DNA of 64,000 nucleotides from Actinomucor elegans. Taxonomy: Eukaryota; Mucoromycota; Mucoromycetes; Mucorales; Mucoraceae. The stretch is taken from assembly GCA_026027325.1 (NCBI GenBank), contig JAMSLZ010000018.1, positions 1 through 64,000 on the forward strand. The letters are read 5' to 3'. Shown one piece after another: positions 1 to 64,000 of the stretch (positions are counted from its first letter, which is position 1; every line of letters begins with the position of its first letter). The notes below the pieces were generated by a model. That model did no database searches. It saw nothing but the letters and a program-made list of their open reading frames with translations, and was not told the DNA's origin. Both the position numbers and the translations under genes were made by a program.

Positions 1-87
1 CCTAACCCTAACCATACCCTAACCTACCCTAACCCTAACCAACCCTAACCCTAACCCTAACCCTAACCCTAACCCTAACCCTAACCC
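1..87. repeat. Telomere repeat tract (CCCTAA)n
   Basis: The tract is CCCTAA on this strand (TTAGGG on the other), with a few irregular units among the first 40 bases and regular units after that. The C-rich strand running 5' to 3' into the chromosome is the orientation expected at a left chromosome end. It decays into non-telomeric sequence after about base 87. Confidence 0.95.
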
Positions 88-734
88 GAACCTTTATCCT
101 AAACATGATATTAACATATTTTTATCGCTGTTTCTAATTTATATTTATCTGTTCCCTTTATCTTATTTCTATTCCTAATTATATTCTTACCCGTATTCCT
201 ATTCATTGTCCTCCTTTAATCTTAGTTCTATGCTTATTATTTTGCAACTCATCCTGGTCTTATCGCTATATTGTTTTTAAAATCATCCTGTCTCTATTTT
301 TGATCCTAGCTTTTATATATTCCTGTCCGTATTTCTATTCCATTATTAGCCTTGTTCTTGCCCTAATGTATTCTTCTCATTTATCCTAATCCTAATCTTT
401 CCTTATATTTGTCCTAATTTGATCCTATTTCTATGTCCTTCTCTGACCCTACTGTCATTCTATCCTGTCATTATTCCCTCATTAATATTATCCTTATTCT
501 TAATCTTAATTCTGTTCTTGTTTTTATCATTGCTCTTAATTCATCTCTATTCTTTTCTTTATTTTTATTTTATTCCTATCTTATCTTAATTTTAGTCCTA
601 ACTTTACTATTATTCGTCTCACTGTGCATATCTCTAATCCTCATCTTAATTTTAAATTTTTTCCTAATTCTGTCCTCATATTATCTATATTATTCTTCCT
701 ATTTCTATTTAATGTTAACGTAATTTTATTCTTA
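88..734. repeat. Degenerate telomere-like pyrimidine-rich tract
   Basis: The + strand is almost all C, T and A, with recurrent CCTAA, CCTAAT and TCTTAAT words that look like decayed telomere units. Open frames here encode only hydrophobic low-complexity peptides and are not credible genes. Confidence 0.7.
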
Positions 735-1040
735 TCGAGGAACTATCTGCTCCACTATCACGTATCAAGCATATTCACAACCTCTGAATATCATGATACC
801 ACACACACAGTCCAGAAGGTTGCACTTTGCTTACCTTCACACGTCAGACTCCCTCACTGACCATTTTTTATATTTAGCGATACAGTAACTTTTATAATGA
901 TACAATAAATTATTATTATGAAAGATTTTAAATTGATATAAAAAAACAAAAACTTTATATTTTATAATATGTTTTATATATCTTTAGAATTATTAAAATA
1001 TATTAAAGATAATAACTATTCCTCATCCATAATCTTATCC
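735..1040 (+). repeat. Subtelomeric module, copy 1
   Basis: About 130 bp (735-866, containing CTGCTCCACTATCACGTATC) plus a more diverged AT-rich part recur at 6270-6560 in the same orientation. In both places the module follows a degenerate telomere-like tract, so tract and module form a repeated subtelomeric unit. No gene is seen. From 1041 to 1261 there is only AT-rich sequence. Confidence 0.65.
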
Positions 1041-1261
1041 TATTTCTTATTTGTGTCTTCTTCTATTTTTAATTTAATTTTTAGCCTATTATTATTATTA
1101 TATCTTTATTTATAATTTACTCTTCATTTAACTTTCTATCTAATGAGGATCTATCTATATCCTCATATTGTTTATACCATCTTTTAGATACTCCCATTAT
1201 ATTATTTTTATAAATATATATATAAAGCGTATCCTTAATTAATTAATTGTATCAATAACTA

Positions 1262-1398
1262 TTGAAAACGGTCAGTGGGGGTGTCTGACATAGGAACTTA
1301 AGCAAATTGTAACCTTCTGGACTGTGGGTGTTGTATCTTGATTTTCTTGGGTTGTGAAAATCCATGACACATTGTAGTGGAGTAGTTTGTTCCTCAAA
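1262..1398 (-). repeat. Subtelomeric module, inverted diverged copy
   Basis: Read on the minus strand, this follows the 735-866 module (start GAGGAAC, then the clamp TCCAGAAGGTT, ending near ACTGACC). With copy 1 it forms an imperfect inverted repeat with arms of about 130 bp around a 400-bp AT-rich spacer. Confidence 0.6.
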
Positions 1399-1860
1399 GA
1401 TAATATTGATAATCCTTAATTTATTGTTTATACAATAGCCTCTGAGCAACGTTAAAAATAAAAAAATTAAAATTAGTTTTTAAATTAAACAGTGTTTTTT
1501 GTAATTATAATTTTTTTTTGTTATAACACCTTTTTATTGTAATTTTTGAAAGTTTGGTAATTAACGTAAAAATAAGAAATTGCAATAATTATGCAAAACT
1601 TATAACGATTAAACTTTTATATTACTTTTCAATACAATTAAACTTTTTTTTCATAATATTTCACACCATATCGAAACCCTATTGTGCGACAATGTTTTTC
1701 TTTTAAAATTGATTAAAAAGCACGTCGTAAGTTTTTTAGCAACTTACAACTTGATAAATAAAGAAAACTATATAATTTTTATTTAATAATATGAAACTAA
1801 TTATAATATATATATTAATTACTAATGATATGTAATGTAGGTCTCTATTCTATAAGAGAT
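1390..1860. repeat. Remnant of a diverged A-type LTR, split by a solo repeat
   Basis: The sequence before 1444 and after 1843 joins into the end of the diverged A-type LTR seen whole at about 6992-7312. The split is at CCTCT, followed by ATTCTATAAGAG. Confidence 0.65.
1444..1843 (+). repeat. Solo terminal repeat, GA..TC family 1 (diverged)
   Basis: This is a 400-bp copy of the terminal repeat that brackets the DDE element at 2762-5199. It starts GAGCAACG and ends GTAGGTC, where other copies have GTAGCTC. TCT flanks both sides (1441-1443 and 1844-1846). The unoccupied sequence exists at about 7301, where CCTCTATTC runs on uninterrupted. It has more substitutions than the other family 1 copies, so it is older. 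Confidence 0.85.
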
Positions 1861-2761
1861 GCGCTCTTCTTGAACTCCTAATGCGAGCACAAGTGAATAA
1901 CTATTAGCCACAATCCAACAAGTAAAAATACAACTTCGAAACAAAAGTTAGTATGAACCAATTGAAGTCAAGTTGAATAAACTTTTTAACCAAGGTGTAG
2001 TAGATTTTTTCTATGTTTTCCTATATTTTTACCACAGTAACATCAATGAATTCACCGCCTGTACAAAACTTGTCGATATTTTTCAGTCCTTCATTACCAG
2101 GTTAGTGTTCTGTTGATTCTAAATAGGCTACTAACGCATTGGTACACCGTCATGTATACTATCCAATTCCTCGGTCCCCAAGCAAACCCATGGGTAGCAT
2201 TTTCTACCAACAATGTAGTAATGCTTCTGTTGTCGTATTCCATAATTAGTTTTTTTTTTAATAATCCAAGCAATGTCAACTTCAGATAGGGTGTTTCTTC
2301 TGCCGGTTGCCTTATTGCTACTACCAACGTCGTTTGTAGCATTCATCCTTGGATCCGAGCCATGGTGCTACCAAAAGTAAGCTTTTGCCATTTTGCAGGT
2401 CCAACTCTTCAAGGCTAATCAAAATACGCGATTTTAATTTAATAAGCATGTTATATTTTAGGTCAATATTTTTGAGAAACATTTTAATTCACAAGATTTT
2501 TTTACAAAATAAAAAAATGTTAAAAGTATATTATTTAATACAATTAATACTATTTTCATAAATACAAGTATATAACCTTCAGCCACAATTCAACGAGTAT
2601 AAATACAAGCTAGAAGAACTAGTTAGAAAGAATTAATAAATTTAAGTTGAATGAACTATAACCAAGTTATAATCGACTTACTACCTGCTTTTATCTTAAT
2701 TTTACCGCACGACTTATCTTCGATGATAGAGAGTTTATGAAGGTTAGTTGCACTAAGCATT
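1844..2761. repeat. Segmental duplication, copy 1 (LTR remnants and a decayed reading frame)
   Basis: This segment is closely matched by 7307-8256. It contains a B-like diverged LTR ending TTTTACCACA, then about 300 bp in which the minus strand keeps a short open frame around 2131-2346 that is partly shared by both copies, then another B-like LTR ending TTTTACCGCA near 2709, and the edge of an F-type LTR. I do not recognise the decayed frame; frameshifts differ between copies, so it is probably a pseudogene fragment. Confidence 0.7.
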
Positions 2762-3162
2762 GAGCAACGTTAAAAATAAAAAAAAATAAAAATTAGTTTT
2801 TAAATTAAATAGTGTTTTTTGTAATTATATTTTTTTTGTTTAACACTTTTTTATTGTAATTTTTGAAAGTTTGGTAATTAACGTAAAAATAAGAAATTGC
2901 AATAATTATGCAAAACTTATAAAGATTAAACTTTTATATTACTTTTCAATACAATTAAACTTTTTTTTTTCATAATATTTCACACCAGATCGAAACCCTG
3001 TTGTGCGACAATTTTTTTCTTTTAAAATTGATTAAAAAGCACGCCGTAAGTTTTTTAGCAACTTACAACTTGATAAATAAAGAAAGCTATATAATTTTAA
3101 TTTAATAATATGAAAATAATTATAATATATATATTAATTATTAATGATATGTAATGTAGCTC
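2762..3162 (+). repeat. Left terminal direct repeat, family 1
   Basis: The 401-bp repeat runs from GAGCAACG to GTAGCTC and is nearly identical to 4798-5199 and to the solo copy 52674-53075. A TATATAA-like stretch follows it directly at about 3163, upstream of the transposase start. Confidence 0.9.
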
Positions 3163-3345
3163 TTATATAAAAATTGCTCTTTGTTTTTGATTCATAGTAT
3201 CAATTTTTATTTTTTTTTTGCCAAATGTTTGAATGTTTAATATTAAAATAATTATAATTATAATCATTTCTGTAACATTAATTCAAACTCAATTACTTTT
3301 TTCTAAAAAATTGAATTATTATATAAATAAAAATAAGAACATCTT

Positions 3346-4797
3346 ATGACAATTGAAATAGAGGAACTATTAGAAAATGAATATGAAGAGATTAAAACAA
3401 ATTATTGGAAATTTTTAGATAATACATATAAATCTAATATTGAAAAACAATATCATAGAAGTAAAATAGGAAATTTTATTAACATTCAAAATATAAAAAA
3501 AGAATTATATGAACTATTAGGTGCAATTCCTATATTTGTATTTTTAACAGAAATTTGTAGTAAAATTAAAATGCCATCACCAGTATATAATGTAGAAAAA
3601 GGAATTTTGATTTTAAAATTATTAGTAGATGGTTGTTCCATTAATGATATGAAAATTTATGATGAGAATGATTCTTTTTATAGAATTTATAAATCTGTTT
3701 TTATTGATAATATAGATTTTTTAGAAAATTGGGTTAATAATACGATGTTTTATTGTTTTAGCAACAGCATTACTAGATTATTATATAGTAAATTATACAA
3801 TCCTAAAAATTTTGAACATTGTACATTACTTTTAGATGGAAGACATAATAGAATAGTAATTGAAGATATTGATTTAAATAAAAAAGATTTATATTCTTAT
3901 AAATTAAAGAAAAATGCATTAAACACCCAATTTATTATAGATTCAGCAGGATATATCATCTATGTTTCAGAATCATTACCGTGTAAATTTAATAATGACG
4001 ATAATATGTTTATTAATAATATAAATTTAATGAAATTTTTTAAACTAACAGATTGTTTATGCTATGATGGATTGTATGAAAATGTATTAGATGAAATTTT
4101 AAAAAAATATAATAATGTAGGATTACATATTACAGAAAATAACTTTTGTTTTCCAATAAAAAAAGAAAAAAATATTGATTTAGATGTTGATGAATTAAAT
4201 TTTAATAAACAATTAGGATCATATAGAAGTACCATTGAAACTTTTTTTGCAAAATTTTCAAATATATTCAAAAGATTTAGCTACAAAGCCAATGCAAGAA
4301 TTACAAAAGAAAAAACATATAACATTCAGATTAAATTAGCATTAGTTTTATTTAATATCAAAAACTTTGTAGAAAATAATAATATAGAAGAAAAATCTTA
4401 TTATAAACTATGGATGGAAAAAGATTTTGATTTTTTTGATACTATTAAGGATTTTAATATCGAAACTAAATCAATAAAGGCGGTATATAAAAAAGAAAAT
4501 ATAATGAATATGAAAAGTTTACAGGATGATCTTCTAAATAAACTTTTATCTGATAATAATTTTAAAATCAGCTTAACTAAAAATAAAATGCAAATTGATA
4601 ATGATGATAATAATACTAGTACTGATAAAAATGTATATGAGATACAATATATAATACAACATAGAAAAATAAATAATGAATATGAATATGAGGTAAAATG
4701 GAGAAATTATAAAAAACAAGTAAACAGTTGGATTAAAGAAAGTGACTTTCAAACAAAAGATATTCTAAAGAATTATTGGGATTCTATCAATGTCTAA
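3346..4797 (+). CDS. Harbinger/IS5-like DDE transposase with C-terminal chromodomain (family 1)
   Basis: This 483-aa protein has an N-terminal helical region, including a possible helix-turn-helix near residues 95-130. The nuclease core has a plausible triad: D164 in LLLDGRHNR, D241 in CYDGLYEN and E298 in RSTIETFF. This is the pattern of the DDE_Tnp_4 (PIF/Harbinger, IS5-like) group. Residues about 429-480 form a chromodomain (YEIQYIIQHRK, YEVKWRNY, then YW near the end), expected to bind methylated histone tails and steer integration. Homologues lie at 20084-21521 and 31742-33178. The frame is uninterrupted, so it may be functional. Its stop codon (4795-4797) abuts the right terminal repeat exactly. 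Family assignment is by motif, not search. Confidence 0.85.
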   Translation: MTIEIEELLENEYEEIKTNYWKFLDNTYKSNIEKQYHRSKIGNFINIQNIKKELYELLGAIPIFVFLTEICSKIKMPSPVYNVEKGILILKLLVDGCSINDMKIYDENDSFYRIYKSVFIDNIDFLENWVNNTMFYCFSNSITRLLYSKLYNPKNFEHCTLLLDGRHNRIVIEDIDLNKKDLYSYKLKKNALNTQFIIDSAGYIIYVSESLPCKFNNDDNMFINNINLMKFFKLTDCLCYDGLYENVLDEILKKYNNVGLHITENNFCFPIKKEKNIDLDVDELNFNKQLGSYRSTIETFFAKFSNIFKRFSYKANARITKEKTYNIQIKLALVLFNIKNFVENNNIEEKSYYKLWMEKDFDFFDTIKDFNIETKSIKAVYKKENIMNMKSLQDDLLNKLLSDNNFKISLTKNKMQIDNDDNNTSTDKNVYEIQYIIQHRKINNEYEYEVKWRNYKKQVNSWIKESDFQTKDILKNYWDSINV

Positions 4798-5199
4798 GAG
4801 CAACGTTAAAAATAAAAAAAAATAAAAATTAGTTTTTAAATTAAATAGTGTTTTTTGTAATTATATTTTTTTTTGTTTAACACTTTTTTATTGTAATTTT
4901 TGAAAGTTTGGTAATTAACGTAAAAATAAGAAATTGCAATAATTATGCAAAACTTATAAAGATTAAACTTTTATATTACTTTTCAATACAATTAAACTTT
5001 TTTTTTTCATAATATTTCACACCAGATCGAAACCCTGTTGTGCGACAATTTTTTTCTTTTAAAATTGATTAAAAAGCACGCCGTAAGTTTTTTAGCAACT
5101 TACAACTTGATAAATAAAGAAAGCTATATAATTTTAATTTAATAATATGAAAATAATTATAATATATATATTAATTATTAATGATATGTAATGTAGCTC
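4798..5199 (+). repeat. Right terminal direct repeat, family 1
   Basis: The 402-bp copy is in the same orientation as the left one. It begins one base after the transposase stop codon and would supply its 3' UTR and transcription end. Confidence 0.9.
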
Positions 5200-5322
5200 A
5201 TTGATTTCCATATATATCTTTTAACCGACGTTACAAAGCTGTCAAAGCGCAAGCTGAGTATAAGCATTGTCGAACGTTGACCTGATTGGAGACGGAAACT
5301 GAACAAGTCATGTTTACAACAC
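5200..5322 (-). repeat. F-type LTR fragment
   Basis: It matches the end of the minus-oriented LTR at 23739-24101, ending GTTTACAACA. Its other part lies just left of the family 1 element. From 5323 to about 5445 I see nothing recognisable. Confidence 0.75.
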
Positions 5323-5444
5323 TATAGCCTTAAGTAATTCTGGAGTGTCTTTTTCATTACCTCTAGCTTTAGGCTTAATATTGCTTATTTTACATCATTC
5401 CCAAGCCAAATATATTTCAACTTTAAGGTATCCCTGTTTCTAGC

Positions 5445-5660
5445 CCTAACCCTATCTCTGAAGGTAAACCCTTTCTCATGTGGTGTGATTAGCTCTCTCA
5501 GCCTACGAGTGTTATAAACCTGAGGTATGCCTTGTGCAAACCCTAGCCCTAGCCCTCAGGGTACTACCCTTTCTCATGTGGTGTGATTAGCTCTCTCAGC
5601 CTACGAGTGTTATAAACCTGAGGTATGCCTTGTGCAAACCCTAGCCCTAGCCCTCAGGGT
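5445..5660 (+). repeat. Telomere-associated tandem repeat, 98-bp unit
   Basis: Two units begin near 5462 and 5561. Each contains a CTCATGTGGTGTGATTAGCT block and ends in CCCTAGCCCTAGCCCT, a telomere variant. A related unit occurs once at 10861-10960. Confidence 0.85.
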
Positions 5661-6270
5661 ACTACCCTAACCTTAGTCCTATTCCTAATCTTAATCCTGG
5701 CTCTAATCTTAATCCTAACCATATTAATAATCTTGTTTCTGTCTCCTTTCCCTAAATCTATTTTTTACGCAGTTATTCTGGTTTTCCATTTATATCTATT
5801 TCTAATTTTTTACTCTAATCCTCTTTCTAATTTTTGTTCTTATTACTCATCTTATTTTTAATTATTATTGTATTCCTCATTTCTATTTTTAAATTATTTC
5901 TTAATCTTAAGTTTAATATTTGTATTATTGTTCCTGTCGTTAACTCTATTCTTAATCAATATTCCTAATTCTGTGTTTTATCTTAATCGTATTCCTATCT
6001 CTAATTTTAACCTTATCTTTGTCCCTTGTCGTCTCCCTAGTCCTCTATGTATTGTCCTATTCAATCTTTTTTTTTTTAATTCTCAATTATAATTTTAATT
6101 CTATTCTTAATAATAATCTTAGTCTGGTCTATTCTTATCTCTAATCTTAATTTTTTCCAATATATTGCTCTATTTTTCTTTTTTCTTTTTTTTTTTTTTT
6201 TTTTTTTTTGGTAACTGCTTTTTTGTCGCCGTATCTTTCTCTGATTTTTGTCTTTTTGTGTCTTTTCGCT
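5661..6270. repeat. Degenerate telomere-like tract and T-run
   Basis: The tract starts as recognisable ACCCTAACCTTAG and decays into a C/T-rich + strand, ending in a roughly 37-base T-rich run at 6176-6212. No credible gene is present. Confidence 0.7.
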
Positions 6271-6560
6271 TGTGAGTATTTATCTGCTCCACTATCACGT
6301 ATCATGCATATTCACAACTCCATAACATCATGATACCATTCACATCGTCCAGAATTTTTTGCACTTTGCTTACCTTCCCATGTCAGACTCAGTTCATGAT
6401 CGTATTTGTTATTTAATGATACAAACATAATTTTAATGATACTATTATTATTTATTTGAGAAGTATTTATACCAGAAAAAAATAACTATAAAAATGTTTT
6501 ATATAATACTCTTATTGTACTTTTAAAATATTTGCTGTATTTTTAAGATAATTATAGTTC
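6270..6560 (+). repeat. Subtelomeric module, copy 2
   Basis: It repeats 735-1040, including CTGCTCCACTATCACGTATC and the following AT-rich section, again directly after a telomere-like tract. From 6561 to 6990 there is T-rich sequence with no feature I can support. Confidence 0.65.
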
Positions 6561-6991
6561 CTCATTATTAACTGTTAATTTGAAATTTACTGTTAGCCTT
6601 TTTTTTATCGTTAATTTTATCTCTAATCTTATTATTATTTTTAACCTCGATTTAATTTAATATTATATTTATTTCTATCCTTGATTTTTATCTTTAAATA
6701 TTACCTTAGCCTTCGTTTATCCCTGCATATTCATTATAGATATATAATGTATAATAAGTTTTACTATTTTATTCATTTTTATTATTAACTTTTGTCTTTA
6801 TCCTCGTCATATTATTATCTTTCATATTTATGCCATTCCTGTTATTCCTTTTTTTCTATCTTGATATTGCTTACTTTTGTATTTTCCTGATTCATATGTG
6901 CCTATTATTTATTTTTTCTTTTTACAGTAATCGCGATTTTATTTTCTTAAGTTTAAATTATGTTCCTAACTTTAGCATTTAAAATTAATAT

Positions 6992-7312
6992 GTGTTGTAT
7001 TAACACAGTTATAATAATCATAATAATAAGCACTAAGAATATTAATTTTAACATTATGCTTTATTATTATAAACCAATATAAATATAAAGATCGCAAAGT
7101 ATACCTGATCTAAACCTGTTTATATTAATAATATAGCTAAATGTGGAGAATATTATATTTAAGAATATGTTATGTTCCAGGTGTATCGTCTAGTTATACA
7201 TATATATATCCATCTGTGGCATGAATCTTAAACATACCAACTCATAAGTTCTTCCGTAAAGATAATATCAATAATACTTAATTTATTATTTATACAATAG
7301 CCTCTATTCTAT
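6992..7312 (-). repeat. Diverged A-type LTR
   Basis: It follows the A-type LTR along its length (block order TAAACCTGTTTATATTAATA, CATCTGTGGCATGAATC, ACAATAGCCTCTATTC) with many substitutions. Its sense strand is minus, judged from the intact A-type LTRs. Confidence 0.65.
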
Positions 7313-8256
7313 AAGAGATGCACTCTTCTTGAACTCCTAATGCGAGCACAAGTGAATAACTATTAGCCACAATCCAACAAGTAAAAATACAACTTCGAAA
7401 CAAAAGTTTGTATGAACCAATTGAAGTCAAGTTGAATAAACTATAACCAAGGTGTAGTCGATTTTTTTCTATGTTTTCCTATATTTTTACCACAGTAACA
7501 TCAATGAATTCATCGCCCCTGTACAAAACTTGTCGATATTTTTCAGTCCTTCATTACCAGGTTAGTGTTCTGTTAATTCTAAATAGGCTACTAACGCATT
7601 GGTACACCGTCATATGTATACTATCCAATTCCTCGGCCCCCAAGCAAACCCATGGGTAGCGTTTTCTACCAACAATGTAGTAATGCTTCTGTTGTCGTAT
7701 TCCATGATTAGTTTTTTTTTTTAATAATCCAAGCAATGTTATCTTCAGATAAGGTGTTTCTTCTGCCGGTTGCCTTATTACTACTACCAACGTCGTTTGT
7801 AGCATTCATCCTTCAATCCGAGCCATGGTGCTACCAAAAGTAAGCTTTTGCCATTTTGCAGGTCCAACTCTTCAAGGCTAATCAAAATACGCGATTTTAA
7901 TTTAATAAGCATGTTATATTTTAGGCCAATATTTTTGAGAAACATTTTAATTCACAAGACTTTTTTACAAAATAAAAAAAGAAAAAAATGTTAAAAGTAT
8001 ATTATTTAATACAATTAATACTATTTTCATAAATACAAGTATATAACCTTCAGTCACAATTCAACGAGTATAAATACAAGCTAGAAGAACTAGTTAGAAA
8101 GAATTAATAAATTTAAGTTGAATGAACTATAACCAAGTTATAATCGACTTACTACCTGCTTTTATCTTAATTTTATCGCACGACTTATCTTCGGTGATAG
8201 ATAGTTTATGGAGGTTAGTTGCACTAGGCATTGATTTACATATATATCTTTTAACC
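7307..8256. repeat. Segmental duplication, copy 2
   Basis: It is closely similar to 1844-2761, with the same order of LTR remnants and the same decayed minus-strand frame near 7554-7805. It lacks the family 1 DDE insertion and instead carries a B-type LTR at its right end. Two copies within 6 kb fit unequal exchange between subtelomeres. Confidence 0.75.
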
Positions 8257-8557
8257 TGTGGTGAAATAACCACATAGTTGAAGTACAGACAGACTAGAGG
8301 CCTGTGCGCCCTAGCTGTAGCACATACATACTAAAGCATCATTGATTACCTTATACAGCGATACAGTCCTTAAACAGAGATACGTCCTTCTTATACTTTT
8401 TATATGAACACAAGTAAATAACCTTCAGTCACAATTCAACGAGTATAAATACAAGCTAGAAAAACTAGTTAGAAAGAATTAATCACATTTAAGTTGAATA
8501 AACTATAACCAAGTTATAATCGACTTACTACCTGCTTTTATTTTTAATTTTACCGCA
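8257..8557 (+). repeat. Solo B-type LTR
   Basis: The 301-bp LTR starts TGTGGTGAAAT and ends TTTTACCGCA. A 5-bp duplication TAACC flanks it (8252-8256, 8558-8562). It interrupts an F-type LTR remnant, which resumes at 8558 and runs to about 8655. Confidence 0.88.
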
Positions 8558-8721
8558 TAACCGACGTTACAAAGCTGTCAAAGCACAAGCTGAGTATAAG
8601 CATCTTGTCGAGCATTGACCTGATTGGTGACGGACACTGAGCAAGCCATAATTCTAGCAGCTCCTTGTATTATTACTGCTGGTAATGTTTATGCCAAGTA
8701 ATGATGAATGGATCTAGAAGC

Positions 8722-9029
8722 TGTTGTGTTTGCACAATGAAATAATAAAGAAGACCAAAGGAAATATTTTTTAGACTGCGCTTTATTATCAAAGATAAAT
8801 ATAAAGATGAAAACCCTATAACTATGTCTAAACTAAACCTATTTATATTAATCGTCTATCTAAGTGTGGTGAAGAGGATTTAAGAAGATGTTATGTTATA
8901 GGTCTATGTTCTAGATATATATTCATCTGAGACATGAATCTTAGACATATCAACTCATAAGTACTTCCGTAGAAATGAGATCGATAATGAATAAGTTATT
9001 ATTCATACAATAGTCTCTATTCTATAACA
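8722..9029 (-). repeat. A-type LTR, solo or fragment
   Basis: It begins TGTTGTGTTTGC and ends CTATTCTATAACA, and is older than other A-type copies. The flanks (GAAGC and CTTCT) do not match, so later rearrangement is likely. From 9030 to 9440 I see no feature. Confidence 0.8.
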
Positions 9030-9440
9030 CTTCTGCAGCTACTGTAAACGAAAAAAGGGTTTCAATGTTTTATAAATTAATCTTTTTCTCTTCATATAGC
9101 TGTCTAAAATAAAACTATGCAGTTGATGTTAGTATCAATAGAGAGCTAAAACTTTGGTATTTTTTTCTATAGGTTTTTCTTCATTCTGAACTGTATTTAA
9201 AACTAGGGAGTTAAGGAGAAGTTGAGAAATTTTGATTTTTTGATGTTTCAAAACATGTCGTTACTTAACATCGCATAAACTTATTTTAAATTGAGCTATC
9301 GAAGAAATTTAAAACATGGTCCAAAACAATGGGACATTCTTTATGAATAGGAAAATTAAAATAAAGAATAAAAGAAGCTGGCTCTTCCTGTCCAAATTGA
9401 ATATTTTCACCACCTTTTTTTTATAAGAAAAATTAACATC

Positions 9441-9735
9441 ATGGTTCGTTCTATTACTAAAGATAAGCAAGACACTCTCAAGTCACTGTTGTCAAGAAAC
9501 ATTCCATACTCAAGAATTCAGAAACAACTAGCAGATATTTCTCTAGCCACTTTATTAGTAGATATAAAGATAAATTTTTTCCTACTACGAAGCCTGCTAG
9601 CACTGGAAGGCCATGTTCAGTAAGCAATACAACAAAGAAATACATTCAAAATAAAATGAAAACCGTTCAATTCAAATCACCACAAGATATAAAGGCTTTT
9701 ATCTTATTTCAGTTGGAATTAATATGGCAATGAGG
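9441..9735 (+). pseudogene. Truncated Tc1/mariner-type transposase, N-terminal part
   Basis: The frame opens with MVRSITKDKQDTLKSLLS and a helix-turn-helix (IPYSRIQKQL). It shifts frame near 9545, after which the other frame gives SRYKDKFFP and TGRPCSVS, the usual second DNA-binding region of Tc1-type proteins. It stops at 9735 with no catalytic domain. A possible short intron ends at TTTCAG near 9710. It is interrupted at 9762 by a GA..TC family repeat. Confidence 0.6.
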
Positions 9736-9761
9736 AGCATTCAGTTAATGCTTCATTCTAT

Positions 9762-10107
9762 GAGTCACGTTTATTAGTATATTGTAGTTGTAAGTTACAA
9801 AAATAACTTACTACGTGCTTTTTTAATTGATTTTTTAAAGAAAAAAAATTATGAAATATGTTTTGAAAAATAAAAATTTCACTCATACATATAAAATTAT
9901 TAAAATATAATTAATGCTATTTATAAATTTATAATTATTTACAAAAATAGTATTAATTAAAAATAAAACGATATATAAAATGTTTTATACAGTATATAAT
10001 TTATTAAGGTATTTAAAACAATAAGTTATTTCTATAGTTATATTAAAAATTAAAAGTATATAAATTAGGTTATAATATTATTATAATTTAATTCTGTATC
10101 ATTACTC
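9762..10107 (+). repeat. GA..TC family 5 terminal repeat, copy 1
   Basis: The 346-bp AT-rich repeat starts GAGTCACG and ends ATTACTC. It matches the split copy 12222-12470 plus 18642-18738. Its flanks (TAT left, ACT right) do not agree, so one side has probably been rearranged. Confidence 0.7.
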
Positions 10108-10382
10108 ACTACCCAGCCAATTAATAACAAAAGGCTGGCAGTGGTAGAATGAGTCTCTCTATTGTTTTCTCGTTAATTATACACGTACCCAACTAATTAC
10201 GAACATCTCAGGAAACATCTCAAAGCTGAGTATAACCCTTATCGAATATCGACTGATTGATGACGGACACTGAATAAGCCATGAATACAACAACGACCCT
10301 AATATAACTTTAGCTTTCGCTATTACTTACTATCTTCTAATTCTAGCAATGCGCTAACTTTACTCCCAACCAATTATTATCC
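10108..10382. repeat. Diverged interspersed repeat and F-type LTR remnant
   Basis: Bases 10108-10205 match, inverted and diverged, the sequence at about 57480-57600 (AAGGCTGGCAGT). Bases 10211-10290 resemble the end of the F-type LTR. Confidence 0.5.
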
Positions 10383-10960
10383 TAGGGTATCCCTAATCTT
10401 AACCCTAGCCCTAGCCCTGAAGGTAGACCCCTTAGCCTTTGTGGTGTAGTCAGCTCTCTCTTAGCCCTAGGTTTTATTGACCAAAGGTATCCCTAGCGTA
10501 AACCCTAGGGTTAGCCCTAGCCCTAGCCCGGGTATTACCCCTTAGCCTTTGTAGTGTAGTCAGCTCTCTCTTAGCCCTAGGTTTTATTGACCAAAGGTAT
10601 CCCTAGCGTAAACCCTAGGGTTAGCCCTAGCCCTAGCCCGGGTATTACCCCTTAGCCTTTGTGGTGTAGTCAGCTCTCTCTTAGCCCTAGGTTTTATTGA
10701 CCAAAGGTATCCCTAGCGTAAACCCTAGGGTTAGCCCTAGCCCTAGCCCGGGTATTACCCCTTAGCCTTTGTGGTGTAGTCAGCTCTCTCTTAGCCCTAG
10801 GTTTTATTGACCAAAGGTATCCCTAGCGTAAACCCTAGGGTTAGCCCTAGCCCTAGCCCGGGTATTACCCTTTCGCATGTGGTGTGATTAGCTCTTTCAG
10901 CCTACCAGTGTTATAAACCTGAGGTATGCCTTGTGCAAACCCTAGCCCTAGCTCTCAGGG
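10383..10960 (+). repeat. Telomere-associated tandem repeat, 110-bp unit
   Basis: Units start at about 10421, 10531, 10641 and 10751 at a spacing of exactly 110 bp, each with GGTATTACCCC and an inner CCCTAGCCCTAGCCC telomere variant. A single 98-bp-type unit follows at 10861. The copies are nearly identical, so the array is recently homogenised. Confidence 0.92.
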
Positions 10961-11160
10961 TACTACCCTAACCCTGACCTGTCTGTTACTCTAATCCTGA
11001 TTCCTAACCTTAATTTCTCCTAATCATAATTCTAATTCTTATTCCCATCCTTATCTCTAGTCTTAATTCTAAGTTGTGTCAAATTCTGCTCCTATCCTCT
11101 CTTCAATCCTAATTCTATTTCTAATTCTAATCCATTTTTTTCTAACATTATTTTCTTTTT

Positions 11161-11207
<47 letters not shown>

Positions 11208-11354
11208 TAGCTTATCTATATTTTGTGTCAATTCCTTATTTTTAACCTTGGTTTAATCATAAGCTTATTTCGTGCTTAATCTTAATCTCATCCTTAATTT
11301 TTCATCTTAATCTTATCTTATTTTCGTCCTCTTTCTGCTTCTAATTGTATCTCT
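10961..11354. repeat. Degenerate telomere-like tract with poly-T
   Basis: The tract begins CTACCCTAACCCTGACC and decays into C/T-rich sequence with a T-run of nearly 50 bases around 11158-11205. No gene is present. Confidence 0.7.
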
Positions 11355-11718
11355 TGTTGTAAACATGACTTGTTCAGTGTCCGTCACCAATCAGGTCAAT
11401 GTTCGACAATGCTTATACTCAGCTTGTGCTTTGACAGCTTTGTAACGTCGGTTAAGAGATATATATGGAAATCAATGCTTAGTGCAACTAACCTTCATAA
11501 ACTATCTATCACCGAATATAAAGTCGTACTAGAATGGATTACTATAAATCCTTGTTAACTCCATGAGCGCAGTCTTTGACTAACTCAATCGTCTATAATA
11601 TCAAGTTAAATCCGAACTTCAATTTTGTATAAATAGCTCATCATTTTAATGCTTTAATAAATCAATTCGTTTTATCAGTCTGGTTATTTTTACAGTCTTT
11701 ATTATATTCGATATAACA
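11355..11718 (+). repeat. Solo F-type LTR
   Basis: The 364-bp LTR starts TGTTGTAAACATG and ends CGATATAACA. A 5-bp duplication TCTCT flanks it on both sides. It contains a TATAAATAG box and an AATAAA signal in the expected LTR order. Confidence 0.9.
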
Positions 11719-12221
11719 TCTCTCACTGTATTATCCTAAGTTTAACCTTACTCCTAAGTGTAAATCTAATTCTTATTCTCGCTCTACTATAAATTCTAAT
11801 TTATTCCTTTTCTTATTTCTAATTCTAATTTATTCCTTATCCTAATTTGTTTTTTTTTTTTTTTATCCCTCCTTCTAATCTGTTCCTGATCTTAATTTAT
11901 CCTTAATTTAATTTTATCTTGATTCACTTCTAATTCTCATCTTCATTTTTGCTCTTCTTCTTAAAGTTAATTTTATTCATAATTCATATGTTCGTATTCC
12001 AAATCATGTTCCTATTAATTATCTTAAATTTATCCCTAATCTTATTATTGACATTAATCTAAAATATAATCATAATTCTAATTCTGTCATTAATTGTGTC
12101 CCTAACATTAATGTTAATCTAATCCTTAATCTATTCCTAGTCTTGTTCTCATCCTTTTCTTATTTCTAATCCTGATTTTTATTTCTGTCTTTCTTTGTAG
12201 TTCTAACACAAACTTTCCTAT
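11719..12221. repeat. Degenerate telomere-like pyrimidine tract
   Basis: The sequence is rich in TCCTAAT, TCTTAAT and CTAATT words on the + strand, with no credible gene. Confidence 0.6.
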
Positions 12222-12470
12222 GAGTCACGTTTATTAGTATATTGTAGTTGTAAGTTACAAAAATAACTTACTACGTGCTTTTTTAATTAATTTTTTAAAG
12301 AAAAAAAATTATGAAGTTTGTTTTGAAAAATAAAAATTTCACTCATACATATAAAATTATTAAAATATAATTAATGCTATTTATAAATTTATAATTATTT
12401 ACAAAAATAATATTAATTAAAAATAAAACGATATATAAAATGTTTTATACAGTATATAATTTATTAAGGT

Positions 12471-12976
12471 TGTTGTAAAGGTGGTAGATAAAGATTTTGG
12501 AAGATAGAAATACTTTTAAAACTGTGGATAGTTTTTTATTAGAGATCAAGAATTGATTAACTGGTCAAAAGGTGATAAAACGCATCTCTTATATACTTTT
12601 TCTCGGTCGGTACTTGATTCTAAATTCATATTACGATTTGCCAGGAACAAGGTTGGACTGCGTATAAAGAAGACCAGGGATAATAACCAAATGAGCGGAC
12701 CAAGATTAGCGGCGAGGAGTGTCGGGATCAATATATCCAAAGGTAATAGTATTGAATGTAATATTTGGTGTGAGAGATAGTATTTATCAATTAGCGTCTA
12801 CTTGCTCAGAGTGATATATAAATAAAGATATTTTAACATAATCAAATACAGTCATTTACATTCTGGTTCTTGGTAATAATGCTTTATACACTTCTGCAGC
12901 TATATATAAGGATATCTATACGATTTTCTATCTGTACAGTATTCTCTTATTAATATAATTATGAGCGTTTACAACA
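12471..12976 (-). repeat. 3' LTR of chromovirus D
   Basis: On the sense strand it begins TGTTGTAAACGC and ends TTTACAACA. Short open frames on it are repeated in the other LTR and are not genes. Confidence 0.95.
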
Positions 12977-13159
12977 TTATCCTCCACCAGAATCAAACAA
13001 ACTTGTATTGATTCGGCAAGTGCGTCAGTTCCACCAAATAGTACATTCATGCGGCTGAGTTTTGATTAACACGCTCAGGTATACCTCCTTTTACGCACCA
13101 ATTCAGGGTCTTTTCTTGCATCGTGGCTTTTCTTGGTTCTTGTTTCATAACTTGCCTAC

Positions 13160-16100
13160 TTATTCTATCTTTCTTTTCTTGTTTGAACGTCTATTCAGTA
13201 TTCTCTCTTCTCTACTCGTAGTGGCTGCAATATTTGCTCTTTTGTTTTTCGACATCTCGATCGCTACATTTGACATCTCATTCCCATTGCATTTAGGAAT
13301 CTTGGAAGTTCCAACTTTTTTGCGTCTGTTAGGTTCAGAGTTTTGAATTGACTGTTCGACTCTAGTTTGCTCTAAACGTCGTAATTCTCTTTGCTTATTC
13401 CAGTACCGTTGAATGATAGTTGGATCGGTGAAATCACTTGCTTTTTGCCAAGTATTTTCTTTCTCAGAATAACCTTTCCACTTAATCAAGTATTCTCGAT
13501 GACCTTCTTCACCTCGATGATCACGGATACCTTCGACTTCGTAGTATTCTTCTTCGATACTAGACTCATCCAGGGTAACTACTTTCAATTCCGACGGTAC
13601 ATAGTTTCGGGATAATAATTCATTCTGTTCATCCTTTAGTTCATACGATCCACCAGTATTTCTTCGAACAACAGTGTAAGGTCCCTCATAAATCGGAGCT
13701 AACTTACTAGATCGATTCTGTAATCTGATCATGACATGCGTTCCAACTGGAATGTCGACAAGAACACTCTTTTGATTGAACTTTTTGTTATATTCCTCAT
13801 TTATCTTCTGAGTTCTTTCGAGGATGGCTGGGAATACGATCTTATCCATGTAATCTACGCGTTCTTCCAACTCTCGCATGGTCATAGACTCAATGGGTAG
13901 TTTGAACTTCTTCTCGTTCCCGTAGTCATCAGGTAAGTTGACTCTACGTGCAAACATCAAGGAGAAGGGAGAACTCATAGTTTTTGCTTTAATGTGTCGG
14001 TTCATGCAGAGCTGTATGATAGGAAGATAATACGCCCAACTATGACTGTCTGACTTCATCATTTTTCTTAACGTGTTAGTTGCGGTACGAACTGCATTTT
14101 CCGCTGCTCCATTTGCTCGAGGATGATATGGCGTAGTGTATCTTCTATCAATTCCTAGGTTCTTCGAAATACTGTTCATCACAGCATTCTTGAACTCTAG
14201 ACCATTATCAGACTGGCAAATACGTGGAACACCAAAATCACCATAGACTTTGACCAACTCTTTTGCAACAGTATCGGATTGTTTGTTCTTCAGAGGTCTG
14301 AGAATAACGAATTTCGAACAAATATCTGTTATAACCAACATGTAAACATATCCTTCTTCAGTTACGTCAAAAGGTCCAGCCAAGTCGATAGCAATATGAT
14401 CAAATGGTCGGTTGGCTACAACATTAGATAATGGGTGATAACCTCTCTTACTGATGTTGTGCTTTTGACATTCAACACACGAACTAACAATGTCTTTTGC
14501 TTCTGCGTAGATATTCGCCCAATGGAGACCTTGTGAATGTAAATCTCGCACAATTGCTTGCGATCCAAAGTGTCCAAATGCATGCGCTTCTTTCAACAGA
14601 GCATCTCTCTCTTCTTCAGGAGGAGTCATATAGTCAGTCAGCTCATCTTTTCTTTCAACTAGTTTAGTCGCGAGTACGTTAATCGTTTTATCTCGGCTAA
14701 ATCGCTTTTTTCTAATGATGGCTTTCTTTTTAGGGCTTCGTCTGATGATTTTGCTCGTAACACTATCCTCCACCAGTTTGTTTTCATCTTCTAAAGGTGA
14801 ATACAAACGGCTCAGAATATCAGGCAATTTGTTCAATATACCGGGGATGTGCACTACATCAAAATCAAAATCCAGAAGAGTCTCGATCCATCCAATTAAC
14901 ATGGGATTTGCGATCTTTTGCGTATGTAAGTATACTAGTGCCTTGTGATCTGTAAATACAGTGAACTTTTTGCCCCATATATACTTGCGAAACTTCAGTA
15001 ATGCTAACACGACTGCATACAATTCTCTTTTAGTAGTGCTCCAACGGCGTTGTGAAGGTGACAAGGAGCTCGATACAAATCCTATGTAAAGATCTTGGCC
15101 GGCCTCATTCTTTTGAAACAACACTGCCGCGACACCATAAAGTGATGCGTCTGTAGCTACGTAAAACTGTTTTGACAAATCCGGATAATGCAGCATCATC
15201 TTCGACTGCAAAATCTCTTTGATAGTTTCAAAGCTCTTAGTGTGACGATCGGTCCACAGCTCTTCCACATTCTCTGCATTCACTAAACTGGTGAGTGGTT
15301 CTGCTACTCTGGAAATCATCGGAACGAATTCTCTCAGGTAATTGACCAAACCCATAAATTGCTGGATGTGTTTCTTATTTTTATTTGGAAGTGGCCACTT
15401 TGAAACATTGGTAAGTTTTGATTGATCCACACGAACTCCTGAAGCGTCCACTACAAATCCCAACATACGAACTGAATGTTGAAACCATGAACACTTGGAT
15501 TCTTTCAGGATTAAATTTGCGGAATTTAATCTGTCAATCACAAACTTTACATCTTTTGCATGCTGTTCGATACTTTCACTGGCAACAATACAGTCATCCA
15601 CGAAGTTCTGAACGCAATCAATACCTTCAAACAAGGTTGCCATGACCTTTTGAAATTGCGAGGTTAGCATTTTCACTCCAAAGCACGCTTTTTGAAAGGA
15701 AAAGCCATTGCCATTATAAGTAAACGATAACTTGTGTACATCCTCGGGTGCCACTTTGAATCGATGATATGCATTCGACAAATCCAAAGTTGTAAACACT
15801 TTTTTACCGGCCAAGTTATCAAAGATATCCTTAACCAAAGGTACGGGAAAATTGAATGTTGGAGGTAGAATTTGATTCAACGATCTCACATCTAAACACG
15901 CTCTATGGCTCACAATCTCACCATCTTTGTTACGTTTAGGAACAAGCAGTAATGGACTGTTGAATGACGTGTTTACTCGGGATCGAATGATTGTACCTGT
16001 TTCCAACCATTCTTTTATTTGCTTATCGAGAACTGGTCTTAATGCATAAGGGATGGGGTATTGACGTCTATACGCCGTTGCACCCTCTTTCGTAGGTAAT

Positions 16101-18085
16101 CGAACAATGGATTCAGGCAAAGGACATGAAGATGTTATGGGTATGCTCTGATTAATCTCTAGTGATTCTTTAATTATACTCATGAACTCTGCTCTTTGCT
16201 CAGGCGTACCAGCAGGCGAATTGTCAGGTTCATGTTTTCTTTCACGTTCAATGTTCAAGTTTTCAAAAATAGCTTCATCACTCAAGGCAGCGTCAGAATG
16301 TGCATGATCATCTTTGATGCGAAAAGCCACTCCAGTTAATCCGATATTCATTTTGGGAAGAATATCTGTGCCAAGAAGAATATCAAACTCGAATCCGTCG
16401 TTAAAGTTCATTACTTCAAATGAGTGTTTGAACTTAATGCCATTTGCATACTTTATTTCCAAAGGATCGGTGATACCAATTCTCTTTGCAGTATTTTGAT
16501 GAGACAAGAAATTATAAGAACCAGGTAATTTATGTACTTTATTTATATGAAGTTTATTCTTCAAAGAAGACAAACTAACAAAGCTACAACTACTTCCTGT
16601 ATCTACGCGTCCCAGGAGACGTTCAGACTCTACAATCAACGGTGTACATAAATTAAATGCGTCATTAGCCTTTAATTTGTCACTCTTCTTGTTCTCATTC
16701 AGGTACTTACATTGATAGCTCTGATTCTCAATCTCGGAGTCGGCCATCTCCAAGTCCTCTTGAACTTGCTGCTCAATTGACTTCTCACTCGAGGAAGCCG
16801 CAGGCATCACAGCCAAGACAGTACTGCTACTACTGCTTTCAGCAGCACCACAACGATGACCAGGACGCCATGGAGACACACCACAAGTCCAACACTCTTT
16901 ACCCTTCGCCTTCTTCACAGAAGGAGGGCGTTCAGCTCTTCTCTTAGCGAGAAAACAATCCTTGGTGTCATGGGTCGCATTGTTACCATGATGGATGCAC
17001 GAAAAGGGTTTCGCCACCTTACTCGCCTTTTGCACCCGACGAGCTGCATTCTTGTGATGATGGTGATAGGGGGCCTTTTCTTTGCGTCGCTCAACAACAG
17101 GCGCACCAGGAAGAAGAGAAACAGCCTCATTATACGACGTATGGTCGTCACCAAGAATATCACGACCAATCTGTGCGATTTGATCGACAGTGTATTCAGC
17201 ATTCTCACCAGAAGATCCAGCCTTCACTGAATTCATTGCAACTCTGATCAGCGTCTGAACAGGTTTAGTCAGCGAGGCCAAAAAACGATCAGCTACTCTA
17301 GGACACTCTCTAGGTAGGCCTGCATCAAACATTGCTGTTTGAAAACGCTTAGCATAGTCGCCCACCGACTCATTGTTTTCCATTACCATGGTAAACACAA
17401 GGTCAGTATATCTTCTCAACACAAGGGAAGAACCGTGCTGCTTCTTAAACTCTCTACGAGCATCTGCCCATAGGGTACAACCTCTACTCAGCTCATCTTT
17501 CACCCATGCTTTATCGCCATGGGGAAGGCAAAGGGGTAAGAAGTTCTTCCACACCTCATCAATGGACATGGAAGAAGACTCAACTACATCCTCAAATTCT
17601 CTCAAAAAATGCTCAACAGACTCGAAGGCTTCGTAACCTGGAAAAGGTTTGACAGCCGAGGTCAAGAGTTGGAACTTGGGCAAGTCGCGACGATTCAATG
17701 TCAAACCAGTAGGTGGCTTAACACGATCAACCTCACCGATCAATGAACTGCACTCTTGGATCTCACGGAGCATCCTCTTGGAGCGTTCAAGGGCCAACAA
17801 GGCTTCATCAGCCGCTACGTCATCTCTGACTACACGAGCACGACTAAACGCTTGAAGGTATCGGGTAATATCTGCACGGAGCCCGGCGATATTTGTGTCA
17901 ATCAGTTGTGGGTCAGTCATGTCAGCAACAGCATGCTCAGCCGACTCAGACAACAAAGAACTAGCACCAGGAGACTTGATAAACTCATCAAGGTTGCTTG
18001 ACAAGGTCGATTCATCAAACATGGGGGTGTCAGGGTTAACACCACAGTTGGCAGAAGAAGAACCAGAAACGTTGTTGGAAGCCAT
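13160..18085 (-). CDS. Gag-Pol polyprotein with chromodomain (chromovirus D)
   Basis: This 1641-aa single frame makes all proteins for copying and integration of the element. In order it has: Gag (about 1-480) with a CxxH..H..C motif and a knuckle CWTCGVSPWRPGHRC (C-x2-C-x8-H-x-C); protease active site DTGSS (about 495); reverse transcriptase with FVDD (about 827, an F for the usual Y); RNase H with TDAS (about 977) and TDHKAL; integrase with an HHCC finger (CVECQKH), IDLAGPF, SDNGLEF and NGAAEN; and a chromodomain (about 1517-1568, YYEVEGIRDH, EYLIKWKGY). The tail is basic. Gag and Pol share one frame with no frameshift. The first ATG after the 5' LTR leader (MASNNVSGSS) is used as the start. 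No break is seen. Confidence 0.95.
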   Translation of the reverse strand: MASNNVSGSSSANCGVNPDTPMFDESTLSSNLDEFIKSPGASSLLSESAEHAVADMTDPQLIDTNIAGLRADITRYLQAFSRARVVRDDVAADEALLALERSKRMLREIQECSSLIGEVDRVKPPTGLTLNRRDLPKFQLLTSAVKPFPGYEAFESVEHFLREFEDVVESSSMSIDEVWKNFLPLCLPHGDKAWVKDELSRGCTLWADARREFKKQHGSSLVLRRYTDLVFTMVMENNESVGDYAKRFQTAMFDAGLPRECPRVADRFLASLTKPVQTLIRVAMNSVKAGSSGENAEYTVDQIAQIGRDILGDDHTSYNEAVSLLPGAPVVERRKEKAPYHHHHKNAARRVQKASKVAKPFSCIHHGNNATHDTKDCFLAKRRAERPPSVKKAKGKECWTCGVSPWRPGHRCGAAESSSSSTVLAVMPAASSSEKSIEQQVQEDLEMADSEIENQSYQCKYLNENKKSDKLKANDAFNLCTPLIVESERLLGRVDTGSSCSFVSLSSLKNKLHINKVHKLPGSYNFLSHQNTAKRIGITDPLEIKYANGIKFKHSFEVMNFNDGFEFDILLGTDILPKMNIGLTGVAFRIKDDHAHSDAALSDEAIFENLNIERERKHEPDNSPAGTPEQRAEFMSIIKESLEINQSIPITSSCPLPESIVRLPTKEGATAYRRQYPIPYALRPVLDKQIKEWLETGTIIRSRVNTSFNSPLLLVPKRNKDGEIVSHRACLDVRSLNQILPPTFNFPVPLVKDIFDNLAGKKVFTTLDLSNAYHRFKVAPEDVHKLSFTYNGNGFSFQKACFGVKMLTSQFQKVMATLFEGIDCVQNFVDDCIVASESIEQHAKDVKFVIDRLNSANLILKESKCSWFQHSVRMLGFVVDASGVRVDQSKLTNVSKWPLPNKNKKHIQQFMGLVNYLREFVPMISRVAEPLTSLVNAENVEELWTDRHTKSFETIKEILQSKMMLHYPDLSKQFYVATDASLYGVAAVLFQKNEAGQDLYIGFVSSSLSPSQRRWSTTKRELYAVVLALLKFRKYIWGKKFTVFTDHKALVYLHTQKIANPMLIGWIETLLDFDFDVVHIPGILNKLPDILSRLYSPLEDENKLVEDSVTSKIIRRSPKKKAIIRKKRFSRDKTINVLATKLVERKDELTDYMTPPEEERDALLKEAHAFGHFGSQAIVRDLHSQGLHWANIYAEAKDIVSSCVECQKHNISKRGYHPLSNVVANRPFDHIAIDLAGPFDVTEEGYVYMLVITDICSKFVILRPLKNKQSDTVAKELVKVYGDFGVPRICQSDNGLEFKNAVMNSISKNLGIDRRYTTPYHPRANGAAENAVRTATNTLRKMMKSDSHSWAYYLPIIQLCMNRHIKAKTMSSPFSLMFARRVNLPDDYGNEKKFKLPIESMTMRELEERVDYMDKIVFPAILERTQKINEEYNKKFNQKSVLVDIPVGTHVMIRLQNRSSKLAPIYEGPYTVVRRNTGGSYELKDEQNELLSRNYVPSELKVVTLDESSIEEEYYEVEGIRDHRGEEGHREYLIKWKGYSEKENTWQKASDFTDPTIIQRYWNKQRELRRLEQTRVEQSIQNSEPNRRKKVGTSKIPKCNGNEMSNVAIEMSKNKRANIAATTSREERILNRRSNKKRKIE

Positions 18086-18130
18086 ATCGATAAAAGTAAG
18101 GAAAATAGGACAGTAATTAAAAGTAAAAAA

Positions 18131-18636
18131 TGTTGTAAAGGTGGTAGATAAAGATTTTGGAAGATAGAAATACTTTTAAAACTGTGGATAGTTTTTTATT
18201 AGAGATCAAGAATTGATTAACTGGTCAAAAGGTGATAAAACGCATCTCTTATATACTTTTTCTCGGTCGGTACTTGATTCTAAATTCATATTACGATTTG
18301 CCAGGAACAAGGTTGGACTGCGTATAAAGAAGACCAGGGATAATAACCAAATGAGCGGACCAAGATTAGCGGCGAGGAGTGTCGGGATCAATATATCCAA
18401 AGGTAATAGTATTGAATGTAATATTTGGTGTGAGAGATAGTATTTATCAATTAGCGTCTACTTGCTCAGAGTGATATATAAATAAAGATATTTTAACATA
18501 ATCAAATACAGTCATTTACATTCTGGTTCTTGGTAATAATGCTTTATACACTTCTGCAGCTATATATAAGGATATCTATACGATTTTCTATCTGTACAGT
18601 ATTCTCTTATTAATATAATTATGAGCGTTTACAACA
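18131..18636 (-). repeat. 5' LTR of chromovirus D
   Basis: It has the same length and apparently the same sequence as 12471-12976. The Gag start lies 45 bp downstream on the minus strand. Confidence 0.95.
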
Positions 18637-18738
18637 AAGGTATTTAAAACAATAAGTTATTTTTATAGTTATATTAAAAATTAAAAGTATATAAATTAGG
18701 TTATAATATTATTATAATTTAATTCTGTATCATTACTC

Positions 18739-18999
18739 TATGCCTAATCCTATATTTAATCTTAATCCTAACTTTAATGTTATTCTTAATCTTAAATTAG
18801 CTATAATTTTAACCCTAATCTTAATTTTAACCATAACCATACCCTTGAGTCTCTCTATGGCTCTAGTCATATCATATTCTATCTCTTATTTTTTAACTTA
18901 TTCTAATATAATATTAAATGTAGTCTTAATGTTCATTTTGACTCTATTTCCAACAAAATTCTAATTATAATCATTTTTTTTTTTATTCTTGTTTCTGTT
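18739..18999. repeat. Degenerate telomere-like tract
   Basis: It contains words such as TGCCTAATCC, TTAACCCTAATC and AACCATAACC, the most telomere-like of the internal tracts, about 18.8 kb from the chromosome end. No gene is present. Confidence 0.65.
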
Positions 19000-19591
19000 T
19001 GTTGTAAACGCTCATTATTATATAAATAATATAATATTGTACAGATATAAAATCGTATAGATATTTTTATATATATGTGCTGAATTGTATAAAGCATTAT
19101 TACCAAGAACCAGAATGTAAATTACTTTATTGATTATGTTAAAATATCTTTATTTATATATCACTCTGAGCAAGTATACGCTAATTTATAAATACTATCT
19201 CTCACACCAAATATTACTTCCAATACTATTTTACCTTTGAATATAATGATCCCGACACTCCTCGCCGCTAATCTTGGTCCGCTCATTTGGTTATTATCCC
19301 TGGTCTTCTTTATACGCAGTCCAATCTTGTTCCTGGCAAATCGTAATATGAATTTAGAATCAAGTGCCGATCGTGAAAAAGTATATAAGAGATGCGTTTT
19401 ATCACCTTTTGATAAGTCAATCAATTCTTGATCTATAATAAAAAACTATCCACAGTTTTAAAAGTATTTCTATCTTCCAAAATCTCTATCTACCACCTTT
19501 ACAACACAATTCTTGATCTATAATAAAAAACTATCCACAGTTTTAAAAGTATTTCTATCTTTCAAAATCTCTATCTACCACCTTTACAACA
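19000..19591 (+). repeat. Diverged D-type solo LTR with an 85-bp terminal duplication
   Basis: Bases 19000-19506 are a D-type LTR in the orientation opposite to element D, with scattered substitutions. Its last 85 bp are repeated in tandem at 19507-19591, both copies ending CTTTACAACA. The flanks give no clear target duplication. Bases 19592-19634 match the segment at 2037 and 7494. Confidence 0.85.
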
Positions 19592-19655
19592 GTAACATCA
19601 ATGAATTCACCGCCTGTACAAAACTTGTCGATATTGTTATAGAATAGAGACTATT

Positions 19656-21904
19656 GAAGAACAATTCAAATTAAAAGATGTATCTATTATTTTTTTTTTA
19701 TTTTTTTCACTTCTAATTTTATATATTAATATAATTATAATTATACTTCGGATTTAAAATACCCCTAGTTTCGTACCAGCCACATATGTACGAGAACCTT
19801 TCTCTAAGAGAAAGAACCATAAAGAGTCGCGGTGCAAGTTTTTTTGCAACTTACACCTTAAAAACTAATACAAAATTAAAAAAATATATACAATAATGGA
19901 GTTTAATGGATTCTCTTATAAAATATTTAGTAATCTTAGACTAGTTTACAGAAATAAATAAAAAATAATTAAACGCCAAGACATTTAAAATTTTTTAATT
20001 TTATTTCTTTTTTTTATATGAATAAAGCATTTTAATATAACATAATTATTTAATAAAAACTGAATATATTTATATAATAAAATATGGATACTTTAATAGA
20101 ACAAGAGTATAGAAAAATATATGCAAAACATTGGTTATTTATGCGAAATGAATATATATATAATTTAGAAACTAAATTTCATAGAAAAAAAATAGAAAAT
20201 GTAAAAAATATTAAAAAGGTTAAAGAAAACATATATAATAAATTAGGAGATATATCTGTTTTTATATTTTTAACGGAAATATGTAGTAATATAAAAATGC
20301 CAGGTCCTTATTTTATGATTGAAAAAGGTTTATTAATATTACAATATTTATTAACAGGTTTTACTCATAGAGAAATGGAAATTTATATTCCAGAATCATC
20401 TTTTTTTAAGATTTATGAAAGTTTATTTATTAAAAATTATGACTTTTTAGAAAAATGGTTAAATGAAAAAATGAAATTTTGTTTTAGTACTCCTTTATTG
20501 AGATTGTTATGTTCTAAAAAAACAAACCCTAGTGCAATTGATAACATAACATTAATGTTAGATGGGCATCATAATAGAATAATATATCAAGATATTCATT
20601 TAGATAAAAAAGAATTGTATTCTTGGAAATTAAAAAATAACGAATTAAATACACAATTCATTATAGATATAAATCGAATTTGTGTATACATTTCAGAATC
20701 ATTACCTTGTAAACAAAATACTGATGATAATATGTTTTTAGATATAAACCCAGATTCATTTTATTATGAAACAGATTGTATTGCTTTCGATGGTTTATAT
20801 GAAAACAGTGTAAATGAATATATAGAAAAGTATAAAGCAATTGGGTATAATATATCATTATATAATTTTTGCTATCCAATAAAAAAAGACAAAAACATTC
20901 TATTAACAAAAGATGAAAAAGATTTTAATGATATGTTAGGTGGATTAAGATCTAAAATAGAAACATATTTTGCTGAGTTAGGTAATATTTTTCATAGATT
21001 TAATGGTAAAACAAAGGTTAGAATTACTGATAACAAAATTTATAATATACAACTAAAATTAGCAACTGTTTTGTTAAATATTAAATATTTTAACGAATTG
21101 TTTCCAATTAATAATATTAATCATTACGGTAAATGGAGAATGGAAAACTTCGAATATATTTTTAAAAATGAAAAAAAACTATAATTATGAAGATTTAACT
21201 TTAAAAACACAATATAAAATAGAAAAAATAAATACTATTAAAGATTTACAAAATCAATTTTTAAATAATTTAAATATTAATACTTATGATAATACGACGG
21301 AAGATATATCAATGGAAATTAATGAAGATATCGCCAATAAAAAAATAGAAAAGGTTTATGAAGTTCAATATATAATAACACATAAAAAAGTATTAGATGA
21401 ATATGAATTTCTTGTAAAATGGAAAAATTATAAAAAGGATCAAAATTCTTGGGTTAAAGAACATGACTTTATTGATAAAGAAATAATAAAAAAATATTGG
21501 AAATCCGTTAAAAGAACATAAATAAATATGAATATTATAAAAAATAAAAATTAAAAAATAAATCCATTGGATTATTTTTATTTTTAACTTTTTTATAATC
21601 AAGAATTGAATAAAAATAAACATTTGTGTTTTTAAAATTAACGAAGAAGAACAATTCAAATTAAAAGATGTATCTATTATTTTTTTTTATTTTTTTCACT
21701 TCTAATTTTATATATTAATATAATTATAATTATACTTCGGATTTAAAATACCCCTAGTTTCGTACCAGCCACATATGTACGAGAACCTTTCTCTAAGAGA
21801 AAGAACCATAAAGAGTCGCGGTGCAAGTTTTTTTGCAACTTACACCTTAAAAACTAATACAAAATTAAAAAAATATATACAATAATGGAGTTTAATGGAT
21901 TCTC
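19656..21904 (+). mobile_element. LTR-like DDE-chromodomain element, family 2
   Basis: The 2249-bp element has direct repeats at 19656-19915 and 21646-21904 that differ by one T. The ends are GAAGAACAA and GGATTCTC, with ATT flanking both sides. The empty site is the GACTATTGTATG of intact A-type LTRs, for example at 24784. The terminal repeats share no obvious sequence with family 1 beyond the end motif, yet the gene is homologous and placed the same way. Confidence 0.85.
20084..21521 (+). pseudogene. Harbinger-like DDE transposase with chromodomain, frameshifted (family 2)
   Basis: The first frame (20084-21184) carries the catalytic core with LMLDGHHNR, AFDGLYEN and RSKIETYF, so all three acidic residues are present. 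The second frame (21168-21521) carries TLKTQYKIEKI and the chromodomain (YEVQYIITHKK, FLVKWKNY, KYWKS). The break falls in a run of eight A near 21170-21177; family 3 reads straight through the equivalent place. It may be a mutation, an assembly error or a real slippage site. The start matches the shared N-terminus of families 1 and 3. The spacing to the right repeat is 124 bp. Confidence 0.8.
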
Positions 21905-22101
21905 ATTGTATGAATAATAACTTATTCATTATCAATCTCATCTTTATGGAACCACTTATGAGTTGATATGTTTAAGATTCATGTCTCAGATGGATATATA
22001 TCTAGAACATAGACCTATAACATAACATCTTCTTAAATCCTCTTCACCACACTTAGATAGACGATTAGTATAAATAGGTTTAGTTTAGACATAGTTATAG
22101 G

Positions 22102-22403
22102 TGCGGTAAAATTAAAATATAAAAGCAGGTAGTAAGTCGATTATAACTTGGTTATAGTTTATTCAACTTAAATGTGATTAATTCTTTCTAACTAGTTTTT
22201 CTAGCTTGTATTTATACTCGTTGAATTGTGACTGAAGGTTATTTACTTGTGTTCATATAAAAAGTATAAGAAGGACGTATCTCTGTTTAAGGACTGTATC
22301 GCTGTATAAGGTAATCAATGATGCTTTAGTATGTATGTGCTACAGCTAGGGCGCACAGGCCTCTAGTCTGTCTGTACTTCAATTATGTGGCTATTTCACC
22401 ACA
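22102..22403 (-). repeat. Solo B-type LTR
   Basis: The 302-bp LTR in reverse orientation starts TGCGGTAAAA and ends TTTCACCACA. ATAGG flanks both sides. It interrupts the A-type LTR. Confidence 0.9.
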
Positions 22404-22502
22404 ATAGGATCTTCATCTTTATATTCATCTTTGTTAATAAAGCACAGTCTCAAAAAGTACTCTTTTTAGTCTTCTTTATTATTTCACTGTGCAAACACAA
22501 CA

Positions 22503-22640
22503 CTAACTCAATCGTCTATAATATCAAGTTAAATCCGAACTTCAATTTTGTATAAATAGCTCATCATTTTAATGCTTTAATAAATCAATTCGTTTTATCA
22601 GTCTGGTTATTTTTACAGTCTTTATTATATTCGGTATAAC
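22503..22640 (+). repeat. F-type LTR fragment, 3' half
   Basis: It matches bases about 11581-11718 of the F-type LTR, including its TATAAATAG and AATAAA signals. The 5' half is missing, and an A-type LTR abuts it. Confidence 0.8.
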
Positions 22641-23738
22641 ACTAAGGAGTCAATGAAAATAAGGAAAAGCACGCATATACTTACTTTTGCGCTTCTGTAC
22701 TGAGGTCGTTTACGAATCAGCACTTGTTGGCCTTCCATGTCTACATCGCTTTCCTCTTCAGACATCATTCCAGCAACCAAAAAGACTGGGAACTGTTTAC
22801 CATATTCTTTTTCGAAATGCTCTTTGTTCTGAGAGTACATATCTACTCTATGGCCCAATTTCTATACCAACAAAAGATGAATAACCTCAACATTACTATC
22901 ACTGCTACTTTACCAATTGAGTACGGGAATTGCACCTGTTTCTTTTGGCATAGGCTTCGCTAACGGAATCAATAACAACTTCATCGTCTTCTCCCAGATC
23001 CTTAGCTTTTTTATGCAACCTCGACATATACCAATAAAGCGGTCAGTGATAATCTGTTTCATTGCCCTGGCTGAAATATGGTGTGTTTGGCGATTGTTCT
23101 CACCATAGGTTCTCATTTTTGTTCGAACATCTTTGTTCGGAGGATAGGATAATGATACCTTAAAATCATACTTTTGCGACAAAGTTCCGTAGTAAGAGGT
23201 AAGCAAATCCTAGTATCATTAAAATGTTATTTAGAAACTTATTAACCTGCTTTTTTTTCAACATATAACTTTACGCGAAAGAGACGATCTATCTTTTGGC
23301 TTTGTTTTCTTGAAGAAATATCAACAGTTTGGCCATTCCTCGCTTTACCGTAAGTATTAGAAGTAGAAACAGAGTACTCCTCTTCTGTTGAACTGGAACC
23401 ATTATGAAGAACATTTAGTATTACAGAAATATGTTCAAAATAGTACAATATATAAAAAAATTAGGAAATAATAGATTTTTTTGAATACAAATAATAATAT
23501 AAATAAATTTTATTCTAAAATAGAACAAGTAACCAACATTTTATTTATGGATAAAAAGGCAACATTATATTTATGCCTTGATTTTTTAGGAAAGTTAAAA
23601 ATATTAAGTAGTTGTAAATGCTTATCTATGATCGGCTAGATATTGCTGGATTAGATGCTTAACATCACACGTTGGAAATAATTGGTTGATTAAGTCAGCA
23701 GAAGAAGGTTTAAATACTATATCTTCATCAACACTATT
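22625..23738 (-). pseudogene. Broken copy of a multicopy gene of unknown function
   Basis: Minus-strand pieces run from about 23738 (matching 60590-60700), through 23448-23242 (NGSSSTEEEYS, NTYGKARNGQTVD), 23206-22910 (LSQKYDFKVSLSYPP, RQTHHISARAMKQI) and 22858-22625 (YGKQFPVFLVAGMMSEEES, then basic RKRPQYRS). A related copy lies at 59879-60846. A 37-bp intron-like gap near 23196-23232 and frame changes separate the pieces. I do not recognise the family. The EEES-then-basic ending and several copies would fit either a mobile-element protein or a fungal multicopy family. A solo DDE-type repeat (23406-23626) splits it. Confidence 0.5.
23406..23626 (+). repeat. Solo terminal repeat, GA..TC family 3
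   Basis: The 221-bp repeat (GAAGAACATTT...GCTTATC) is in the reverse + orientation of the repeats bounding 31510-34013. TAT flanks both sides. The empty site is preserved at about 60690-60715, where the related gene copy reads across without interruption. Confidence 0.92.
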
Positions 23739-24101
23739 GTTATATCGAATATAATAAAGACTGTAAAAATAACCAGACTGATAAAACGAATTGATTTATT
23801 AAAGCATTAAAATGATGAGCTATTTATACAAAATTGAAGTTCGGATTTAACTTGATATTATAGACGATTGAGTTAGTCAAAGACTGCGCTCATGGAGTTA
23901 ACAAGGATTTATAGTAATCCATTCTAGTACGACTTTATATTCGGTGATAGATAGTTTATGAAGGTTAGTTGCACTAAGCATTGATTTCCATATATATCTC
24001 TTAACCGACGTTACAAAGCTGTCAAAGCACAAGCTGAGTATAAGCATTGTCGAACATTAACCTGATTGGTGACGGACACTGAACAAGTCATGTTTACAAC
24101 A
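23739..24101 (-). repeat. F-type LTR at a rearrangement junction
   Basis: A full-length F-type LTR (TGTTATATCGAAT...GTTTACAACA) lies here. The left flank is the multicopy gene and the right flank is the reverse transcriptase of element C, and the 5-bp flanks (ACTAT, CGTAG) differ. This indicates recombination between two F-type LTRs. Confidence 0.85.
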
Positions 24102-24783
24102 CGTAGTATATTCGTCATATACCTAGTATAAGAACTTGGGGCATTGCAGAGACCAAATGGCATCACAGAAAAGGTATAGCATCCATATTTTGTCACAAAA
24201 CCTGATTTTGCAATTGAATTTGGGTGTAGTTCTATCTGCCAGAATCCAGAAGCAGCATCCAACGTTGTAAAACACTTATTTCCGCCGAGAGAATCAAGGA
24301 CTTCTTCAATGTGGGGTAGAGGATAGCTATCTTTCACCGTGATCTTGTTTAGTTGTATGTAATTCACTACCAGTCTAAACTTTCCATTCTTTTTGGGTAC
24401 AAAGAATATAGGGGATGACCATTCACCATCACTAGGACGTATAATATCGAGTTTTAGCAGGTTATCCAGTTCTTCTTTCAAGCTCTCTTCTTCATCCAAT
24501 GTCAGTCTATAGGGTTTAGATCTAATTGGGGATTCACTAGTAGTCTTGATTTCGTGATAAGCCCCTTTAACGCGACCAATGCCATTATATTCCACGAAAC
24601 AGTTCTTGTACTTCTTGATTAGTTTAGCAAATACTTCAGGGATCTCTTCATTCACTTCGTCATCGTTATATTCACGCCAGAATTCATCGGCAACTACTTC
24701 TTCTTGATAGGATTTCAATCCGTGACCTTCATTATTATTCCTACTAGGTTGATTATTAGAGATCTCGTGTTTATTACACTGAA
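24102..24783 (-). pseudogene. Reverse transcriptase fragment of Ty3 element C
   Basis: The minus strand encodes the N-terminal half of a Ty3-type reverse transcriptase: LKEELDNLLKLDIIRPSDGEW, FFVPKKNGKFRLVVNY, PLPHIEEVLDSLGG, TTLDAASGFWQIEL and MPFGLCNAPSSYTR. It is cut off by the F-type LTR at 24101 before the YxDD catalytic motif, so it is inactive. It is not close to the chromoviruses D, E, G and H; its motifs resemble the more typical gypsy branch. It continues upstream at 25098 after an A-type LTR insertion. Confidence 0.85.
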
Positions 24784-25092
24784 TGTTATAGAATAGAGAC
24801 TATTGTATGAATAATAACTTATTCATTATCAATCTCATCTTTACGGAAGCACTTACGAGTTGATATGTTTAAGATTCATGTCTCAGATGGATATATATCT
24901 AGAACATAGACCTATAACATAACATCTTCTTAAATCCTCTTCACCACACTTAGATAGACGATTAGTATAAATAGGTTTAGTTTAGACATAGTTATAGGAT
25001 CTTCATCTTTATATTCATCTTTGTTAATAAAGCACAGTCTCAAAAAGTACTCTTTTTAGTCTTCTTTATTATTTCACTGTGCAAACACAACA
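24784..25092 (+). repeat. Solo A-type LTR
   Basis: The 309-bp LTR (TGTTATAGAATAG...GCAAACACAACA) has a CTGAA duplication on both sides. It contains GTATAAATAG and AATAAAG in sense order. It interrupts element C between protease and reverse transcriptase. Confidence 0.93.
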
Positions 25093-25097
25093 CTGAA

Positions 25098-26139
25098 CCT
25101 GTACAGAATAGATAGGTGTCATTGAAACCATATCATTGTCCGTTTCTTCGTTAGGGTCGTCAGATACACATTGCACTTCAATAAAATCTTGCCATTCTTG
25201 ATTGGGACAATCACCATACTTCCCTTATTCACTAATCGAATATCGTGATTTCTTATCCATGGTCGCCCAAGTAAACATGCTTCTCGATTATTCGAACTTT
25301 CATCTATACAAAAATGCTCTTTTCTGATATGACCTCCAATTTTTACCTTTACATCAGTAGCTACTTTACACCTTACGCTTTTACCATTATTGTGGAAGCC
25401 CATTAGAGGTATTGATTCTCCATTCTCTTCGACTTTGACACCAATCCTATCTGCAAGTTTCTTTGAAATGACACTTACAGCAGCGCTCGAATCCAAAATA
25501 GCAGTTACTAGCTCATTACCAATCGCTACCATAATTTTAGAGGGTTGAGCTCGTTTCATGGCTTCTGGGTTGTAAGGGTAACCAATAACACTATCTTGTT
25601 CATCTTCCTGTTCTTCGTCATAATCGTTTTCGTAACTGCTTTCACTAGAATATCCATCAAATTCACTGCTATCGCTTTCGCCGTCATCCAGATCGCTACC
25701 ATCTTCATTCAGATCGTAATCGTCGTCATTACTGCTATCACCAGAAGACACGCTAACATTATTGATGCTTTGATTTCTACGATATTCTCGTTCGTCCAGT
25801 AGGCCTTCAGCTCGCAACGTGTTGATAACCATTGGATTGCCATATTGTCCATTACGTTCCGTTTTTCGCCTGTATAAGTGCATTATACCTTTCTTTACTT
25901 CTTGGGCAGCCTTCTTGTTTGTAGCTAAGTATTCAGCCATGGAAATCGTAACGGGGGTTTTCTTTAACTTCTCCCATGTACCTTCGCAGTCAACTTCGAC
26001 GGCTAGCTTGGTAGGATTCTTTCTCTTTAGTTTCTTAATTTGTTCCTTCGGTATACCTCGATCACCACTTGGTAAGGTGTTAACATCTTGTTGTAGGATA
26101 CCTTGCCCTTGCCCTTGAGGAATATAGGAATATATAGCA
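25098..26139 (-). pseudogene. Protease and linker region of Ty3 element C
   Basis: The pol frame carries an acidic linker and a retropepsin-like domain with AILDSSAAVSVISKKLADR and CLLGRPWI. The active site reads D-S-S where D-S/T-G is normal, so the glycine is lost. A frame change near 25195 separates the protease from the reverse transcriptase frame. It joins the gag-pol part at 26446 after removal of a B-type LTR. Confidence 0.75.
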
Positions 26140-26144
26140 CCATT

Positions 26145-26445
26145 TGTGGTGAAATAGCCACATAATTGAAGTACAGACAGACTAGAGGCCTGTGCGCCCT
26201 AGCTGTAGCACATACATACTAAAGCATCATTGATTATCTTATACAGCGATACAGTCCTTAAACAGAGATACGTCCTTCTTATACTTCTTATATGAACACA
26301 AGTAAATAACCTTCAGTCACAATTCAACGAGTATAAATACAAGCTAGAAAAACTAGTTAGAAATAACTAATCACATTTAAGTTGAATAAACTATAACCAA
26401 GTTATAATCGACTTACTACCTGCTTTTATTTTTAATTTTACCGCA
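26145..26445 (+). repeat. Solo B-type LTR
   Basis: The 301-bp LTR (TGTGGTGAAAT...TTTTACCGCA) is flanked by CCATT on both sides. It lies in the pol linker of element C. Confidence 0.93.
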
Positions 26446-27344
26446 CCATTTTCACGTTCTTTGCCTTTCTTGGACGGTCGACCCTTCTCTTGTTCAGAAA
26501 ATGAGGTGTTACCCTCAACACCTTCTTTTCTTTTCATTGCAAATATATTTACTTCGTTGTTATTATTTTTTTTTGTTTTCTTTGTGTTTTTACTATTGTT
26601 TGGAGGTGTTACTTGAATCATATTCAAGTTCTGCCTATTATTTTGGGATTGGGGAATGGGAATTGTATTGTTAAGGACACCAGTATTTCCCTCGTTTACT
26701 GGCGTCCGTTCTCTTTTCCCACACTGTTATTATTACCAATGTTATTACTTGACCCACTACTGTTTACACCACGGTCGCTAACACCATTCATCGCTGCTTC
26801 ATTGCTGCTTTTACCACTATTTGAACAATAACGACTAGGATGGCCTTCTTGTCCACAGTTCCAACATTGCATTGGTCTTCCACCATATGGGGGACGATTA
26901 AAAGAATAACTACTATTACCGGCACCCGATTGCTGTTGCTGTTTTTGCAGGTTAGTCATCTGCTGTTGCTGTTGCACCATATTAATGTTTAACAAATTCA
27001 CTGCTTCGATTAAGCTTGCCAATGAATCGACCGAAAGACGTTCGTCGTTTGAACCAGTAGTAGTACGAGCAGATGCAACACTTCCACTTTGACCATTGAC
27101 ATTATCCTGTGTTATTTCAAAAGTAACTCGTTTATCAGTGGCATGTTTCATAAAACCGTTACCATGAAGCTTATATTTCTTTTGCAGTTTCCCGATCTCC
27201 ATAGCTTCTTCTGTCACTGAATCATAGGTTCTTGTATTACCAGTAGACTTTGCACCCCGTTCCAATTCGTAAGCAATGGATTCGTTAACAGAGGCAATAA
27301 AGAAGGACATTTTGGATTCATCATCAGTGAGATTCACCACCTTG
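26446..27344 (-). pseudogene. C-terminal Gag and gag-pol junction of element C
   Basis: Gag continues with LFKVVNLTDDESKM, a Q-rich stretch and one CCHC knuckle (CWNCGQEGHPSRYC), and ends at a stop at 26696-26698. The overlapping pol frame opens through TPVNEGNTGV and a basic region (KKTKKNNNNE) into 26139. Its N-terminal part is at 29440-29794, separated by a Merlin insertion. Knuckle, slippery heptamer and stop are in the classical retroviral order. Confidence 0.85.
26714..26720 (-). promoter_or_regulatory. Canonical -1 ribosomal frameshift heptamer (gag-pol, element C)
   Basis: On the minus strand the sequence is G GGA AAA, in phase with the gag codons GTG-GGA-AAA. Slipping back one base leads into AGA-GAA-CGG-ACG, the open pol frame. 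The gag stop is 15 bases downstream. This fits the X-XXY-YYZ rule exactly. Confidence 0.8.
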
Positions 27345-27482
27345 AATAGACGGATGTATCCCAAAGGAACTCTCAGGTCCATATTGAAACTCCTACTACC
27401 ACAAATTTTATTGTTATATGAAAAAATTGAATTTTTTTTACAAATTAAAATTAAAAATAAAAAGGATTTAATAAAATTGCAG

Positions 27483-28354
27483 ATGTTTATAGAACCATAT
27501 AAATCTTTAAAAAAAATATTCGACGATGAAAAAGAAGCACTATTATATTTAATTAGTAATGATTACGTTAATAAACATATAAAGTGTAATAAATGTGAAC
27601 ATGAAACTAAATTAAACTTAAATAAAAAATTATATGTTTGTAGATATTATAAATGTAGGAAAGCAATATCACCATTGAAAGGAACAATTTTTAATAATTT
27701 AACTTTACCTTTAAATACTCAATTACACATATTATATCTTTTTCTTGGAAAAGCACCTTCTTCCTTTATAGCATCAAGTTTGCAAATTAGCAAAAATACA
27801 GTGTCATCATACAATAAAATATTCAGAAAATACTTGAAAAATAAACAATTGTTAGGTAACAGAAATATTAAAATTGGAGGTAGAAATAAAATTGTAGAAA
27901 TCGATGAAAGTAAAATTGCAAAAAGAAAATATAATAAGGGGCATAAGGTAGAAGGTGCTTGGGTAATTGGTGGTATCGAAAGAAGTATGCTAAAAAATAA
28001 AATAAAAAATGAAAACAAAAAATGTTTTTATTACCCATTGAAGAAAGAAATGTTGATAATATTGATTTAATTATAAAAAGATATGTAAAAAAAGGTACAA
28101 CAATATATACGGATTTATGGAAAGGGTATAATAACTTGAAAAATATAGGATACAAACATTTAACTGTAAATCATTCAAAGCATTTTAAAGATCCAAATAC
28201 AGGTGTGCATACAAATACAATTGAAGGCACATGGAATGGCTTAAAGCAAAGTATAATACCACGAAATAGAAATAAAAAAGATATAGTATTGTATTTAAAA
28301 GAATATCAATGGCGTAAGAAAAATAGAGAGTATAACGTATGGAAAAAGTTTTAA
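27483..28354 (+). pseudogene. Merlin/ISXO2-like transposase, frameshifted
   Basis: It has an N-terminal zinc ribbon (CNKCEHETK then CRYYKCRKA), a helix-turn-helix (SSLQISKNTVSSYNK) and an ISXO2-type DDE core: D in VEIDESKIAKRK, D in TTIYTDLWKGY and E in HTNTIEGTWNG. The frame changes near 28026-28030 in a T-run: the first frame ends at 28070 and the second (28022-28354) carries the last two catalytic residues. All three are present, so it is one mutation from intact, or uses slippage. Start 27483 is the first ATG clear of the terminal repeat; an in-frame ATG at 27354 lies inside it. Confidence 0.85.
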
Positions 28355-28633
28355 AGGATTAATTTTAATTTACATAAAAAATGCAAAAAATTGAATTTTT
28401 ATATTTATTAAAAATATGATAGAAAATATATTGATAGTTATAAATGTGAAATGCATATTTGATATTCATTATTCTTATTACAAGGACCTGACTAAGTCAG
28501 TAAACTAGCCTATTTAAGACACAATGATTATGTAATAGATCAGAGACAATTGGGTATTACATTATGAGTGGGATTAAATATATCTATTATAAAAAAATAA
28601 AAAAAATTGAAAAAGTAATAATATAAAAAAGAA

Positions 28634-28930
28634 ATGGATGAAATATTTAATATTATTGTAGATGATAAATATAAATACAATATTAAACGAAGTATAATTA
28701 TAAAAGATATGAAAAAATATGATTTAGCAGAATACAAAATAAAGCAAAAAGATGGGTGTTATGAAATCTACATGAAAAAAAATGGTTCAAATAAAAGATT
28801 AAGAAAAGTATATGAATTTAAGACATATAATAAAGATAAAAACAAAGGTATAAAAAGAAAAACATTAGATAATAAGAATAATATGATACTTGATGAAATC
28901 GCACCCATCATGAAAAAACTTAAATTATAA
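28634..28930 (+). CDS. Small lysine-rich protein inside the Merlin element, unknown
   Basis: This 98-aa frame (MDEIFNIIVDDKYKYN...) is rich in K, Y, N and I with a basic second half. I recognise no domain. It lies wholly within the Merlin element, downstream of and in the same direction as the transposase, after a spacer with TATTTAAG near 28507. Most simple Merlin elements carry only a transposase, so it could be a passenger gene or a chance frame. Bases 28931-29431 hold only AT-rich sequence and the right inverted end. Confidence 0.4.
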   Translation: MDEIFNIIVDDKYKYNIKRSIIIKDMKKYDLAEYKIKQKDGCYEIYMKKNGSNKRLRKVYEFKTYNKDKNKGIKRKTLDNKNNMILDEIAPIMKKLKL

Positions 28931-29439
28931 TTTAAATATATTTTCTAAATTAAATTTTTCAATATATATTCCATTAATTTTAACATTTATATCATGCTGA
29001 TAATTATTATCTAAATTAAATTTTTATTTTCTAAGTTTTTTATTTCTTCCTTCACAATATCTATTTCTAATAAATTTTCATTATATTCATCATATGAGAA
29101 ACATTTTAAATATAATTTTATTGTTATTATATATTTTTAATTAATATTTTTATTATCTATTACTTGATATATAAAATTAAATAGTTTTAATAGAAAAACA
29201 AAATAAAATATTGAAAATAAAGGAAAAAGTAGAATTTATGATAAAATATGAAAAAAAGAATTATTTTAGAAATTAGTAATAGTAATTATTTAAATACTTT
29301 TTGATATATTTATTGGTCATATTAAAAGCTTAAAAAACAAAAAATGTTAAGCATTTCCCTATGAAGTGTAAAATAAAATATTATGTATTATTAGTATAAA
29401 TTAAATCTGAGACCTCGTTTGGTAATCACCCGAATAGAC

Positions 29440-29794
29440 TATTTAATTTTTCTATAAAGTCACCAATTTCTTGACCTTCGCCCTGTTTGATGACCTTAAT
29501 TTCGCTCCAAGCTTCAGCAACACGGTTTTGCAGGAATTTCTTGTGGAACTTCATTTCGAAATCAGTCCAGGTAACCGTTGAATCTTCGATGGAATCCCAC
29601 CAAACTTGCGCTTTTCCCACCATGTTACTTGCTGCTACGATCAAGGCTGCTGTGTCGTCCATCTTCGAGACAGCTTTAACTCTTTTAACGCTTTTTAACC
29701 AGGCTTCGGCTTTGGCATCACCAGAAACACCAGAGAAGGTTTCCAAAGGTGCCAAAAATTTCAAATAGGCATTATTATTACTGTTTTCCGACAT
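29440..29794 (-). pseudogene. N-terminal Gag of Ty3 element C
   Basis: The start is the ATG at 29794 (MSENSNNNAYLK). It has typical Gag matrix/capsid features: WLKSVKRVKAV, QVWWDSIED, WTDFEMKFHKKF and IGDFIEKLNSLF. It is cut by the Merlin insertion. Chromovirus H inserted 15 bp upstream of this start, so the element C leader and 5' end now lie beyond 53952. Confidence 0.85.
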
Positions 29795-29809
29795 ATTTCT
29801 CTTCAATGT

Positions 29810-30118
29810 TGTTGTGTTTGCACAGTGAAATAATAAAGAAGACTAAAAAGAGTACTTTTTGAGACTGTGCTTTATTAACAAAGATGAATATAAAGATGAA
29901 GATCCTATAACTATGTCTAAACTAAACCTATTTATACTAATCGTCTATCTAAGTGTGGTGAAGAGGATTTAAGAAGATGTTATGTTATAGGTCTATGTTC
30001 TAGATATATATCCATCTGAGATATGAATCTTAAACATATCAACTCATAAGTGCTTCCGTAAAGATGAGATTGATAATGAATAAGTTATTATTCATACAAT
30101 AGTCTCTATTCTATAACA
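29810..30118 (-). repeat. 3' LTR of chromovirus H (A-type)
   Basis: The 309-bp LTR is directly next to the polypurine tract on its right. Confidence 0.93.
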
Positions 30119-30138
30119 TTATCCCCTCCCAGGTATGA

Positions 30139-31506
30139 TTAATACCGTCTAAATCTTTTATTACTTGTTACCTTGTAATTACTGCTGCTTTTATGCATAT
30201 TTAATTGAGAATTAGGGTAACTAGTATTATAAGAAGTGGATGGTATTTCTCGTTTGCCTGATAGTAATTTTGGAGATTTATTAATAACATCATTCTTGTA
30301 CTTTTGTTTCCAAGAGAAATCCTCTGGTATTACACCAATACGTTTCCAGTATTCTTTAATGAATCTAGGATCAACAAAACTCTCACTGGGTTCCCAAGTA
30401 TCATCTTCTTCAGTATAGTCTTTCCATCTTACATTATAAAGATATTGGCCATTTACTTTTTTATGGGCAATGATGGCTTCGACATCGAAGAATTTATCAT
30501 TGGATTTGATGGGATCACCGTTAACAAGTTTTAGTAATGAAGGTGGATAGTTACGTGGTTCTATCTGACCTTTTTCATTTTGTAGTACATAAGATCCGCC
30601 TTTGGTTATTCTAAGTACTTTATAAGTTCCAATATAATTGGGATCTAACTTGTTATTCTTTTGAAGCACTTTGACCATTACTTCAGAACCAACTGGAATG
30701 TCAATGAGCTTGTGAGTTTTGTCAAAAGATTCTTTTTGCTTTTGTGTAACTAGTTTGGTACGCTCATAGATGGCAGGAAATACTATTTCCGTCATCATTT
30801 TGACTTTTTCTTGAAGGTCATTATTTATTTTCTTTCGCGTTGCGTTATTTTTTTCTTTACTGAAATCTTCAAAGTCATTTGCGTTTCTACCAAACATTAA
30901 AGTGAATGGTGGTGTTTTAGTTCTTTCATTGTATTTAGTATTTAAATACAATTGTGTGGGTCCAACATAAAGATCCCAGTCAGCATTCATACCATTCACT
31001 TGTTTTTTTATAGTATTTACGCTACTTTGTACCCAACGTTCACTAACGCCATTTGCCCTTGGATGGTATGCACTTATGAGTCTATGCTCGAAACCAGAAT
31101 GCTCGGCTAATAAAGACATCATTTCGTTTACAAACTCTGTTCCATTATCAGATTGGATTATTCGAGGTATACCAAACGTTACCATGAGGTTTACTAATTC
31201 TTTGACAATAGATAAGGAAGACTTATCAGGAATGGGTTTTAATACGCAGTAACGAGTAGCTATGTCGACCATTATCAACAGGTAGTTGTTACCTTGAATC
31301 GATGTTTTAAATGGTCCAGCTAAATCAATACCCCAGCTATCACCTGGCAATGATGCTGTTATGGGTCTTAATGGATTGTAGCCCTTTTTTACAATATTAA
31401 ATTGCTGACACTGGACGCAAGACTTTACTAGTTCAATAGCTTCATTTTTCAGGTTAGCCCAGTATATGCCTTTACGTTTTAATCCATAATAGATTGCATC
31501 AGAAGC
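30139..31506 (-). pseudogene. Integrase and chromodomain of chromovirus H
   Basis: This is the C-terminal part of the H polyprotein: the end of the HHCC finger (CVQCQQF), then IDLAGPF, SDNGTEF and NGVSERW as the DDE core, the GPY-like region (YIGTYKVLRITKGGSYVL), and a chromodomain (FFDVEAIIAHKK, YNVRWKDY, EYWKR). The frame is open, but its N-terminal side is cut by the family 3 DDE element. Removing that insert restores GHF followed by ASDAIYYGLK in frame. Confidence 0.9.
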
Positions 31507-31741
31507 AAAGATAAACATTTACAACTACTTAATATTTTTAACTTTCCTAAAAAATCAAGGCATAAATATAATGTTGCCTTTTTATCCATAAATAAAATGT
31601 TGGTTACTTGTTCTATTTTAGAATAAAATTTATTTATATTATTATTTGTATTCAAAAAAATCTATTATTTCCTAATTTTTTTATATATTGTACTATTTTG
31701 AACATATTTCTGTAATACTAAATGTTCTTCTTATTAATTGA

Positions 31742-33178
31742 TTAATTATTTTCTATTGATTTCCAATAATTCAAAATAGTATCATGTGATGTAAAATCTT
31801 TTTCTTTTACCCATGAATTATGTTCTTTACCATACTTTTTCCATTTTACAAAATATTCATATAAGTTCTTTACTTTTTTGTGTTTAATTATATATTGTAT
31901 TTCATATATATTTTGATCATTATTACTAGTGATATCTTCCTCCATTTGATCCATAATATCTATATTCACTTCATTTATATTTAAATTATTTAAAAATTGA
32001 TTTTGTAATGATTTTATATCAACGATATTTTCTATTTTATATTGTGTTTTTAATGTTACTTCTTTATTCATTTCAATATTATTTTTATAATAATAATCAA
32101 AATTATCATTTAGCCATTTGTTGTAATGGGCATTTTCTTCAATTCCAAATAACTCTGTAAAATATTTTATGTTCAGTAATACTATTGCTAATTTTAGCTG
32201 TATATTATATGTCTTATTATCTGTTATTCTAATCTTATTTTGTCCACTAAATCTTTTAAAAATACTACCTAATTCTGCAAAATATTTTTCTATTTTTGAC
32301 CTTAATCCACCTAATTCTTCATTGAATTTTTTTTCATCTATGGTTAATTCAACTCCTTTATCTTTTTTTATAGGATAGCAAAAATTTTTCAAGGATATAT
32401 TAAATCCAATATTACTAAATTTTTCTATAAATTCTTTTACTGTGTTTTCATATAATCCATCAAAACATATACAATCTATTTCATTATAAAACTTATTGAT
32501 ATTTATGTCTAAAAGCATTTTATCATCAGTATTATTTCTACAAGGTAAGGAATCAGATATATAAACACATATTCTATTAATATCTATAATAAATTGTGTA
32601 TTTAATCCATTTCTTTTTAATTTATACGAGAATAACTCTTTTTTATCTAGATTAATATCTTGATATGTTATACGATTATGGTGACCATCAATTAGTAATG
32701 TTACATTATCTAACATCATTGGATTAAATTTCTTAGCACAAAGTAATCTCAATGTATGTGTAGAAAAACATTTTTCTAATTTATTATTTATCCATTTTTC
32801 CAATAAATCATAATTATTTATATATAATGATTGATATAATTTATAAAAACTAGTAGATGGAATATACATTTCCATTTCATTTATAGATTTTCCATTTAAT
32901 AAATGTTCTAATAATATCAATACTTTATCTGCTGTTATATATGGACCTGGTAGTTTTATATTGTTACATAAATCTGTCAAAAATACAAATGGAGCAATAC
33001 TTCCTAATTTAATATATATATTTTTTTTAATTCTATCAATATTTGGTATACTCGTTATTTTAGATCTATGATATTTCAATTCAACTTTATATATATATTC
33101 ATTTTTCATAAATTTCCAATACCTATTGTAAATATTTCTGTATTCATTTTCAATTAATAAGTCTATATGAGTGTTCAT
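31742..33178 (-). CDS. Harbinger/IS5-like DDE transposase with chromodomain (family 3)
   Basis: This 478-aa protein is intact and closely related to the family 1 and 2 proteins. The catalytic residues are in LLIDGHHNR, CFDGLYENT and RSKIEKYFAEL. The chromodomain (YEIQYIIKHKK, YFVKWKKY, NYWKS) is at the C-terminus. The start at 33178 (MNTHIDLLIENEY) is chosen because it aligns with the starts of the other two families; an upstream ATG at 33220 would add 14 residues. The stop is 11 bp from the terminal repeat. It would cut and join element ends; host activity is untested. Confidence 0.88.
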   Translation of the reverse strand: MNTHIDLLIENEYRNIYNRYWKFMKNEYIYKVELKYHRSKITSIPNIDRIKKNIYIKLGSIAPFVFLTDLCNNIKLPGPYITADKVLILLEHLLNGKSINEMEMYIPSTSFYKLYQSLYINNYDLLEKWINNKLEKCFSTHTLRLLCAKKFNPMMLDNVTLLIDGHHNRITYQDINLDKKELFSYKLKRNGLNTQFIIDINRICVYISDSLPCRNNTDDKMLLDININKFYNEIDCICFDGLYENTVKEFIEKFSNIGFNISLKNFCYPIKKDKGVELTIDEKKFNEELGGLRSKIEKYFAELGSIFKRFSGQNKIRITDNKTYNIQLKLAIVLLNIKYFTELFGIEENAHYNKWLNDNFDYYYKNNIEMNKEVTLKTQYKIENIVDIKSLQNQFLNNLNINEVNIDIMDQMEEDITSNNDQNIYEIQYIIKHKKVKNLYEYFVKWKKYGKEHNSWVKEKDFTSHDTILNYWKSIENN

Positions 33179-33268
33179 AAACAAATAAAATGATGTATTT
33201 TTATATAAAGAGAAATTCAATTTTTAATATTTTCTATATTTAATAAACTTTTATTTATATATGAAAAT

Positions 33269-33637
33269 TCAATTTTTAATATTTTCTATATTTTCCAAGA
33301 ACTTATGATTTCTTTTTGCATAATCTAACCATGATTTAAAATTATAAATTTCTTTAATACTAACATATCCTTTTCTTAAACACCAGGATTTGAAATATTC
33401 ATTTCTAACTTTTTCGTTATCATCTAAAATTGTTTTTATCACTAAATTGGCATGGATATTTGTATTGTTTTCACCAACATCATAGAAAGGACCACTATAT
33501 AAAATTTTATCAATATTTTTTATATTTCCAACCCATTGCAGTATTTTCTTGTTTAATATTTCGGATGATTTATTCTTGACATCTTTTTTTTCAGGATTTA
33601 GAGTTAAAACCACAGCATAATAATAGATTTTTTCCAT
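33269..33637 (-). CDS. Second protein of family 3 element, weak HUH/Rep-like pattern
   Basis: The 122-aa frame from MEKIYYYAVVLTLNP has an order of features like a small HUH-type replication initiator domain: a hydrophobic strand ending in LTLNPE, then NIHANLVIKT where HUH proteins have H-x-H, then WLDYAKRN where they have a tyrosine and lysine. The first histidine is N and the Y-K spacing is short, so an active HUH site is not shown. It lies just upstream of and parallel to the transposase, inside the terminal repeats. Two-gene layouts are known in Harbinger elements, where the second is a Myb-like protein; this does not look Myb-like. Unknown function is the safe call. Confidence 0.4.
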   Translation of the reverse strand: MEKIYYYAVVLTLNPEKKDVKNKSSEILNKKILQWVGNIKNIDKILYSGPFYDVGENNTNIHANLVIKTILDDNEKVRNEYFKSWCLRKGYVSIKEIYNFKSWLDYAKRNHKFLENIENIKN

Positions 33638-34016
33638 TAAATATAATATTGATGTTATTTTAAAAATAATTCTCAAATATTATAGATACTTTTATATTTT
33701 CCAAAATATCATGCCAAGAATTAGATGCCAAGGAAGTTGTTTTTAGATTTCTCAATGTGATTAAACGCAATGGAAGTCTAAAAATAGGACAAGATAAACA
33801 TTTACAACTACTTAATATTTTTAACTTTCCTAAAAAATCAAGGCATAAATATAATGTTGCCTTTTTATCCATAAATAAAATGTTGGTTACTTGTTCTATT
33901 TTAGAATAAAATTTATTTATATTATTATTTGTATTCAAAAAAATCTATTATTTCCTAATTTTTTTATATATTGTACTATTTTGAACATATTTCTGTAATA
34001 CTAAATGTTCTTCAAA

Positions 34017-34434
34017 ATGACCCTTTAAGTGTTCTCTCATTAGGAGCAACTTGCGTTCTTCTGGATCCGCGGGTGTCATATATTCACCGCTGTCATCACT
34101 GGGTAGGTTATCGATCGTAGCGCTCTTATTATATAGTGCTTTATCCCCTCCCAGTTCATTTTCAGGATGCTCAGATTCGAAGAGTCTGGATAGTGTGTCA
34201 GGTAAAATATTGTCGATGCCTGGCAAATGAACGACTTTAAAATCATATTGTAATATAATATCTAACCAATTTATCATCATAGCATTGGCGATTTTTTGTG
34301 TGTGTAAGTAAGTTAATGCCTTATGATCCGTATACAGAGTGAAATGGTTACCCCACAAGTATTTATGGAATTTTTGCAACGCATACACAACAGCCAGTAA
34401 TTCACGTTTAGTAGCGGAATAATTGCGTTCACTT
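34017..34434 (-). pseudogene. RNase H second half of chromovirus H
   Basis: It encodes SERNYSATKRELLAVVYALQ, TLYTDHKALTYLHT, LPGIDNILPDTLSRL and the first part of the integrase finger (HLKGHF). It joins 43241-43554 on one side after removal of element E, and 31506 on the other. Confidence 0.9.
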
Positions 34435-34452
34435 TGTGGTGAAATCCACATA

Positions 34453-36758
34453 GACGGATATATTATAACTTACTAAATATGTATATATATCGGGAGAAAC
34501 ATAAATATGATGTTGTTTTTCATTCCTAAATGTAATGTGGACTTCTTGAGGATATCATAAAAATATAAAAGTTTTCTAACATTTTATTATTTTTAACATA
34601 TCCATAATAAAATAGTCTATCCCAAATGTAAATAAATATTAAAGTAATTATAGACATCCGTCTTATAGCAGGTTTAGAAGGCTGCATGCCTTATTATTTT
34701 AAAAAAGATAATTACACATAACAACATCTGTTTTCAAAAAGACCCCATCTGATTTAAATTATAAATCCATCAGAAGAGAAATAATATAAATTAATGAAAT
34801 GTAAAAATTATTCATATATTTAATAAAAAAAAACAATAAATTCCATAACATAGTTATAAAATATATAATAAATCATCCAGTGCTTAAATTATAACTTAGT
34901 AGTGCATGATGAATAACATATATAGTTTTTTATGTTTTATAAAGTTAATATATAATTTAATTATTTCTGCTATATATAAAATCATAAGTTATAACATTGC
35001 CATATTGGTAAAATACCATTTATATAATTAAATTTTAATTTTAATAAAAAAGTATACACAACATAAAATTAATTTCGTCTTTTTTTTTTCATTGCCAGTT
35101 ACACGATTATATAAGCAAAGGGTCAATAATCAAATTCAAAAACATAATGCAATTCTATGATTAAACAAATATTAATTTTTTTACTTTATGTATTTAATAA
35201 CAATCCATTAGTTTGTGACAAATATTTTGACTTATAATCAAATATATTTTAACAAACATTGATTATAGAATGAAATAAAAAATATTTTTATTCAATGACA
35301 CATAATCAATCCAAGTTATAATCTTGTTTTTAATTGTATTAAAAATCACCTATTTAATGTATTCCTATAGTTTTAAATGATACTATATAATTCTATAGTA
35401 ATAGGGTTAATATTTATTTTATGTATTTTATTGTAGTGTATATATTTAACATTATAAAAATAATTGCATAATTGTAAAGATTTTTATGCATCTAAGGTTA
35501 AAAATGTTTTTTTTAATTAATCATAATTTGTTTTTGACTTCAAAAATAAAATCGTTTATTATGTAAAATAGAAAAATTAAAATATAAAAACATTTATTGC
35601 ATATAAAAAGATGAATTATTTTGAAAATTGTTTTTTACCATTTAATTATTTTAACATAAAAAGTATAAAAAAACATTAAAAACATTTGGATCATATGTAT
35701 TATAGCTGACAAAAGGAAATAATTAAAAGTTGTAGATGTTTAAACATCTAAATCTTTTAATATTTAATCTCCGATTAAATAAATAATTAAACTCCGACAG
35801 ATAACCAGATGAAAATCCATCTGGCAATTATCTGGTAATGGAGTATTTTTAATTATTTTATTTCTTCTTTTTAAATTAAGATAAAACAATTATAAATGAT
35901 AAAAACAGATATAATCATAGATTATGTTTTTATATTTATGTTTTTCTTAATTAGAATATAAATAATATCATAAAATATTTAAAAATGTGAAACATTTTAG
36001 AATTGCTTAATCAGCAATTTAAATATTTATAATTATTTTATATTCATGATTTAATAATTTTGATCAAAATTATAAATCTGTCAGCTATAATGGTATACAA
36101 CCAAACATTTTTATAAAAATAGCATAATTGATATAGTTTGTGTAACAATATAAAATGCCAAGACATTTTATTTGTAAACAAACAATTTACATAAACAATA
36201 AATGTGATTATTTAGAAATTAAAAGAAATAGTAAACATTAGATTACGAATATGATTAAATATATATATAAAAAAACAAAAAATACAAAGTCTTAATTTAA
36301 ATAGATGTAATTGTATGTTTTGAAATAAAATTGTAGTTTTCTATGTTTTAAGAATTTTATAATTTTTAAATTTTCTTCAGGTGATAGTATAATTCTTTAT
36401 AATACAATTTTTTAAAAATAAGAAAATTATAATTATAATCATAAAGTTTAATTTAAAAATATTTTCTATTATAATTTTATAATTTTGGCATGTCATTCTT
36501 ATTACGTAATCGTATTAATTAAAAATACGTAATAAAATAATAATAGTAGACGGATATATTATAACTTACTAAATATGTATATATATCGGGAGAAACATAA
36601 ATATGATGTTGTTTTTCATTCCTAAATGTAATGTGGACTTCTTGAGGATATCATAAAAATATAAAAGTTTTCTAACATTTTATTATTTTTAACATATCCA
36701 TAATAAAATAGTCTATCCCAAATGTAAATAAATATTAAAGTAATTATAGACATCCGTC
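34453..36758. mobile_element. Noncoding LTR-like element, GA..TC family 4
   Basis: The 2306-bp element has apparently identical 210-bp direct repeats at 34453-34662 and 36549-36758. Each repeat begins GACGGAT and ends ATCCGTC, a perfect 7-bp inverted pair. ATA flanks both sides; the empty site is the intact LTR at 42951. The interior (about 1.9 kb) has no frame over 60 codons and is very AT-rich. It contains a perfect palindrome (35733-35750) and a nested hairpin (35791-35844). It is probably non-autonomous, mobilised by a DDE-chromodomain transposase in trans. Confidence 0.82.
35722..35844. other. Palindrome and nested hairpin inside family 4
   Basis: TAGATGTTTAAACATCTA at 35733-35750 is a perfect palindrome extended by ATTAAAAG/CTTTTAAT. 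Next to it, ACTCC, CAGATAA and CCAGATG pair with CATCTGG, TTATCTG and GGAGT in nested order (35791-35844). This is the only clearly structured part of an otherwise plain AT-rich interior. Confidence 0.7.
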
Positions 36759-37028
36759 ATATAACATTCTATATTATATTAAAAAGACGGGATTCATTTA
36801 ATAACTATCCATCAAAAGAGGGAGTTTTGAATCACCGCTGAAAATACAATTAATGAAGAATGAACATAGATTAAAAAGACCTTTGATTGTTACTAAGAGA
36901 CCATTTCTTTGGAAGTATAAATACAAGAGATACAAGCTAGATAGAAAAACTTAACTCACTTTGAATCAATAAAACCCCATAAAACGGTTCTAACTGATTC
37001 ACTCGCTTTTTATTCAATTTTTACCGCA
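36759..37028 (+). repeat. 5' LTR of chromovirus E, main part
   Basis: The first 18 bases of this LTR are at 34435-34452, left of the family 4 element. It carries TATAAATACAAG and AATAAAACC signals. The leader after it begins with seven T and shows no TGG primer site. Confidence 0.9.
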
Positions 37029-37060
37029 TTTTTTTCAGTTATACCTATAAAAATCTTACT

Positions 37061-40000
37061 ATGTCTCAATCAAACTCTACTCCAGTTACTATGCCTGGTT
37101 CTCCTCTCTCTGAAACTATCAATGTTGATATCCCTAATCAACTCAATGATAACATGGACGGTGTTGAAATGGGTGATGCTAATGATGTCTCCCCTACCAC
37201 TTCCGTTGTTCAAACTGCTTTTGGTCAAGGTGCTACTAATACTGAAGCTAGTCAAGACACTGCTGCCAATGTTGTATCTGACTCTTCGATTGCAATCAAA
37301 TCATTGATGGTTCGAAGAACTGAAGCTATTCAGCGTTACACCAGCCTACTCACCGGTAACGGGGTAGAACAATTGGGTAATGAACCTGACGCTTATGAAC
37401 AAACTTTGGGACAGTTGATCAAGAATATTGACACTTACAATCATCACATTGATGTGATGACAGCAACAATTGCCAAGAAAAGTCAACCAATTACTGCTAG
37501 TACTGAATCCACTGAAACACAAGGAACTACTAATGGTGCCTCGTCGTTTACTTTTCGTTTGACTCCAGGTGATTTGCCTAAATTCCAATTGAAAGGCGAC
37601 ACGGTATACTATCCTGGTGAGGATTCATACGACTCGGTTGAACATTTTTTGCGTACTTTTGAGAAGACAATCTCATCTTCCGGGTATAAGGTGGAAAACA
37701 TCTGGAAACAGTGCATCGAAGCCACTTTAGCCATGGACTATGACACCTGGATGAATGGTGATCTTTTTGCCCAATCTTCTTGGGATGATGCCAGACAACT
37801 CTTCCTGTCAACCTTTGGCGGTGTCCAAGACAAGTTGGTTGCTCGTCGCCGCGTTATGAATATGCGTATCCGACCTAATGAAACGGTCAATGGTTTCAAC
37901 CTTCGCTTTTCTCGCGCTGCTAGTGAAGCCGGATACAGCAAATTTGACTCTACTATTGCCGATGCCTTTTTGTGTGCCTTCCCTCAATCTTGGCAAACAC
38001 AAATTAACACTGTGTTGCACTCACGAGGAAAAGATTCAAGCTCTTGGATTGTAAGTGATATCGCTGCAGCCGCATTAAATGTATATGGTCAACAAGTACC
38101 TGGTGACCTTGTCAACAATTCTGGTACTGGTATGTCTTCTTCTTCTGGTAGCAGTTCTGCGTCCACAATCAACAAGGGAAAGCGCAGAGCTGATGGTTTT
38201 GGTTCTGGTTCTGGTGCTGGCTCTGGATCTGGATCTGGTAAAAGACGCACTTCTGGGTCATATTTTTGCCCACGACATGGAGGCAGTCGATCCAACCATG
38301 ATGACAAGGACTGTTACAGTGCTTCCAAGAAACCTACTTCGTTCGCTGCTGGACCTTCTTCGTCCAATTCTACCACGTCTTCTCGTTCTGGCTCTGCTAC
38401 TTCTTCCGGGCCAAGGTCTATAACGTTCTTGGGAAATACCAACGCACCATTCAGGGCAAATGGTAATAACCCTTGCCGTTATTGCAAGAAACCTTGGTTC
38501 CGTGGGCACTCCTGTGCTGAATACCACCAAGCTATGAGGGCCAACAATGGACCTTCTGTGCTGGCTATCAGGGCAAATAACGGTACCAACACTTCTGCTT
38601 CCGAAGAGGAAGACAAGAAGGTAAAAGAGGCCATGGAGGACCTTAACTACGACTGTAAGTTTGATGATGATGAATCACAAAACACAAGAAGTACTTTTCA
38701 ACTAATGACTCCTATTTATATAGAGGGCATCCGTTTTGTGGCAAGGATAGATACTGGTAGTGATACATCCTGCTTCAATAAAAAACAATTAAATAAAGAC
38801 TTCTCTGATGTACACATAAACAAAGTCGATGGTTATTTAAACTTCTTAGCACTTAATGGCAAAGGAGAAGGCAGTAAAGCTAAAAGGATCGGTAAAACAC
38901 GACCTATGACTATTACATACACGAACAATATATCTTTTAAACATGCCTTCGAAGTCGTAGAGTTTAGTGATATAATGCAAACTGAATTTGACGTATTATT
39001 AGGCACTGATATATTACCAAAGATGAATATTTATCTTGGAGGCGTTGCTTTTAACTGGCCTAATGACATTGCAAAAGAAAGTAAACAGTTTGAAAACGTT
39101 AACTTCGATAATGACAAGCATTATGACCCTGACAATGCACTATACGGAAACACTGAACAAAGAAAAGAGTATATGAAAATGATTCAGGCTTCAATTAACA
39201 AAAATATGAATATAAAACCTAAAGCTGTTTGTACCATTCCTGAATCAATCGTAAAGATGCCGATGAAGAATGTTGCTAATTGCTATGTAAGACAATACCC
39301 ATTACCTGTTCATGCGAAAGCAGAAATAGAAAAACAACTTAAAGAATGGTTGGATAATGGTATAGTCGAAAAAGCTAAGCCTAGCGCTAAGTTTCATTCA
39401 CCACTATTAGCTGTACCTAAGAAGGATGAAAACGATAAGCTTACAAAGCTCCGCATTTGTTGTGACTTACGAAAAATCAATTCATCTATATCAGAAGACT
39501 TGCAAGAGAATTTTGCTGTACCAAAAATTACGGAGATCTTCGATAGAGTGTCAAAAAAGGCAAAAATCATGTCTAAAATCGATCTCAAACAGGCTTATTA
39601 CTCTTTCGCTGTTGATGAGACTAGTAGAGAAGTACTATCATTCTCTTATAATCATATAAACTACCATTGGTGTCACGCTCCTTACGGACTAAAATTTCTT
39701 ACAAGCCAATACTGCAAGGTCATGAACATCTTGTTAGGTGACTTAGAAGGAGTGGAAACATATGTAGATGATTGTGTACTCTATAGTGAAACAATAGAAG
39801 AACACATCGATCTGATAAACACAGTGCTGGAGAAATTGACTTCTGTAAACTTGAAGATCAATCCCGACAAATGCACATGGTTTCAGACATCATTATATTT
39901 ATTGGGCTTTATCGTTGGACCTGGCATTACAAAGATCGATCATAGACGACTTTCAAACATTGATAAATGGCCAATTCCTAAAAATGCTGCACAAGTACGA

Positions 40001-42723
40001 AGTATTATGGGTGTGATTTCTCATTTAAGGGATTACTGTCCGATGCTTAGTAAAGTAGCTGCACCTTTAGATCAACTACGTAATGATAAGGATGTACAAA
40101 CCAAATGGACGTCTTTACATACTGATCGATTCAATCGGATTAAACAGATTCTTGTATCTAATGCCGTGCTTCACCAGCCTGATCTATCCAAGAAATTTTA
40201 TCTGGAGACAGACGCATCTGTATATGGGATAGCTTGTGCACTCACTCAAAGAGATGAATTTAATAGAACTGTACACATTGCTTTCATTAGCAAGTCTCTC
40301 AATTCTGCTGAGCGCAATTGGTCCACCAATAGACGCGAAACTGCTGCAATTGTATTCGGATTGATCAGATTTAGACCTTTACTATGGGGGCATCCACTAC
40401 CTATCGAGGTGCTCACCGATCATATGGCTCTTACTTACATGTTCACATCTACCACGTTGAACAGTACATTACAATCTTATATGGATGTTATGGGACAATT
40501 CAATTTGAATGTAGTTCACTTAAAAGGCATTGCCAATAAGCTACCTGATGCACTATCTCGCGTTTATCCTCCTATTATTGAAGATAAAACGCTGGAGGGG
40601 GAGCAGGATCGCAATATTAAACGATTAGAGAAATGCATCTTACTAAGAAGAGCTTCATCTAACAATAACAAAGATAGATTTATCCATAAAAAGAAAATCT
40701 ACTCTAAAGATAAACGTTTGAACATCCTCGCGGTGAAGCTTAATAGTAAAGACTTCAAATCTAAAGGAACAGAGTATGTTTGTCCTCCAGCCCACGAGAG
40801 AGATCAAATCATCCACGATGTACATGCACTTGGACATTTCGGTATTGAGAGTGTAGTAAAGCACATCCACACTTACCAGGGGTTACATTGGAACACCATC
40901 TACGCTGACTGTAAAGATATCCTTTCACGCTGCAAAGAATGTGCACTTCACAATGTATCCAAGAAGGGTTTCAATCCACAAAAATCTATAGTTGCATTCG
41001 AACCATTCAGTCATGTAACAATGGATCTCTTTGGACCACTTCCTGTAACTGAGGCTGGTAACATATATGGGCTAGTACTTGTCGATATTTGCACCAAATA
41101 TATTATCACTAGACCTTTACCCAACAAACAAAGTGATACCGTAGCTAAAGCTCTGATTAATATCTTTGCTGACTATGGATTACCTGACATTATTGGTAGC
41201 GATAATGGAAGAGAGTTCAGGAATGGATTAATGCATACATTAACCAATACCTTGGGCATTCAGCACCGCTTCTCTACACCCTATTATCCCCAATCCAATG
41301 GTGCTGCCGAACGATCCGTGCAGATGGTGAAAAATACACTGCGGAAACTTTGTGGTAATGATACAAGTAACTGGGACGAAAAGCTGGGACTTGTACAATT
41401 ATGCTGCAACATCAAAGTAAGAGTTCGCACTGCTAGTACACCATTCTCGTTAATGTTCGCTAGACAGGTAAACTTGAATTCGAATCATGATCCTGAGTCA
41501 AAGGACAAAACGACTCCTATACCAATAAAAGAGTTGGTAAAGAGAGCTGAATATATGGCTGACGTGGTGTTTCCTGCTGTTAAAGAGAGAACACGTAAGA
41601 TCATCGAAAAGTACAATGAGTGTTGTAAACGCTCATGATTATATCAGTAAAGAAGAGGTTGTATAGGCTTTGGTAGCCATATGCCCACCTTTATGAATAG
41701 CTTGAAGATGTAACTCATTATTACCCGAATCCAGAATATAAACAACTGTGTAATTATTACGCTTTATTATAAAACAAGAAATAGCAGTAAAAGACAAATT
41801 CCTAATCGAGTGTTATGCCGAGATAAAATGCTTACCTTTATTTACAGTCCGATATGGTACCGCAGTATGTCGGCCATCATCATCATCTTGGAATATCAGC
41901 AAGTCACTATGAGCCGCGCAGTCAACAAGCTACTAGCTTACGTATACCCATAATATCATTAGTCAACCGCAGCAAGCTGAAAAGTATAAAAGGACGAGCT
42001 CTTAGCTGATTAGAAAAAGATCATTCGAAATTTAATTTTGGAAATAAAAAGACTTACCACAGTTTTGATATTATTCTTCTGTTCTTCTATTATAATCCTC
42101 TTTCTATCCACGTACACAACAATGAGGACTTCAATGGTAAACATCACATTGTCGATATCCCAATAGACACGTCTGTAATGATCAAATTACAAGGTGGTCG
42201 ATCAACTTCGTTATCACCTCTATATGACGGGCCGTATACTGTAGTGCGAAAGACACGTGCTGGCACCTATGTATTAAAGGATGAATCGAATGAGCTATTA
42301 CATCGCGAATACGTACCTTCTGAACTCAAAGTTGTAACTATAGACGAGTCCGCTATAGAAGAAGAACTGTATGAAGTCGAAGAAATACGTGATCATAAAG
42401 ACGAGAATGGACAACGCTTGTATCTTGTAAAATGGGTAGGCTATGGTGAACGAGAGAATGACTGGCTTCCAGTCGATGCATTCTCCTCCCCTGTCACTAT
42501 CGAAAAATACTGGGAAAAGGTTAGACATCTAAAGCGATTAGAAGGAGAAAGGTCGAAAGACACTTTCCAAAAGAAGAGTCAACACAATTCACCAAGTAAG
42601 AATGCAGTTGCTGATCAGGAATCTGACAACGCATCTCATAATAAAAGAAAGAGATCTGTTATGACATCTAAGGTAAATCATCCCAAATCGCAGAATAGAC
42701 GCAGTAAGAGAAGTAGAAAGTGA
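37061..42723 (+). pseudogene. Gag-Pol with chromodomain of chromovirus E, split by a solo LTR
   Basis: One frame runs 37061-41620 and continues 42127-42723 once the J-type LTR is removed. It has Gag with CPRHGGSRSNHDDKDC and CRYCKKPWFRGHSC motifs; protease RIDTGSDTS; reverse transcriptase YVDDCVLYSE; RNase H TDASVYG; integrase MDLFGPL, SDNGREF and NGAAERS; a GPY region (YDGPYTVVRKTRAG); and a chromodomain (YEVEEIRDHKD, YLVKWVGY, KYWEK). Both halves are free of other breaks. The insert falls between integrase core and GPY region, so this copy cannot make a full protein. Confidence 0.92.
41621..42121 (+). repeat. Solo J-type LTR
   Basis: The 501-bp LTR (TGTTGTAAACGCTC...CACGTACACAACA) has ATGAG duplications on both sides. 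It resembles the D-type LTR only at its ends. No coding member of this LTR family is in the window. Confidence 0.9.
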
Positions 42724-42950
42724 AAACACGAAAGAAAAGGAATCTTGAATTTCCACTTTCCTAAAAAAACAAAAAAATTAACTACGTCACTTGGCAGCTG
42801 AAATCAACTCACAGAAACAAAAACAAAAAACAAAAAAAAATCTGGGGAAGTTTGAAGCGCTATTGATTGTATTTTTACAAAACATATATATAATAACTTA
42901 CTACTCATTACTAAGTCGATTCAGTGTGCACTGACTCTAGTGGGGGAGCA

Positions 42951-43235
42951 TGTGGTGAAATCCACATATAACATTCTATATTATATTAAAAAGACGGGAT
43001 TCATTTAATAACTATCCATCAAAAGAGGGAGTTTTGAATCACCGCTGAAAATACAATTAATGAAGAATGAACATAGATTAAAAAGACCTTTGATTGTTAC
43101 TAAGAGACCATTTCTTTGGAAGTATAAATACAAGAGATACAAGCTAGATAGAAAAACTTAACTCACTTTGAATCAATAAAACCCCATAAAACGGTTCTAA
43201 CTGATTCACTCGCTTTTTATTCAATTTTTACCGCA
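42951..43235 (+). repeat. 3' LTR of chromovirus E
   Basis: The 285-bp LTR is uninterrupted, and so shows the empty site of the family 4 insertion (CCACATATAACATT). Bases 42724-42950 upstream are untranslated sequence ending in the polypurine tract. Confidence 0.93.
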
Positions 43236-43240
43236 CACTT

Positions 43241-43554
43241 GAGGAAAGGCTTTTAGCCATCATCGATAGGTATTTGATTTCACCGTTTATGATCTGGTAA
43301 AGGACAGCACCTACTCCTACGTTGGATGCATCCGTAGCTACACAGAAAGGATGATTTAAGTCAGGATATGAAATCACTGTATCATTTAATAAAGCTTTCT
43401 TTAGATTGTTAAAAGCATTTTCATGTGTAATATTCCAGATCTTATCCAGTGATTTTTCATTGCGTAATGCATCAAGAGGAGCCATTAAAGTGGATACTTT
43501 TGGAATTAAAGATCTCAGATAAGAAATCAATCCAGTGTATCTCATGATGTCTTT
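43241..43554 (-). pseudogene. RNase H first half of chromovirus H
   Basis: It encodes KDIMRYTGLISYLRSLIP and CVATDASNVGVGAVLYQ, the end of the thumb region and the first RNase H acidic motif. It lies between the E and G insertions. Confidence 0.9.
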
Positions 43555-43559
43555 ACCAG

Positions 43560-44063
43560 TGTTGTATTCCACCTACTATTTTGCATCGACATAATAGTAA
43601 GGAATCAACTGTTCATTTATGTCATACACGGACTCTATCTGATAACCCAATCAGATTAACGAGGCCTGCATAAATACAAGCGATGTGTCATCCTTAGAAC
43701 TATTAGCCAATAATCCTTACAAGAAACACGCGGCATCATACTATCGAGTAGTATCGAGTGTATCTCAAGATAAGACCTGAATATCGAATAACGCGTGGGT
43801 TATACAATTACAACAATGCGTGGTTGAAAGGCTTATTAGTGGCTGCTGGGATTGGACTCCGTTGTACGGCCATGCGTGCTGATAGATATTGAATGCTACA
43901 CTATCAAGCTCTGATGAAATGTATATAAAGAAGACTTGATTTTGAATTGTGAATAAAACATTAGAATAACTTTTACTATCAGGATAGCTGATTCCATTGA
44001 CTGTCTATTCTTTTATTATTGTATTTTAAATTATATCCTTCGTCTTTAGCACCGGATATAACA
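43560..44063 (+). repeat. 5' LTR of chromovirus G
   Basis: TGTTGTATTCC...GGATATAACA, with TATATAAAGAAG as a likely TATA box and AATAAAAC downstream. The leader starts with seven T. Confidence 0.95.
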
Positions 44064-44108
44064 TTTTTTTGAATCAAGCTTTTTCCAACAATTACAATCT
44101 TATTACCA

Positions 44109-47100
44109 ATGTCTTCTCCTGCTGCCTCCATTCACTCTGGTGAACCTACTGTTTCTGTTGCTCAAGCCAACTTACCTGTTCTTGATGCATCCATGGAAGA
44201 ATCTTCTGGTTCTGCTGCTTCTTTTGTTGATCGACAAGTGCAAGCTGAAGAATCTCTCCGTAGTATGCAAGATACTATCAACCAACTCACTATTGAGTTA
44301 ACCATTCTTGCTGCTCGTCTCTCGTCTCCTTTGTCTGGTGATAATCTCGATGATTTCCAGGCTGAATACTTGCAGAAGGATAGTGTTCTTAAGGCTGTTA
44401 TCGCTACCAAAGCCTTAATTGAGAAATCCAATGCTGACTCTGTCAAGTATGCTCGCGCTGTTGTTGATCCCAAGGCACCCATCAAGGTTTCTAGTGTGTG
44501 TCCCAACAACATGCCTTATCTTCAATGGGTTGGTGAAGTTCATGAGCCTAACGCTCATATTTTTATCGATGCTGCTGCTTGTTTGACACGTTTTCAAAAC
44601 GTAATGTATGCTCATCGTTTGGACTTCGACACCAACTATGAACGATTAGTGTTGTCTCAAATGTCGCAAGCTCAACTTACCTGGTATGAAGTTGAGTTTC
44701 ATCAGAACGCTCGTGCCGCTGGTATTGCTTCCCCTACTTGGCTCATGTTCAAGAATGAGTTCCTCTCTCGGTTTGGTACAACCGTTGATGAAGATCGTGC
44801 TGCCTGTGCTCGCTCTCTTGTTGACATCAAGTTAGCCAAAGGTGAATCTCTTTTTGCTTTCATTGATCGCTTCAATGATCTCCGTCGTCGTGCTGTTGAC
44901 CAGTGCTTACCTGCCTCCATTCTTGTGGATAAGTTTTTACACGCTTTGCCCACTGAATTTGCTGACAAGGTCATTACTTCGCGTCTTTCCTTACCAAAGG
45001 ATCAAAAGTCGAATGTGGATGTAGTGATGCGTCTTGCTCGTGAACTGTACAATGACTTGTACAAAGAGAAAGGTCTTCCTGGTGTCTCTGCTTCTGTTTC
45101 TTCTGCTTCTGGTTCTTCTTCGCGTGTGTCAAACATACCTTCTGCTGCCAACTATGTGCACCGTGAAAGTGACAAGTCTCGTCACGCTGTTCCTTCTTCT
45201 CTTGGTGTTGCCTCTTCTGCCATGTCTATTGGTAAGGTTGCCAAACGTCCTTCTTCTACTGCTTCCACTGGGAAATATTGTTCTTTTCACAAAGTCAATA
45301 CCCATGATACTGCCAACTGTAAGGCTATCTCTCGTGCGTCATCTGTTATTGCTAACCAGCAACCTCTTGCTGCTGCTTCCGGTTCTTTGCCTTCTTCAAG
45401 TCAAGTTCCTATTAACAATCGTACTTGTCATTCGTGTGGAGCTCCTGGTTGGACACGCCAGCATCGTTGCAATACTGCTGTGCGTAACGATCCCAATCAA
45501 GGACCAACTCATCGTTTTGGGATGATGAGTATTGCAGGTGCTGCTTCTCGTGCCTTTGGTTCTTCTGGTGCTATTGCATCATCTTCTGCTTCGTTGGCTC
45601 CGGCCTCGAACCTATCGACAGTTGCTCCCGCAGTAACTCCATTCAATTCCGAAGTTAGCTCTTCATCTTCTGCTGTTCCTGTTCAGGAACACATGAATAT
45701 CGATGAACACGCAGCCGTCCAGGCACAACTTTGTAAGTCAAACATATTTTCAAATTTACCCAAACAAAGATCTAATGCGATTCTTTTACCTATTGTTGTG
45801 CAGAACATTCGCGTCTACGCATACTTGGATACAGGCTGTACGTTCAGCATATGTTCTCCTCGCTTCTTTCGTTCTCTTGGTGTTGGCTTTACGCCTTCAT
45901 CTGGTACGGTTCAGCTTGGTCATGTTAACACGCAACAACCTAGGATTGGTTATACTTCTTTGAACATTTTGTACAATAAAATACAATTGAAGCATAAATT
46001 TGAATTGTTTGATTTCTATACAGAGGACGATAGTGCGCCTATTTTATTTGGTCTTGACATTATGCCTCTTCTTAACATCGCTATCACTGGGTTGGTATCA
46101 ACTTGGGATGATCATACTGGTCCTGCATTGCCATCACCAATCGATCCTGAAGATATCAAACCTAATAATAGTCCTTTTGGTACTGCTGATGAACGCCAAT
46201 TGATGCAATCTAAACTTAAACCACTGTTAGCTGCAAACGCTAATATCGATTTGAAGAATACCTACTGCAATTTGCCTGGCGCAATAGTACAATTGGAAAC
46301 GCAACCCGGTAAAGTAGCTTACCGTAAGCCATACCCAATTCCTATTGCCTACAAGCAATCCGTATTAGATCAAATTGAAACTTGGAAAAATGAAGGTGTA
46401 ATAGAAGTTGCACAAAGTCACACCGGCTTTAATTCTCCCCTTCTATGTGTTAGTAAGAAAAATGCTGATGGTATCTATTCGTTTAAGAAGCCTAGAGTAG
46501 TAGCTGACGTTCGTGAGTTAAACTCGATTCTTATTAGTACGGATAAGTACAATATACCTCTCATTTCGGACATCCATGAACGCTTAAGTAATGCCAAAAT
46601 CATTACTAGTATCGATATCCATTCTTGCTTCACTAGCTTCCTCGTTGACCCTGCTCACAAAAGCAAGTTAAACTTTATGTGTCCTTTTACTAACTTGCAA
46701 TATACTTTTCGCAAAGTATGTTTCGGTGTGTCCTTTATTGCTAATTTGGTACAAAGGACCTTAACTAACTTGTTCAGTGACCTTCCTTACGTAACGATCT
46801 ATATCGATGACATTTGCATCAGTACCAATGATTCTCTAGCACATCATACTGATTGTGTAGCCGAAGTTATCCGTCGCCTCACAAACGCAAATCTTCAACT
46901 TTCTCCAGAAAAGATTGTACTTGCTCAGAAAAGTATTCACATTTTGGGTTGGTCAATTGTAGATGGTAAATTGATGCCTGATCCAAGAAAAGTATCAAAT
47001 GTACACACCTGGCCTCTTCCTCAGACGGGTAAAGACATTATGCGATACTTGGGTTACTTCAATTACTTTCGTTCTGCGATTCCTGGATACAGTCGTTTAG

Positions 47101-49346
47101 CAGCTCCACTTGATGAGTTACGCAGTAGTAAATCACTTGCAGCTATATGGTCTGACAAACACACGCAAGCTTTTCGCAACTTGCAAGCAGCCTTGTCGTC
47201 TGCTCTCGTGTTATCTCCTCCTGACTTTCGTTACCGTTTCCATGTCGCAACTGACGCGTCTAAAACTGGTATTGGTGGAGTCATTTACTATATCAAAAAT
47301 GATACGGTTCATTATGTGACTATGGCTTCTCGCAAGCTATCTACCTCCGAAATGAATTACAGTACAACAAAACGAGAATTACTTGCTATTGTCTACATGT
47401 TGACTAAGTATCATAAATGGTTATTTGGTATTAAATTCACTTTGCATACTGATCATAAAAGCCTTATCTTTTTACATGATCAAAGCACCCCCAACACCTT
47501 GATGCTGACTTGGTGGGACACTATTTTTTCTTTTACGTTCGATGTTGTTCATATTCCTGGAATTAAGAACATCATTCCCGATACTCTTAGTCGACTGTTT
47601 TCTGATGACGAACCCAACAGTCTGGAGGAGGGTGGAAATATTGTTAACCATCAAAACATATTTGAGAACCATAAGAAAAGATATAATACCACGCGTTCTG
47701 AACGTAAACTGCAAATACGGTATCCTACAGATAAAAACAAGTCACGCAAAAGAATACTATCTGCTAGAAACGGGACTGAAAATAAAACAAGAGGAAATTA
47801 CGCCTTTTCATCTTTCCCAACAGTTTCTACAAACTACGATGATAATACCAATACATCATCCAACCACATTGACTCATCCAATACTACATCGTTCGATAGT
47901 TACAATAAGACACCTCTTATTTCTCGCGCAATGCAATATGCTGATTATATGACACCACCTGAAAAGGATCGCGTTTCTATTATTATGAAAGCACACTTGC
48001 TTGGCCATTTTGGCGTAAATGCAATTGAGAAAACTATTCACAATGATTACAAATTACATTGGACTAATTTGCGACAAGACATTCAAAGAGTTATCAATGA
48101 TTGTGAAGCTTGCCAAGCACATGGTATCTATCGAGTTGGTTATCACCCTCCTAGAAGCGTGTTGCCTGACGGTGTCTTCGATCATATCTGTATAGATCTC
48201 GGTGATTTCAATACTACATCATCTCGTGGTAATAACTTTATGTTAGTTGTAGTAGATTACTTTAGTCGATTTACAATTCTACGTGCACTCCCTGACAAGA
48301 GTAGTTACAGTGTAGCAAAAGAATTACTTCACATATGTTGTCAGTTCGGATTCCCTCGGATCATCACGCATGACAATGGTATGGAATTTGTGAATGAAGT
48401 GGTTAAACAATTTATACAAATGAGTGGCATGGATAGACGGCTTAGCTTGCCCTATACTCCTACTGGAAACAGTGTAGTAGAAAGCTATGTTGGCATCTGT
48501 AAACGTAGTATTATCAAAGCGTTAACTGCTAATGCTGTTGAACCTGAATCTTGGGATTTGTATTTAGACGTGATCCAATACTCTGTCAATTGTCAGTATT
48601 CGCGATTGCATAAATCTCGTCCTTTTGCGGTTATGTTCAATAGACAGCCTAATGACTTTATCGACTACACGGATGTAAAACCTACCATCAATATCGAGAA
48701 ATCTGATAGTAAACTCATTGATAAGAAGCTGAAATATGTCAAAGATGTCATTATTCCTTCTATTGCTAAACGCATTAAAGAGACACAATTAAACGATCAT
48801 TTAAAATTCCAAAAGAATAACAAGATCATTGAAACAAAGTACCCTCTTAATTCTAAAGTTATGATCGTGAACGTACTCAAATCATCTAAACTGCAGCCCA
48901 GATGGTTAGGTCCTTTTATCATTAAAGGCTACACCAAGCATGGTAGTTACATTTTAGAAGATCTCACTGGCTCTTTATTATCTCGTGATGTACCTACGCA
49001 TCAGATAAGACTGATTCAATCAGGAGATCAACGATCTGAAAGCGAACTTAACGAGAAACATTATGAGGTACAAGCAATTGTAAACCATCGACTCTTGCCA
49101 GACGGTGAATACGAGTATTACGTGCATTGGGTTGGATACGATGACCAAGAAAAATACAATACTTGGCAGACGGTTGATACCTTCGATTCGAAGAAACCTA
49201 TTCAAGACTATTGGACACGTCGTCAAGCAACCATTGCAAGCACAACAGGTAGATCCCTGCCTAATACTATCAACAAGCGAAGAATACCTGCTCGTAATAA
49301 ACACAGCAGATCGTTTGTACCTAAAGCATATAATACAAGATCTTGA
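44109..49346 (+). CDS. Gag-Pol polyprotein with chromodomain (chromovirus G)
   Basis: This 1745-aa frame has Gag with CSFHKVNTHDTANC and CHSCGAPGWTRQHRC (C-x2-C-x8-H-x-C); protease YLDTGCTFS (about 574); reverse transcriptase IYIDDICIS (about 898); RNase H TDASKTG (about 1049) and TDHKSL; integrase finger CQAHG, then CIDLGDF, HDNGMEF and NSVVESY; a GPF-type region (WLGPFIIKGYTKHGSYIL); and a chromodomain (about 1650-1702, YEVQAIVNHR, YYVHWVGYDD). All catalytic residues are present and no break is seen. The start is the first ATG, 45 bp after the LTR. The S/A-rich Gag C-terminus is long for the group. Confidence 0.95.
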   Translation: MSSPAASIHSGEPTVSVAQANLPVLDASMEESSGSAASFVDRQVQAEESLRSMQDTINQLTIELTILAARLSSPLSGDNLDDFQAEYLQKDSVLKAVIATKALIEKSNADSVKYARAVVDPKAPIKVSSVCPNNMPYLQWVGEVHEPNAHIFIDAAACLTRFQNVMYAHRLDFDTNYERLVLSQMSQAQLTWYEVEFHQNARAAGIASPTWLMFKNEFLSRFGTTVDEDRAACARSLVDIKLAKGESLFAFIDRFNDLRRRAVDQCLPASILVDKFLHALPTEFADKVITSRLSLPKDQKSNVDVVMRLARELYNDLYKEKGLPGVSASVSSASGSSSRVSNIPSAANYVHRESDKSRHAVPSSLGVASSAMSIGKVAKRPSSTASTGKYCSFHKVNTHDTANCKAISRASSVIANQQPLAAASGSLPSSSQVPINNRTCHSCGAPGWTRQHRCNTAVRNDPNQGPTHRFGMMSIAGAASRAFGSSGAIASSSASLAPASNLSTVAPAVTPFNSEVSSSSSAVPVQEHMNIDEHAAVQAQLCKSNIFSNLPKQRSNAILLPIVVQNIRVYAYLDTGCTFSICSPRFFRSLGVGFTPSSGTVQLGHVNTQQPRIGYTSLNILYNKIQLKHKFELFDFYTEDDSAPILFGLDIMPLLNIAITGLVSTWDDHTGPALPSPIDPEDIKPNNSPFGTADERQLMQSKLKPLLAANANIDLKNTYCNLPGAIVQLETQPGKVAYRKPYPIPIAYKQSVLDQIETWKNEGVIEVAQSHTGFNSPLLCVSKKNADGIYSFKKPRVVADVRELNSILISTDKYNIPLISDIHERLSNAKIITSIDIHSCFTSFLVDPAHKSKLNFMCPFTNLQYTFRKVCFGVSFIANLVQRTLTNLFSDLPYVTIYIDDICISTNDSLAHHTDCVAEVIRRLTNANLQLSPEKIVLAQKSIHILGWSIVDGKLMPDPRKVSNVHTWPLPQTGKDIMRYLGYFNYFRSAIPGYSRLAAPLDELRSSKSLAAIWSDKHTQAFRNLQAALSSALVLSPPDFRYRFHVATDASKTGIGGVIYYIKNDTVHYVTMASRKLSTSEMNYSTTKRELLAIVYMLTKYHKWLFGIKFTLHTDHKSLIFLHDQSTPNTLMLTWWDTIFSFTFDVVHIPGIKNIIPDTLSRLFSDDEPNSLEEGGNIVNHQNIFENHKKRYNTTRSERKLQIRYPTDKNKSRKRILSARNGTENKTRGNYAFSSFPTVSTNYDDNTNTSSNHIDSSNTTSFDSYNKTPLISRAMQYADYMTPPEKDRVSIIMKAHLLGHFGVNAIEKTIHNDYKLHWTNLRQDIQRVINDCEACQAHGIYRVGYHPPRSVLPDGVFDHICIDLGDFNTTSSRGNNFMLVVVDYFSRFTILRALPDKSSYSVAKELLHICCQFGFPRIITHDNGMEFVNEVVKQFIQMSGMDRRLSLPYTPTGNSVVESYVGICKRSIIKALTANAVEPESWDLYLDVIQYSVNCQYSRLHKSRPFAVMFNRQPNDFIDYTDVKPTINIEKSDSKLIDKKLKYVKDVIIPSIAKRIKETQLNDHLKFQKNNKIIETKYPLNSKVMIVNVLKSSKLQPRWLGPFIIKGYTKHGSYILEDLTGSLLSRDVPTHQIRLIQSGDQRSESELNEKHYEVQAIVNHRLLPDGEYEYYVHWVGYDDQEKYNTWQTVDTFDSKKPIQDYWTRRQATIASTTGRSLPNTINKRRIPARNKHSRSFVPKAYNTRS

Positions 49347-49559
49347 GTTGCTTAATTGCACTCTGCAAGTGTAATTGTCTTTTCCCTTATGTTACTTTTT
49401 TCCTATAATGGTTTTTTACAAGGTTTTTTATGACAGTTTACATTACACACGATCTTACATCTAACACAATGCTTACATCCTATCCTTTCGTTCTTATGAT
49501 TATTACATCTTTAATACAAAGATACTTCTAAGGTGATGACCTCATCTGGAAGGGGGCAA

Positions 49560-50063
49560 TGTTGTATTCCACCTACTATTTTGCATCGACATAATAGTAA
49601 GGAATCAACTGTTCATTTATGTCATACACGGACTCTATCTGATAACCCAATCAGATTAACGAGGCCTGCATAAATACAAGCGATGTGTCATCCTTAGAAC
49701 TATTAGCCAATAATCCTTACAAGAAACACGCGGCATCATACTATCGAGTAGTATCGAGTGTATCTCAAGATAAGACCTGAATATCGAATAACGCGTGGGT
49801 TATACAATTACAACAATGCGTGGTTGAAAGGCTTATTAGTGGCTGCTGGGATTGGACTCCGTTGTACGGCCATGCGTGCTGATAGATATTGAATGCTACA
49901 CTATCAAGCTCTGATGAAATGTATATAAAGAAGACTTGATTTTGAATTGTGAATAAAACATTAGAATAACTTTTACTATCAGGATAGCTGATTCCATTGA
50001 CTGTCTATTCTTTTATTATTGTATTTTAAATTATATCCTTCGTCTTTAGCACCGGATATAACA
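49560..50063 (+). repeat. 3' LTR of chromovirus G
   Basis: It is apparently identical to the 5' LTR. Bases 49347-49559 are 3' untranslated sequence. Confidence 0.95.
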
Positions 50064-50068
50064 ACCAG

Positions 50069-50965
50069 TACGTGGACGAGGAAACTCGAGAACGTTGATC
50101 AACTTGCGACGATCCATCGATATGCCACGAGGAGCAATCGTGAAACCTAGTAAATTGATCTTATTCTGGAAAAACTTACATTTTTTGGGTTGCAGTTTAA
50201 GATTGACTTCTGTCAATTTATTAATTACTAGGCTTAAGTGATGCTTATGTTCCTCAATAGAGTTACTTTTAATTACTACATCATCTACAAATCATCTAGC
50301 GAATGGCATACCTTCAAGAGCAATACTCATTGTCCTTTGCATGACACTTGATACATGCTTAACACCAAACACAGTGCCGATTGGAGTATACTGAATTCCA
50401 CGCCAAGTGAAATTAAGTTTATGTGCATGATCAGGATATAGCAATAATGAATTGAAAGCAGACTTCAGATCCAAAGTACTGTAAATGGATGCGCCTTTAA
50501 GCTCTTCAAATAATTCATTGATAATAGGTAATGGCATACGATCAATCGATTGCAATAGTGCATTAACGTGTCTAGGATCATGACAGACTCGATGTCCTGT
50601 TATTTCGCCTTTACCATTGGTTTTTGGAACTACTGTTATAGGACAATTCCATTCAGAATGACCAGTAGCACGTTTTATAAAACCTTCATTCAACCATTCA
50701 TTTATTTGCTTATCTACAACTTCATGATATGTAATTGGTACAGGATATGGCTTACGATAAGCAGTTACGTTAGGTGGTGTATTGATGTATACCACGCTTT
50801 CGGGAATAGTGCAGAACTTTCCTTTTGTTCTTTCCTCATTTGCTGCTATGAAAGGTTGAATATAACTCATTGCTTGTTCATATTCCTCTGTGGTTCCAGT
50901 AGGATTATTGCCAAGCTCATTGAGTTCTTGTTTGACTTGTTCTAACAATTCACTGTCATTGTTAT
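50069..50965 (-). pseudogene. Reverse transcriptase of chromovirus H
   Basis: It encodes CTIPESVVYINTPP, the fingers and palm (FVDD at about 50275) and the connection to 43554. A TGA codon stands just before FVDD, at about 50290, where a tryptophan-like codon would be expected, so this copy is dead even without its insertions. Confidence 0.85.
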
Positions 50966-51469
50966 TGTTATATCCGGTGCTAAAGACGAAGGATATAATT
51001 TAAAATACAATAATAAAAGAATAGACAGTAAATGGAATCAGCTATCCTGATAGTAAAAGTTATTCTAATGTTTTATTCACAATTCAAAATCAAGTCTTCT
51101 TTATATACATTTCATCAGAGCTTAATAGTGTAGCATTCAATATCTATCAGCACGCATGGCCGTACAACGGAGTCCAATCCCAGCAGCCACTAATAAGCCT
51201 TTCAACCACGCATTGTTGTAATTGTATAACCCACGCGTTATTCGATATTCAGGTCTTATCTTGAAATACACTCGATACTACTCGATAGTATGATGCCGCG
51301 TGTTTCTTGTAAGGATTATTGGCTAATAGTTCTAAGGATGACACATCGCTTGTATTTATGCAGGCCTCGTTAATCTGATTGGGTTATCAGATAGAGTCCG
51401 TGTATGACATAAATGAACAGTTGATTCCTTACTATTATGTCGATGCAAAATAGTAGGTGGAATACAACA
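50966..51469 (-). repeat. Solo G-type LTR
   Basis: The 504-bp LTR in reverse orientation has GTTAT on both sides. It has a few substitutions relative to the LTRs of element G. It interrupts chromovirus H between protease and reverse transcriptase. Confidence 0.93.
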
Positions 51470-51474
51470 GTTAT

Positions 51475-52673
51475 ATCGTCTTATGGAGTCAAGTTTATTA
51501 TGTTCAGAATTGGATTCATCATACTTTATAGGAAGTCCAGTTATACCAATTCCAAAAGAAGTCATTAAGTCAATGCCAATACTTAAATCGTAATTATTTG
51601 TAAGTTCCATAACTTCCAGTTTACGAGTAAGTGTTTTGTTATTGCATCTTAAGGTGACTTCTGTAGTGCCAATTCTTTTTACAGTAGATTTAGAGTCAGC
51701 TAATTTAATATGCTTGATGTCATCATTTAAAATTGGAAGTATAGGTAGGTTTAATTTTTTAACAACGTCTTTATTAATAGCGCTATGATTTGCACCCGTA
51801 TCTAGTATAGACACCAGACGCTCCGGTATGTAGTTCCTTCTAATGACGAGAATAGGAAACGTAATAGAATCGTTAATATTTTTGAAATCCTTAGTTATTG
51901 TATTTTTAGATGAATACTTACATTCTAAGGCACACCGATTTAACTGCGAATTAACTTGTTCACTAATATCGATATTTCCAGCGTTTGTTCGTTCAGACAT
52001 GCGACTTATGGGCTGGAAACGAGGTTCACTAGAGTTCACATGACTCTTAGCCTCTATAAATTCGTTACAGCGATGTCCATAGTTCCATACTCGCTTACAA
52101 TAATGGCAGAGTTTATTATTGGAACCAGAACTAGAACCAGATCCAGATCCCCGACCATGAAACTTGCTATTCTTATGAGAAGGAGACGGAATAAAACCTT
52201 TATTGACCTTATTATTGGCCTTATTAGGTTCAATCTTGTCCAAGAAACCAGAGTCAGAGTCCACTCGGGGACGTTTTCCATTCAAGGACAAGAAAGACGA
52301 GTCATCACCTGAAGCGATCACCAAATCAATAAGCTCACCAATGGAGTTAGGTAGCTTCTTGCCAAAGTGACAAGCAATGGCCTGTTGGGACCGGCCACGA
52401 ACCTCCTCACGCAGAGACACAAAGAAAGTAACAGCTAGTTGCGTGTTGTCTTCCATACCAGCTTCACGACGCAACTTTTGGAACCGGCTTGCATACTCAC
52501 GGTTGGTTTCGTATCTTTCTTGACGTATAGAACCAACTTTGGCCATTAACAAGAATTTACGATACGGAGTATCGAAGTGATCCAACAAAGAAGAACGAGC
52601 AGCAGACCAAGACATACCCTTAGACAACAGTGCTTCTTCGAACCAAGAGTTTTGCTCGTTGTTTAAACACATA
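51475..52673 (-). pseudogene. Gag C-terminal half and protease of chromovirus H
   Basis: It encodes WFEEALLSKGMSWSAARS, a basic S/G-rich segment, the knuckle CHYCKRVWNYGHRC (C-x2-C-x7-H-x-C) and the protease (ILDTGANHSAIN, SIGIDLMTSFGIGITGLPI). It joins 53076 upstream after removal of the family 1 solo repeat, and 50965 downstream after removal of the G-type LTR. Confidence 0.9.
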
Positions 52674-53075
52674 GAGCAACGTTAAAAATAAAAAAAAATA
52701 AAAATTAGTTTTTAAATTAAATAGTGTTTTTTGTAATTATATTTTTTTTTGTTTAACACTTTTTTATTGTAATTTTTGAAAGTTTGGTAATTAACGTAAA
52801 AATAAGAAATTGCAATAATTATGCAAAACTTATAAAGATTAAACTTTTATATTACTTTTCAATACAATTAAACTTTTTTTTTTCATAATATTTCACACCA
52901 GATCGAAACCCTGTTGTGCGACAATTTTTTTCTTTTAAAATTGATTAAAAAGCACGCCGTAAGTTTTTTAGCAACTTACAACTTGATAAATAAAGAAAGC
53001 TATATAATTTTAATTTAATAATATGAAAATAATTATAATATATATATTAATTATTAATGGTATGTAATGTAGCTC
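52674..53075 (+). repeat. Solo terminal repeat, GA..TC family 1 (young)
   Basis: The 402-bp repeat is almost identical to 4798-5199. ATA flanks both sides (52671-52673, 53076-53078). Removing it restores the H Gag frame (LLPM followed by CLNNEQNS). Confidence 0.93.
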
Positions 53076-53551
53076 ATAGGCAACAAGCGCTCCCAATTGG
53101 TATCCAAGTCTTGAACATGGGCACGGAGTACCTTCTCGAAACAAACGCAAAAATCATGAGCCGAGTCATACATGTCTTCACGAGGCTTCCATTGGTGTTC
53201 ACCTCTTAATTGAAGAAAAGGTAGACCAGCAGGTACAATCGCAGGGCGATGGGATGCAGAGACAGGACCAGAAGTGGATGAAGATTCACCCATAATCTTG
53301 AGGTAAGAGTTTTGGGCTTGTTTAAAGTGGGCTAGCTTCTCTTCAGCAGATTTGTAGGCCACATATGCCTCGTTGGCAGCAGGAGAGTTAGGATCTTGAC
53401 GAACCAGGGCAGCCAAACGAGTAAACAGCATTCTAGAGTTTTCAGTTAATGCTTGAACTACATCAGAGGCATCATCAGGGGTTGAATCAATAGTAGATTG
53501 ATTCTCGGAGAAAGCTTGCTCAACTTCACCAATGGGACCAGAAATGACACC
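53076..53551 (-). pseudogene. Gag N-terminal half of chromovirus H
   Basis: It encodes VEQAFSENQSTID, RLAALVRQDPNS, LPFLQLRGEHQW and LDTNWERLLPM. An ATG at about 53611 (MSAQAPV) is the likely original start, but a stop lies between it and the open frame, so the 5' end is damaged or contains an unrecognised intron. Confidence 0.8.
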
Positions 53552-53647
53552 TCAAAGATTCGAAGAAAAAAGCTAAAAATAAATGCTCATTACAGGGGCT
53601 TGAGCAGACATAGTAAGTGTAATAAAGCGTGAATTCAAAAAGTAAAA

Positions 53648-53951
53648 TGTTGTGTTTGCACAGTGAAATAATAAAGAAGACTAAAAAGAGTACTTTTTGA
53701 GACTGTGCTTTATTAACAAAGATGAATATAAAGATGAAGATCCTATAACTATGTCTAAACTAAACCTATTTATACTAATCGTCTATCTAAGTGTGGTGAA
53801 GAGGATTTAAGATGTTATGTTATAGGTCTATGTTCTAGATATATCCATCTGAGACATGAATCTTAAACATATCAACTCATAAGTGCTTCCGTAAAGATGA
53901 GATTGATAATGAATAAGTTATTATTCATACAATAGTCTCTATTCTATAACA
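53648..53951 (-). repeat. 5' LTR of chromovirus H (A-type)
   Basis: The 304-bp LTR has small deletions relative to 29810-30118. The internal leader on its left begins with four T. Confidence 0.92.
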
Positions 53952-54008
53952 AATGTTTTTGCTGTTTTTTGATTATTTTTCTTAATGTTTTTATGTGTTT
54001 TCTTGCTT

Positions 54009-54527
54009 TGTTGTATAATAAACTGTTGTATATCTATTTCTGTCACTGCGTCTTCGTTCTAACTAACTTGCTGATTGTTGATAATATAGTACAGTAAATA
54101 TGTATTAAAATAATCTCGGTGAGACCTCCAATGATACGTTTACGGTACTAAAGTGTGAATTCTTGATTTGAGTTGCTTTACGGTTCTTCTGATACAATTC
54201 ACCCGAGATTAATATGAATTTATATCGAATATTGATGTATAAAATGTATATTTGTTCTATTAAGTTAATGATTCGCGATTATCTTTTCAAATCCTTCCAA
54301 GTATCAATTCCAAACTCGTTAAAACGTCTTATTCAATTTATAATCAAAAGAAAAGCTTGTTTATTTATAAGTTAAATTATAATGATATTTAAATTATCAG
54401 AGAGTAGAGTGTGTAACTAAGTTATTTCGTAGTGTAAGTAAAATATTAAGGTCGGACCTTAAGGGCCTAATATAGTAGGTGGTGTGCGTCTAGGGTTCTT
54501 TTAGTTTAGAGTGGGGATTATACACCA
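54009..54527 (-). repeat. Possible 5' LTR of element C
   Basis: Read on the minus strand this stretch starts TGGTGTATAATCC and ends TTATACAACA, followed by a 50-60-bp leader into the element C Gag once H is removed. Only the TG..CA ends and position support it, since the matching 3' LTR is lost. Its outer end would lie 19 bp upstream of the tRNA-Leu gene. Confidence 0.35.
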
Positions 54528-54546
54528 CGCTACGTATCAAATATAT

Positions 54547-54629
54547 GGAAAGATGGCCGAGTTGGTCTAAGGCGTCACGTTAAGGTCGTGATCTCTTCGG
54601 AGGCGTGGGTTCAAATCCCACTCTTTTCA
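54547..54629 (+). tRNA. tRNA-Leu (anticodon AAG)
   Basis: The 83-nt sequence folds as a type II tRNA: acceptor GGAAAGA/TCTTTTC, D arm with GCC/GGC, anticodon stem TCACG/CGTGA with loop TTAAGGT (anticodon AAG), a long variable arm CTC-TTCG-GAG, and T arm GTGGG-TTCAAAT-CCCAC. The A-box (TGGCCGAGTTGG) and B-box (GGTTCAAATCC) promoters are intact. There is no intron. A TTTT terminator follows at about 54631. Confidence 0.95.
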
Positions 54630-54698
54630 CTTTTGTATCTTTGTGTTATTGAAGTTTGATTTTTTTTTTCAATCTGTTGTTAATGGATTATGCGCGTA

Positions 54699-56587
54699 TT
54701 GGTTTTTTCCAAACGGTTTGCGCATCAGATTTTTTTTTTTGCGCTCCGAATTTTTTTTTTTGCGTCCCCGAATTTTTTTTTTGCGCACAAGGATTTAATT
54801 TTTTGCGTACCTAGTTTTTTTTTTTGCGCATCAGATTTTTTCAGTTTGCGCATAAGTTTTCTAGTTTGCGTGCTTATTCTTCTCAGGATTTTTAAAAGTT
54901 TTATTTATAACATAATTTACTAAAGCATTGGCTCAAGAGTCAAACACCTATCAAAAAATGAAACAGAATGCTTAATCCAGTTGTGACAGTCTTCCACAGT
55001 AACCTGTTTTGCTGACTCAATAATCCTAGCACTCAAATTATCTGTTGCTGTGAGACAGTCTCTCTTTACGCCAGCTTTAACTTTCGACCAAAAAAGTTCA
55101 ATTGGATTTAGGAAAGGTGAGTAAGGAGGCAAGTAAACAGCTTTATATCCGCGACTTTCAATGAGTTCTTGGACAGCAGCGACTTTGTGTATAGCAGCGT
55201 TATCTAAGATAAGATAGCGACCAGACATTTCATGCTCATCAAGTGTATCCATAACATTACTGATAAATTGCAAGAAGTGCTCGCTTCGTGTACCAATTCT
55301 TGCGTTTGCCTTCGATACTTCAGCTGCTTCACCATCATCTCTCTTTCTCTTCTTATTGGAAGCGCCTTTCTTCTGGACAGCCTTTGGCTTGCGCAAAGTT
55401 AAGTCAATAACTCCTTTCTCGCATATTGCCCCAATTATAGTGATCGTAATTCCCCTGTTTGAAGGAAGTACGATTTTAGCTGGTAGTCCCCGCTTGGATC
55501 TACCGAAATTTCGTCTGATGTGCATATTAAATCCTGCCTCGTCAATAAAAACGCAGTTGCCAAACCAATTCATTTCCTTATCACCCATCCACTCCAATAC
55601 TCTCTCTCTTCGTTGCTTTAAAGTATTCTCAGAATTCCTCGCAGCAACAATTTTATCCAACTTCTTGAGGGTGAGGGACGCATGCTGAACAAGATGCTTA
55701 TGAAGACCGGAAAGGGTGATCGACTGAATGTCTGGGAAAGCGGAAAGTAATGCATCTCTTGCCTCCCATAAAACAGCGGCAGCAGCAGTGTCATAATATT
55801 GACAAAGGAAGTCGGTATGCTTTGGCTCAAGCTTCCGATTATTCCCTCCCAGACGTGATACTTTTTTGGTACCTGGCAAACGCTTCTCCTCATCATCTTT
55901 GTATGTTTTCACATAATGTTGGGCTGTTCTTACAACGATACCCACAGTTAGTCCTGCTTGTCTTGCAGACATCCCTTGTTCGATGACAAGATCAAGCAGT
56001 TCTTGTACTTGAAGTGCTGAGTAAGAGCGATATGGGCCTCTGGTCTTTTTAGCAGTCGTAGTCTTGGAGGCGGTTCTTAGTTTACTTTCTACTACTTGTT
56101 GACTCGTTGTCGCCTCTTGTTGACTAGCTATAGGCGTTTCTTGTGAATACTTGAGAAAAGCCTGAAAGCTACCGAAATCCATTATCCTTTTTATGTCTGG
56201 CTCAGCTTCTTTGACAGGCTTCTTCTCATCTACACCTGGTTGCCATTCGTGCCATTCTAAGGCAGTGGTTTCATACAAATCCATTTGAACTTCTTCTTCT
56301 ACTTCCATTGCAGTAACTTCAGGAATTTCATCAATAATGTTGAAGCAATGCATGTATTCATGGGGAACATTATTACACATTTTTACTTTAAAAAACTTGA
56401 GAAAAGAACAAGCACGTAAACTAAAAAAACTTATGCGCAAACTGAAAAAATCTGATGCGCAAAAAAAAAAACTAGGTACGCAAAAAATTAAATCCTTGTG
56501 CGCAAAAAAAAAATTCGGGGACGCAAAAAAAAAAATTCGGAGCGCAAAAAAAAAAATCTGATGCGCAAACCGTTTGGAAAAAACCAA
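54699..56587 (-). mobile_element. Tc1/mariner-IS630-type transposon with long inverted repeats
   Basis: The 1889-bp element has inverted repeats of about 200 bp (54699-54898 and 56388-56587) starting TTGGTTTTTTCCAAACGG, and a TA duplication on both sides. The repeats contain about eight spaced TTTTTGCG blocks. It carries one intact transposase gene. It lies 70 bp downstream of the tRNA gene. Confidence 0.95.
54920..56380 (-). CDS. DD34E transposase (Tc1/IS630 superfamily)
   Basis: This 486-aa protein cuts and inserts the element at TA. It has an acidic N-terminal extension, a paired helix-turn-helix (YSALQVQELLDLVIEQG, SARQAGLTVGI), and a DDE_3 core: D in VFIDEAGFN, D in LILDNAAIHK and E in NPIELFWS, with 34 residues between the last two. 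PPYSPFLNPIE is the family signature. The ATG at 56380 (MCNNVPHEYM) is chosen; the open frame continues upstream through the inverted repeat but that part is repeat-derived. A basic insert (KKGASNKKRKRDD) sits between the first two acidic residues. No break is seen. Confidence 0.93.
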   Translation of the reverse strand: MCNNVPHEYMHCFNIIDEIPEVTAMEVEEEVQMDLYETTALEWHEWQPGVDEKKPVKEAEPDIKRIMDFGSFQAFLKYSQETPIASQQEATTSQQVVESKLRTASKTTTAKKTRGPYRSYSALQVQELLDLVIEQGMSARQAGLTVGIVVRTAQHYVKTYKDDEEKRLPGTKKVSRLGGNNRKLEPKHTDFLCQYYDTAAAAVLWEARDALLSAFPDIQSITLSGLHKHLVQHASLTLKKLDKIVAARNSENTLKQRRERVLEWMGDKEMNWFGNCVFIDEAGFNMHIRRNFGRSKRGLPAKIVLPSNRGITITIIGAICEKGVIDLTLRKPKAVQKKGASNKKRKRDDGEAAEVSKANARIGTRSEHFLQFISNVMDTLDEHEMSGRYLILDNAAIHKVAAVQELIESRGYKAVYLPPYSPFLNPIELFWSKVKAGVKRDCLTATDNLSARIIESAKQVTVEDCHNWIKHSVSFFDRCLTLEPML

Positions 56588-56929
56588 TAACTTTTTATCT
56601 CTTATTTAGTTTTTTGTATTGTTGTCAGGTACACACAGACTTGTGTGTTACCTTCAATCGATTATAAATATCAAATGAAATGGAAAACAATAAAAGACAT
56701 CCTTTTATCCCATATATAATATTTTGTATAAACTTATTTCAATCTACTTTAAAAGTATATAGCTCTGCACACGACATTGTTGTGAGCAGGGATGTATATT
56801 TTAGTGTAGATTTATGTAAAAGTGCAATTAGGAGATAAAAGATAATCTTTATTCATTTAGCGTCCTATTTAATATATTTATACTAATTAAAAGGTTACGC
56901 ACAAATATAAAATCGTGTATAGATATTGT
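56588..56929. other. AT-rich intergenic stretch
   Basis: I see no gene, RNA or repeat that I can support. Bases near 56840-56925 loosely resemble the A/D-type LTR leader regions. Confidence 0.5.
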
Positions 56930-57114
56930 TGTATTCCATCACCTACTATCTAGCTGTTATATCCGGTGCTAAAGACGAAGGATATAATTTAAAATACAAA
57001 AATAAAAGAATAAACATCAGAATAACTTTTACTATCAGGATAGCTGATTCCATTTTACTGTCTATTCTTTTATTTTTGTATTTTAAATTATATCCTTCGT
57101 CTTTAGTACCGAAT
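56930..57114. repeat. Rearranged G-type LTR forming a palindrome
   Basis: A short piece of the LTR start (TGTTGTATTCCA) is followed by the last ~65 bp of the G-type LTR inverted, a short middle piece, then the same end in direct orientation. The arms (CTAAAGACGAAGGATATAA and its reverse complement) can pair into a hairpin. Confidence 0.75.
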
Positions 57115-57422
57115 TGTTATAGAGTAGAGACTATTGTATGAATAATAACCTATTCATTATCAATCTCATCTTACGGAAGCACTTATGAGTTGATATGTCT
57201 AAGATTCATGTCTCAGATGGATATATATCTAGAACATAGACCTATAACATAACATCTTCTTAAATCCTCTTCACCACACTTAGATAGACGATTAGTATAA
57301 ATAGGTTTAGTTTAGACATAGTTATAGGATCTTCATCTTTATATTTATTTTTGATAATAAAGCACAGTCTCAAAAACTACTTCTTTTGGTCTTCTTTATT
57401 ATTTCACTGTGCAAACACAACA
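57115..57422 (+). repeat. Solo A-type LTR
   Basis: The LTR is TGTTATAGAGTAG...GCAAACACAACA. The flanks CGAAT and CGGAT differ by one base and together continue the G-type LTR end, so this is a solo insertion in that LTR with a decayed 5-bp duplication. Confidence 0.85.
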
Positions 57423-58318
57423 CGGATATAATACGTTTTTTATTATTATTTAGTCCGGCACGGTACGATACGGTGTAAGATGTTGCTTGGGATGTCCGTA
57501 ATTAGTTATGTACATGCTTAATTAACGAGACAGAAAAAAAAAGAGAGATTTACTATTTTATTACTGCCAGCCTTCCGTTATTATTGGGTTGTGCCGTGAT
57601 TACACAAATTAAAACTATTCATCAGGCATACTTCATTACTATACTATGTAAAATGGTTATATCTCCATTACATTATTATGTGAATGATAGAATACAACAT
57701 GAGCCAGAAAAAACATTAATCTAGGCCAGAAAAACGTTAACCTAGGCCAAAAAAAAGTATGTTGTGTTTCTGCCATTTTCACTGAAAATCTCTATTATGA
57801 CTTTGAATTCAATAGAATACATTCTCGCTCAGCATTGAACGCATATTAATTTTTTTTCTCAAGCTGCCCAATCATCCTTTTAAGAGGTCTAGTATCGATG
57901 TTTCTTGTGTTAGCTTGTTATGATATCTACTACTAGTGTATATATCAAATAGTGCTGATTGGTTATGAAACATGCATTACCAACATAATTTTACAATAAC
58001 TGATGCCATTCATAAACAAGTCTATAGTTAATAACATGTTAGTTTAGTAGTAGATACTATAACATAAATGAATTAAAGGCGGATAACCCTATATCTATGA
58101 TATTTAACTTTTATTTACCTGTATTTTCTTCAACAAAATAAGTGTATATAATAACCACATCAACTAATTTAGATGTGAATACATGTGAGTATATGTGGAT
58201 TATGTTTAATTATGTATTAAAGCTCATATATATTTCCTTTATATGTTCAAATCTATTCATCTATTTCACCTATTTTTTTCTGTGGTGATGTAAATAATAA
58301 TTATTATTATAATTATAA
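57423..58318. other. Intergenic region with a diverged repeat
   Basis: Bases 57480-57600 match 10108-10205 in inverted orientation. The rest is AT-rich with no supportable gene. Confidence 0.5.
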
Positions 58319-58652
58319 CACTATGGGAAAAATTCGAGTGAATTTCGAGTGAATTCAAGTTAGCTTGTAATTCACCTGCAATTCACTTGCAATTCACTCG
58401 CAATTCACTCAAAAAACATGTTAACTTGCAATTTACTTGCAATTCACTCGAAAAGCACGTTAACCTTCTTATGACTTCAACCACTTATATTTCAACCTTT
58501 TTTGCATGTATTAACCATGTATAGATAATGAAACAACATATATCTAATGATAACTCTTTATTCAATAAGGTAAACGATCCAAAATGGGTGCATGATATTA
58601 AGTTAATTATATTTACTGATATATTACTGCAGTCCTTGATTTCTTGCATTTC

Positions 58653-59186
58653 TTAACTGAGCGCCTTCCACTTGAAGCCTGCAAATGGGTGTTCATTTTT
58701 CTCTCCTTTTGATTCAATATGCAAGTTATAGAATGTACACTCACACTTTCTTTCTGTCATATTTGCTTCTATTAGTCCATTTTTCTTGCACAAGAAATTC
58801 GAAGGCCAAACTCTTACACACTTGTCGATGATAGCAAGCCGTTCATCTGATGCTATCGACTGTTGTAGTATCGACTGTATCATGGAGAGCTTATTAAAAG
58901 AAGAAAGCTGCCTCCAGATTTTACATGCAGCTTCTGGGCTCTGCTGCGCAAAAGTTAGTATTGAAGAGAAAGCTTCTTGATCAAGTATTTCCATCAGGCT
59001 GCTAATATCGTCATCACCAGGCGCTGGATCCTTTAGGTATTCTTTTAAAAAGCATTGGATATAGACTTTAGGGTTTACTCTCCTTTGCTTCTTTGGCACT
59101 GGGATAATTTTTGAGCTTCCTATGTTTGAAGAGGGTTGAAACCTTTCATCGAAATAGTTAATGAGATCTTTTTTAAAATCTTCCAT
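58653..59186 (-). CDS. Hypothetical protein, 177 aa
   Basis: The frame starts MEDFKKDLINYFDERF and has a mixed, non-repetitive composition that looks coding: a basic patch (KKQRRVNPKVYIQCFLKEYL), an acidic linker (PGDDDISSLMEIL), a helical centre (LSMIQSILQQSI) and a cysteine-containing end (CECTFYNL). I recognise no domain. It lies inside the putative TIR element, convergent with the gene remnants on the + strand. It could be the accessory protein of that element or a captured gene. Confidence 0.45.
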   Translation of the reverse strand: MEDFKKDLINYFDERFQPSSNIGSSKIIPVPKKQRRVNPKVYIQCFLKEYLKDPAPGDDDISSLMEILDQEAFSSILTFAQQSPEAACKIWRQLSSFNKLSMIQSILQQSIASDERLAIIDKCVRVWPSNFLCKKNGLIEANMTERKCECTFYNLHIESKGEKNEHPFAGFKWKALS

Positions 59187-59529
59187 CCAAGATGGAAGTA
59201 ATTTTATTTGACAGTTAAGATCTCTGTCGTTTTCTCAGCTGCTGGATTGGCTGGTCTGACTAACTTGCCTTCTATTAGCTGGTATGATTCTATAAAATTT
59301 ATGGAAAGAAATGAGTGCAAAAGAAATGCATGTAGTGGAATCATCTTTATATCAGAAGTCCTGCAGTCAAAAATGGCTTTAACTTAATAGGTATAACCTG
59401 TGTCGGGAGAATCTACCAGGAAGTGCTAGGTATCATATACAAAAGACCAGAACCTATTAGAGCTAATGTAACGTAATTATGCATGATAAACCAACCTTGA
59501 TCGGATTTGATATCTCTTGTAGTAAAACA

Positions 59530-59797
59530 CACATCTGGCATTTTGCATATATATATATTAAGAGATGGGTTTCATTTAACCATCCATCTAAAGAGAGAAG
59601 TTTGCGTCACAGCTGAAAAGACAATTAATGCAGGGTAAACATGTCTTGAAAAGACCTTTGATTGTTGCCAAGAGACTATTGTCTTTGAAATATAAATACA
59701 AGAAATATAAGCTAGATAAAATAACTAAACTTACTCAAAATCAATAAAACCTTATAAAACGGTTTGAACATTTATTCACTTTTAATTTTTACTGCAC
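59530..59797 (+). repeat. Diverged E-type LTR
   Basis: It follows the E-type LTR from TTAAGAGATGGG to TTTTTACTGCA with many substitutions, including its TATAAATACAAG and AATAAAACC signals. Both target flanks are unclear. Bases 59187-59529 hold no feature I can support. Confidence 0.7.
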
Positions 59798-59878
59798 CTC
59801 TAAAACTGTATGCGTATAATACGTGCAGAGGCTCAACGCTTTTACCTTTATTTTACTCTTTCGCCTATTTCAGCAAGA

Positions 59879-60846
59879 TTAATGCCTGGTGAAAACTGCC
59901 CAGTGTGCCAACAGTGCTTTACTAAAAAAGAAATAAGAAGGCATAATATCAGTTGCAGAATACGACGTGCTTTCAATATATATAGTCAAGTAGAGCAGAA
60001 ACTTACACTATCTCAGCAAGGTTATTTTACCAGTAATTCTCATGTATCAGATGCTTTTTTAAACAATGAAACGCAACATCAATTGAGCACTGATATTGTA
60101 AATAACAATCCTACTGATATTTTACGAACAAGCCACTATGATTCCAGTAACTCTGTAGATATGAACAACTTGGATGAATGCGACTCTATAGTAAATGAAG
60201 AAGAAAATTCAGCAAAAACTAAAGTAATACAGAAAGATTGGCGAACAATTGAAGCTATAGAAGAAGACGCAATAGAAAAAAACCACAGTGGAAGAAATGC
60301 ACTCTAAATTAAGCAAATTTAAAGATACTATTGCTCGCCCTATTCAGCTTAAAATCAAGGACGATAGTAAACAGTGTATGGATATGTTAAGCCCTCCAGA
60401 GAGGAAAAGTTTAGAACTGAAGTATATCTTGAAAGAAAACAATGTATCAAAAAGTACGACCGAAAAAAATGTTTGACTTCTTCAATGAATACTTAATTGA
60501 GATGAATAGTGGTATAGTTCTTATTTCCATCTTGCTGCTTTACTACACAAAAGCGTATAAAAATTGGCAAACTGGAATTGAAAGCCATAGTGTTGATGAA
60601 GATATGGTATTTAAACCTTCTTCTGCTAACTTAATCAACCAACTACTTCCAACATGTTATAATAAGCATCTACTCCAGCAATATCTTGCCGATCATAATG
60701 GTTCCAGTTCAACAAAAGAGGAATACTCTGTTTTTACTTCTAATACTTACGGTAAAACGAGGAATGGCCAAACTGTTGATATTTTTTCAAGAAAACAAAG
60801 CCAAAAGATAGTTGTATACATATCAGTTGATACTACTTTCTTACAA
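59879..60846 (+). pseudogene. Broken copy of a multicopy gene with an N-terminal zinc-finger-like motif
   Basis: Three overlapping frames (59879-60307, 60288-60476, 60442-60849) read as one gene with two frame changes. The N-terminus MPGENCPVCQQCFTKKEIRRH...C is a C2HC-like finger. Later parts (DEDMVFKPSSANLINQL, NGSSSTKEEYS, KTRNGQTVD) match the copy at 22625-23738. The end after QKI is replaced by unrelated sequence. This copy keeps the empty site of the solo DDE repeat at 23406. Function unknown. Bases 60850-61190 show no feature. Confidence 0.5.
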
Positions 60847-61211
60847 TAAAATATAGATCAAATAAAGCAGTTTATTAGATAGAAAGATTAATACTTGCCT
60901 TATTGCAACATCAAACATGCTGCTACTATACGCAACCCAATGAAGAAAGGCTCCTATGGAAAATAATCAAAACCAGGGACATAGTAGGGTATGCTATACT
61001 AATATTTTCTTTATTAAATAAAGACAAAACATATGTTGCTTGGAGACCTTTTTAAACTAAGTGCATATATAAACCTATTCCATATTATCAATGTTGTCTT
61101 ATATTCGTTGAAACCAAATTCTGCTTTACTGCTTAGTTTAACATACAATTTGCTCGAACTAGCTCCATATTCACTCCAATTGGGAAACATGGAAACTCAT
61201 GAAAAAATAAT

Positions 61212-61345
61212 GGACATAAAGTGAATTCATGGCAAAATCAAGTGAGTTTCCAAGTTGCCATGAATTTCACTTTATTTCACTTTAAATTCAGGTGAAAGCA
61301 CCAATTCACTTGAAACTCACTTGATTTTGCCATGAATTCACTTTA
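61212..61345. repeat. Subterminal inverted repeat of the putative TIR element
   Basis: AAAGTGAATTCATGGCAAAA near 61217 pairs with its inverse near 61320 in arms of about 35 bp, with further GTGAATT/AATTCAC units between them. Confidence 0.75.
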
Positions 61346-61504
61346 TTTCACTTTTTTTTTTCCCATAATGTTATAATTTTACTTTCTACTCTCCGTTCAC
61401 CAATCGCAATCTTCCAATGGCCAAGCTACTCCAATTGAATTTATAATGGGTGGAGCAAAAAGACGCCGCTTTTTTTTTCTTTTCACAATAATAATACGCT
61501 AATC

Positions 61505-62528
61505 ATGTCAATGAACAGTAGATATCGTGAACGAAAATATAATACATCCGATAATGATCGTCTTTTAAGAGCATTGTCACAACCAGTCCAAGCATGGTAT
61601 GAAGAAAAGAGCAATAGTCTGTTTATTAGTTAATCTAAACGCGTCGTTTTACATAAACTAGGGAAAAGAAATGGACACAACACTCTACTTCAAAGACACT
61701 TCAAACATACAAATGGATCAAATGTAACTCACAAGCCAATTAAGGCATTGGACAGTTGAAATTCTAATCTATTGATCTTTTTCAGCTGATAAAATCATTG
61801 AATTTGAACAAGACGAAGAGAGTGAGGAAGAACCTGAAGCTATGGAAGTAGAAGAAGCACTTGATACTTCCGCTTTGGAAAATAATACAACGACGAATAT
61901 CAAAAACGAAACAGATTCCGGCACTGTTCCCAATGATAAAGACACGTTGGTTCAAGTGAATCAATCTACAAAGCAGGAACCCACCCAAGTACCAAAAGCA
62001 GCAGCTTCAACCAAGCCATTGAATGAGAATGCTATTCCTGGTGGGCCTAGTACCATGTTATCTAACAAAGCGATTTCTTCTATTCAACAAGAGGCAGAGG
62101 AAGAGGATGATGATCTACGATCTCAAACACCAAAATTAGATGATATTTCTGATGTTGAAGATCCAAATGCTGATAATGATGATGACGACGATAACGATGT
62201 GGACAGTATGAGTGATCCCTCCAAACATCCTGCTTTGGCACCTCATGCCCAAGCACGTATGACAGACGATGAGATGACAGATTCTACAGCAGCTACACCA
62301 CAAACGACAACGGAAGGGAATACACCTATGCCATTATTAGAGGATGATACAATGGGAGAATCGTCGAACCAACCACATCCATTGAGCCAAGAGATTCTTA
62401 CGAGTGCAGCTGCTTTCTTACATAATAATGAGGAGAATGGATCTTTAAACAATGATTCACCTGCCATTCAAACACCTGAAGATAATGTTATTCATCAGCA
62501 ACCTGCTGAAGCAATGGATCAACACTAA
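61505..62528 (+). CDS. BCL7-like N-terminal domain protein (spliced)
   Basis: Exons 61505-61596, 61662-61723 and 61786-62528 join in frame to about 298 aa. The introns have GTATGA..TAG and GTAACT..CAG borders, the second with a CTAAT branch site. The start MSMNSRYRERKYNTSD and the motif QAWEKKW, then TYKWIK, follow the BCL7 N-terminal pattern (WEKKW...YKW) known from SWI/SNF-associated BCL7 proteins. The rest is a long acidic, S/T/P-rich disordered tail (EEEDDDLRS, NADNDDDDDNDVD). In animals BCL7 is a BAF chromatin-remodelling subunit; the same role here is inference. This is the first ordinary gene from the telomere, 148 bp upstream of a WRAP73 gene on the same strand. Confidence 0.65.
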
Positions 62529-62675
62529 CAATGGTAGTAACACTATTAATTTGGCGAATTTATATACAATAAATGTTTTTGGTACGCGATTTAAACTTTC
62601 TGACGCGCCTTTTTTTTTGTCCACACGCGACTGTATTTTTCTTTCTTTCGAGTTTATAATTAAAGCTTCCTTCAA

Positions 62676-64000
62676 ATGAAGCTCGCTTATAGCTACATTT
62701 ACAAACATTCACAATTTCAATGCAAAATATCACCCAACAATCACTATGTAGCTAATGCAGTCGATAATAGACTGGTTATTAGAAGACAGGATCAGGAAAT
62801 GTCGGTGCTCTATGTATATGATTCGAAACGACCAATTGATTATATACAATGGTCGCCCAACTCGGAATACATTTTCAGTATTAATTATGAACAATCGCGG
62901 GTCAATGTTCGATCAACCGGCGATCCCAAATGGCACGGCAGTATTACAGATGAGGGTTTCCCTATAGTTCGTGTCAAGTGGAGCTTTGATTCAAAAAATA
63001 TTTTATGCATATCCGAATTAAAGGTAGGTTGCGCGTTTAATCATCCTCCCTCAAAACTAGATGCATGCGTTACTTATTAGTATGGTAGCTACGTCTGGCT
63101 ATATGGAATCTATCAACACAACAGATGAAATATGTCAATCATATCAAGTATTCAGAAAAAGGTCTGCGTACACATGAGTAGTGAAAAAGTATTTGTTTTA
63201 ATACATAGACAATACAGGCATCGAGACCAGCCCCAATGGACAATATGTAGCCATCATAGAAAAGAAGGGTGGAAAAGACTATATTGGCATATACCATGGC
63301 AATTCATTTATATTATTGCGTGTAGGATTAGTATAAGCCAAATACTGAAAATCAACTAATGCCTAAATGATAGAGTTTTGAGGTGGATACTGTGGACTTG
63401 GAAAATATCAAATGGTCTCCAGATAGCACGCTGATAGCAGTTTGGGATAACTGCTTATATGTAAGTAACAAACACGTTCGTTTGCAGCATCTCATGATCT
63501 ATGTAAATAGCACAAATTACTAGTATACAGAGTAGACGGTCATCTATGTACAGCATATAGTGGTTATGAGTATGGTCTTGGAGTAAAGAGCGTGAATTGG
63601 AGTCCTCGAGGGGATATCCTGGCTCTTGGTAACTTTGATCAAACGGTATATGGAAATCCACCTAAAAAGAAATCCATCTGACAGTCATACATTAGATTCA
63701 TTTGTTATCTACTTTGGCATGGCAACTTATCGGTATTTTAGATCATCCAACAAAGTTAAATACGACGACTGATATGGTAAGCGTCTTACAAGTCATATTC
63801 ACTAAAGTATTAACCACCGTCAAGAATGTACTCGAGGAAGCTGATATTGCCACGGATCAAACAATCCATTGTAAGTAGTCCTTAATACAGTCAGTACCCA
63901 TGTTGATGTGTCATACAGATAGGCATGTGTTAAAACGACCTTTGAATATACCAATGAAAAGACCAGATCACAACGAAGCGAACCCCAAAATGGGTATTGG
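62676..64000 (+). CDS. WRAP73: WRAP73/Wdr8-like WD40 protein (5' part, runs off the window)
   Basis: Seven exons fit: 62676-63023, 63089-63167, 63209-63321, 63374-63460, 63511-63645, 63696-63870 and 63919 onward, with introns of 41-65 bp, all GT..AG and in frame. The product has successive WD40 blades: CKISPNNHYVANAVDNRLV, IQWSPNSEYIFSIN, VKWSFDSKNILCIS, LAIWNLSTQQ, GIETSPNGQYVAIIE, IKWSPDSTLIAVWD, YGLGVKSVNWSPRGDILALG. ANPKMGIG near the window end is characteristic of the WRAP73/Wdr8 family. WRAP73 proteins act at spindle poles and centrosomes. An extra intron at 63780-63827 inside exon 6 is possible because GTAAGC is a good donor. The gene continues past base 64000. Confidence 0.88.

Follow-up and report, generated by a model that had tools for sequence, protein, structure and literature searches.

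Long terminal direct repeats around a DDE_Tnp_4-chromodomain transposase gene: a DNA transposon lineage with the paired-repeat plan of KolobokP

Introduction

Long terminal direct repeats (LTDRs) in a DNA transposon have been described for KolobokP, an animal lineage with the order LTDR-INT-LTDR, where INT is the internal region, reported from seven animal phyla (Kojima & Bao 2022, PMC9587614). In the available text of that work its authors consider KolobokP to be unlike any other DNA transposon. According to the same text, it belongs to the Kolobok superfamily, with a C/DxxH signature between the second D and the E, its LTDRs are ~450 or ~660 bp long, and its INT carries a His-Me finger homing endonuclease gene. 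The elements considered here and KolobokP are alike in the short inverted ends that every LTDR carries (RR..YY in KolobokP), in the occurrence of solo LTDRs and in the position of the transposase gene within the INT.

The PHIS groups, PIF/Harbinger and Pangu among them (PMC4482050), share with the present families a DDE_Tnp_4-type D-D-E domain and 3-bp target duplications. PIF/Harbinger elements have a single pair of short terminal inverted repeats, as opposed to the long direct repeats and the chromodomain found here. In the PHIS source there is no mention of the terms direct repeat, chromo, composite or LTR. Pseudo-compound transposons and translocatable units of the IS6/IS26 family have direct repeats on both sides of their cargo because cointegrates are formed, and the unit proposed for them is a circle that holds a single IS copy, as set out in the accessible sections of PMC7986276. 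Coe1 of Beta vulgaris, as presented in the available text of PMC2426827, is unlike the present lineage: it is of the En/Spm type, has eight exons and contains a reverse transcriptase pseudogene, and beyond its LTRs lie hypothetical CACTATAA termini.

No description of a Harbinger-type or DDE_Tnp_4-chromodomain counterpart with the LTDR plan was found in literature listings of open-licence PMC papers. A preliminary description of the locus studied here had spoken of an undescribed lineage. This stands for the DDE_Tnp_4-chromodomain version within the literature just named and does not stand for the architecture, because KolobokP has the same anatomy and the LTDR-INT-LTDR plan is therefore not unprecedented.

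Structure and insertion of the family A element

The stretch of DNA analysed, called the window below, comprises 64,000 nucleotides. It begins with CCCTAA repeats and is the start of contig C10 in a genome of 36.5 Mb and 27 contigs. Zn_clus (PF00172) has 39 matches in this genome, while 0 of 14 control genomes of unspecified kind gave such a signal, which would suit a fungus; the genome is probably fungal, and its neighbouring proteins may point to Mucorales.

The element at 2762-5199 (+ strand), assigned to family A, is an LTDR-INT-LTDR unit. Its 5' LTDR (2762-3162, +, 401 bp), with the inverted ends GAGCAACGTT..AATGTAGCTC, and its 3' LTDR (4798-5199, +, 402 bp) are unlike at one base of a T-run only. 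The INT between them (3163-4797, +, 1635 bp) starts with TTA, ends with TAA and has one sense ORF of at least 60 aa; the transposase gene (3346-4797, +, 483 aa) encodes a DDE_Tnp_4 domain and a C-terminal chromodomain, and its stop codon directly adjoins the 3' LTDR. The triplet ATT stands on the left (2759-2761) and on the right (5200-5202) of the element, and a diverged copy of the target sequence at about 8230-8256 has a single ATT (8230-8232) and lacks the element, which means that the whole unit was inserted with a 3-bp duplication. Thus, the near-identical repeats around one transposase gene, the 3-bp duplication outside them and the combination of DDE_Tnp_4 with Chromo, all put forward in the preliminary description, were found by repeat comparison, by the flanks together with the empty site and by Pfam matches above the cut-off, respectively.

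The preliminary description had named independent insertion of the two repeats, each with its own target duplications, as something that would speak against it. Such a history disagrees with the inner edges of the LTDRs, which read TTA and TAA instead of ATT and do not vary among the A copies read. A related view is that two MITEs came to flank a transposase gene by chance. Each repeat is indeed MITE-like and solos are common; two solo A repeats lie in the window, one at 52674-53075 (+, duplication ATA) and an older one at 1444-1843 (+, 95%, duplication TCT). However, one and the same unit is present at dozens of loci with equal outer duplications and these constant inner edges, empty sites are available for families A and D, and eight end-checked families, whose repeats are unlike, show the plan. 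The nested-MITE explanation was rejected on the empty sites and may be regarded as extremely improbable.

Other families and copy numbers

The LTDR-INT-LTDR plan was found in eight end-checked families of the genome, the LTDR sequence being specific to each family and its length being about 210-402 bp, less than in KolobokP. Four of the families are represented in the window by A, B, E and D, whose repeats give no mutual BLAST match. The family B element (31510-34013, − strand, duplication AAA on the + strand) has 221-bp LTDRs (31510-31730 and 33793-34013), a transposase open frame (31742-33223, −, 493 aa from stop to stop, DDE_Tnp_4 and Chromo) and a second gene (33272-33637, −) for a conserved accessory protein of 122 aa; a solo B repeat is located at 23406-23626 (+, duplication TAT). 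In the family E element (19656-21904, +, LTDRs 19656-19915 and 21646-21904, duplication ATT) the transposase is split across two frames of 367 and 147 aa. The noncoding family D element (34453-36758, +, LTDRs 34453-34662 and 36549-36758, duplication ATA) sits in a Gypsy-repeat junction, an uninterrupted version of which occurs near 42965. The GA..TC ends and 3-bp duplications of B, E and D agree with the earlier proposal that two coding families and one noncoding element share the plan with their own repeat sequences.

Copy counts are lower bounds, because the genome searches scored the best candidates only (40 of 109 for the A repeat, 40 of 101 for the B repeat and 88 of 408 for the protein). 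Left out of the counts were L028 (the same locus as L027), the 3' repeat at C21:3591723, which belongs to a truncated copy (from the solos), and the disrupted F12 (C12:1439564), which has B-type repeats and was read without its 5' start (from family B); two B-like loci, C22:698601 and C22:705707, are not among the copies read. For F1, F2, F4 and F8, one or two copies each were read from protein-search loci. Family E is mostly solo, with one complete element (that of the window) and at least nine full-length unpaired repeats elsewhere. A tandem dimer of family B, LTDR-INT-LTDR-INT-LTDR, with AGT outside both ends, was found on C22; it is the one multimer of the present families, whereas for KolobokP (LTDR-INT)n-LTDR multimers with target duplications are reported in the available text. 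Direct repeats that start with GACGG or GAGG were seen in family G, of whose 16 similar loci two were read, and in family H; both families are probably built on the same plan.

Two relatives have other terminal plans. F4, with at least nine similar protein loci, has entered an E repeat on C5 as a single unit and is flanked there by an ATT duplication. Its first module, 1219 bp long, has a 201-aa ORF between perfect inverted repeats of 202 bp; a 40-bp spacer with TTA at its start and TAA at its end separates it from a second module, in which inverted repeats of ~207 bp enclose the transposase. F8b (one copy) has inverted 423-bp repeats, the outer ~287 bp of which carry their own ~70-bp inverted ends; read as GGAGG..CCTCC, its ends give TAT on both sides. 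Terminal repeats are therefore direct in eight of the ten end-checked families of the lineage, inverted in F8b and replaced by two unlike modules in F4; as an argument this proportion is partly circular, since families were recognised by their direct repeats.

Ends of the repeats and target duplications

All eight families have GA..TC ends with inverted repeats of ~10 bp, 6-10 of 10 positions being paired against a mean of 2.8 in random segments of the window, and the ends of A, B, C, E, F1 and F2 are similar to GAGNAACGTT. The 3-bp flanks were equal on both sides in 56 of 61 complete copies (A 18/20; B 28/31, namely 23/26 complete copies, 4/4 further copies and the dimer; C 4/4; D 2/2, with ATA in the window copy and AAG in the C25 copy; E, F1, F2 and F8 1/1 each) and in 25 of 26 solo LTDRs (A 23/24, as 17/18 and 6/6; B 1/1, in the window; E 1/1, on C9). 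The unequal cases, all kept in these counts, are L016 and L018 of family A, L034, L042 and L056 of family B, and the solo at C1:67836. L016, on C24, has its left flank in common with the window A copy and a different right flank, which suggests an exchange between chromosome ends inside the element.

The composition of the duplications was studied in 74 cases, in which same-flank pairs (C2:585/C11:541134 and L037/L055) enter once, having entered twice in 56/61 and 25/26, and from which the four extra B copies, the B solo, F4 and F8b were excluded. TWA was found in three of them, TNA in three, CWG in one and ANT in 22, the last against about 26 expected from the marginals; a first A (42/74) and a last T (46/74) represent a bias only. 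The TWA duplication of PIF/Harbinger is not matched by 3/74, nor is the ANT duplication of Pangu by a number that is about the marginal expectation, and by duplication composition the lineage fits none of the six PHIS groups as given in the available part of PMC4482050.

The two ends of the INT are inverted-complementary triplets in four of the eight families (TTA/TAA in A and C, TAG/CTA in F1 and TAA/TTA in F2). Chance gives 0.023 for each family, and P is about 2e-5 under independence in a test that was chosen post hoc. Perhaps such triplets let the transposase tell inner from outer ends.

Long direct terminal repeats and solos are also features of non-autonomous LTR retroelements of the TRIM/LARD type, from which the LTDR families are set apart by their ends, duplication length and purine run. 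One may imagine a retroelement of this kind that captured a transposase gene and was copied by a Gypsy reverse transcriptase, whether or not the DDE_Tnp_4 protein served as its integrase. Reverse transcription can produce identical LTDRs, solos and dimers, Gypsy elements with near-identical LTRs are present in the same window, and the purine content just 5' of the 3' repeat in families C and E (9/12) equals that of Gypsy G3 (9/12). On the other hand, the GA..TC ends with ~10-bp inverted repeats differ from TGTTG..ACA in the local Gypsy G1 and G3, the duplications are of 3 bp and not of 5 bp as in G1 and G3, the purine runs just ahead of the 3' repeat reach 2-5 at most in the eight families, as compared with 6 and 9 in G1 and G3, and frame inspection of the family A INT found no gag or reverse transcriptase frame. 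A TGG primer site at the start of the INT was seen in one of the eight families (F8) and in none of the window Gypsy elements G1-G3, so that its absence is no evidence against a retroelement. The captured-gene retroelement was rejected on ends, duplications and purine run and appears very unlikely. The preliminary description was right in seeing LTR-like repeats without reverse transcriptase, and the two repeats of a copy carry joint subfamily substitutions, as shown below.

Transposase and accessory protein

The 483-aa ORF of family A matches PF13359 DDE_Tnp_4 (2e-9) and PF00385 Chromo (9e-6), both exceeding the Pfam cut-off. DDE_Tnp_4 is above the cut-off in B, C, F2, F8, F4 and F8b as well as in A; it falls short in F1, with 24.5 bits where 24.8 are needed, and in the truncated E frame, with 17.5 bits. 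The residues D164, D241 and E298 (family A numbering) are invariant across 42 aligned sequences. The C/DxxH signature is absent from all 42 aligned transposases (0/42) and from all nine families of the genome (0/9), and membership in Kolobok was rejected for this reason. No ORF with a His-Me finger homing endonuclease match was found here, and a chromodomain is present in this lineage and is not mentioned for KolobokP in the available text of PMC9587614. Among solved structures, there were C-terminal matches only, nearly all of them to chromodomains.

The genome search with the transposase gave at least 89 protein matches, the best 88 of 408 candidates being scored, and uninterrupted full-length frames occur at at least 11 A and at least 26 B loci. 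Peptide patterns of a single A protein, whose reach is limited to close relatives, found none encoded in IMG/VR and GTDB contigs. In the transposase tree, which has a midpoint root, includes long branches flagged by the program and leaves out family H, a split with support of 100/98 sets F4, F8b and five database proteins apart from the seven LTDR families included. This topology is compatible with one origin of the LTDRs. By eye, the family H transposase seems nearer to the F4/F8b/F8 side and could break such a one-origin picture.

The 122-aa protein of family B has at least 63 matches in the genome. Its relatives include at least 16 near-identical family G loci at 70% identity and a 42% relative that adjoins an H-type transposase; other aligned relatives have 37-82% identity, and one database entry has 99%. 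In the translated one of the two G loci read, the transposase frame seems by eye to lack its middle. There was no supported match, only noise, in Pfam, PHROGs, NCBIfam and PDB; one of 13 family members matched a PHROG named homing endonuclease with E 0.17, which is at noise level. N60, H62, N64, W103, Y106 and N110 are among the positions invariant in 19 sequences, and the H-x-N and Y..N motifs together with the layout, judged by eye, recall a HUH/Rep nuclease.

Likeness of the two repeats and mode of movement

Subfamilies A1 and A2, with ten copies each, differ at four LTDR and four INT positions. At the LTDR sites the two repeats of a copy agree in 79 of 80 site-by-copy cells, the remaining cell being a gap; with the same subfamily allele in both LTDRs of every A copy, the repeats must have been renewed jointly, and as few as one homogenising event is required for the A1/A2 split. 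Of the 20 A copies, L029 alone has substitutions between its 5' and 3' LTDR, two in number and next to an A-run; the other 19 have none. Among the 26 complete B copies, the LTDRs are exactly equal in 21, differ by one substitution in one and by a 1-bp indel in four. Copies at different loci have no substitution difference between their LTDRs in common; few such differences exist, and the absence of inherited ones therefore has little power.

One-base indels in A- and T-runs behave in another way. Across the 20 A copies, 33 indel cells are unlike between the LTDRs, and some one-sided indels are common to several copies (A-run, six copies 5' only and five copies 3' only; T-run, six copies 5' only), the one-sided A indels spanning up to six copies and both subfamilies. 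One homopolymer run of family B is short in the 3' LTDR of L034 and L039 and in the 5' LTDR of L044. Within-copy agreement at four indel columns is 55/80, permutation giving 53.6 on average (P 0.43). Since this is close to permuted pairs, the indels look like recurrent slippage or assembly noise, with room remaining for inherited differences; if real and inherited, they would count against renewal at each move.

Transposase matches were used to choose 54 loci of families A and B (21 and 33, respectively), whose relevant ends were read. An LTDR is present on both sides in 51 of them, one of these being the dimer, and the other three (L049, C12:3682378 and C21:3592127) are broken off inside the INT. 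Clean loss of one LTDR was thus found at 0/54 loci, whereas 46 single-LTDR losses (40 + 6) are given for one KolobokP family in the available text of PMC9587614. The LTDRs seem to stay uncut in spite of being the closest pairs of ends, which favours a route that spares the donor LTDR and hence a cointegrate model.

In our opinion, which is tentative, the LTDR is the true transposon and circles with one LTDR insert by cointegrate-type replication. The LTDR would be the minimal transposon and the INT with the transposase gene its cargo. When the two LTDRs of a copy recombine homologously, a one-LTDR circle would be set free and a solo LTDR would stay behind. The DDE core would bind the LTDR ends, with the chromodomain perhaps steering the complex to silent chromatin. 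In the circle, the single LTDR would be nicked by the transposase at both of its 3' ends, which would then be joined to a new target at positions 3 bp apart, and replication across the strands would copy the LTDR into a cointegrate, as proposed for IS6. The product would again be LTDR-INT-LTDR, both LTDRs being newly made and identical, within a new 3-bp duplication.

For this circle model we counted the inverted ends of the LTDRs, the 3-bp duplications, the joint renewal of substitutions, the lack of single-LTDR loss, the AGT-flanked dimer, the invariant D-D-E and the direct repeats in eight of ten families. Counted against it were the homopolymer indels and the fact that solos, dimers and joint substitutions can also be obtained by unequal crossing-over and gene conversion. 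Such a model would work like the IS6/IS26 one, with direct repeats of a true transposon around a cargo (PMC7986276, available part).

A second reading, which is nearly as likely, is that the whole LTDR-INT-LTDR unit moves by cut-and-paste from its outer ends, while gene conversion or unequal crossing-over keeps the LTDRs alike and yields solos and dimers. It accounts for the duplications, the empty sites, the solos and the dimer; IS5/Harbinger enzymes mainly act by cut-and-paste, and this is the chemistry expected of the PHIS group. One-sided homopolymer indels common to several copies, if real, would fit the inheritance of both LTDRs, and the other terminal units of F4 and F8b make movement from an outer pair plausible. 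However, cut-and-paste should cut the inner ends too, contrary to the 54 loci, and should leave LTDR substitution differences shared between loci, of which there are none among the few that exist.

IS6/IS26 elements differ from the present lineage in being bacterial, with 8-bp duplications and another transposase family, and in having the transposase inside the repeated IS, whereas here it lies in the cargo. A wider view, which is improbable as a whole, holds that the lineage independently evolved a retrovirus-like plan with a true transposon as its terminal repeat, spreads by replicative insertion of one-repeat circles, and that in some families the HUH/Rep-like 122-aa partner could replicate the circle.

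Conclusions

The elements considered here are apparently a second case of the paired-repeat plan, on an IS5/Harbinger-type chromodomain transposase and independent of KolobokP. From a second lineage with the plan, belonging to another transposase superfamily and having no homing endonuclease, it would seem that the paired repeats are a convergent solution which can do without the endonuclease. The host is probably of another kingdom than the animals with KolobokP. With many near-identical copies in one small genome, the upkeep of two like repeats becomes directly testable. For genome annotation, it follows that an LTR-flanked unit with 3-bp duplications and without reverse transcriptase need not be a dead retroelement.

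Repeat structure and accessory protein

At the edges of the internal region (INT), which lies between the two long terminal direct repeats (LTDRs) of an element, inverted-complementary triplets were found at both the start and the end in four of the eight LTDR families with checked ends (A, C, F1 and F2). The repeats themselves carry recurrent indels of 1 bp (or of AT) in A/T runs, at alignment columns 16, 70, 202 and 366 of the family A LTDR and in a run at about position 54 of the family B repeat. In both families, these indels are often confined to one LTDR of a copy, and they reflect either real slippage or assembly noise.

A conserved accessory protein of 122 aa occurs in family B (33272–33637 of the window, minus strand) and, at other loci found by the genome search, in the probable further LTDR families G and H. 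Its invariant positions are N-x-H-x-N and W..Y..N, and it matched no known family in Pfam, PHROGs, NCBIfam or PDB. Family H (contig C22, 763900–767400) combines the accessory gene with a transposase frame from which, judged by eye, the chromodomain is absent. Family G (contig C3, 186700–189700) comprises 16 similar loci, and the middle of its transposase frame is missing, also by eye; its repeat start and inner GTA edge are common to it and the family D element in the window.

Related and neighbouring mobile elements

The relative F4, which has the same transposase lineage and a different terminal plan, was located at 17843–20906 of contig C5 and 159291–163473 of contig C4. It consists of two modules, one with a 201-aa ORF and the other with the transposase, each bearing inverted repeats of about 200 bp, with a 40-bp spacer TTA..TAA, and both modules move together as one unit. 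Transposase-like frames, presumably ISXO2-like, lie upstream of F4 on C4 and at 27273–28070 of the window, and the two regions have sequence in common.

The window also contains, in the region 54697–56605, a 561-aa open frame, which we take to be Tc1/pogo-like, near 164-bp arms of perfect complementarity (54697–54860 and 56426–56589), and a tandem array of a 110-bp unit (10427–10976) near the chromosome end. Three Gypsy LTR retrotransposons (12471–18636, 36758–43235 and 43557–50063) have identical or nearly identical LTRs, and their last frames end, by eye, in chromodomain-like sequence.

Position near contig ends

In family A 10 of 20 transposase loci, and in family B 14 of 28, are no more than 50 kb away from the end of their contig; the expected share is at most 7.4%. 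Such an excess would be compatible with the chromodomain steering new insertions to silent chromatin, or with elements being lost slowly from there.
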